A stretch of DNA of 38,355 nucleotides, from the NCBI GenBank assembly GCA_947441435.1, contig CANETX010000006.1:1-38355 (forward strand). The letters run 5' to 3'. Position 1 is the stretch's first letter; each line of letters begins with the position of its first letter. Source of the stretch: Planctomycetaceae bacterium (lineage in GTDB: Bacteria; Planctomycetota; Phycisphaerae; Phycisphaerales; SM1A02). Below, one piece after another: positions 1 through 38,355 of this stretch. The notes beneath the pieces are model-generated. The model searched no databases. It had not been told where the DNA came from and worked only from the letters and a program-made list of their open reading frames with translations. The position numbers were made by a program, and so were the translations under genes.

Positions 1-203
1 CGATGCACGATCCGCGCATCGGACTCGCCAATCAGCCGCTCCATCCGCGATCGAACATTGTCGACCGCGGTCTCGATTGCGCAACTCATGGCGACAATGA
101 GCGCCGAAGCGACGCACACGGCGAACGCCACAAGCAGCGAGCGTCCCGGTCTACCCGAGAAGCTCAGACGCGCGAGATGCCAGACTGGTTGGATCGAGGC
201 CAT
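1..203 (-). CDS. ABC transporter permease, FtsX/MacB-like (N-terminal part; runs off window edge)
   Basis: Minus-strand reading from ATG at 203 gives MASIQPVWHLARLSFSGRPGRSLLVAFAVCVASALIVAMSCAIETAVDNVRSRMERLIGESDARIVH: a cytoplasmic stretch, one TM helix and a periplasmic start typical of FtsX-like permeases. It directly follows a LolD-like ATPase. Confidence 0.7.
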   Translation of the reverse strand, partial: MASIQPVWHLARLSFSGRPGRSLLVAFAVCVASALIVAMSCAIETAVDNVRSRMERLIGESDARIVH

Positions 204-924
204 GGCTGTCGAATGCTCCGACGACTCTCCCGTCCTTGAGAACGAACGTCTTGCGGCAGTGGGCGGCGGCGAGCGGCTCGTGGGTCACCATGAGCGCGAT
301 GATCTGGCGGCGCCGGGCAATGTCTTCGAGCACTCCCCACAGCGTTTCGCTCGACGCAGAGTCAAGGCTGCCGGTGGGTTCGTCCGCCAACAGCACGGGA
401 GGTTCGAAGAGAAGGGCGCGTGCAATCGCCACGCGCTGCTGTTCCCCGCCGGAGAGGGCCTCGGGCCGATGATGCACGCGCTCGCCAACGCCGAGTTCCT
501 CGAGAAGCGCGAGTCCGCGCGGGATCACTTCGGCCCGCGCACGCCCATCGAGGACCCCAGGAAGGATCGCGTTCCCCAAGGCATCGAGCGTGGGCAGCAG
601 ATTGAACTGCTGAAAGACAATTCCGATCGAGCGCCTTCGATAGCGCACGAGGGCCGCTTCATCCATCGCGTGAACCCCTTGGCCGGACACCCAGATCTCT
701 CCGGCGTCGGGGCGATCGAGCGCCGCCATCAGGTGAAGAAGGGTGCTCTTCCCGCTGCCCGAACGACCCATGATCGCATAGAAGCCCGGTTCCTCGATCG
801 TGAGGTCGACTCCCCGCAGCGCCTCGACGCCGCGGCGCGGTCCACTCCCCCCGCGAGTGACAAATCTCTTTTCAACCCCACGGATCCGAATCGATGGATC
901 AGTGGACCCGGTGCTTGGAGTCAT
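151..924 (-). CDS. ABC transporter ATP-binding protein (LolD/MacB-type)
   Basis: Walker A GRSGSGKST, signature LSGGEQQRVAIARAL, Walker B VLLADEPTGSLD. Confidence 0.93.
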   Translation of the reverse strand: MTPSTGSTDPSIRIRGVEKRFVTRGGSGPRRGVEALRGVDLTIEEPGFYAIMGRSGSGKSTLLHLMAALDRPDAGEIWVSGQGVHAMDEAALVRYRRRSIGIVFQQFNLLPTLDALGNAILPGVLDGRARAEVIPRGLALLEELGVGERVHHRPEALSGGEQQRVAIARALLFEPPVLLADEPTGSLDSASSETLWGVLEDIARRRQIIALMVTHEPLAAAHCRKTFVLKDGRVVGAFDSHGLDPTSLASRASELLG

Positions 925-1282
925 ACGTCGAGGCGTCCATGAGCCCGGCCAGCCGCGACAAATCCGTCGCCTTGACCTTCACGAGCCACCCCTTCCCGAA
1001 CGGATCGGAGTTGACGAGCGAGGCATCGGAGGCGAGCGCGGTGTTGATTTCGACGATCGAGCCGCCCACGGCGCTGTAGACGTCGCTTGTGGTCTTGACG
1101 CTCTCGACTTCGCCGAGGCTTCCTCCGGCTGCGACCGCCGTCCCCGCGGGCTTCATCTGGACGTAGGTGACATCAGTCAGTTCGTTGGCTGCGAACTGGG
1201 TGATGCCGACAGTGACGGTGTCGCCTTCGACCCGGAACCACTCATGCGACTCGGTGAATTTCAGATTGGCGGGGCTGGCCAT
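899..1282 (-). CDS. gcvH: Glycine cleavage system H protein
   Basis: 127 aa; lipoylation motif ...GEVESVKTTSDVYSAVGGSIVEIN; N-terminus FTESHEWFRVEGDTVTVGITQFA. Confidence 0.95.
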   Translation of the reverse strand: MASPANLKFTESHEWFRVEGDTVTVGITQFAANELTDVTYVQMKPAGTAVAAGGSLGEVESVKTTSDVYSAVGGSIVEINTALASDASLVNSDPFGKGWLVKVKATDLSRLAGLMDASTYDSKHRVH

Positions 1283-1358
1283 GGGGCGAAAACTCCTTGT
1301 GGGGGAGTGGGATCATAGCGCCCTGATATCCTCAGGCGAGCGAGACCTCGGGTCATCT

Positions 1359-2150
1359 ATGAGCAGTTCGATCCTCCTTTCACTTTGCGCCGGCTGCACG
1401 CTGTCGCCGCTGCCAAGGAAGGGTGAGCCGCTCGCCTTCTTCGACATCCCGCGATTCACCGCCGAGGAATTGGAACTGCGCGGACTCATCATTCCGGTTG
1501 AACTCGTGCGGGGCCGCCCCGCGACCGACCTTGAAAAGTTCCGGGACGAAGCGGACCGCGCCCACTGCCCCTGCCTCACACTGATTCAGGACGCTCCGAT
1601 CGACTTCATGTTGGAGGGCGATGGTGCGGCCAAGACGCTGCACGCACTCATGCGTGCGGCCAAGCTGCTCGGGTGCAGCGAAGTTGCGATTCGGCCGCTC
1701 CTGACCGTGGAGTCCTCCGACCGAGTCGTCGCGACGATCAAGGCCGCGCTCCATTCGGTGCAGGCCCAGGACATCGACCTTCTCCTTCGACCAATGGCCG
1801 ACCCCGCCGGCGATTCGACGCTTCTCGTCGAGACCATCAAGAAGATCGGCGGATTCCACATCGGAGCGATGCCGAGTTTCGCGCATGCAGCAGCGACCGG
1901 CGAGGGTCTCGATGCGCTGCGGCGGCTCGCGCCGTACGCCGGTGCGATCGAAGTGTCGATCGCAGGCTTTGACAAGGACGGAGTCCACACCAAGTGGGAC
2001 CTCGATGGGTACGTCGAAGGACTCATCCAGTACGGCTACACCAACAAGTTTGCGATCAATTGGGAAGGGAAGACCAATTGGGTCGCGGGCATCGAGAAGG
2101 CGCGCGATCGCCTCTGGCAGCTCACGGGCCGCGAGGATCCCGTCACATGA
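1359..2150 (+). CDS. Sugar phosphate isomerase/epimerase-like TIM-barrel protein
   Basis: ORF ending at 2150; likely start ATG at 1359 (MSSSILLSLCAGCTLSPLPRKGEPLAFFDIPRFTAEELELRG...). Overall pattern resembles the xylose isomerase-like/AP endonuclease 2 superfamily. Confidence 0.6.
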   Translation: MSSSILLSLCAGCTLSPLPRKGEPLAFFDIPRFTAEELELRGLIIPVELVRGRPATDLEKFRDEADRAHCPCLTLIQDAPIDFMLEGDGAAKTLHALMRAAKLLGCSEVAIRPLLTVESSDRVVATIKAALHSVQAQDIDLLLRPMADPAGDSTLLVETIKKIGGFHIGAMPSFAHAAATGEGLDALRRLAPYAGAIEVSIAGFDKDGVHTKWDLDGYVEGLIQYGYTNKFAINWEGKTNWVAGIEKARDRLWQLTGREDPVT

Positions 2151-2860
2151 GCGCGTCGGTCATCGTCACCATCGATGGCCCCGCCGGAACCGGCAAGTCT
2201 TCGGCTGCGGCGGCGCTGTCGCAGCGGCTCGGCTTCGACATGCTCGACACGGGGGCGATGTATCGGGCGGTCGCGCTCCTCGCGATCGAGCGCGGAGTCT
2301 CCGAGAACGATGGTGCGGGTCTCGCCCGGGTGATGGATGCCAGTCACATCGACGTCGACTTCTCCTCGCGGCCGCCGGCGATCACGCTTGATGGACGAGA
2401 TGTCGGACAGCGCATCCGACAGGTGGACATCACTGGCATCGTTTCGCGCATTGCCTCCCACCACGAGGTGAGGGTGCGCATGGTCGACGCGCAGCGCGCG
2501 GTCGCGGCGATGCACGCGCGGCTGATCACCGAGGGGCGGGATCAGGGGACGGTCGTCTTTCCGACGGCCGCGCTGCGGATTTGGCTTGACGCGCGTCCCG
2601 AGACGCGGGCCAGGCGCCGGGCGGATGAGTTGACGGCCAGTGGTGTCGCAGTCGAGTTCGCCACGGTCCTTGCCGACATCATCGCCCGTGACGCATCCGA
2701 CCGCGGCCGAGCGGAGGGTCCCCTTGCTTGTCCCGTCGGCGCGGTCTGTCTCGACACCAGCGATCTCTCGTTCGCGGAGGTCGTTGACGAACTCGAGCGG
2801 GCTGTCCGCGCGCGGCTCCCCTGCTTGTCAGTGGGCTGCGGCTGCGGGGGCTCTCGTTGA
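2147..2860 (+). CDS. cmk: Cytidylate kinase
   Basis: MSASVIVTIDGPAGTGKSSAAAALSQRLGFDMLDTGAMYRAVA...LITEGRDQGTVVFPTAALRIWLDA; ATGA overlap with the upstream gene. Confidence 0.93.
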   Translation: MSASVIVTIDGPAGTGKSSAAAALSQRLGFDMLDTGAMYRAVALLAIERGVSENDGAGLARVMDASHIDVDFSSRPPAITLDGRDVGQRIRQVDITGIVSRIASHHEVRVRMVDAQRAVAAMHARLITEGRDQGTVVFPTAALRIWLDARPETRARRRADELTASGVAVEFATVLADIIARDASDRGRAEGPLACPVGAVCLDTSDLSFAEVVDELERAVRARLPCLSVGCGCGGSR

Positions 2861-3588
2861 CGGTGGTGTTCGACCACCATGCCCGCGCTCCGGGCTGCAC
2901 CCACCGTCGGATGCTCCTCTGGGATCTCGGCGTCGCGTTCTGCCAGGCGGCACTCGCGTGGCGATACGGCCTGAGGATCGAGGGACGCGAGCACATCCCC
3001 ACGACCGGTCCCGTCATCTTCGTCGCGAATCATCAGTCCCTTCTTGACCCGATGATTCACGGCGTTGCGGCCACCGCCCGCGCCCCGAGACCGATGGCCA
3101 AGGAGTCCCTCTTTCGCATCCCGCTCCTCGGATGGTTCCTGAAGGAAGTCGGCTGCATCAGCGTGCGCGAGCAGGGGGCCAATCGCGACTCGCTTCGCGC
3201 GGCGCTCGACGAGTTGTTGGCGGGGCGCACTGTGCTTCTCTATCCCGAGGGGAGGCGCTCCGATGACGGTGAAGTCAAGGCTTTCCAAAGAGGGATCGAG
3301 TTCCTGCTGCGCAAGAGCAACGCCTCGATCGTCCCGATGGGGGTCGATGGCGCCTTTGCGGCGTGGCCACGCAGCCAGAAGTATCCGGCGTGGCGGGGAC
3401 GAGTCTGGGCGATCATCGGCCCGGCGATTCCCCCGAACGAAGTGGAACGGCTCCTCGTCGACCCGGCGGCAGGTCTTGCCTCGCTGCGAGACCGCGTCGA
3501 CTCGCTCATGCGCCAGTGCCGAGCGAGACTCGCTGACAGAGCCGGTTCCGGGGACCAATTGGGCGAGGTCGATCCATGGCTCTCGTGA
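2857..3588 (+). CDS. plsC: 1-acyl-sn-glycerol-3-phosphate acyltransferase (PlsC family); start TTG 2857 or ATG 2911
   Basis: NHX4D motif NHQSLLDP; LYPEGRRSDDGEVKAFQRG motif; follows cmk, a common pairing. Confidence 0.9.
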   Translation: MTVVFDHHARAPGCTHRRMLLWDLGVAFCQAALAWRYGLRIEGREHIPTTGPVIFVANHQSLLDPMIHGVAATARAPRPMAKESLFRIPLLGWFLKEVGCISVREQGANRDSLRAALDELLAGRTVLLYPEGRRSDDGEVKAFQRGIEFLLRKSNASIVPMGVDGAFAAWPRSQKYPAWRGRVWAIIGPAIPPNEVERLLVDPAAGLASLRDRVDSLMRQCRARLADRAGSGDQLGEVDPWLS

Positions 3589-4841
3589 GGCGCACCCCCG
3601 ATGGTGCGGATGGCGGTGGCGCAAGGCGAGACCTCTCGCCGCGGGAAGCCGCCTGCGCCGTCGCGGGCCGTCTCGCCGATCGTGGACATGTCGCCTACTT
3701 CGCAGGGGGATGCGTTCGCGACGCCCTGCTCAAGTTGGAGCCCGCCGACTACGACATCGCCACGAGCGCGACCCCCGAGGAGATTCGGGCGGTCTTTCGT
3801 TCCTCGCGCGGAGTCGGCGAGAGTTTCGGCGTGAACCTAATCCGACTCGGCGGACGGACGATCGAGGTCGCGACCTTCCGTTCGGAGGGCGAGTACACCG
3901 ACGGTCGTCGGCCCTCCCATGTCACCTTCAGTTCGGCCGAAGCGGATGCCCGACGACGCGACTTCTCGATCAACGGTCTCTTCGAGGATCCCCGCACTGG
4001 CAAGGTCATCGACTTTGTTGGTGGGCAGGCCGATCTCGCCGCAGGACTTCTTCGCGCCATCGACGATCCCGACCGACGGATGCAGGAGGATCGCCTGCGC
4101 ACACTGCGCGCCGCGCGGTTCGCGGCGCGGTTCTCCCTCAAGGTGGATCCCGTGACGGAGGCAGCCGTCGTCAAGTACGCCCCTGATCTCGCGGGAGTGA
4201 GCCGCGAGCGCGTCGGCGTGGAATTCAGGCGCATGATGGATCATCCATCGCGCAGCGTTGCCGCCGAACTCATCGAGCGATGGGGGCTTGACGCCGGATG
4301 CCTCGGCGAGTCGAACTCGACGGGTCCGCTCGTGCGACTCTCGGGAGTTGGGGAGGTGACGCCGTTCTTCGCGGCGCTGGCCGCGTGGCGGCTCGACCGC
4401 GCGGGTCGGACTCCGCCCGCAGGATCCGGCGCGTGGCATCGCGCACTCATGCTCTCCAATCGCGAACGCGACGACTTCACGTCGACACTGGAGTCAGTCG
4501 CCGCGATTGACGCGAGTTGGGACGCATCCACCGTCAGCGCACGCAAGAGGCTCGCCGCGCAATCCACATTCGCCGCAAGCCTCGCGATCGCGGCTGCCGC
4601 GAATCCCGACCGCGGCCGAGAAGTGCGCGCCGAGGTCGAGTCGCTGGAGGGGTCCCACGGCGGCGTGGCACCAGATCCCTTCGTGACCGGCCACGATCTC
4701 ATTGCGATGGGTGCGGTCCCCGGACCACTCTTCAAGGAACTCCTCGACTCGCTCTACGACGCGCAACTCGAGGGACAGGTCGTGACCCGCGAGGAGGCGC
4801 ACATTCGTGCGCGAAGTCGCTTGGCGGACGTAAAAAACTGA
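3576..4841 (+). CDS. CCA tRNA nucleotidyltransferase / poly(A) polymerase family protein
   Basis: AYFAGGCVRDALLKLEPADYDIATSATPEEIRAVF nucleotidyltransferase motif; RRRDFSINGLFEDPRTGKVIDFVGGQADL; EDRLRTLRAARFAARF. Confidence 0.93.
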   Translation: MALVRRTPDGADGGGARRDLSPREAACAVAGRLADRGHVAYFAGGCVRDALLKLEPADYDIATSATPEEIRAVFRSSRGVGESFGVNLIRLGGRTIEVATFRSEGEYTDGRRPSHVTFSSAEADARRRDFSINGLFEDPRTGKVIDFVGGQADLAAGLLRAIDDPDRRMQEDRLRTLRAARFAARFSLKVDPVTEAAVVKYAPDLAGVSRERVGVEFRRMMDHPSRSVAAELIERWGLDAGCLGESNSTGPLVRLSGVGEVTPFFAALAAWRLDRAGRTPPAGSGAWHRALMLSNRERDDFTSTLESVAAIDASWDASTVSARKRLAAQSTFAASLAIAAAANPDRGREVRAEVESLEGSHGGVAPDPFVTGHDLIAMGAVPGPLFKELLDSLYDAQLEGQVVTREEAHIRARSRLADVKN

Positions 4842-4856
4842 GGACGGCAAAGGAGG

Positions 4857-4872
4857 CGCGCGGGCCCGCGCG
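4857..4872. repeat. 16-bp perfect, 100% GC palindrome CGCGCGGGCCCGCGCG in the intergenic gap upstream of the first ClpP-fold gene
   Basis: Read directly; each half is the exact reverse complement of the other. Confidence 0.85.
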
Positions 4873-4889
4873 ACTATGATCTTGCCGCC

Positions 4890-6200
4890 ATGAATCTCCT
4901 CCTGTCAGCACTGGTGACGGCCGCCACGCTCTCTGCTGGATCGACCCAGGTATGGGCGATTCAATCGAAGCCATCTGCAACCCCTCCGGCAGCAAAGCCG
5001 GCAGCTCGGCCGGAAGGGAAGCCTGCGACAGCGAAGCCCGCGTCAACCAAGCCCGGCACGACTCCTCCGGCCAAACCTGCGGCGACACCTGCGGCGGTCC
5101 CACCCCCGATTGCATCGGGAGAGCAGCCCAAGTCGGTCTACGTCGTCCCGATGGGATTCCCCGGCACCGGCCAATTCGGACTCGATATCCATCCCTCGGT
5201 CTACGAAAAGGTCGCGGCGGACATCGCCGAGAAGCATCCCGACATCGTGGTCTACGTCCTTCACTCGGCGGACGTCGATCAGGTGGCCTACATGGGAGAC
5301 GATCCGACGGAGCGCGGAATCTTCGAGGATGACTCGATGCGCGACGGGATGCGCAAGCTGAAGGAAGCCGTCAAGCAAGCAGGCGCCGAACAGGTGATGG
5401 TGATCCGTGATGCGGTCGGCTACGGCGCGCTCCTCGGGCTCTACTGGCCCGACATGTACATGACCAGCCGGGCGCGACTCGCGGGGCTCAACCGCATTCA
5501 GGAGCGGACCCAAGTCGAGGACACGGAAGTGCGCGCGAAGTTCCAAGAGGCGTTCGTCGGCATCTGCAACGGGTTCCTCGTGTCGGGCGGATATCCCGAT
5601 GTGATCGGTCTCGCCATGATGCGTCCCGAGAAATTCCTGAGCGCGACCTTCCGCGGGCGAGAAATCGTTTGGGCCGACAACGACAAGGGGGCATGGATCG
5701 TCGACAACGTCAAGGACCGAGTCGCCGGATTCGATGCGCAGTCCGCCGAGGAACTCGGGCTCTCCGACGGCACCGTCGCTGACGAGGATGGCGCCATGTT
5801 GGAAGACCTCATGTTCCAGCGTGGGGTCCGCGAGTTCGACCGCATGGACAAGGACGGCGAAGTCCTCGTGAAGGCCTACATCGACGGTTGGCGCAAGGCG
5901 CTCGAAGAGGCGCGAAAGTCCATGGAGTCGTTCGAGGAGGCGATGGGGAATGCCGTTGGCAAGGATGAGAAGCGGTACCTGAGCCAGGCGCGCACCATCC
6001 TCGAGAAGGTCCTCGCGCTGTTCAAGAAGTACCCCGCCGTGGCCATGCGCGCCCGCTCGTTCGGCGCGGGCAAGTTGCAAATCGAGGTCGAACTCGAGCG
6101 AATCAAGGAACGGATCCGCGGGCTCTCGAAGTCCGCGCCGACCGGCACCGGAGGCTCCGGCAAGGGCCCCACAGGCCCCGGCCTCGGCGCCGGCGGCTGA
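4890..6200 (+). CDS. Secreted ClpP/SppA-fold-like protein, probable pseudoenzyme
   Basis: N-terminal signal-like segment, then an Ala/Pro/Lys-rich linker and a domain colinear with the next gene. The expected Ser region reads DAVGYGALLGLYWPDMYM. Confidence 0.6.
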   Translation: MNLLLSALVTAATLSAGSTQVWAIQSKPSATPPAAKPAARPEGKPATAKPASTKPGTTPPAKPAATPAAVPPPIASGEQPKSVYVVPMGFPGTGQFGLDIHPSVYEKVAADIAEKHPDIVVYVLHSADVDQVAYMGDDPTERGIFEDDSMRDGMRKLKEAVKQAGAEQVMVIRDAVGYGALLGLYWPDMYMTSRARLAGLNRIQERTQVEDTEVRAKFQEAFVGICNGFLVSGGYPDVIGLAMMRPEKFLSATFRGREIVWADNDKGAWIVDNVKDRVAGFDAQSAEELGLSDGTVADEDGAMLEDLMFQRGVREFDRMDKDGEVLVKAYIDGWRKALEEARKSMESFEEAMGNAVGKDEKRYLSQARTILEKVLALFKKYPAVAMRARSFGAGKLQIEVELERIKERIRGLSKSAPTGTGGSGKGPTGPGLGAGG

Positions 6201-6206
6201 GCGCTT

Positions 6207-6260
6207 GCATGACCCGCATGACCTGCATGACCAGAGTGACACGCATGACAAGCCTGACAC
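6207..6260. repeat. Intergenic 9-bp tandem repeat, six copies (consensus GCATGACMN, copies 4-6 degenerate)
   Basis: Read directly: GCATGACCC GCATGACCT GCATGACCA GAGTGACAC GCATGACAA GCCTGACAC. Confidence 0.85.
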
Positions 6261-6274
6261 ACCTCTCCATCACC

Positions 6275-7399
6275 ATGAAGTACAGACTGACCATCGTTGC
6301 TTGCCTCGCCGCACTCGCCTCTGGCCCCGCCGCGTTTGCCCAGACGAAACCCGCGGCGCCGAAGAGTCCGGCGACGACCGCGAAACCGGCCGGAACGCAG
6401 TCCAAGTCGGGCGCCAAGTCGGATACGACTCCTCCCGGAGCCGCTGCCGATGTGGTCGCCAAGAAGACGCAGGTCTTCGTCCTTCCCCTCGACGGCATGG
6501 TCGGCGTCGGGCTGCGGCACGAAGAGATGGAGGAAGTGGCGAAGCTCGCAGACACTTTTGGACCAGGGCAAATCATCGTGATCCGGGTGAATTCCAACGG
6601 CGGACTCGTGATCGAGGGTGACAAGATCAGCGAATCCCTGAGCCGGATCAAGCAGCAGCACCGACTCGTGGCGTGGGTCGAGAAGGCGATCTCGGGAGGG
6701 GCATTCACTGCACTCTGCGCCGACGAGATCTACTTCATGCCTGAGGCGGCCCTCGGCTCGATCACCATGCTTTCCGGGCAGACGGAGGTCGCTGCCGTGC
6801 GTGAGGACTGGAAGGCGCGAGTCGCCGAAGCGTGCGCATTGGGGGGACGCGATCCGAAGATCGGCCCGGCGATGGTGCACTCGGCCGTCGAACTCTCTTA
6901 CGAGAAGGACCCCAAGACAGGGAAGGTCACCTTCTACAACGACTACACACACGAGTTCAAGCTCTCCGACAACCACGAGAACCTCGACTTCAGCGCGGCG
7001 ACGGCGGAGCACTCTGGGTTTTCTGAAGGGACTGCGGCGACCGAGCAGGAACTGTTCCTCGCGCTCGGAGTCGATGACACCGAGAAGTTCCAGATCAATG
7101 ACGCCGGCAAGAAGATCGCGGCGAAGTGGCAGAAACTCATCAAGGGAGCGCACGACGAAGTGCCTCTCTTGATCCAGAAGCGCGAAATCGAAGGGACGTC
7201 CGGGGGCGGCATCGCGTTCCTCCAGGCGCGCATCCGCAACACCCAGAAGATCATCGACTGGTTCAAGAAGGCAAAGCCCGCCATGATCTACGAGCTCAAT
7301 GTCGGCGAGCGTGCCATCGAGCAGCTCGAGCTGGAGATCAAGGAGATGCGCAAGCAGATCAAGGAGATGCAGGCGGCACAAGGCGCGGCCGGCAACTGA
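6275..7399 (+). CDS. Secreted SDH/ClpP-fold serine protease-like protein
   Basis: Signal peptide MKYRLTIVACLAALASGPAAFAQ; KPA-rich linker; IIVIRVNSNGGLVIEGDKISESL and EKAISGGAFTALCADEIYFMPEAALGSITML match the SppA/NfeD/ClpP-class pattern (Gly-rich oxyanion strand, SGG nucleophile elbow, ADEIY). Confidence 0.75.
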   Translation: MKYRLTIVACLAALASGPAAFAQTKPAAPKSPATTAKPAGTQSKSGAKSDTTPPGAAADVVAKKTQVFVLPLDGMVGVGLRHEEMEEVAKLADTFGPGQIIVIRVNSNGGLVIEGDKISESLSRIKQQHRLVAWVEKAISGGAFTALCADEIYFMPEAALGSITMLSGQTEVAAVREDWKARVAEACALGGRDPKIGPAMVHSAVELSYEKDPKTGKVTFYNDYTHEFKLSDNHENLDFSAATAEHSGFSEGTAATEQELFLALGVDDTEKFQINDAGKKIAAKWQKLIKGAHDEVPLLIQKREIEGTSGGGIAFLQARIRNTQKIIDWFKKAKPAMIYELNVGERAIEQLELEIKEMRKQIKEMQAAQGAAGN

Positions 7400-7411
7400 G
7401 GTAGGCCGGGC

Positions 7412-8449
7412 TCAACCGACTTCGCGGCGCTGGAAGAGGGCGATGGCGAGCGCGAGCGCCGCGCACACCATCAGCGCCCCATATGCCATCACCCGCCCGA
7501 AGTACTCGAGCGGAATCTGCTGAGCCTGATTGACGGCATCGACCACCCAGAAGACCTGAAAGTTTGGGACGATCGCGTACGCCGTCTTCATTGCCGAGAG
7601 TTCGAAGAGGTCCGCCCCCGTCGCCGTGGTCCCGGCCGCCTCGCGCACGGCAATGGCCTGCTCGATGGCGTGGAGCCGTCGACCAATGATCCAGTCCGAG
7701 AGAAGCCCGATGAGCAGCGTCGCGAGGGTGGCACTGAGCGTCAAGACGCGGCCGAGCCGCGTGCTCACCGCGATCGCGACGGCGGCGAGGACCGAGAGTG
7801 CCATCGCCATCAGCAGGACCGCGGCCCACAATTCAAGGCGAAACTCCGTCGCGATCTCGATCACATTCCACTGAGGATCGAAGAGGAGGCTGAAGCCATA
7901 GGCCACAAGCAGAAGCGGCCCACCGAGCAGCACGGTCACCGCCCCAAAGTTCCGCCCATAGAAATAGTTGCACCACGTCGCGGTGGCGATCGTCAGGACG
8001 GCCGCCGCCACGCCGAAGAGCACGCAGGGCCATCCCACCGGTGTCGCCGCGGTCTGGATGACGCCGTGAACTTCGACGAGGAAGAACGCCATCGCGGGGA
8101 GGGCGATCGACGCCAAGAGGGCCACCACGACTCCGGCGTACTTGCCCACGATGAATGTCGCCCGAGCCACAGGTTTCGACACGACCGTCAGGACCGTTCG
8201 ATTGGTGATCTCTTCATCGATGACGCTCGTGGCCAGAAACGCCGCCAAGAGCGCCCCAGCCATGAAGATCGTGGAGAGGCCGATGTCGACATACATCCGC
8301 TGATCGTCACTCATGGTGAATGCGGCGAACTGGTTGCTCAGGAACACCAAGAGCGTCGCCGCCCCCACGACAATCAGCGTGATGGGTTGTCGGACGCACT
8401 CCAGAAAGGTGTTCCGCGCGATCGTGAGGAACTGCTCGAGGAAGACCAT
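7412..8449 (-). CDS. ABC-2-type membrane permease
   Basis: MVFLEQFLTIARNTFLECVRQPITLIVVGAATLLVFLSN...DEEITNRTVLTVVSKPVARATFIVGKYAGV...; about 6 hydrophobic segments; typical ABC-2 permease pattern. Confidence 0.8.
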   Translation of the reverse strand: MVFLEQFLTIARNTFLECVRQPITLIVVGAATLLVFLSNQFAAFTMSDDQRMYVDIGLSTIFMAGALLAAFLATSVIDEEITNRTVLTVVSKPVARATFIVGKYAGVVVALLASIALPAMAFFLVEVHGVIQTAATPVGWPCVLFGVAAAVLTIATATWCNYFYGRNFGAVTVLLGGPLLLVAYGFSLLFDPQWNVIEIATEFRLELWAAVLLMAMALSVLAAVAIAVSTRLGRVLTLSATLATLLIGLLSDWIIGRRLHAIEQAIAVREAAGTTATGADLFELSAMKTAYAIVPNFQVFWVVDAVNQAQQIPLEYFGRVMAYGALMVCAALALAIALFQRREVG

Positions 8450-8573
8450 GGACTCAGAGGGCAAGGGTAGCGAACCCGGGCATGGGTGGGGTCGTACCCT
8501 CAACGAGGCAGCCCCCTCGAAAACCCCATACGATCGACTGACTCGCGACTCCACGAGCCCCCAAAGGCCCCAG

Positions 8574-10691
8574 ATGACCCAAGACCATTTCGTCTATCAG
8601 CAAGCGACGCGCGTGTGTGGCTTCGGCCTGCTCTTGCAAGCCGCTGTCGGCATCTTCCTCCTCGTCTTTGGGCGGGCGGTCGGTGACACTTCGCTCCTGA
8701 TCGCATCGGTGTATGTCCTTTGCGGCGTCCTCGTCTGGCTCTCGCTCGTGGTCGTGTTTCATCAGCACCGTCTGGAGCGGATCGAGGCGCTCGAGAACGA
8801 GGAAGTCGAGGCCCAGCGGCACGGAGCAACCAGCGTCTTCGAAGGCGATCGCGAGGTCACCCAGGCCGCGGCGCACCGCCTTCGACTGATGCACCAGTGG
8901 CTGATGCCGGTGAGCAGCCTGCTCGTTGCGCTCATGCTCGGCGTGTTCTGCTGGGCGACACTGAACTGGTTGGTGCGACTTGATGACAAGGCCGGGAACG
9001 CCACGACGTTTCTGATCGGCGGACATTCGGGGTGGCAGCTGGCTGTGTGCGTCGCCGGAGGGCTTGCCACATTCATCTTCTCGCGGTTCGTCGCGGGGAT
9101 GGCCCGGCAGGCCGCCTGGCAGAACCTGCGCGGAGGGGCAGGGGCGATGGTGGGGATCTCCATCGTGCTCTCGGCGATCGCCGTCGGGATTGTCTTCCAG
9201 GTCTTTCGCAAGCCTGCCGTTCTTGAGGGGGTCGCCTTCGGGATCGCCATCTGTGCGGGAGTGATCGCGGCGGAGATTGCCCTCAACCTGATTCTCTATC
9301 TGTATCGCCCGCGGCGAAGCGGCGAGACGCCTCGACCCGCGTTCGACTCCAAGCTCTTGGGGCTCGCCTCCGCCCCCGACTCCATCGTCCGCACGATCAA
9401 CGAGGCGGTCAACTACCAGTTCGGCTTCGACATCACGAGTTCGTGGGGCTACCAACTCCTGCTGCGCAGCGCGACGCGGCTCGTGATTCTCGGGGTCGCG
9501 ATCCTCCTGCTGATGTCCACGGTCGTCGTCGTTCCCCCCGGGGATCAGGCGGTGCGGCTGCGCTCGGGGCGGATCGTGGGGGATGTGGCGGAAGGGTCGC
9601 TCATCCTCAAGTGGCCGTGGCCCTTCGAGACGATCGAGCGCCACGACATCGGACAGATCCGCACCTTGGTGCTCGGCGCCAAACCGATGAAGACCTCGGG
9701 GGTGAATCTCTGGCCGGTTGAAGCGACTGGCGAGTCGGAACGATCTCCGTTCATCGTCCTGGCGGCTGATGTCCCAGCGATGGGAGCGGCGGTTCCCGGT
9801 GCGGCTGCGAGCGAACAAGGCGACACCGCGAAGGTGTCGAGCCAGTTTGCCCTCGTCGATGCAGACATCGTCCTCGAGTACCGAGTGAAGAAGGATGGGC
9901 TCCTCGACTTCCTGTCGTTCACGAGCGACTCGCGCTCCCGGACGAGTCCCCTCGACATGCGCGAGCGCGCACTCAGGGCGATGGCGCTGCGCGAGGCGAG
10001 CCAGCTCTTCTCGACGAAGTCGATCGATCAAGTTCTCTCGCCGAGCGGCGACTCCCTCGTCCGGCAGCTCAAGGACCGGGTCCAAGCGGCGTTCGATCGC
10101 GGGCAGAGCGGCGTTGAAGTTGTCGGCGTGTTGATCCCCGTTCTGCGCCCACCCGCAGGCGAGGCGGCGGGGATGTTCGAGGAACTCTCGATCGATGTCC
10201 AGAACGCGCGCAAGGTCGTCGACGAGGCTCGACGCATCGAGAACACGACGCTCTCGACGCTCGCGGGCACCCCCAAGGGAGCGCTGGAAATTGTCGCGGA
10301 GATCCGGGGATTCCGCGCGCTTGAACGTGAACTCGGGCCGACGGCGCCAGCGGTCCTGTCGAAGAAGGCTTCCATCGAGCGGGCCCTCGTCGAAGCGGGG
10401 GCGCAGTCGGCAAGCGTCATCAGCGCGGCACGCGCGAAGCGTTGGGACATGCTCATGCGTGCTCGGTCGAGCGCCTCGGATGTTGCGGGGCAGGCCCCCG
10501 CGTACCACGTCGCTCCCACCCTCTATCGCGAGCGGGCGATCATGAATGTGCTCACCCGGTCGCTCGCCAATGCCCGCATCAAGTACGTGCTCGCGGTCGA
10601 TCCCGCACGGATCGACTTCGATGTGCAGATGGAGCAGCCCGAGCCTGGACTCAACCTCGGCGACTATCTCGAGAAGAAAGACAGCAAATGA
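8574..10691 (+). CDS. Polytopic SPFH/Band-7 (HflK-like) protein with long multi-TM N-terminal extension
   Basis: Start ATG 8574. Several TM segments, then EAVNYQFGFDITSSWGYQLLLRSATRLVILGVAILLLMSTVVVVPPGDQAVRLRSGRIVGDVAEGSLILKWPWPFE..., an SPFH N-terminus, followed by a coiled-coil region. Confidence 0.82.
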   Translation: MTQDHFVYQQATRVCGFGLLLQAAVGIFLLVFGRAVGDTSLLIASVYVLCGVLVWLSLVVVFHQHRLERIEALENEEVEAQRHGATSVFEGDREVTQAAAHRLRLMHQWLMPVSSLLVALMLGVFCWATLNWLVRLDDKAGNATTFLIGGHSGWQLAVCVAGGLATFIFSRFVAGMARQAAWQNLRGGAGAMVGISIVLSAIAVGIVFQVFRKPAVLEGVAFGIAICAGVIAAEIALNLILYLYRPRRSGETPRPAFDSKLLGLASAPDSIVRTINEAVNYQFGFDITSSWGYQLLLRSATRLVILGVAILLLMSTVVVVPPGDQAVRLRSGRIVGDVAEGSLILKWPWPFETIERHDIGQIRTLVLGAKPMKTSGVNLWPVEATGESERSPFIVLAADVPAMGAAVPGAAASEQGDTAKVSSQFALVDADIVLEYRVKKDGLLDFLSFTSDSRSRTSPLDMRERALRAMALREASQLFSTKSIDQVLSPSGDSLVRQLKDRVQAAFDRGQSGVEVVGVLIPVLRPPAGEAAGMFEELSIDVQNARKVVDEARRIENTTLSTLAGTPKGALEIVAEIRGFRALERELGPTAPAVLSKKASIERALVEAGAQSASVISAARAKRWDMLMRARSSASDVAGQAPAYHVAPTLYRERAIMNVLTRSLANARIKYVLAVDPARIDFDVQMEQPEPGLNLGDYLEKKDSK

Positions 10692-11626
10692 TTAGGCGCA
10701 TACCCATCCTCGTGGCGATCGTCATCGCCGCAGTCCTCATCCTGTTCAACACGACCTACACGGTGAACTTCCATGAGATCGCCGTGCTGACCCGCTTCGG
10801 CAAGCCCGCAGGCGTCGAACGCGAGGCAGGGCTGCATCTCAAGGCTCCCCTGTTCATCGATCAGGTCTCACGCATCGACACTCGGCTGCAGTTCATCGAG
10901 AGCCCGCTGGAGACGATCCTCACGACCGATGGCCAGCAGGTGCTCGTGCAGGCCTATCTCCTCTGGAGGATCGACTCGGCCGGAGACGCGCCGCTCCAGT
11001 TCTTTGTCTCCTACGGAAGCGTCGAGGCGGCAGGGCGAGAACTCGAAACGCAGTTGCAAGGAGCGGTGCGCGCGGTGGGCCGGTACCCATTCGGCGAACT
11101 CATCGGCACGGGCAGCAAGATCGCCGATGCCGAGGCGGCAATCCTCGCCGACCTCAAGTCGACGAAACTCGCGGGGATCGAGCCAGTCAGCGTCGGCATC
11201 TCGCAGATCGTCCTCCCCCCCAAGACGACCGTGGCGGTCCAGCGTCGGATGGCGGCGGTGCAGGAGACGCTCGCCAATCTCGAAGAGTCGAAGGGGAACT
11301 CTGAGGCGGAGACGATCAAGAGTCAGGCTGCCAGCGCCGCTGACACGATCCGGAACTTCGCCGACCAGTGGGCCGCCGCGATCGAAGCGAAGGGAAACGT
11401 CGAGGCGACCCGCTACTACCAATCGATGAAGGAAGACGCGGAACTCGCCATCTTCCTCGCATGGCTTGATGCGCTCAAGGGCTCGCTCTCGGGGAGCACG
11501 ACGTTCGTGACCGATCTCAATCGGGCTCCATTCCATCTCCTCGATCTCTCAACGCCGGCAGGGCCGGGCGCGATCCCTCAGCCCGCCGCCCCCTACGCGA
11601 CGCCAGCAGCTGGTGGAGGGAACTGA
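10688..11626 (+). CDS. SPFH/Band-7 protein, HflC-like
   Basis: MIRRIPILVAIVIAAVLILFNTTYTVNFHEIAVLTRFGKPAGVEREAGLHLKAPLFIDQVSRIDTRLQFIESPLETILTTDGQQVLVQAYLLWRI; ATGA overlap with the upstream SPFH gene. Confidence 0.9.
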   Translation: MIRRIPILVAIVIAAVLILFNTTYTVNFHEIAVLTRFGKPAGVEREAGLHLKAPLFIDQVSRIDTRLQFIESPLETILTTDGQQVLVQAYLLWRIDSAGDAPLQFFVSYGSVEAAGRELETQLQGAVRAVGRYPFGELIGTGSKIADAEAAILADLKSTKLAGIEPVSVGISQIVLPPKTTVAVQRRMAAVQETLANLEESKGNSEAETIKSQAASAADTIRNFADQWAAAIEAKGNVEATRYYQSMKEDAELAIFLAWLDALKGSLSGSTTFVTDLNRAPFHLLDLSTPAGPGAIPQPAAPYATPAAGGGN

Positions 11627-11627
11627 C

Positions 11628-13085
11628 GTGGGAGTCGATGGCGACCGCAACCAGGCTGACCCGCAGCAGGCCGACGCGCAGCAGGCCGACGCGCAGGGCT
11701 CTGAACGCTCTGCGCGGCGCAGCAAGAGTGCGCACCTCCAACTGGATGTGCGTTCGAGCGATGCGGCGTCGCTTCGCGAAGCGATGGATCCGGCGAACCA
11801 GAGTCTGGGAGAGGCTCTGCGTCTGTCGTACCGGCTCCTGCAAGTCGCGATCCTCGGACTCGTGGTGACCTTCTTCTTCTCCGGATTCCAACAAGTTGCC
11901 GAGGGAATCGCCGGGATCCGAACGATCTTCGGGCGTGTCGCCGGCAAGGAAGGGGAAGAGTCGCTCGCTCCGGGGCTCCATCCGTTTTGGCCGTACCCCG
12001 TGGGCGAGTTCCACACATTGCCGCAGCGGCGGACGATCGAACTCGGCGACGCGTTCTTTCCCGTGTTTCCCAAATCGGACATGACAATGGAGCAGGCCAC
12101 CGACTCTGCCGACGAAAACAACCCGATTCGGCCGGGGAAGGATGGTTCGCTCATCACCGCCGATGGGGATCTCGCTCACGTGCGTGTGACCGCGGAGCTT
12201 GCCATCGCCGACCCGGTGGCGCTCTTGACCCACGCGAGTCCGGAGCGGATCGATGCCATCATGCGGGGACTCCTGCGGCATGCGGTCGTGCAGGTGGTCG
12301 CTCAGTACACGCTGGCGGAACTCCTCGAGGAGCGCGACACGCCTGAAGCCGACATCAAGCGCGCGGCGCAGGAGGCAGCGGATCGGCTCCGGCTCGGAGT
12401 GCAGGTGATCTCCGTCTCTCTCCCTGAGAGGACGGCTCCGCTCGCCGTGCGCAACGCGCTGCGCCGGGTGCAGACCTCGCGCGAAGACGCCAAGACTGCG
12501 ATGGAGCGAGCCCGGCAGGAGGCGAATGCGAAGCTCGTCGGTGCGGCGGGGCCGAACTACCCCGCCGTGCTCACGATGATCGACGACTACGAGCAGCAGC
12601 TGACCGCGGGAGACGAGGTCGCCGCCGATGCGCTCCTACAGAAGATCGGCGAGCGCCTCGAGCAGCCGGACATCGCCGGAACGGCCTCGATGATCGTGGC
12701 TCGGGCGAAGGCGTATCAGTCCGCGCTTGAGTCGACGCTCGGCAAGGAAGCGCAGCGCATCGAGAGTCTGTCGGCGAGTTACCGCGAGAATCCGCAGCAG
12801 CTCGTGCAGAAGCTGTGGCTCGAGGCGGTTCGTGAAGTGACGAGCCAGCGGCAGGCGGAAGTCTTCTCCGTGCCGCCTGGGCTCGGCAAGTACGCCATCC
12901 GCATCAAGAGTTCGCCGCAAATCATGCAGGCCCGCCGCGATGCGGAGTTGGCGCGCAAGAAGCAGGAGGCCGAGATGATCGGCCTCAACCTCCCGTCGTT
13001 CCAACTCGGCTCTCGGCAGATCATGATCGACAAGGCGGGTCGCCGCCTCGATGCGTCGGGGGAGAAGGGCTTTGGCCGTGAATAG
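11628..13085 (+). CDS. SPFH/Band-7 protein, HflK-like (GTG start)
   Basis: Single TM (LLQVAILGLVVTFFFSGFQQV), then GIRTIFGRVAGKEGEESLAPGLHPFWPYPVGEFHTLP, an HflK-like Band-7 core and a coiled-coil C-terminus. Confidence 0.88.
   Translation: MGVDGDRNQADPQQADAQQADAQGSERSARRSKSAHLQLDVRSSDAASLREAMDPANQSLGEALRLSYRLLQVAILGLVVTFFFSGFQQVAEGIAGIRTIFGRVAGKEGEESLAPGLHPFWPYPVGEFHTLPQRRTIELGDAFFPVFPKSDMTMEQATDSADENNPIRPGKDGSLITADGDLAHVRVTAELAIADPVALLTHASPERIDAIMRGLLRHAVVQVVAQYTLAELLEERDTPEADIKRAAQEAADRLRLGVQVISVSLPERTAPLAVRNALRRVQTSREDAKTAMERARQEANAKLVGAAGPNYPAVLTMIDDYEQQLTAGDEVAADALLQKIGERLEQPDIAGTASMIVARAKAYQSALESTLGKEAQRIESLSASYRENPQQLVQKLWLEAVREVTSQRQAEVFSVPPGLGKYAIRIKSSPQIMQARRDAELARKKQEAEMIGLNLPSFQLGSRQIMIDKAGRRLDASGEKGFGRE
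11652..11693 (+). repeat. Short in-frame tandem repeat (15-bp CAGCAGGCCGACGCG x2 plus a 12-nt related unit) encoding QADPQQADAQQADA
   Basis: Two perfect 15-mers read at 11664-11678 and 11679-11693, preceded by CAGGCTGACCCG. Confidence 0.85.
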
Positions 13086-13094
13086 GAGCGTGCG

Positions 13095-14297
13095 ATGACC
13101 GCATCGCCAGGAACGGGTGGGGGGCCGCCCATCGTCGAGGCATCGGGACTCGTCAAGACCTTCTCGGACTTCTGGCTCCGCACGAAGGCGCGCGCCGTCG
13201 ACGGGATCTCGTTCGAGATCCGTCCGCACGAGATCTTCGGACTCCTCGGGCCCAATGGATCGGGGAAGTCGACCACGATCAAGATGATCCTCGGGCTGCT
13301 GCGCGTGAGCAAGGGACGGCTGACCGTCTTCGGGCGCGATCCGAGCGATGTGTCGCTCAAGTCGCGCATCGGCTACCTCCCAGAGGAGTCGTATCTCTAT
13401 CGCTTCCTCAATCCGCGTGAAACGCTCGACTACTACGCCAAGCTCTTCGGTCTTCCTCGCGCGATGAGGCGTCGGCGCATCGACGAACTCATCGAGATGG
13501 TCGGCCTCGAGGGTGCGGCCCACCGCGCCGTCGGCGAGTTCTCCAAGGGAATGGCCCGGCGTCTCGGCCTCGCGCAGGCGCTCATCAATGATCCCGAATT
13601 CCTGATCCTCGACGAGCCGACCTCTGGACTCGACCCCGTGGGCACGCGGCAGGTGAAGGACCTGTTGATCGATCTCGGTCAGCGGGGCAAGACCATCCTG
13701 CTGTCGTCACACCTCCTTGCCGATGTCGAGGATGTTTGCGACCGGATGGTGGTGCTCTACGGTGGAAAGATCCGCGCCCAAGGGACCACGGATGAACTGT
13801 TGTGCGACACGAATCGGACGACGATTTGCGTTCCTCGGCTGAAGCCGCAGACGATCACGCTGATCGACGAGCTGATCGCCCGCGAAGAGGGGGCCTCGAT
13901 CGAGCGGGTCGAATCTCCACGGCAGCGGCTCGAAGACCTCTTCATGCAGATCGTGGAGACGGCTCGGCACGAGCAGTCGGCGACAAGCGGCGCGCTCCAG
14001 GGTGGGCGGACTGCCGCGTTTCTTCTGGGTGTTGGGGGGGAAGGGGAGGGAACTCCGTCTGAAGTCATCGCCGAACTTGAGAAGCAAGCCGCCGCGCCTG
14101 CAGTTCGGGCCACCCCAGTTCGATCCGCACCCGCTGCGGCTGAACCCGATGTAGTCAAAGGTCTCGTCGCCGAGCCGACGAAGGCGCCGTCCAAGCCGAG
14201 CGCGCGGCAGGGGCCGCAAGTTCCTCCCGCCGTCGACTCGTCGGTGATCGAGGGGCTGTTGGATCGCAAGGACGCAGGAGGGGAGCGGAGGCCGTGA
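13095..14297 (+). CDS. ABC transporter ATP-binding protein with ~100-aa low-complexity C-terminal tail
   Basis: Walker A GPNGSGKST; signature FSKGMARRLGLAQAL; Walker B FLILDEPTSGLD; Ala/Pro-rich tail after ~residue 300. Confidence 0.93.
   Translation: MTASPGTGGGPPIVEASGLVKTFSDFWLRTKARAVDGISFEIRPHEIFGLLGPNGSGKSTTIKMILGLLRVSKGRLTVFGRDPSDVSLKSRIGYLPEESYLYRFLNPRETLDYYAKLFGLPRAMRRRRIDELIEMVGLEGAAHRAVGEFSKGMARRLGLAQALINDPEFLILDEPTSGLDPVGTRQVKDLLIDLGQRGKTILLSSHLLADVEDVCDRMVVLYGGKIRAQGTTDELLCDTNRTTICVPRLKPQTITLIDELIAREEGASIERVESPRQRLEDLFMQIVETARHEQSATSGALQGGRTAAFLLGVGGEGEGTPSEVIAELEKQAAAPAVRATPVRSAPAAAEPDVVKGLVAEPTKAPSKPSARQGPQVPPAVDSSVIEGLLDRKDAGGERRP
14027..14050 (+). other. Putative G-quadruplex motif within the ABC ATPase gene
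   Basis: GGG-TGTT-GGGGGGG-AA-GGGG-A-GGG: four G3+ tracts with loops of 7 nt or less. Confidence 0.6.
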
Positions 14298-16330
14298 GTC
14301 GGTTCGCGGAGGTGCGGCACGGGCTCGCCCGATGGGAGGCCTCCTCGCGCGCGCGGTGGATCCTGCCGTGCGTGGTGGCAATTGCCATCGGGGCAGCAGC
14401 GACACCGCTTGTGATCTCGTCGTTTCGATACTCCGCGCTCGTCTCTGAGATCGCGGATGTGCTGAAGGGGGCCAACGCAGCCCAGCGGACACCCGGGGCC
14501 GTCGAACTTCTGGAGTCGGGGACGGTCACCCTTCTTGGAGATCGCAAGGTCGGCTCTGCTCGGATCCGAGCGATGGCTCCCGAATTCTTCGACGAGTCGG
14601 GGCGACTGCTGGAGCCCGCGGCAGTCGCGTCCGTTATCGCCACGACCGAAGCTCCGACATGGGCGCCGCCGACGATTGTGGAGCAATCCTCCCTGATTCT
14701 TGCGCTGGCCCTTGGCATTGGCGCGATCGGCATCCTCGCGGTGTGGTTGGGGTTGTTCTTCCCGATGCTGCTCATCGTCGTTGGGTGCGCAGCGGTGACC
14801 GCCCCGCTCTGGTGGCTGGGATTTCTCGAGCCGGGGGCGGCGGTTGCCGGGATCGGTGCACTGCTGTTCGCCTTCCTTCTCCTGTCGAGACTGGCGCTGC
14901 GACTCCTCTCGACCGCACGCCCGATTCCCTCTGTGGCGCACGCGTTCGTCCTCGAGGGATTGCGCCAGCGAATCTCCATCGGGTTCATCGGCGCGCTGCT
15001 CGTCATCCTTCCACTCATCCCACTCTCCATCGATTCGCGCGAACCGCTGCGCTATCAAGTGCAGACGTACCTGTCGAAGGGGACAACGCTCGTCTTCGTC
15101 TTCGCCGCCTGCCTGACGCTTTTCCTGGCGTGCGCCACGGTCTCCTTCGAGATCCGCGATCGGCAGGTGTGGGGTCTCCTCACCAAGCCGCTCTCGCGCC
15201 TCAACTATCTCCTCGGGAAATTCGTGGGACTGCTCGTGCTCAACGCGATCATCGTGGGAGTGGGCGGGGCGGCGGTCTTCGCCCACACCGAGATCCTGAG
15301 GACACGGCAGGCGGCCGACATCGCCGATGCCGCGGCGTTGCGGGACCAGGTCCTCGTCGCGCGGGCGGTGGCGATTCCTGAGTACCCGATCCTCGAGCCT
15401 GAGCGCCTCGACGACATGGTGGCGCGCTCGATCGAACAGGACTCCATCCTGCGCGCTGATATTGCCGAGGGTCGACGGTCGGAGGCGGAGGTGCGCCGCG
15501 AACTCGCCCAAGGCAAGCTCAAGGAGTTCGATGTCCAGCAGCGCACGGTCGACGCCGGCAAGTCGCGGACCTTCGTCTTCCACGGGCTCTCGGAGGCGCG
15601 CTCAGCAGGGTCGGACCCCGTGCTGCGCTACAAGTTCCACATTGGCCGCGATGACTCCCACGAGACGTTCCCTGTGCTCTTCATCTTCGCCGATGCTCCG
15701 CCGGCGATGGTCAATTATGTCCCCGTCCAGCGCAATGTCTTTCCGATCCCGGCGGCAGCCATCGCCGAAGACGGGACGCTCACCGTGCAGGTCGTCAACG
15801 GAGGATTGACGCAGGCGCTCGAGTTCTATCCAGGGCCGTGGTCGCTGAACTTCGACCTCGATGGATTCGAGGTCCTGCACCGCGTCGGTTCGTTCGAGGG
15901 CAACTTCGTGCGGGCCCTCCTCGTGGACTGGTCGAAGCTCGCGTTCCTCGCCGCGCTCGGCGTCGCCGCAGGAAGCGTCCTGTCGTTCCCGGTGGCGGTG
16001 CTCCTCGCGTTCACCATCTTCATGTCGGGATCGCTCTCGCCATTTCTCGGGATGGCCCTTCGGAACTACTACATCCGCGACGAGAGCGACTGGCTGACCC
16101 GCGCGTTCCAGCACGGAGTCAAGGCCATCGCCGAGACGGTCCGCTGGGCATTCGCTCCGTTCTCGGAGTCAGGGGCCACCACCGACCTCGTCGACGGACA
16201 GGTCATTACCTGGATGGATGTCCTTGCAACCTTCTGGAAGGTTGGGGTGGCATGGAGTGCGGTGGCGCTCACCGCCGGTTGGCTGGCGTTCCGCCGCAAG
16301 GAGATCGCCATCTACAGCGGCCAAGGCTGA
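14294..16330 (+). CDS. ABC transporter permease with large extracytoplasmic insert
   Basis: GTG start overlapping the ATPase stop; several TM helices (e.g. ILPCVVAIAIGAAATPLVISSF; LGKFVGLLVLNAIIVGVGGAAVFA); long hydrophilic region roughly residues 340-540; C-terminal TM helices. Confidence 0.8.
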   Translation: MSRFAEVRHGLARWEASSRARWILPCVVAIAIGAAATPLVISSFRYSALVSEIADVLKGANAAQRTPGAVELLESGTVTLLGDRKVGSARIRAMAPEFFDESGRLLEPAAVASVIATTEAPTWAPPTIVEQSSLILALALGIGAIGILAVWLGLFFPMLLIVVGCAAVTAPLWWLGFLEPGAAVAGIGALLFAFLLLSRLALRLLSTARPIPSVAHAFVLEGLRQRISIGFIGALLVILPLIPLSIDSREPLRYQVQTYLSKGTTLVFVFAACLTLFLACATVSFEIRDRQVWGLLTKPLSRLNYLLGKFVGLLVLNAIIVGVGGAAVFAHTEILRTRQAADIADAAALRDQVLVARAVAIPEYPILEPERLDDMVARSIEQDSILRADIAEGRRSEAEVRRELAQGKLKEFDVQQRTVDAGKSRTFVFHGLSEARSAGSDPVLRYKFHIGRDDSHETFPVLFIFADAPPAMVNYVPVQRNVFPIPAAAIAEDGTLTVQVVNGGLTQALEFYPGPWSLNFDLDGFEVLHRVGSFEGNFVRALLVDWSKLAFLAALGVAAGSVLSFPVAVLLAFTIFMSGSLSPFLGMALRNYYIRDESDWLTRAFQHGVKAIAETVRWAFAPFSESGATTDLVDGQVITWMDVLATFWKVGVAWSAVALTAGWLAFRRKEIAIYSGQG

Positions 16331-16333
16331 CCC

Positions 16334-18295
16334 ATGCGTGATCGAGCGATCCAACTTCTGTGCGTCGCCGTGGCGGTCGCGGCGATCGCGTTCGGCGGAT
16401 CGCTGCTGCCTTCGATTCTCCGAATCAGCGACGAGCACTCGCTTCGGTACACCGATGTCTCGCTCGAGGGCGCGCCTCCGATCGTCGCGGTGGGCACCGC
16501 CATCGGCGCCCTCCGAGGGATCATCGTCGACTACCTGTGGCTGAAGGCTGGCGTCCAGAAGGAGAAGGGTCTCTTCTACGAGGCGATGGCCGACGCACGA
16601 CTGATCACGCAGTTGCAGCCACGCTTCGGTGAGGTCTGGGGATTCCAGGGCCACAACATGGCCTACAACATCTCCGTCCTCACCGACACGCCGAGCGAGC
16701 GGTGGGAGTGGGTCCGAGCGGGGATCGATCTCGTACGCGACGAGGGACTGCGCTACAACCCCAACGATCTTCCGCTGCACAAGGAACTCGCCTTCTGGCT
16801 CTCCCACAAGGTGGATGGCGTCGCCGACGATGCGCACCTCTACTACAAGCGGGAATGGGCCAGAGAGTGGCAGTTCCTCTTGGGGGTTCCCCCCGCGACA
16901 CACGCGGAGCGGGTCGCCATGCTTGAGGCGATCAAGAACGCTCCCGACACCCTCGAAGAACTCGAACTCAAGGACCCGTCGGTCAAGGTCATGATCGACG
17001 CGCTCACGGGCAGCCTGTCGGCATTCGATCGCAAGTTCCAATTCCGGCTCGATCGTGACTTCCTCATGAACCTCGGCCGCTGGGAAGGGGTTCAGACGAG
17101 CCGTTACGCGAAACTCCTCCGTCTCGACGAGGCATTCCGGCGAAACGACCCGGTCTACGCCGCCTTCGATGCGGTGCTCAAGGCCCCCGAGTCGCAGGGG
17201 GCGCTCACGTCATTCCGTCCGTTCCTTCGCAAGAAGGTTCTCAAGGACGCCTACAACATGGATGCGGCGCTCATGTGGGCTTACACCTCCGAGTTCGGCC
17301 CCTTCGATTGGCGCCATCCGCAGTCGCATGCGTTCTACTGGGCGCGCAAGGGGGCGACGACCGCCGCGAAGCGATCGTCGAACGTCGAGGACATCTACAA
17401 GGTCCTCAACAACGACCGAATCAACATCCAGGCGATGCAGGCCCTGTCGCGCACGGGGCTGATGCAGTTCGACCCCTTCAGCAACGACAATCCGGGGCGA
17501 CTCAACGATCCCAGGTGGATCAAGTCGATCGATCGCTACTTCGGCGAGCTCTACCGCAAGCACTTCGGGACGCGCGGGGGAGGGGGCGACTCGTTCTGCG
17601 ACTTCTATCAGAACTTCATGTCGCAGGCCGTGCGCGAACTCTTCCGCCTCGGCGACTATGAGGGGGCGCAGGCGATTCTCACCAAGCTCGACAATCTGTT
17701 TGGCCGCGGCGGACTCATCCCCAACAACAAGTATGAGGCACCGCTGGATGTCTTCGTCCGGAACGTGACCTACGGCGAGTACGAAGGATCTCCCGATGTG
17801 GCGCGCAGCGATGTCTACGCGGCGCTTGGCCGCGGATTCCGCGAGGGATTGCTGCTGGATCGTCCGGAGGTCCTCAAGCAGGCCTTGGACTTCGCCCGTG
17901 ACCTCACCCTCTATTTCCAGGGGAATCGATATACCGATTTCGTCAACAAGTTCGGGGAGCGGCGCATGGCCGACCTCCTGGGCAATCTCAAGACGAGCGT
18001 GCAGGATGTGTTCGCAAATGTCCTCATGGACACTTCGCAGCCCCTCATCGATCGCTTGACGATTTACAACCGCGCCGCGGAGACGGAGCGCCGGCTCATC
18101 TACGACCTCGTGAAGGGTCCAATCGAAGCGGAGTTCGCCGCTGATCCGATCGCCAACGTTGCTCCCTTCACACAGATCTTCCCCGAGCCGCCAGAGATGG
18201 AGGCGTTCCGTGCAGCGCGCGCCGCCGAGGCTGCCGCCCGCACGGTCGAAGCCGAAGCTGAGGCAACCAAGCGATCGACGGCGGAGATCCGCTGA
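16334..18295 (+). CDS. Conserved membrane-anchored hypothetical protein (possibly helical-repeat)
   Basis: N-terminal TM anchor MRDRAIQLLCVAVAVAAIAFGGSLLPSIL, then VDYLWLKAGVQKEKGLFYEAMADARLITQLQPRFGEVWGFQGHNMAYNISV; gene starts 3 bp after the permease stop. Confidence 0.7.
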   Translation: MRDRAIQLLCVAVAVAAIAFGGSLLPSILRISDEHSLRYTDVSLEGAPPIVAVGTAIGALRGIIVDYLWLKAGVQKEKGLFYEAMADARLITQLQPRFGEVWGFQGHNMAYNISVLTDTPSERWEWVRAGIDLVRDEGLRYNPNDLPLHKELAFWLSHKVDGVADDAHLYYKREWAREWQFLLGVPPATHAERVAMLEAIKNAPDTLEELELKDPSVKVMIDALTGSLSAFDRKFQFRLDRDFLMNLGRWEGVQTSRYAKLLRLDEAFRRNDPVYAAFDAVLKAPESQGALTSFRPFLRKKVLKDAYNMDAALMWAYTSEFGPFDWRHPQSHAFYWARKGATTAAKRSSNVEDIYKVLNNDRINIQAMQALSRTGLMQFDPFSNDNPGRLNDPRWIKSIDRYFGELYRKHFGTRGGGGDSFCDFYQNFMSQAVRELFRLGDYEGAQAILTKLDNLFGRGGLIPNNKYEAPLDVFVRNVTYGEYEGSPDVARSDVYAALGRGFREGLLLDRPEVLKQALDFARDLTLYFQGNRYTDFVNKFGERRMADLLGNLKTSVQDVFANVLMDTSQPLIDRLTIYNRAAETERRLIYDLVKGPIEAEFAADPIANVAPFTQIFPEPPEMEAFRAARAAEAAARTVEAEAEATKRSTAEIR

Positions 18296-18298
18296 ACG

Positions 18299-18967
18299 AT
18301 GCACATTCCGCCAGCCATCCTGTGCATCGGCCGCAACTACGCGGAGCACGCCGCGGAGATGGGGGGTGCGGCACCCACGAATCCTGTCGTCTTCTTCAAG
18401 AACCCAGCAGCGCTGAGTTCGTCGGGCGCGCCGATCGTCATCCCCTCAATCTGCCGCGAGGGGGGGGCGCAAGTCGACTACGAAGGGGAACTCGCGGTCA
18501 TCCTTGGTTGCGATTGCCGGGAGGTTCCGGAGGAGCGCGCACTGGCCGCGGTGGGTGGCTACGCAGTCGCCAACGATGTGAGCGCGCGCTGGTGGCAGAA
18601 TCAAGGGGCGGGTGGGCAATTCTGTCGTGGCAAGAGTTTTGACACATTCTGCCCTATGACGACCCCGGTCTCAGCAAACGCCGCGAGCGGGATCATGGAC
18701 CCGCAGGCGCTGCGAATTCAAACGCGCGTCAACGGCGAGCTCCGTCAGGACGCGCCGACGAGCCAGATGATTTTTCCCGTGGCGAAGTTGATCGCCGAAC
18801 TCTCCCGAGGAATGACGTTGCGTGCGGGCACGATCATCCTGACGGGATCTCCCGCAGGCGTCGGCCACGCCCGCAAACCCCCGGTCTATCTGAAGCACTC
18901 GGATGTGGTCGAGATCACCATCGCCGGTGTGGGCACGCTGACCAATCCCGTCGTTGAGGCGGCGTGA
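18299..18967 (+). CDS. Fumarylacetoacetate hydrolase (FAH) family protein
   Basis: ILCIGRNYAEHAAEMGG...FFKNPAALSSSGAPIVIPS...VDYEGELAVILG...NDVSARWWQ...GKSFDTFCPM. Confidence 0.9.
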   Translation: MHIPPAILCIGRNYAEHAAEMGGAAPTNPVVFFKNPAALSSSGAPIVIPSICREGGAQVDYEGELAVILGCDCREVPEERALAAVGGYAVANDVSARWWQNQGAGGQFCRGKSFDTFCPMTTPVSANAASGIMDPQALRIQTRVNGELRQDAPTSQMIFPVAKLIAELSRGMTLRAGTIILTGSPAGVGHARKPPVYLKHSDVVEITIAGVGTLTNPVVEAA

Positions 18968-19227
18968 TCACGAGGGAACCATCTCTCGCAGCACGGGTCT
19001 GTCTCTCCCTCGTGCGCGGCTACCAACTGCTGCTCTCGCCGATGTTCGGCGGACGCTGCAGATTCCACCCGTCCTGTTCGGTCTACGCCGACGAAGCCAT
19101 CCGAATTCACGGAGCGGTGCGGGGCGCGATGCTCACGATTCGTCGACTGGCGCGCTGCCACCCGTGGGGGGGCTCTGGCGACGATCCCGTGCCGCGAGCC
19201 TCTGGGCGAGTGCCGCCGCACCCTTGA
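18964..19227 (+). CDS. yidD: Membrane protein insertion efficiency factor YidD
   Basis: 87 aa; LVRGYQLLLSPMFGGRCRFHPSCSVYADEAIRIHGAVRGAMLTIRRLARCHPWGGSGDDPVP is a textbook YidD pattern; GTG start. Confidence 0.93.
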   Translation: MITREPSLAARVCLSLVRGYQLLLSPMFGGRCRFHPSCSVYADEAIRIHGAVRGAMLTIRRLARCHPWGGSGDDPVPRASGRVPPHP

Positions 19228-19546
19228 CGAACATCTGGCGACACTCTTCGAGCGACTCGTCCCGGTGGACACGAACCGCGACGACAAGATCGAGGCCCTT
19301 CGGCAATCCGCCGCGCTCGAGTCGGAACGCCTCGCGCAGGAGTCGTTTGATCCGGCCACGCTCCACGGCGCCCCCCACGCGTGCCCCGACCGACAGCCCG
19401 AGTCGAGAGAGCGCCACTTCGTTCCGCGAGCCATGGAGGACTGCCCACCCGAAATCTTCGCGTGTGCGCCGGGCGAACACGGCGGCGAACTGTCGCGGTC
19501 CGGCCATGCGGGCTGCGCGGGGGAATCGCTGCGGAGGAGTCGTCAT
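19133..19546 (-). CDS. rnpA: Ribonuclease P protein component
   Basis: PRAARMAGPRQFAAVFARRTRE...SRLGLSVGARVGGAVERGRIKRLLREAFRLERGGLPKGLDLVVAVR; RnpA core motif (RxRIKRLLREAFR). Confidence 0.92.
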   Translation of the reverse strand: MTTPPQRFPRAARMAGPRQFAAVFARRTREDFGWAVLHGSRNEVALSRLGLSVGARVGGAVERGRIKRLLREAFRLERGGLPKGLDLVVAVRVHRDESLEECRQMFVKGAAALAQRLAARDRRQSPPTGGSAPVDES

Positions 19547-21381
19547 GTCTCCTCCAGCGCGGACTGGTAGACCTTGAGGAGATGACTTCGCGACAGGAGT
19601 CCGAGCACCTGCTGCGACACGGGGTCAACGACAGGAAGCACCGGAGTCTCATGGCGACCGAATCGCTCCATCGCTGTGTCGAGGGTGTCGTCGGGTTCGA
19701 GCGGATTGAAGTCCGTGCGCTCAAGTTCGCTGACGGTCAGCAGCTTGAGGGCATCTCGATACACCAGTGCCTGCCTTACGTCGCTTCCCGAGACGAAGCC
19801 TCGGTACCGTCCGTGCGCGTCGATGACAGGGAAGTCATGGACACTCTGTCGTTCCCCGAGATCCACGAGGTGCTGCGCGGAGTCGGTCGGTCGCACCGTG
19901 ACGGCCTCGGTGAGCCGGATGTCCGAGACGGCTGTCCGACGCATGATCGAGTGGTCCGCGATCGTTCCGAGGCGGATGTTGAACGCCGCGAGTTCGGCGG
20001 TGTAGATGCTCTCGCGGTGGACGAGTCGCGCCGTGACGGTCGCGAGGACGGCGGCCAGGAGCAGGGGAAGGAGCACCGTGTAGGAGTGCGAGAGCTCGTA
20101 GACGAGGAATGCGCCCGCGAGCGGGGCGTGCGCGCCGGCCGCAACGAACGATCCCATGCCGACGAGGATCGCGGCTGCTGGGCTCACATCCGGGAGCGCC
20201 GGGATCGCGTTCGTCAACGCGCTGAACGCGGCGCCAAGCAGGGCGCCAACGACGAGCCCCGGTGCGAACAGACCACCGGCTGATCCCGATCCGAGCGTGA
20301 GAGCCGTCGCCACGACCTTGAGCAGCGCCCACGCAAGAAGTGCTCCCATGATCCCCAAGCCAGCCAACGACTCTGGGGAAGCCTCAAGGAGATGTCCGAT
20401 CAACCCATAGCCCGTGCCATAGAAGGGCGGAGTCGATGAGGCTGGGGCCACCACTCGCCACATGGCCGTCTCACTGAGGGTGGCGGTCGCGGCGCCGAGT
20501 CCCACCAGCGCCACTGCGCCGACGAGCGGTCGGAGCGAACTCCGAATCGGCAACGAGTCAAAGGTGCGATGGGCGGCCTTCATCCAGAGTCCGAACCCTG
20601 CTGCTGCGACTCCCGTGAGAACTCCGAGCAACGAGAAGAGAGGCAGATGCACGAGCGTCAGCGGAGCATCATTGAAGAGCCCGGGACCAATTCCAAACGG
20701 CGGTTGGGTGGAGTGGAGGAGCGACTGCGCCGTCGCCGAGGCGGTCACCGCGGCGATCACGATCGGCGTGAAGGTCCGCGGGGTGAAGTCTCGGAGGATG
20801 ACCTCGAGCACGAAGAAGACCCCGGCGATCGGCGCATCGAAGACCGCCGCGAGTCCTGCAGCCGCGCCGCATCCAAGGAGCGTGGTCCGTCGCGAGGCGT
20901 CAAGCCCGAGCCAACGGGCGAGCGCGCTTCCGACGGCGGAGCCGATGGCGACGATGGGTCCTTCGGGGCCCGCAGATCCTCCCGACACAATCGTCGCCGA
21001 GGAGGCGATCCACTGGCGCGGTGCCAAGGAGAGCGGAATGACGGACCGTTGGCGATGGACCGCCAGAAGCACGCGTGAAATCCCATGGCCACGAAAGGTG
21101 CTCGGAATGAGTCGGAAGACGAGGACCGTGACGGCGGCGCCGACGATCGGGAGCCCGAGGGCCACCCAGAATGCTGTCGAGGATCCCTGCGCGTACGCGG
21201 AGACGGTTCGCAACAGGGCATTGATCGACTCGATGAATCCCAGTGCCAAACCGCCGACCACGATTCCGATGACCGCAGCCAAGGCGAGCACATGCCACTC
21301 ATGGCTCAGCCGCAGCGCCGACGCGGTGCGGTACAGGAGGCGTCTCACGACCGCCGAGACAATGGGCTTGCGTTCAGGCAC
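19543..21381 (-). CDS. ClC-family chloride channel/transporter with C-terminal CBS pair (probable GTG start 21381; ORF open to 21423)
   Basis: SGGSAGPEGPIVAIGSAVGS selectivity motif, GCGAAAGLAAVFDAPIAGVFFVLE, GSGSAGGLFAPGLVVGALLG, then CBS-like repeats. Confidence 0.92.
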   Translation of the reverse strand: MPERKPIVSAVVRRLLYRTASALRLSHEWHVLALAAVIGIVVGGLALGFIESINALLRTVSAYAQGSSTAFWVALGLPIVGAAVTVLVFRLIPSTFRGHGISRVLLAVHRQRSVIPLSLAPRQWIASSATIVSGGSAGPEGPIVAIGSAVGSALARWLGLDASRRTTLLGCGAAAGLAAVFDAPIAGVFFVLEVILRDFTPRTFTPIVIAAVTASATAQSLLHSTQPPFGIGPGLFNDAPLTLVHLPLFSLLGVLTGVAAAGFGLWMKAAHRTFDSLPIRSSLRPLVGAVALVGLGAATATLSETAMWRVVAPASSTPPFYGTGYGLIGHLLEASPESLAGLGIMGALLAWALLKVVATALTLGSGSAGGLFAPGLVVGALLGAAFSALTNAIPALPDVSPAAAILVGMGSFVAAGAHAPLAGAFLVYELSHSYTVLLPLLLAAVLATVTARLVHRESIYTAELAAFNIRLGTIADHSIMRRTAVSDIRLTEAVTVRPTDSAQHLVDLGERQSVHDFPVIDAHGRYRGFVSGSDVRQALVYRDALKLLTVSELERTDFNPLEPDDTLDTAMERFGRHETPVLPVVDPVSQQVLGLLSRSHLLKVYQSALEET

Positions 21382-21396
21382 GAAAGGGCTTATGAT
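21368..21396 (+). promoter_or_regulatory. Predicted sigma70-like promoter for the RpoZ-like gene
   Basis: TTGCGT (21368-21373), 17-bp spacer, TATGAT (21391-21396); followed by an RBS-like AAAGGGAGG and ATG at 21426. Confidence 0.5.
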
Positions 21397-21425
21397 ATTG
21401 GGCTTCCCAAAGGGAGGCCCCACCC

Positions 21426-21659
21426 ATGAATGAGACCCTCAAGAGTGACGACATCGTGGCCAAGGTCGGCGGCCGATTCAAGCTCGCCGCCCTGATTCAG
21501 CGCCGCATCGGCCAACTTCTCGATGGGGCCCGACCGTTGGTCGAGCGCAACGGTCGCAGCGACTTCGAGGTCGTGATCGAGGAGATCGCGACCGACAAGA
21601 TCTCGATCAATTGGGAGCAGTCGGGAATCAAGCCTCCGGCCAAGCCCAAGAAGGGCTGA
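21426..21659 (+). CDS. Small RNA polymerase omega (RpoZ)-like protein
   Basis: 77 aa; DIVAKVGGRFKLAALIQRRIGQLLDGARPLVERNGRSDFEVVIEEIATDKISI resembles the omega core (NRF-LV-A--R--QL-G--PLVE---D---ALEEIA-GKI). Confidence 0.62.
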   Translation: MNETLKSDDIVAKVGGRFKLAALIQRRIGQLLDGARPLVERNGRSDFEVVIEEIATDKISINWEQSGIKPPAKPKKG

Positions 21660-21847
21660 ACACCAATCGAAAATGGGGGAGACTGGTTCGCCTCGCGCGA
21701 TTTTGCTCAAGCAAAGTGGCAATTTTCGCGGGATTCGAGCGCTCGTTCTTGCCCAGAGTCGGTTCGGGCGTACCTTAAGAACGCGAAGGTCGTCTCTGCG
21801 GGGCATCTGTTGCTCCGTGGCGCGCTGTTTCCAATAGGAGTGCAACA

Positions 21848-23386
21848 ATGCTCACGTCACGAACCCTCGTCGCCTGTCTCTCCGTGGCCCTCTTCGCGGC
21901 TGGCGCGGTGGCGTCCGACGGTGTCACCACCGACGCGGATTCCATCGACTCGGTGGTCATGGGCAGTCGACAGTGGCCCATCTGGACTGCGTTCCGAGAT
22001 GCTCCTACGCTTCGCGCGGTGTACCGCAGCGGACAGGATGGGGGCGGTTCCGTCGCCGGAAGTTGCCCGCAGGAAGTTCGCACCCACTCTGATGCGAATT
22101 TCTCGGGGGGATCGTTCATCGTGCAGGCCGGATTCGCCGAGCAGGAAATGGCCGGAGCCTCCTATGTCCTCCCGGCAGCGCTATTCCCGGTGCGCCTCGA
22201 CCTCGCCGAGATGATCTTCGCCACGAGTGCCGCGACCGTCTCGACCACGACAAAGTGGTCGATTCTCGTCTACGAGGGGACCCCCGCGACCGGCACGCTC
22301 GTGTTCAGCGTCGCCTCCGATGACAAGATGATCCCGCACATTGTCTTGGGGCCGGGGACCAACGGCGTCAATGTGCAGTTCATGGTGGATCCTGCCGATC
22401 CCGAACAGATCTATATCAACGACAACGGAAGCCACACATTCTCGATCGCCTACCGGATCGATGACCACAACAACCAGACCGCGAACCCTTGCTTCACCGC
22501 GCCGCCGAGCCAGAGCAATGCGTTTCCGACGACAGACACCGGAGGTCTCCAGCAGTCGGCGCAGAACTGGATCTGGATGGTGAGTTGCCCCCTGGGATGC
22601 GGCGCTGGATGGAAGAGTTTCGCGCAGCTTCCGTCGCTGTGCCGTCCGAGCGGCGACTGGGTGATCCGTGCGACAGTGACCCCGGTCAACTGCGCCGCGC
22701 AGCAGGGAGCGTGCTGCATCAATGGAAATTGCGCGATCGCGACGCAGGCCGACTGCGCGACAGCCGGGGGCGTGTACCGCGGCGACGCGACAACCTGCAC
22801 CGCCTCGACCTGCCTCCCGCAGGGAAACGTCGCCTGCTGCTTCGAGTCGACCGGTGGATGCGTCAATCTTGGGTACGCCTCGTGCCTCGGGGCGGGCGGC
22901 GTTCCAGGTGCCGAGGGCAGCGCGTGCGCCACGACTGTTTGCTTCCCGACGGGCGCGTGCTGTCTGCCCAACGGTCAGTGCGTGGGCGGGATCTCGCCGT
23001 CCGCATGCGCGGCACAGGGTGGCAACTTCCAAGGCAATGGAACGACCTGCGCGACCGTGAACTGTCCACTTCCGCAGGGAGCGTCCTGCTTCCCGAACGG
23101 CTTCTGTCTCATCCTGTCGGAAGCCGAAGCGATCGCTGCCGGTGCCGTCTGGAAGGGGGCCGGAACGACCTGCGCCGACGGCAACGGCAATGGAACGGCC
23201 GATCAGTGCGAGGCGCAGAATCCCCCCGGCGACATCAACGGAGACGGCCTGGTCAATGGTCTGGACATGACGCAGGTGCTCGCCAATTGGGGAGCGGCCG
23301 GCGGCGGAAGCCCCGCCGACATCAACGATGACGGCATCGTCGATGGCCTCGATATGACGATCGTCCTGAGCAACTGGACAAACTGA
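21848..23386 (+). CDS. Secreted Cys-rich repeat protein with C-terminal dockerin-type Ca-binding repeats
   Basis: Signal peptide MLTSRTLVACLSVALFAAGAVAS; GACC...C...GG...TTC...C repeats; C-terminal PGDINGDGLVNGLDMTQVLANWG...ADINDDGIVDGLDMTIVLSNWTN. Confidence 0.85.
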   Translation: MLTSRTLVACLSVALFAAGAVASDGVTTDADSIDSVVMGSRQWPIWTAFRDAPTLRAVYRSGQDGGGSVAGSCPQEVRTHSDANFSGGSFIVQAGFAEQEMAGASYVLPAALFPVRLDLAEMIFATSAATVSTTTKWSILVYEGTPATGTLVFSVASDDKMIPHIVLGPGTNGVNVQFMVDPADPEQIYINDNGSHTFSIAYRIDDHNNQTANPCFTAPPSQSNAFPTTDTGGLQQSAQNWIWMVSCPLGCGAGWKSFAQLPSLCRPSGDWVIRATVTPVNCAAQQGACCINGNCAIATQADCATAGGVYRGDATTCTASTCLPQGNVACCFESTGGCVNLGYASCLGAGGVPGAEGSACATTVCFPTGACCLPNGQCVGGISPSACAAQGGNFQGNGTTCATVNCPLPQGASCFPNGFCLILSEAEAIAAGAVWKGAGTTCADGNGNGTADQCEAQNPPGDINGDGLVNGLDMTQVLANWGAAGGGSPADINDDGIVDGLDMTIVLSNWTN

Positions 23387-23414
23387 GGTTCAGTCGGGAT
23401 ACTCGCGCGCGCCT

Positions 23415-23502
23415 GGAGAGGTGTCCGAGCGGTTGAAGGAGCCAGTCTCGAAAACTGGTGTGGGCCTTGTGTTCACCGTGGGTTCGAATCCCACCCTCTC
23501 CG
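23415..23502 (+). tRNA. tRNA-Ser (CGA)
   Basis: Acceptor GGAGAGG/CCTCTCC; anticodon stem-loop CCAGT-CTCGAAA-ACTGG; long variable arm; T-loop GTGGGTTCGAATCCCAC; discriminator G. Confidence 0.95.
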
Positions 23503-23507
23503 TTGTC

Positions 23508-24347
23508 TCACTGGACGGTGGTGGAACGAGCTCCCGGGAGAATCGCGTCGCTGCTGCGGATCCATCCCGTCTGGCCGTCACCGACCTTGATGGAGTACCA
23601 GCCGGGCCTGGACTCGACGAGCGTGAACTCGGCGCCTGACGGCAGCGGCGTGGTGAACGCGGGGGCGAATCCTTCGCCATTTCCTTTGCGTGCGATGACA
23701 TCGTTCGCAACGAGCACTCCGCGAGGGTGGAGGTGCCACCGCATCCAATCGACCCCCAGAGTCGCGCCAGCGACCACACCGACGGTCCCTGCGATCGCCA
23801 CTGTCAACCGCCACGGAACGCGCGCGTTCCACCCGGTCGCTACGCCTGCCGCAACAAGCGACCACAGTGCGATCCATCCAGCGACGGCGAGGGTGACACG
23901 CGAGCTCGCAGGGAGGTCGTTCCAGAGTCCGGCGACTCCGTCGAGCGACGAAGGGCTCGGAAGGGGAGGAGCACCCGCCACGAGGCTGCGTGCATGTGCA
24001 AGGTTCGCTTCGACGCGGGGGTCTCCCGGGAGGAGCCGCTGTGCGTCGAGATACGCCGCGATTGCCCGCCCCGTCTCCCCGGATTGAACGAGTGCGTTGC
24101 CGAGATTGAACGAGAGTTCGCCGCTCGTCGCTCCGGCGAGAGCGGCGTCTCGGTAGGCGGTCACCGATTCTTGAAAGAGTCCGCGCGCTGCGGCGGGATC
24201 GGAGGGGAGGAGTTCGATGGCCCGGTCATAGGACGATTGCGCGGCCTCGACGATCACGAAGCGATCCGCCGGGGACAGCGTGTCTGCCCAAGAAGGCAGT
24301 GTTGCTGCGAGGGCGAGTGCCCCGATCCACATCGAGCGGCGTCTCAT
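23508..24347 (-). CDS. batE: BatE-like protein: TPR region, TM segments and C-terminal SH3b-like domain
   Basis: SFNLGNALVQSGETGRAIAAYLDAQRLLPGDPRVEANLAHAR; C-terminal VLVANDVIARKGNGEGFAPAFTTPLPSGAEFTLVESRPGWYSIKVGDGQTGWIRSSDAILPG; last gene of the Bat cluster. Confidence 0.78.
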   Translation of the reverse strand: MRRRSMWIGALALAATLPSWADTLSPADRFVIVEAAQSSYDRAIELLPSDPAAARGLFQESVTAYRDAALAGATSGELSFNLGNALVQSGETGRAIAAYLDAQRLLPGDPRVEANLAHARSLVAGAPPLPSPSSLDGVAGLWNDLPASSRVTLAVAGWIALWSLVAAGVATGWNARVPWRLTVAIAGTVGVVAGATLGVDWMRWHLHPRGVLVANDVIARKGNGEGFAPAFTTPLPSGAEFTLVESRPGWYSIKVGDGQTGWIRSSDAILPGARSTTVQ

Positions 24348-26197
24348 CGTTCCTCCTCCCCGCGCACCCGCGACCAATCCAGTTGGCCAAGAGACTCGAT
24401 CGCCTGGGCGACCGACTGCGGATCGGTCCGAGTGGTCCCGTCGCTGGCCGACGCCGAGAATGTGCTTCGTTCTGCGGTCGACAACACTGAGTCAATGTGG
24501 GCGATCAGTTCGGGCGATGCCCCGACTCGTTCGAGGATGACACGAGTGTCTCGACGAGTGAGCGTCCCCGAGGGTCGATTGGCATGGTCGGCGATGAACC
24601 CGAGGAGAGCGGTGATCGAGTCGCCAGCCTTCATTCGTCCACGGGCGGCAGCGCGTGCCCCGTGGGCCCGGGCGTAGGCGATGTCCCCCTGAAGCCGATC
24701 GCGACGGCGCTTCGTGAGCAGCAGTGCGGCGCAGGCCATCGGAGGCACCGCAAGAAGTGCCGCGATGCCAAGCGATCCCTTCCACCACGATGCTTCCTCG
24801 AGCATCGACTCGGTGACCACCATGTTGGCAACCACCCCGCCTGAGGCCGCGACCACAGCGTCGGCCTCTCGTGGGGCAGCGCCCGCTGTCCCGAGAACAC
24901 TCTGGGTCGTGAGCCGCTCCGAGGGAACGACGACGATGTCGATGGGTCGGGTCGAGGCGGTCTTGTATCGACCGTCCATTGGATCAAACCAAGAGAACGC
25001 AATGGGTCCGATCGAATCGATCCCCGCGCGAACCGGTCGCAGCGTCTGCGTGAAGGTCTTGGTGGCACCCGCGATCGTGCCCGCAAGCGGCGCAGTCGGC
25101 ATCCGGAAGTCACGCTCAAGCTCAGGGGAGTCGAGCGGTGGGGGCTGGAGTTGCGCGAGTGCGCCCCCTCCACCTCGGTCGGTCATGACGAGTGTGAGCG
25201 TGATGGGATCTCCAACGCCGACACGGTCGGGTTTCGCCGAGGCCGACACCGAGAAGTCGCCAATCGCGCCTCGGAAGGAGTCGGGGCGACCCGCCTCGGG
25301 GAGTGGCTTTACTTCGATTCCGGTTGCCTGCGCCACCGCTGAAATGGGCTTCGACCCGGACACCGTGAGTTCCGGTCGACCGAAGAACCCGCGGTTCTCC
25401 GTGAGGCGGGTGGGGTAGTTCCATGCGATCCTGATGTCGCTGAAGTTGGGAGTTCCCGGCGCGGTCGGCGTGTAGTCGGCCGCCACTTCATAGACGAGGC
25501 AACTCGTACCGCCCACGAGGTCTTCATGGCCCATCGGGCGCTGTCCGCGCTGTTCGAGTTCTGCCATCGATCCCTTGAAGACTCCAAACTCGCATCGTCG
25601 TGGGTCCATGAACCGCCACATGTCCGCTTCGTCGAGGACCTTCCGGTGCGCCTCGCTGCGGAAGGGCTTCACCTCAATGCGCAAGATGACCCGCATCGAC
25701 TGTCCGACCCACACCGCAGATGGCTCACTCACGACCTCGACCTTGAGGAGATCTCCCGTCGAAGACACAATCGAGGAGATGCCGGTCGGCTTGCTTGCGT
25801 GAGTGGTCCCATCGACCACCGGCGAGATGGGGGGAATGGTGAACGTCCCGGCCTTCGTTGGGGTGATGAAGCAGGTGAGGGTGGATGTGTTCTGCTGGGA
25901 GACTTTGCCGTTGATGAACTGCATGGAACTCATCGTCTGTCGTCCGGGCTGCAACTCGAACGCGAGCCCCTCAACGGACGGGAAGACAGGATCCGAGATG
26001 TCGTCGCCATCGCTGACGGTGATGGTGAGGACGGTCGGGCTTCCCACCCATGTCGCGCGCGGAGAGAAGTTGAACTGGACGTCCGCACCGAACGCGGTGC
26101 TCATGCCCAGGCACAACGCAAGAAGTGCACCGAGCGCACGGCTCACGGTGCGCGCTGGACTCGATGCGTTGGGCATGGAGGGGTTCCTGTGTTTCAT
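24344..26197 (-). CDS. batD: BatD-like (oxygen tolerance) protein
   Basis: Signal peptide, then VQFNFSPRATWVGSPTVLTITVSDGDDISDPVFPSVEGLAFELQPGRQTMSSMQFINGKVSQQNTSTLTCFITPTKAGTFTIPPISP (BatD pattern); C-terminal TM. Confidence 0.88.
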   Translation of the reverse strand: MKHRNPSMPNASSPARTVSRALGALLALCLGMSTAFGADVQFNFSPRATWVGSPTVLTITVSDGDDISDPVFPSVEGLAFELQPGRQTMSSMQFINGKVSQQNTSTLTCFITPTKAGTFTIPPISPVVDGTTHASKPTGISSIVSSTGDLLKVEVVSEPSAVWVGQSMRVILRIEVKPFRSEAHRKVLDEADMWRFMDPRRCEFGVFKGSMAELEQRGQRPMGHEDLVGGTSCLVYEVAADYTPTAPGTPNFSDIRIAWNYPTRLTENRGFFGRPELTVSGSKPISAVAQATGIEVKPLPEAGRPDSFRGAIGDFSVSASAKPDRVGVGDPITLTLVMTDRGGGGALAQLQPPPLDSPELERDFRMPTAPLAGTIAGATKTFTQTLRPVRAGIDSIGPIAFSWFDPMDGRYKTASTRPIDIVVVPSERLTTQSVLGTAGAAPREADAVVAASGGVVANMVVTESMLEEASWWKGSLGIAALLAVPPMACAALLLTKRRRDRLQGDIAYARAHGARAAARGRMKAGDSITALLGFIADHANRPSGTLTRRDTRVILERVGASPELIAHIDSVLSTAERSTFSASASDGTTRTDPQSVAQAIESLGQLDWSRVRGEEER

Positions 26198-26199
26198 CG

Positions 26200-27291
26200 C
26201 TACCAGTCTTTCGCCGCCGGAGCCTGTTTGGTTCGCTGCGCCGCTTCTTTCGCATCGAGCCGCGCCTTGGCCCGGTCGCGGACCGCTTGCAGAAGTTTCT
26301 CGGCCTGATCCTTGGTGAGTGGGGCTCCCTCGACCACTTCGCCGTTGGCTGTCCCGGAGGGCTCTTCCTTCGCGCCCTCGCCAACCTGCTCATGCGCACC
26401 GGAGGCGGGGCGCTGTCCCTGCTTCGCCTGCTGCTCCTGCTGCTGCTTCGAGCCCTCGTCCTTCCCCTGTTCCTTGCCCTCCTCCTTGTCCTGCGCGGAC
26501 TCTTGCGACTCCTTGCCAGCTTGATCCTGTGGCTTCGGCTCGGCGCCCTCGGACTTGCCCGGATCCTTCTCGGAGGCTTCGTCGGGCCGTTGCCCCTGCT
26601 GTCCTTGCTGTTGGTCCTGCTGTTGCTGGTCCTTCTGCTCTTGACTCTGATCCTGCTTCTGCTGATCTTGGTTCTGTTGCTGCTGTTGCTGCTGTTGCTG
26701 CTTCTGAATCTCCTCGAGCTGCTTGAGGAGTCGGTGAGAAGTCTCTGCATTTACTCGCGCATCGACATCCGTTGGGTCGGCCGAGGAGGCATCCTTGAAA
26801 TGCGTCAGAGCCTTCTTGACCTGCTCGATGGCATGGCCCAGGTCGGGCTGGCCTCCGGATTCCGTCGGGGTTGTCGAGGGATTCTGGGGAGCAGCAGACC
26901 CTTCTTGCGATCCAAGTTGCCCGAGCGCCTGTGAGTAGAGGGAGTTGCCCTCGTTGAACATCGACGATGCCGCGAGATGGGCATCGGCCAGCTGCGCCGA
27001 CTGCGCGAATGTCGCTGCGGCCTTCTCGAACTCTCCGCCGCGATACTGGGCGACCCCCTGGTTGTAGAGCGCGCTCGCGCTGGCGGGATTTGCCGCAACG
27101 GCCTCGGCGTACGCGGCCGCCGCCTCGTCGAACTTCGCGGCATCGAACGCCGCACGCCCCCGGACGACGGCAGCGCGATACGTCCGCTCATCAACCGTCG
27201 CAGGCTTCCCCTGCGCCGAGGACGCACAGGTGATGGCGATCGCGGTGAGTGCCGCGACAATCTCTGCAGCTCGCTGAAGTCTCCAGCTCAT
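26200..27291 (-). CDS. batC: BatC-like TPR protein with extended Gln/Glu/Lys-rich region
   Basis: YRAAVVRGRAAFDAAKFDEAAAAYAEAVAANPASASALYNQGVAQYRGGEFEKAAATFAQSAQ; then EIQKQQQQQQQQQNQDQQKQDQSQEQKDQQQQDQQQGQQGQ. Confidence 0.82.
   Translation of the reverse strand: MSWRLQRAAEIVAALTAIAITCASSAQGKPATVDERTYRAAVVRGRAAFDAAKFDEAAAAYAEAVAANPASASALYNQGVAQYRGGEFEKAAATFAQSAQLADAHLAASSMFNEGNSLYSQALGQLGSQEGSAAPQNPSTTPTESGGQPDLGHAIEQVKKALTHFKDASSADPTDVDARVNAETSHRLLKQLEEIQKQQQQQQQQQNQDQQKQDQSQEQKDQQQQDQQQGQQGQRPDEASEKDPGKSEGAEPKPQDQAGKESQESAQDKEEGKEQGKDEGSKQQQEQQAKQGQRPASGAHEQVGEGAKEEPSGTANGEVVEGAPLTKDQAEKLLQAVRDRAKARLDAKEAAQRTKQAPAAKDW
26674..26700. repeat. 9-bp tandem repeat CTGTTGCTG x3 (plus flanking variants) coding polyQ in BatC
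   Basis: Three perfect units read at 26674-26682, 26683-26691 and 26692-26700. Confidence 0.88.
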
Positions 27292-28328
27292 GCCGCTCCC
27301 TCCGCCGAGACCTGCAGTGGCGCGGACTTGCGTCGATCAGAGATCAGGCATTCGCCGACGAGGAGCAACAGCGCCAGCGCTGCTGGCCACTGATACCGCG
27401 GAATCGTCGTCGTGATCGTGGACATCTCGGATTCCTGACGGTCCAAGTCGGAGAGACCCTGTGCGAGCACCTCGCCAAGATCGACCTGTGCCGTTCCCGC
27501 TCCAACATAGATGCCAGCACCCGCCTCCGCCACCGCCTTGAGGGTCGAAGGATCCATCTTGGACCACACCTCTTGTCCGTCATGCAGTTGCCACGTTCGC
27601 TCGCCACCAACGTCGACGGGGATCCTGCCGCCGTCGCGGGAATCGCCGATGCCGACCGTGATGATCCGGATTCCCTGCGACTGATGGATTTCTGCCGCGG
27701 CCACGGCGGGTTCACTCTCCATGTCCTCGCCGTCGGTGAGGATCACGATGGCCCGACCTCCATTGGCATCCGTGGGGAAACTCCGCGCCGCGGTTCGAAT
27801 CGCATCACCGAGCATCGAGCCGCCGCGCAGGGCATCTTTGGGCTCGAGAGCATCGACGCTCTGCATCAAGGCGCCGTAGTTGAGTGTGAGCGGGGTCCGA
27901 AGCGCGGCGACACCCGCGAAGTCGACGAGTCCGACACGGTCCCCGCCCATGGCACGCACCGCATCATCGATGAAGAGTTTCGCGCGTTCGAGTCGGTTGG
28001 GCGCGACGTCCTCGGCGAGCATCGAGCGGCTCACGTCGACGACGAACATGAGGTCGGCACCACTGCGCTTCACTTCCTCGGTCTGGCGACCATGGCGGGG
28101 ATCGGTCAGGGCCGCCACGAGCGCGGCCATCGCCAGAACCAGAAGCACACCCCGAACGGCCGGTCGAAACTGCGAGAGCCGGGGGGCCACGCGGTCTCGC
28201 ACTCCCCGATCGAGGAGCCGTTCGAGCGCTCGCCGTCGCCACGCAATCGTTGCGCCCAGCATCACAACGGCAGCCGCCACCAGCCAAAGCCAATGGAGTG
28301 CCGCGAGGTTGTTGAACTCAATTGCCAC
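27288..28328 (-). CDS. batB: vWA domain membrane protein, BatB-like
   Basis: MIDAS DLMFVVDVSRSMLAEDVAPNRLERAKLFIDDAV; N- and C-terminal TM helices. Confidence 0.88.
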   Translation of the reverse strand: MAIEFNNLAALHWLWLVAAAVVMLGATIAWRRRALERLLDRGVRDRVAPRLSQFRPAVRGVLLVLAMAALVAALTDPRHGRQTEEVKRSGADLMFVVDVSRSMLAEDVAPNRLERAKLFIDDAVRAMGGDRVGLVDFAGVAALRTPLTLNYGALMQSVDALEPKDALRGGSMLGDAIRTAARSFPTDANGGRAIVILTDGEDMESEPAVAAAEIHQSQGIRIITVGIGDSRDGGRIPVDVGGERTWQLHDGQEVWSKMDPSTLKAVAEAGAGIYVGAGTAQVDLGEVLAQGLSDLDRQESEMSTITTTIPRYQWPAALALLLLVGECLISDRRKSAPLQVSAEGAA

Positions 28329-28346
28329 GAGTGGCTCCTGAAGCGA

Positions 28347-29444
28347 TCACGTCAGGCTCCTGTAACGGGTGGTGACGAGGAGAAGTTCAGCGCCGACGAG
28401 GAGGAGCACTCCGATGAGGAGCGGTGGGGTTGACTGCCCCGCGAGCCCCGAGGGCTGCACGGCAAGATCGGTGAAGCGGCAGGCCTGCCGCTCCTCGGTC
28501 TTGGCCTTCTCGAGGAGGTCGATCTCTTCGTAGATCGCCTCGAGGCTCGCGGTGTCCGTGGCCCGGAAGTACTTGCCCCCCGTCTTCGCCGCCATCTCCC
28601 GCATGAGCTCCTCGTCGATCGACACGGGGACGTTGCGGATGATCGTCCGACCGAAGGGGTCGGTTCCCACGGGGAACGGCGCCATTCCCCTCGTGCCAAC
28701 GCCGATGGCGTAGATCTTGATCCCATAGGTTGCGGCAAGATCCGCAGCGACGCGGGGATCGACCGCCCCGGCGTTGTTCTCGCCATCGGTGAGAAGGATG
28801 ATGGCCGCACTCTTGATGGGATCCCTGCCAGCAGTCTCGGCGGCGTGCTGCATGGTGTCGCGCAGTCGCTCGACGGCGAGTGCCACGGCATCGCCGATGG
28901 CAGTGCCGCCTTCGGCAGTGTCATCGGCGGGAGTCACTGCGCGCAGGGCATCGATCACATAGCCGTGGTCGAGCGTGAGTGGGGAGAGTCCGTCGGCAAA
29001 CCGCGCGAAGGTGACCACTCCGACGAGATCGTTGGGCCGTCCCCGGAGGCCACCGCCGCCGAGCACGAACGCGCTCGCGACATCCTTGACGGCCTCCAAT
29101 CGATCCACGGGAGAACCGTCGATCTCAAAGTCAAGTGCGCGCATGGATCCAGATCGATCAACGACGAGTTCGAGCGCCGCTCCCTCGACAAAGACCTTGG
29201 TCTGCTGGTGCGCGATCACCGGCCGCGCAATGCAGACTGCAAGGAGCACAATCGCAAGCGCCCGCAGCGTCCAGACGATCCATCGTGTGCGGGCCACCCA
29301 CGAAGTGCCGGCAGCGCGCAGGAGCGCGACCGACGAGTACGCAACTTGCGAGCGTCGGCGACCGTCGGCCATCCGCCAGAGCGCGAGAGGCGCGAGGAGC
29401 GCAAGCGCGAGCCACCACCACTCAAGGGTGTGGAGGGTGTTCAT
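28347..29444 (-). CDS. batA: vWA domain membrane protein, BatA-like
   Basis: MIDAS LELVVDRSGSMRALDF; LLTDGENNAG; ATDTASLEAIYEEIDLLEK; TM helices at both ends. Confidence 0.88.
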   Translation of the reverse strand: MNTLHTLEWWWLALALLAPLALWRMADGRRRSQVAYSSVALLRAAGTSWVARTRWIVWTLRALAIVLLAVCIARPVIAHQQTKVFVEGAALELVVDRSGSMRALDFEIDGSPVDRLEAVKDVASAFVLGGGGLRGRPNDLVGVVTFARFADGLSPLTLDHGYVIDALRAVTPADDTAEGGTAIGDAVALAVERLRDTMQHAAETAGRDPIKSAAIILLTDGENNAGAVDPRVAADLAATYGIKIYAIGVGTRGMAPFPVGTDPFGRTIIRNVPVSIDEELMREMAAKTGGKYFRATDTASLEAIYEEIDLLEKAKTEERQACRFTDLAVQPSGLAGQSTPPLLIGVLLLVGAELLLVTTRYRSLT

Positions 29445-30469
29445 GAGGCCACTCCCGCTTTCTCTGCCGGAACCTCAGCGGTGGCCGTGGTCGGTGTGGT
29501 TTCTTCGACGAATCCGCGCGCCGCCTCCATCCCGCGCACACAGTCGGCCTCAAGAGGCCGGTAGGCGGCGAACTTCACCATGTCGGCCGCGCGGAGAAAA
29601 TCCGTCAGGAGATGCCGGTGCTCCGCGCCGATCAGGGGGTGGTCCCCGGCGCGGGCCAGAAACTCCTTCGTGGTCTGCTCAGGAGCGGCGATGTCGAATC
29701 GTCGTTCGATGTACTGCCGGACGACATCTGAGAGGCGCACCCAGTAGGTGTGCAGTTCACCCCGCGCGACGAGGCTCTCGCACTGGAGGCGAGCGAGCTG
29801 CGCGAGCGCCCACTCATCGGGGGTCTGAGCGCGCTCGCGAGCAGCGGCGCGTCGGGTCCACAGGTAGTAGGTCGACGCCCCCGCACCCACCACGCCGCCG
29901 ACCACCACGAGCCACCACCAGGAACGTCCGAGGTTGATCTCGACCGGACCCTTGATGTCGCGGTAGATCGCGGGATCGAACTTGCCACCCACAAGGCTCA
30001 TGACCGTGATCTCGGCTGCGGGGATCTCGAGGGTGCCCTCGGTGCCGGCAGCGTCCTTCCACTCGACGGTGAGCACGGGAGTCGCGAGCACGCCGCTCTC
30101 GTAGGTGGACGCGACGAACCGGAGGATCGACGCGGTCGCTCCGCGTGCCGGCAGGGCGGACCGCATCACTCCGCTCGTCTCGAAGGGGCCGAACTGTGCA
30201 GGAATGTCGGGCATCGTGACGGCGACCCCGGCGGTGGCGGTGACTGTGAGCGAGAACTCGATAGGGGTCCCGACCTCGACGACATCCGCTGGTGCCGTCA
30301 ACGATGCTGAAATCGTTCCGTCAGTCGCGGTGCGCACGAGTGACCTCGCTTCGCGAGGGGCGGGGGGCGCTCCACCCGTTCCGGCAGGGGTGGGGGTGAC
30401 AGACTGTCCACCCAGTGCGTGCGCGGCGGCAATCGTGAGTGCGAGGATCGACGCGGCGAGAGGCCTCAT
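29441..30469 (-). CDS. Short BatD-like membrane-anchored protein in the Bat operon
   Basis: Signal peptide; SASLTAPADVVEVGTPIEFSLTVTATAGVAVTMPDIPAQFGPFE; single TM WWWLVVVGGVVGAGASTYYLW; overlaps its neighbours by 4 nt. Confidence 0.65.
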   Translation of the reverse strand: MRPLAASILALTIAAAHALGGQSVTPTPAGTGGAPPAPREARSLVRTATDGTISASLTAPADVVEVGTPIEFSLTVTATAGVAVTMPDIPAQFGPFETSGVMRSALPARGATASILRFVASTYESGVLATPVLTVEWKDAAGTEGTLEIPAAEITVMSLVGGKFDPAIYRDIKGPVEINLGRSWWWLVVVGGVVGAGASTYYLWTRRAAARERAQTPDEWALAQLARLQCESLVARGELHTYWVRLSDVVRQYIERRFDIAAPEQTTKEFLARAGDHPLIGAEHRHLLTDFLRAADMVKFAAYRPLEADCVRGMEAARGFVEETTPTTATAEVPAEKAGVAS

Positions 30470-31347
30470 CTCGACCTCCGCGCTTCGCGCTTGCGAAAGT
30501 ACGCGGTGATCGGTTCGATCGGATCGACCCCCGTCTCCAGCGTGATCGGTTCGATCTTCAGTCGGCGAAGCGCAGTCTCGAACCGCTGAGTGCGCTCGTG
30601 AGCCTGTGCGGCGAATGTCTCGCGAACTGCGCGACTGCCCGTGTCGACGAGGAGCAGCTCGCCCGTCTCCTGGTCCTCGACTTCGAGCAGACCGACATTC
30701 GGCAGTGACTCCTCAAGTCGATCCCAGACCCGAACTGGGATCACGTCGTGTCGGCTATGGGCGATGGCGAGCGGACGCTCCCATCCCGAATCGAGAAAGT
30801 CGCTCACGAGAAAGATGACGCATCGCCGCCGCTGGATCCGGTTGAGTTCGTCGATCGCCTCCGCGATCGCCGTCCCGCGACGCACTGGCCTGTGGGCAAG
30901 CACTTCTCGGATGATCCGAAGGACGTGTCTGCGCCCCTTCCGAGCGGGGACGTGCCGCTCGATCGTGTCCGAGAAGAGCAGGAGTCCCACCTTGTCGTTG
31001 TTGCGCGTGGCGCTGAAGGCCAGGGTCGCTGCGACCTCCGCCACGAGATCGCGCTTGAGTTGGCTGCGAGAACCGAACCCAAGAGATCCCGACAGATCGA
31101 CCGCCAGAATGACGGTGAGTTCGCGCTCCTCGCGAAAAAGTTTTACATGCGGAGATCCCGCGCGCGCCGACACATTCCAGTCAATGGTCCGGATGTCATC
31201 GCCGATTTCGTAGGGGCGGACTTCCTCGAACTCCATTCCGCGGCCCTTGACGGCCGACAGGTACCGGCCCGCCACGGCCTCCTGCACGATTCGCGAGGTG
31301 CGGATCTCGATTCGCCTTACTTTCTTGATGATCTCGCTCGTGAGCAT
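30466..31347 (-). CDS. DUF58 domain (vWA-related) protein
   Basis: GRYLSAVKGRGMEFEEVRPYEIGDDIRTIDWNVSARAGSPHVKLFREERELTVILAVDLSGSLGFGS is the DUF58 signature. Confidence 0.94.
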   Translation of the reverse strand: MLTSEIIKKVRRIEIRTSRIVQEAVAGRYLSAVKGRGMEFEEVRPYEIGDDIRTIDWNVSARAGSPHVKLFREERELTVILAVDLSGSLGFGSRSQLKRDLVAEVAATLAFSATRNNDKVGLLLFSDTIERHVPARKGRRHVLRIIREVLAHRPVRRGTAIAEAIDELNRIQRRRCVIFLVSDFLDSGWERPLAIAHSRHDVIPVRVWDRLEESLPNVGLLEVEDQETGELLLVDTGSRAVRETFAAQAHERTQRFETALRRLKIEPITLETGVDPIEPITAYFRKREARRSR

Positions 31348-31406
31348 GAGATTCCTCCCGTGGATTCACCGCCGGCGCAGCGCCGGGCGGATCCCTCGGA
31401 GCGAGG

Positions 31407-32405
31407 TCAGGGGACCGGCACGTGTTCGAGCAGGGTGCGGACGACGTCGTCTTGCGTCTTCTCCTCCGCCTCGGCCTCGTACGAAAGTCCGATGCGGTGG
31501 CGAAGCACCGGGTGCGCGACATCCTTGATGTCCTGGGGGACGACATACCCGCGGCCATCGAGGAAGGCCTTGGCCTTCGCCGCAAGCGTCAAGCAAATGG
31601 TCGCGCGTGGAGAGCAGCCGAACTGGACGAGGCCAAGGATCGGCACCTTGTGCCGCGAGGGGTCGCGCGTGCTGGTGACGAGGTCGACCACATAGTCCTT
31701 GATGCGATCGTCCATGAAGACTTGATCGACCAGGGCACGCGCCACCATGATGTCCGCAGGCTTCATGACCGCATCGACCGTGGCTTTCGTCGAGGTCGCA
31801 GCCATCCGGTCGAGGATCTGCCGCTCCTGCTTGATGGTCGGGTATCCGACCACCAGTTTCATTGCGAAGCGGTCGACCTGCGCCTCCGGCAGGGGATACG
31901 TTCCCTCCTGCTCGATCGGATTCTGTGTGGCGAGCACGATGAAGGGCTGCGGCAGTTCGTAGGTCGTGTCACCGATCGTCACCTGCCGCTCCTGCATCGC
32001 CTCCAAGAGTGCCGACTGGACCTTTGCCGGTGCCCGATTGATCTCATCCGCGAGAATGATGTTTGAGAAGATCGGCCCGTGCTTCACGGCAAACTCGCCG
32101 GAGGAGGGCTTGTAGATCAGTGTGCCGATGAGGTCGGCGGGCAAGAGGTCCGGCGTGAACTGGATCCGGCGAAAGCCGGTGTTGATCCCCTTCGCAAGGC
32201 AACTCACCGCGGTGGTCTTCGCGAGCCCCGGCACTCCCTCGATCAGCACATGGCCGTTCATGAGGAGGCTGCACAGGAGCCCTTCAATGAGTTCATCCTG
32301 ACCGACCATCACCCGGTGGATCTGGTCGACGAGATGGCGGAAGGGCCTGCTGGCGGCAGCGACTTGGAGTTCGAGGTCCGTGATGTCTCGTGGCGGTGTG
32401 TTCAT
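31407..32405 (-). CDS. MoxR-family AAA+ ATPase
   Basis: VMVGQDELIEGLLCSLLMNGHVLIEGVPGLAKTTAVSCLA; IILADEINRAPAKVQSALLEAMQERQVTIGDTTYELPQPFIVLATQNPIEQEGTYPLPEAQVDRF. Confidence 0.96.
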   Translation of the reverse strand: MNTPPRDITDLELQVAAASRPFRHLVDQIHRVMVGQDELIEGLLCSLLMNGHVLIEGVPGLAKTTAVSCLAKGINTGFRRIQFTPDLLPADLIGTLIYKPSSGEFAVKHGPIFSNIILADEINRAPAKVQSALLEAMQERQVTIGDTTYELPQPFIVLATQNPIEQEGTYPLPEAQVDRFAMKLVVGYPTIKQERQILDRMAATSTKATVDAVMKPADIMVARALVDQVFMDDRIKDYVVDLVTSTRDPSRHKVPILGLVQFGCSPRATICLTLAAKAKAFLDGRGYVVPQDIKDVAHPVLRHRIGLSYEAEAEEKTQDDVVRTLLEHVPVP

Positions 32406-32488
32406 CGCAGTGTGCATGGCGTGGATACGCCCCCTCCGAAGGGGCGGTTCGGAGCGGGCCGGGGATGATAAGCGGCTACCTTTGCGCG

Positions 32489-33406
32489 ATGGCGAAATCG
32501 ATGCAGGTCGCGTGGATCGGGACGGGAATGATGGGGGCTCCGATGGCGGGGCATCTCCTGGCGGCGGGCCATGCGGTCAATGTGCACTCGCGGACCCGCG
32601 CGAAGGCTGAGTTACTGCTCGCCAGCGGTGCGCGATGGTGCGACACTCCGGCCGAAGCGGCAAGTGGATGCGACGTCGCCTTCTCGATGGTCGGCACTCC
32701 GGCGGAAGTCGAGGCTGTGCACCTCGGCGTGACGGGCACGCTGCGTGCCGCAGATCCACCTCGCATCCTCGTCGACATGAGCACGAGCAGTCCAGAACTC
32801 GCGGTTCGCCTCGATGAATCCGCGCGAATGGCTGGGAGCCGCGCGTGCGATGCCCCCGTCACCGGCGGTGATGTCGGTGCGCGAAACGCGACCCTGTCGA
32901 TCATGGTCGGCGGTGACGAGGCGTCCTGCGGCCTGATCGCCCCTCTCCTCGGTGCGCTTGGAAAGACCATCGTTCGCCACGGCGAGGCGGGGCAAGGCCA
33001 GCGAGCGAAACTCGTGAACCAGATTCTCATCGCAGCGACCATGGTGGGCATGTGCGAAGGACTCGCGAGCGCACGCGCTTCGGGGCTCGACGAGCAACGG
33101 GTGCTCGAGAGCGTCGGCGCCGGAGCCGCCGGTAGTTGGGCGCTCGCCAATCTCGCGCCGAGGGTCCTCAAGGGAAATCTCGAACCAGGATTCATGGTGG
33201 ACCACTTCGTCAAGGACCTTGGACTCGCGCTCGCAATGTGCGAGTCTCAAGGAATCCGCCTTCCCGGCGTGGAGCTTGCCCAGCGGCTCTACCGACAGCT
33301 TCAGGCCGATGGCCATGGGCGTCGTGGGACTCAGGCGCTGGTTCTGGCCTATCCCGAAGGGCGGAGAGAGCCTCGTCCGCTTGCGGCGAACCCCGATCGC
33401 GGGTAG
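32489..33406 (+). CDS. NAD(P)-dependent 3-hydroxyisobutyrate/beta-hydroxyacid dehydrogenase family protein
   Basis: VAWIGTGMMGAPMAGHLLAAGHAVNVHSRT; DAPVTGGDVGARNATLSIMVGG; GQRAKLVNQILIAATMVGMCEGLA. Confidence 0.93.
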   Translation: MAKSMQVAWIGTGMMGAPMAGHLLAAGHAVNVHSRTRAKAELLLASGARWCDTPAEAASGCDVAFSMVGTPAEVEAVHLGVTGTLRAADPPRILVDMSTSSPELAVRLDESARMAGSRACDAPVTGGDVGARNATLSIMVGGDEASCGLIAPLLGALGKTIVRHGEAGQGQRAKLVNQILIAATMVGMCEGLASARASGLDEQRVLESVGAGAAGSWALANLAPRVLKGNLEPGFMVDHFVKDLGLALAMCESQGIRLPGVELAQRLYRQLQADGHGRRGTQALVLAYPEGRREPRPLAANPDRG

Positions 33407-33434
33407 TCTTCCCGACCCCCCTTGGGAGCCACCA

Positions 33435-33743
33435 ATGACTGAACTGACCCCCGGAACCACCGTCACAATCTCAGTCATCAAGGTTCCAAGAGAACCGCGC
33501 CATCGCAAGACCATCGAGCGGCTGATGCGCCTCCAACCGGCCATCCAGCGCACGCTGACCCGTGTTGCGCGCGTGCGCGGCCGGACGAATCCTGTGAATC
33601 AGCGAGGTGGTCGAATGTGGATTTCGCGCATCGCGGCGACCCGCTGCGTGAGCGCGTCCAAGGGAGCAAAGTTCTCCCTGCGCATCACTCCCCAGATCAT
33701 CCCTGACGTCAAGGCAATCTCGCGCTTCGTCGAGATCGCCTGA
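33435..33743 (+). CDS. Small basic hypothetical protein (102 aa)
   Basis: ATG 33435 preceded by GGGAG 8-12 nt upstream; MTELTPGTTVTISVIKVPREPRHRKTIERLMRLQPAIQRTLTRVARVRGRTNPVNQRGGRMWISRIAATRCVSASKGAKFSLRITPQIIPDVKAISRFVEIA. Confidence 0.65.
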   Translation: MTELTPGTTVTISVIKVPREPRHRKTIERLMRLQPAIQRTLTRVARVRGRTNPVNQRGGRMWISRIAATRCVSASKGAKFSLRITPQIIPDVKAISRFVEIA

Positions 33744-33774
33744 GCGCACAGGCTGGGTGCCCGAGGCACGTCGA

Positions 33775-34512
33775 TCAACACATCCCGGTCGCTTGGCGAA
33801 TCGGCACCACAAGGTGCGGGATCGCTCGCTGTTCGCACAGCCGCTCCGCATGGCCGCAGAGTGTCGCGAAGATCGTCGGCAACTCGTCGAGTGAATCCAA
33901 GGGTCCCTGCCTTCGGACCGTGACGTAGACACTGATGGTGCCGGGGCCGGTGGGCTCCCGATCACCCCTTGCGCCGGGGCGAGTCTTCACCTCGAAAGAT
34001 GCCTGCAATTCGCCGCCGGGAGTGAGCGCGATCCCAATGAAAGGCTGGACATCGATCGCGGACTCTTGCAAGGGATCGATGAGCATGCTCAACGGGCTCG
34101 CTGCAAGCAGCGCATCGCAGACGGTGGTGTCGCGGGAACCCTCTGTCTCGATGTCGAAGCCGAACGTGAGATCGATCGACTCGATGTCGATTGGGCTCAG
34201 GGAGAGGTACCACGGCGCTGTCGCGAGCACCGCCCGGTGGAGTCGGTACCCGTCATCGGTGGAGAGTGGATTGAGATGGCCCGAACGGATCGAGGTCCGC
34301 CGCAGGGCGACCCACAGGAAGTCGCGCACGTCGTGGACTGACTCAAGTGCTACCTCCTCGTCGCGGCGGCGGACGATGCCCAATCTTGGTTGGTCGCGCC
34401 GGAGGCGATCGAAGAGATCCAACGTCGGCTCCCGCGCCTCCGGGAGATCCAGAGTCAGCGAGATCCGCTGGTTCACGAAAAAGTCGCTGCACCACGAGCC
34501 GAAGTCCGGCAT
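33775..34512 (-). CDS. Hypothetical protein (245 aa)
   Basis: Long ORF in the gap between neighbouring genes; no family recognised. Confidence 0.65.
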   Translation of the reverse strand: MPDFGSWCSDFFVNQRISLTLDLPEAREPTLDLFDRLRRDQPRLGIVRRRDEEVALESVHDVRDFLWVALRRTSIRSGHLNPLSTDDGYRLHRAVLATAPWYLSLSPIDIESIDLTFGFDIETEGSRDTTVCDALLAASPLSMLIDPLQESAIDVQPFIGIALTPGGELQASFEVKTRPGARGDREPTGPGTISVYVTVRRQGPLDSLDELPTIFATLCGHAERLCEQRAIPHLVVPIRQATGMC

Positions 34513-34521
34513 GCCGAGACG

Positions 34522-35232
34522 CTAACGCGCAGGGTCCGCCAGAGGCCGTTTCCGACTCGTCATCCACAGCGCGATCGAGTCGGTGTCCCTGAGGTCGTCG
34601 AGCAAGAGGTCTGGGGTGTGACCGGCCAGTTCCTCGCGGGGATGGGCCCCAGTCGCCACCGCGACCACGTGGCAGCCATTGGCTCGCGCGCAGTCGATGT
34701 CGAGGGGGGTGTCCCCGACGATGATCACGTCGGCGGGTTCGATCGGACCTCTGGTGGCGGCGTGGCGCCCCATGGCCTTCGGGGGAAGGTCCCGACGGTG
34801 ATCGCCATCATCCGCCCACGCGTTGAACTCGAAGGCCGACAAGTCGAAGCCTGCCCGCTCGACCTTGAGCCGCCCGGTGTGCTCATAGTTCCCCGTCAGC
34901 AGCCCGAGCGCGATGCCTTCCGTCGCCGCGAGGCGCTCAACGAGCGCGAGTGCCCCGGCCAAGGGTTGCGATCGTCCGGCAGCGTCAAGGACGCGCCCAA
35001 GATGGACCCCGTACCGAGCGCGGAATGCACCATGGTCGGTGCGCGCGTGATCGACCCCGCCAGAGGCCATGAGATCCCGCCAGATCAGGCTGTCGAGGCG
35101 ACCTGAGATCGAGATGCCATCGAAGCTGAAGGTGCGGCCGGGGTGAAGTTCCTCAGCCGTCGCCTGCATCGCCGCGAGACCTGCGCCGTGGGTCTTCAGG
35201 AGTGTTCCGTCGATGTCGAGAAGGACGAGCAT
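34522..35232 (-). CDS. HAD-family hydrolase
   Basis: Motif I LVLLDIDGTLLKTHGAG; LGLLTGNYEHTGRLKVE; IIVGDTPLDIDCARANGCHVVAVATG. Confidence 0.93.
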   Translation of the reverse strand: MLVLLDIDGTLLKTHGAGLAAMQATAEELHPGRTFSFDGISISGRLDSLIWRDLMASGGVDHARTDHGAFRARYGVHLGRVLDAAGRSQPLAGALALVERLAATEGIALGLLTGNYEHTGRLKVERAGFDLSAFEFNAWADDGDHRRDLPPKAMGRHAATRGPIEPADVIIVGDTPLDIDCARANGCHVVAVATGAHPREELAGHTPDLLLDDLRDTDSIALWMTSRKRPLADPAR

Positions 35233-35238
35233 GCGTCC

Positions 35239-36444
35239 CTAGACCGGCTGTGAGACGGCGGCCACGACCTTGGCTGCGGCATCTGCGAGGTCCGCCGCGA
35301 TCGCCATCGTGGGAATTTCAGCGCGGGCCTCATCAAGAATCCGGCGGGCCTGCGCGACGTTCGTCCCCTCGAGGCGGACCACGAGTGGCACCTTGAATCC
35401 GATGTTCGTCGCGGCGGTGACGATCGCTCGCGCAATGCGGTCGCAGGGCATGATTCCCCCGAAGATGTTGACGAGCACCCCTTGCACCCGCGCATCGCTG
35501 AGAATGATCCGGAATGCCTCGGTGACCGCCTCGTCGCTGGCGCTGCCACCGACATCGAGAAAGTTCGCAGGCTCGCCGCCGTGGAGCTTGATGATGTCCA
35601 TCGTGCTCATGGCCAGTCCCGCCCCATTGACGAGGCAACCAATGTTGCCGTCGAGGGCAACATAGGAGAGGCCGAATTCCTGCGCCCGCCGTTCGGACGG
35701 GTTCTCCTCAAGGGGATCGTTCATCGCGGCGATCTCGCCGTGGCGGAAGAGTGCGTTGTCGTCGAAGGCAAACTTGGCGTCGATGGCCATGACCTGGCCG
35801 TCGGGGTGGCTCGCGCTCGGCGGAGTCAGGACGAGGGGATTGACCTCGACGAGGCTCGCATCGCATTCGCGCTCGAGCTGGGCGAGCTTGCTGAAGATGC
35901 TGACGGCCTGCGCGATCGCCTTCCCCTTGAAACCCAGGGCCAGTGCCAGCGCCCGCCCTCGGAAGGGGAGGAGTCCGTGCTGGGGGTCGAGTTCCACCCG
36001 GAGGATCGCAGCCGGATTGCGCTCCGCCACTCGTTCGATCTCGACTCCACCCTCGGCGCTTGCAATGAGCGTGTTCGCGCTGCGGGCGCGATCGACGAGC
36101 ACCGCAACGTAGTACTCATGCGCGATCTCCACGGCGTCCGCGACCAAGAGCCGCGAGACCTCGAGCCCCTCGGGAGGAGTCTGTGGACTGTGCATCCGAC
36201 TCGCAAGCATGAAGGCAGCCGCCTCTTTCGCGTCGGCGGCGCTCTTGACCACCTTCACGAATCCAGCCTTTCCACGTCCACCGGCGTGGACCTGCGCCTT
36301 CACGACGACCATCTTTGATCCTCCGGCGAAGAGCCCCTTCGCTGCTGTATGGGCTTGGTCGACGGAGGTGACCATCGACCCCGAGGGAACCGGGATGCCC
36401 GCTCCTGCGAGGATCGCTCGTGCCTGGAACTCGTGGATTTTCAT
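35239..36444 (-). CDS. sucC: Succinate--CoA ligase (ADP-forming) beta subunit
   Basis: [22 protein letters not shown]...[22 protein letters not shown]...[43 protein letters not shown]...[18 protein letters not shown]. Confidence 0.96.
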
Positions 36445-36456
36445 GGGTCGCCGATC

Positions 36457-37107
36457 CTACCGGGGGGCGGCTGGCGTACGACTGCGCCACCACTCGACGG
36501 CGACTGGCAGGACTGACAGGACCACAATCGCGACGACGACGAGCTCGAAGTTGCGCTTGACGAAGGGCAGTTCCCCAAAGGCAAACCCAGCGCCGACGAG
36601 AAGAACGACCCAGAGGAGCGCCCCCACGACGTTGTAGACCATGAATTGCCGGTAGGTCATGGTGCCGATCCCTGCAAGGAAGGGAGCAAACGTCCGCACG
36701 ATGGGGACGAACCGGGCGAGGACGACGGCCTTGGGGCCGTGTCGCTCAAAGAAGCGATGGGTGCGCTCGAGGTACGCGACCTTGAGACCAGGAATCTTTC
36801 CACCAAAGGCGCGCGGTCCGATCCACTTCCCGATGTGGTAGTTGACTCCATCGCCCAGGACCGCCGCAGCGAAGATCACGAGCCCTGCGCTCCATGGATC
36901 GATGCCGATGTCGCGCGCAGCAATCGCCCCAACCGCAAAGAGCAGGCTGTCGCCGGGAAGAAACGGCGTGATGACCAGCCCCGTCTCGCAGAAGACGATC
37001 GCGAAGAGGATCACGAGCGCCCACGCTCCCGAGCCCTGCACCAGTTCGGCGAGGAAGGTGTCGAGTTCCGTGAAGAGCCGCGGGACTTGGTCGAGGAATC
37101 CTTCCAT
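36457..37107 (-). CDS. DedA/VTT-domain membrane protein (start 37107 preferred; ORF open to 37146)
   Basis: VFCETGLVITPFLPGDSLLFAVGAIAA...LGDGVNYHIGKWIGPRAF...FFERHGPKAVVLARFVPIVRTFAPFLAGIGTMTYRQFMVYNVVGALLW. Confidence 0.93.
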   Translation of the reverse strand: MEGFLDQVPRLFTELDTFLAELVQGSGAWALVILFAIVFCETGLVITPFLPGDSLLFAVGAIAARDIGIDPWSAGLVIFAAAVLGDGVNYHIGKWIGPRAFGGKIPGLKVAYLERTHRFFERHGPKAVVLARFVPIVRTFAPFLAGIGTMTYRQFMVYNVVGALLWVVLLVGAGFAFGELPFVKRNFELVVVAIVVLSVLPVAVEWWRSRTPAAPR

Positions 37108-37166
37108 CACTGAGTCACCGGGCCACTGCGCAGCCCGCGCGGTCATGGGCCTTCGAAACGATCGAA

Positions 37167-37257
37167 CGGACAGGGCGGGATTCGAACCCGCGATAGGGGT
37201 ATAAGCCCCTATACCGGTTTAGCAAACCGACGCCTTCAGCCGCTCGGCCACCTGTCC
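37167..37257 (-). tRNA. tRNA-Ser (GCT)
   Basis: Reverse complement GGACAGG...CGGTTTGCTAAACCG...ATAGGGGCTTATACCCCTAT (long variable arm)...GCGGGTTCGAATCCCGC...CCTGTCC-G. Confidence 0.95.
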
Positions 37258-37286
37258 TGATGCGTGTTCGAGTGTAGCAACGTGGA

Positions 37287-38006
37287 TCACACGGGGATCG
37301 CAATCGCCGAGAGCATCCGCGCGGGATTGGTCGACTCCCGTCGATGGCTTGCGCAGCGCACATCGCTGATCGTGCAGATGCCCGAGGCTTCGATCGCGGC
37401 GTCCGCCAAGCCAGCCGCCCGGAGTCGGAGCCGCGCAGCGAGTGCGCAGTCGGCGAGCGCCTTCCCTGGCCGTGTCCCCTCTCGGACGCACGTGCCGAGT
37501 CCGTGCCGAACAAACTCATCGATGACATCACCACCGACCTCATACGCATCTGCCCCCGCGCACGGGCCGAGAGCGGCGACCATCGCCGAGGGCTCGGCGC
37601 CAAACTGTTCGATCATCCCACGCACAGCCGCCCCGATCGAGTCCGCGATCAGCCCTCGCCATCCTGCGTGAACGGCTGCGCAACTCTTCGAGTGCGCACA
37701 CCAGATGAGCACGCTCACGCAGTCGGCTGACGTGACCATCGGGACAAGAGCGGGGGAGTCATTGAGGACTGCATCGGCCTCGGGAAGACTCGGGCCGAGG
37801 CACTCTTGCGCCCGGACGAATCTCGCCCCATGCACTTGCTTCGCTCTTGCGGGGCGAGCGCACGCCCCCGCAAGTCGGTGAGCGATCGTGTCGGCACTGG
37901 GCGCCAACTTCCGCGAGAAGAAGTGTGGAACGCCGGCGCGCGTCAGCAGCGTCGAGACCCACGCCGAGTCAAGCTCGGGCGCGAGCCGCCAACTGTTAGG
38001 GGACAT
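37287..38006 (-). CDS. pgeF: Polyphenol oxidase/laccase-domain protein (YfiH/PgeF family)
   Basis: KQVHGARFVRA...EADAVLNDSPALVPMVTSADCVSVLIWCAHSKSCAAVHAGWRGLIADSIGAAVRGM...LGPCAGADAYEVGGDV; the HGA / TADC-like / HAGWRG residues expected of the family. Confidence 0.92.
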   Translation of the reverse strand: MSPNSWRLAPELDSAWVSTLLTRAGVPHFFSRKLAPSADTIAHRLAGACARPARAKQVHGARFVRAQECLGPSLPEADAVLNDSPALVPMVTSADCVSVLIWCAHSKSCAAVHAGWRGLIADSIGAAVRGMIEQFGAEPSAMVAALGPCAGADAYEVGGDVIDEFVRHGLGTCVREGTRPGKALADCALAARLRLRAAGLADAAIEASGICTISDVRCASHRRESTNPARMLSAIAIPV

Positions 38007-38355
38007 CCCACCCGAGGCAGTCGATGACCTTTAGTTGCGCTGTCGACAGGAAACTGGGGAAAAACGTCGTTCCGTCGGGGATGGCGGCCATGCCCATCAG
38101 GAGTGGGGCGTCCAGAAAACCAGCCGCAGCGTTGGTGTCATCGAAGAGGAACAACTCATAGTCAACGCCGAGGATGCCATCGTTGGTCGTGGACCCATCG
38201 AGTCCGGTGACATAGTCAAGGATGACCTCACCCTGCGTCAGGTTGAGCCCGCGCACGACGAACCGCGAGTAGTAACCGGGATAGGTCGGGTTGTAGTCGA
38301 TGAGGAAGCAGAACCCGGAGTCGGTCACATACTCGGGCATCGTGCAGTCGGTGAA
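37996..38355 (-). CDS. C-terminal part of a putative secreted protein (runs off window edge)
   Basis: Open minus-strand frame to the edge: FTDCTMPEYVTDSGFCFLIDYNPTYPGYYSRFVVRGLNLTQGEVILDYVTGLDG...STAQLKVIDCLGWDVP*. Confidence 0.65.
   Translation of the reverse strand, partial: FTDCTMPEYVTDSGFCFLIDYNPTYPGYYSRFVVRGLNLTQGEVILDYVTGLDGSTTNDGILGVDYELFLFDDTNAAAGFLDAPLLMGMAAIPDGTTFFPSFLSTAQLKVIDCLGWDVP

Follow-up and report, generated by a model that had tools for sequence, protein, structure and literature searches.

The window analysed here, meaning the whole 38,355-nucleotide stretch, is contig 6 of a Planctomycetaceae draft genome of 2.06 Mb in 192 contigs. It contains two adjacent open reading frames on the forward strand, ORF1 and ORF2, whose relatives in other genomes are called A and B copies, respectively (Table 1). 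An earlier note on this DNA had described a tandem pair, and the order of the two reading frames and all of the peptides quoted there are found as described. The ORF1 core lacks both the nucleophile Ser and the oxyanion Gly-Gly. The reading frame of ORF2 is open from an ATG at 6209 (6209–7399, 396 residues); the ATG at 6275 (MKYRLTIVACLAALASGPAAFA...) appears the more likely start because the 22 codons preceding it (MTRMTCMTRVTRMTSLTHLSIT) form a repeat-like leader. The segment 6204–6275, which separates ORF1 from the probable ORF2 start, consists of short ATGACC/ATGAC-like repeat units, reading MTRMTCMTRVTRMTSLTH, and looks like a lineage-specific intergenic repeat. Scans for promoters and terminators found nothing.

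Table 1. Positions in the window of the ORF1/ORF2 pair, its catalytic-site features and its neighbours
Feature	Positions	Strand	Description
cca (tRNA nucleotidyltransferase)	3576..4841	+	Conserved upstream neighbour of ORF1-like genes; context only
ORF1 (A subunit)	4890..6200	+	436 aa; signal-peptide-like N-terminus, Pro/Ala/Lys linker, NfeD1b-like core, helical C-terminus
ORF1 LHSAD, counterpart of the oxyanion loop	5259..5273	+	Gly-Gly replaced; Asp in 54/68 homologs; insertion after
ORF1 Gly177, nucleophile column	5418..5420	+	Gly in 60/72 A copies
ORF1 Lys217 (K217), aligned with the NfeD1b/1510-N catalytic Lys (Lys138)	5538..5540	+	74/74 A copies
ORF2 (B subunit)	6275..7399	+	374 aa; signal-peptide-like N-terminus, linker, NfeD1b_N core, helical C-terminus
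ORF2 NSNGG oxyanion loop (N106-G110)	6590..6604	+	Both Gly invariant in B copies
ORF2 Ser140, nucleophile in KAISGGAF	6692..6694	+	Ser in 73/74 B copies
ORF2 Ala174-Val175, expected site of catalytic Lys	6794..6799	+	Column rank 297 of 328 in B copies
Three SPFH/Band_7 genes	8313..13085	+	Downstream of the pair, past an opposite-strand ABC-2 gene; context, outside the enzyme

The cca gene lies upstream of ORF1-like genes even in genera in which the ORF2-like gene is located elsewhere. The first of the three consecutive SPFH/Band_7 proteins has a long N-terminal membrane region, and the three genes are followed by an ABC ATPase gene at 13095–14297. SPFH1 is found in 34 of 51 loci of family f1 and in 0 of 9 loci of families f2–f4, and the synteny of SPFH1 and SPFH2 with the A/B pair is kept in much of family f1. 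Further along the window, large open reading frames at 14294–23386 have no Pfam match, and BatA/VWA, TPR and BatD-like genes on the reverse strand at 24347–29444 form an aerotolerance-type cluster.

The paralogy of ORF1 and ORF2 proposed in the earlier note is borne out by a profile–profile comparison with 48 homologs on each side, which lies far above chance (probability 100, E 1.5e-41, 22% identity over 271 columns) and spans both the core and the helical C-terminus. ORF2 matches NfeD1b_N (PF25145) at 73.1 bits against a cut-off of 40, and scores below the cut-offs of the SppA (S49) profiles (TIGR00706, 42.7 bits versus 155; PF01343, 13.5 versus 24.9), of the ClpP (S14) profile PF00574 (14.9 bits versus 20.2), and of SDH-type ClpP-like families. 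Among solved structures, the one it matches best in sequence is SppA of B. subtilis. Searches of Pfam, NCBIfam and the PDB sequences with ORF1 itself give no match, and it is through its homologs, 19 of 48 of which match PF25145 (best 8e-11), that the protein can be tied to the NfeD1b/ClpP fold. An AlphaFold2 model of ORF2 (pLDDT 67, usable for fold recognition only) is closest to 1510-N (E 5.5e-6) and SppA, and the model of ORF1, built from five sequences, has a mean pLDDT of 52 and no meaningful fold match, so that the fold of ORF1 is assigned from sequence profiles alone. A Pfam scan detects an NfeD C-terminal domain in neither protein; a separate full-length NfeD1b is encoded in the same genome (L113). 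No viral relatives of ORF1 or ORF2 were found. Two proteins closely related to ORF1 are encoded in metagenome-assembled genomes of planctomycetes, one of them a Phycisphaerales of deep Lake Baikal.

These results support the assignment of the pair to the ClpP/SppA/NfeD superfamily as tandem paralogs that are probably exported, the export being suggested by signal-like N-termini read by eye. The KPA-rich linker that the earlier note reported is present in the genus of the window; many other genera carry a different N-terminal segment in its place. This extra segment, seen in A and B copies outside the genus (e.g. L084, L086, L099), has a pattern like LTFSNGSSWRGDVKKIDGRIVFV... and no Pfam match. 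Relative to four relatives in the genus, dN/dS is 0.06–0.17 for ORF1 and 0.06–0.14 for ORF2, rough values because dS exceeds 1; judged from these codon comparisons, both genes are under purifying selection and neither is decaying.

Conservation at the catalytic positions was counted by alignment column in about 75 copies each of A and B from four families of the order. Ser occupies the nucleophile column in 73 of 74 B copies, and the oxyanion Gly is present in all 74. The 72 A copies counted at the nucleophile column have Gly (60), Ser (7), Ala (4) or Gln (1), and the oxyanion Gly is found in 0 of 68. At the Lys column the pattern is complementary: Lys is present in all 74 A copies, in which this column ranks second in conservation among 312, and in only 7 of 74 B copies, in which it ranks 297 of 328 and is otherwise Ala, Val, Glu, Arg, Pro or others.

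The register of the Lys column can be followed by spacing. From Lys217 of ORF1 (VRAKFQEAFVGICNGFLVSGGY) it is exactly 18 residues to the Tyr of GGY, and the same distance separates the Lys of the full-length NfeD1b proteins of the same genomes (in ERAKLEAP...) from the Tyr of RGY that follows. The enzyme 1510-N uses a Ser-Lys dyad, Ser97/Lys138 (PMC3795559). In an alignment to the PDB entry, the Lys of a third paralog, L112, pairs with Lys138 (chain position 124), and in both proteins the catalytic Lys is 18 residues before the Arg of GR. The residue of ORF2 that lies 18 before Arg192 of GGR is Ala174, and the gapped family alignment places Val175 in the Lys column.

The earlier note held that the second protein retains the nucleophile Ser and oxyanion loop and that the first lacks both, and the column counts agree on each point. 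It went on to describe an active enzyme plus a pseudoenzyme, which as stated is unsupported, since the aligned residues indicate that ORF2 has lost the catalytic Lys and that ORF1 has it, a difference the note overlooked. The dyad that NfeD1b/1510-N carries in one chain is thus present in neither protein, ORF1 having the Lys and no Ser, and ORF2 the Ser and no Lys; instead, Ser and Lys are conserved in complementary fashion in paralogs that are inherited together.

Two possible sources of a complete site within one chain were examined, as the earlier note had suggested. An alternative catalytic Ser in ORF1 near the nucleophile elbow is rejected, the column being mostly Gly and the neighbouring Ser residues not being conserved among A copies. 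A ClpP-type Ser-His-Asp triad in ORF2 is likewise rejected: B copies have no invariant His (the best, located before the Ser, occurs in 52 of 63).

A few lineages depart from the general pattern and may have a changed arrangement. The seven B copies with Lys at the column are mostly from one genus and its kin, plus two others. The seven A copies with Ser at the nucleophile column belong to two genomes of family f2 and five g23 genomes, and all are without the oxyanion loop. The A copies of g23 (5 of 5 genomes looked at) read DAMSVASLL-like at this position, with Ser at the nucleophile column and no oxyanion Gly-Gly.

A self-sufficient ORF2, with another base or with none, alongside a catalytically dead ORF1 that plays a structural or regulatory part like that of ClpR beside ClpP, would account for the loss of the Ser and the oxyanion loop from ORF1, and mixed rings that contain inactive ClpP paralogs are well documented (PMC6508832, PMC7966870). 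Such an ORF2 would nevertheless have to act without the Lys that its nearest solved relatives use and, given the variable His, without a ClpP-type triad, and a purely structural ORF1 leaves unexplained why the catalytic residue it has retained is the one that ORF2 has lost. We regard this explanation as unlikely. As neither chain contains a complete site, a heteromer whose two partners share catalysis is a better fit than a regulator whose site is dead.

The absence of a complete site from any chain could also mean that neither protein is now a peptidase, and that the pair forms an envelope binding or scaffold complex bearing active-site remnants. The long helical C-termini and linkers are in keeping with such a function, as are the conserved SPFH neighbours in family f1, SPFH proteins being scaffolds. 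Pure scaffolding does not, however, predict that Ser140 and the oxyanion Gly-Gly in B, and Lys217 in A, should stay near-invariant over deep divergence, and this explanation is considered improbable, more so than the preceding one.

A genes, identified by searches with the ORF1 core, are present in 118 of 131 genomes of family f1, and A and B are same-strand neighbours at loci sampled from the order's families f1 to f4. When the A1 profile is run against the class and phylum, strong matches end at the order, f5 and f6 giving none or weak ones only. A search of 301 genomes of the order for ORF2-like proteins has matches at E ≤ 0.001 in 288, a count that includes other NfeD1b paralogs. Among 100 family f1 genomes searched for both genes, five lack B and all five also lack A, a co-absence that is explained in part by the adjacency of A and B. 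In genera g23 and g5 the genes are on different contigs (A copies L126, L128, L130, L132, L134 and L135; B copies L127, L129, L131 and L133) and both are retained, A mostly still behind cca; in these unlinked genera B is still Lys-less and A still Lys-bearing. Evolutionary distances of A and B are correlated, with a partial r of 0.875 when cca is the control and 0.66–0.68 with other controls; neighbouring genes on other subsets give about 0.53–0.75, and the correlation is set aside as evidence because it is not clearly above these values.

Co-inheritance also bears on the proposal that the two proteins are independent enzymes, ORF2 acting as a homomer and using a base specific to its lineage (such as Lys180, or the column Lys in genus g6) and ORF1 having a separate function that uses Lys217. 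Lys180 is indeed found in many copies of the genus of the window, and the catalytic column is occupied by Lys in seven B copies. Lys180 is, however, 12 residues and not 18 before Arg192 of GGR and is missing from most B copies, and A and B are inherited together as neighbours in most genomes. Independent function is accordingly judged very improbable, the least credible of the alternatives considered.

The origin of the pair can be approached through relatives that carry a complete site. In other families of the class and phylum, relatives present as single copies have the oxyanion loop, Ser (28/28) and Lys (26/28) in one chain, and Ser and Lys are likewise combined in 9 of 9 NfeD1b proteins and 3 of 3 copies of the third paralog. 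This third, NfeD1b-like paralog, found in the genus of the window (G000:C20:517-927, which is L142; L112; L144), looks exported and combines all three elements, Ser, oxyanion Gly-Gly and Lys, in a single chain. In trees A forms one clade and B forms one clade (SH-aLRT 95 in the 73-row tree), which points to one old duplication predating the split of families f1 to f4, and the occurrence of complete single-chain relatives elsewhere in the phylum indicates that A and B arose by duplication with reciprocal loss.

Related losses are seen in two further families. In f20 (L171, L181–L184) the upstream gene is complete and the copy downstream of it is Lys-less. In f26 (L167) the upstream copy has Asn in place of Ser and keeps the Lys, and the downstream copy keeps the Ser and has lost the Lys; this is the only fully complementary pair found outside the order. 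The Lys-less copies of f20 and f26 group with the complete enzymes of their own lineages, and a topology that unites every Lys-less copy, B included, in one clade is rejected (AU p 0.004), indicating that loss of a dyad member after tandem duplication occurred more than once.

On these grounds ORF1 and ORF2 are probably two subunits of one extracytoplasmic serine protease or peptidase of NfeD1b (1510-N)/SppA type with a composite Ser-Lys site. We also favour, with slightly less assurance, the wider proposal that the A/B pairs constitute an obligate two-gene serine peptidase, with nucleophile and general base on different paralogs, that would have arisen in the NfeD1b branch by duplication and reciprocal loss, would extend throughout the order, and would have parallels in the class in which Lys was lost independently. 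In the proposed course of events, an ancestral single-gene Ser-Lys enzyme would have undergone tandem duplication, after which copy A would have kept the general-base Lys217 and lost the nucleophile and oxyanion loop, and copy B would have kept Ser140 and the NSNGG loop and lost the Lys. We infer that, after export of both proteins, A and B assemble such that Lys217 of A, acting as general base across the interface, activates Ser140 of B for peptide hydrolysis, with the NSNGG loop of B stabilising the oxyanion. The Lys of A could instead be conserved for a structural reason, and the dyad of 1510-N may form inside one subunit. The substrate may be at or near the membrane, and kinship and the neighbouring genes would allow a guess at an SPFH protein or leftover signal peptides. 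A sensible though weak guess is an SPFH or other membrane-proximal protein, as SPFH genes lie near the pair in f1 and the partners of NfeD1b are SPFH proteins (PMC2636767); in families f2–f4 the pair occurs without SPFH neighbours.

If the composite-site reading is correct, the pair would be a clear example from nature of an active site divided over two genes via reciprocal loss of dyad members, with the complete ancestral type surviving in sister lineages and likely intermediates, in which Lys is lost in one copy only, in another family, and the step from a homomeric to an obligate heteromeric enzyme would become testable. In that case the pair would also caution that a missing nucleophile need not denote a pseudoenzyme: were annotation to go by the nucleophile only, ORF1 would be labelled dead and ORF2 active, and either label could be misleading. 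No known two-gene split in the NfeD1b family was found in the open-access literature, to which the search was confined, subscription papers lying outside it.

The closest known family is NfeD1b/STOPP (Pyrococcus horikoshii 1510-N; PDB 2deo, 3bpp, 3viv, 6m4b; PF25145), with which ORF2 shares the Ser motif and ORF1, through the alignment and identical 18-residue spacing of Lys217 and Lys138, the Lys. It differs in having Ser and Lys in one protein rather than two, and in its C-terminal membrane and OB-fold (NfeD) part, which A and B lack; they have instead a long helical C-terminus and, behind the signal-like N-terminus, a linker. In the 1510-N dimer the two copies of Lys138 lie very near each other (PMC3795559). 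SppA also uses a Ser-Lys dyad, its K199A mutant being inactive, and the sites of B. subtilis SppA are built from two adjacent monomers (PMC7568657). Active sites at interfaces are thus normal in the superfamily, which makes a division over two genes workable. B. subtilis SppA (PDB 3rst, 4kwb) resembles the proposed enzyme in drawing its active site from residues of two adjacent monomers, but is a homo-octamer in which both residues come from one gene.

ClpP with inactive ClpR, in cyanobacteria and plastids, has the same superfamily fold and likewise combines nucleophile-bearing and nucleophile-less paralogs that cooperate. There, however, Ser-His-Asp is complete in one chain and ClpR has only lost residues, whereas A and B would each supply the part that the other is missing; moreover, no partner ATPase gene is seen with the A/B pair. 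A fused precedent is offered by E. coli SppA (protease IV; PDB 3bf0/3bez), in which homologous halves have undergone reciprocal loss. Its Lys209 lies in the N-terminal half and its Ser409 in the C-terminal half, half-on-half alignment places Gln opposite Ser409, and the two residues form one site in the crystal structure. Both halves of E. coli SppA belong to one membrane-anchored polypeptide of subfamily S49, whereas A and B are encoded by two genes of the NfeD1b branch.
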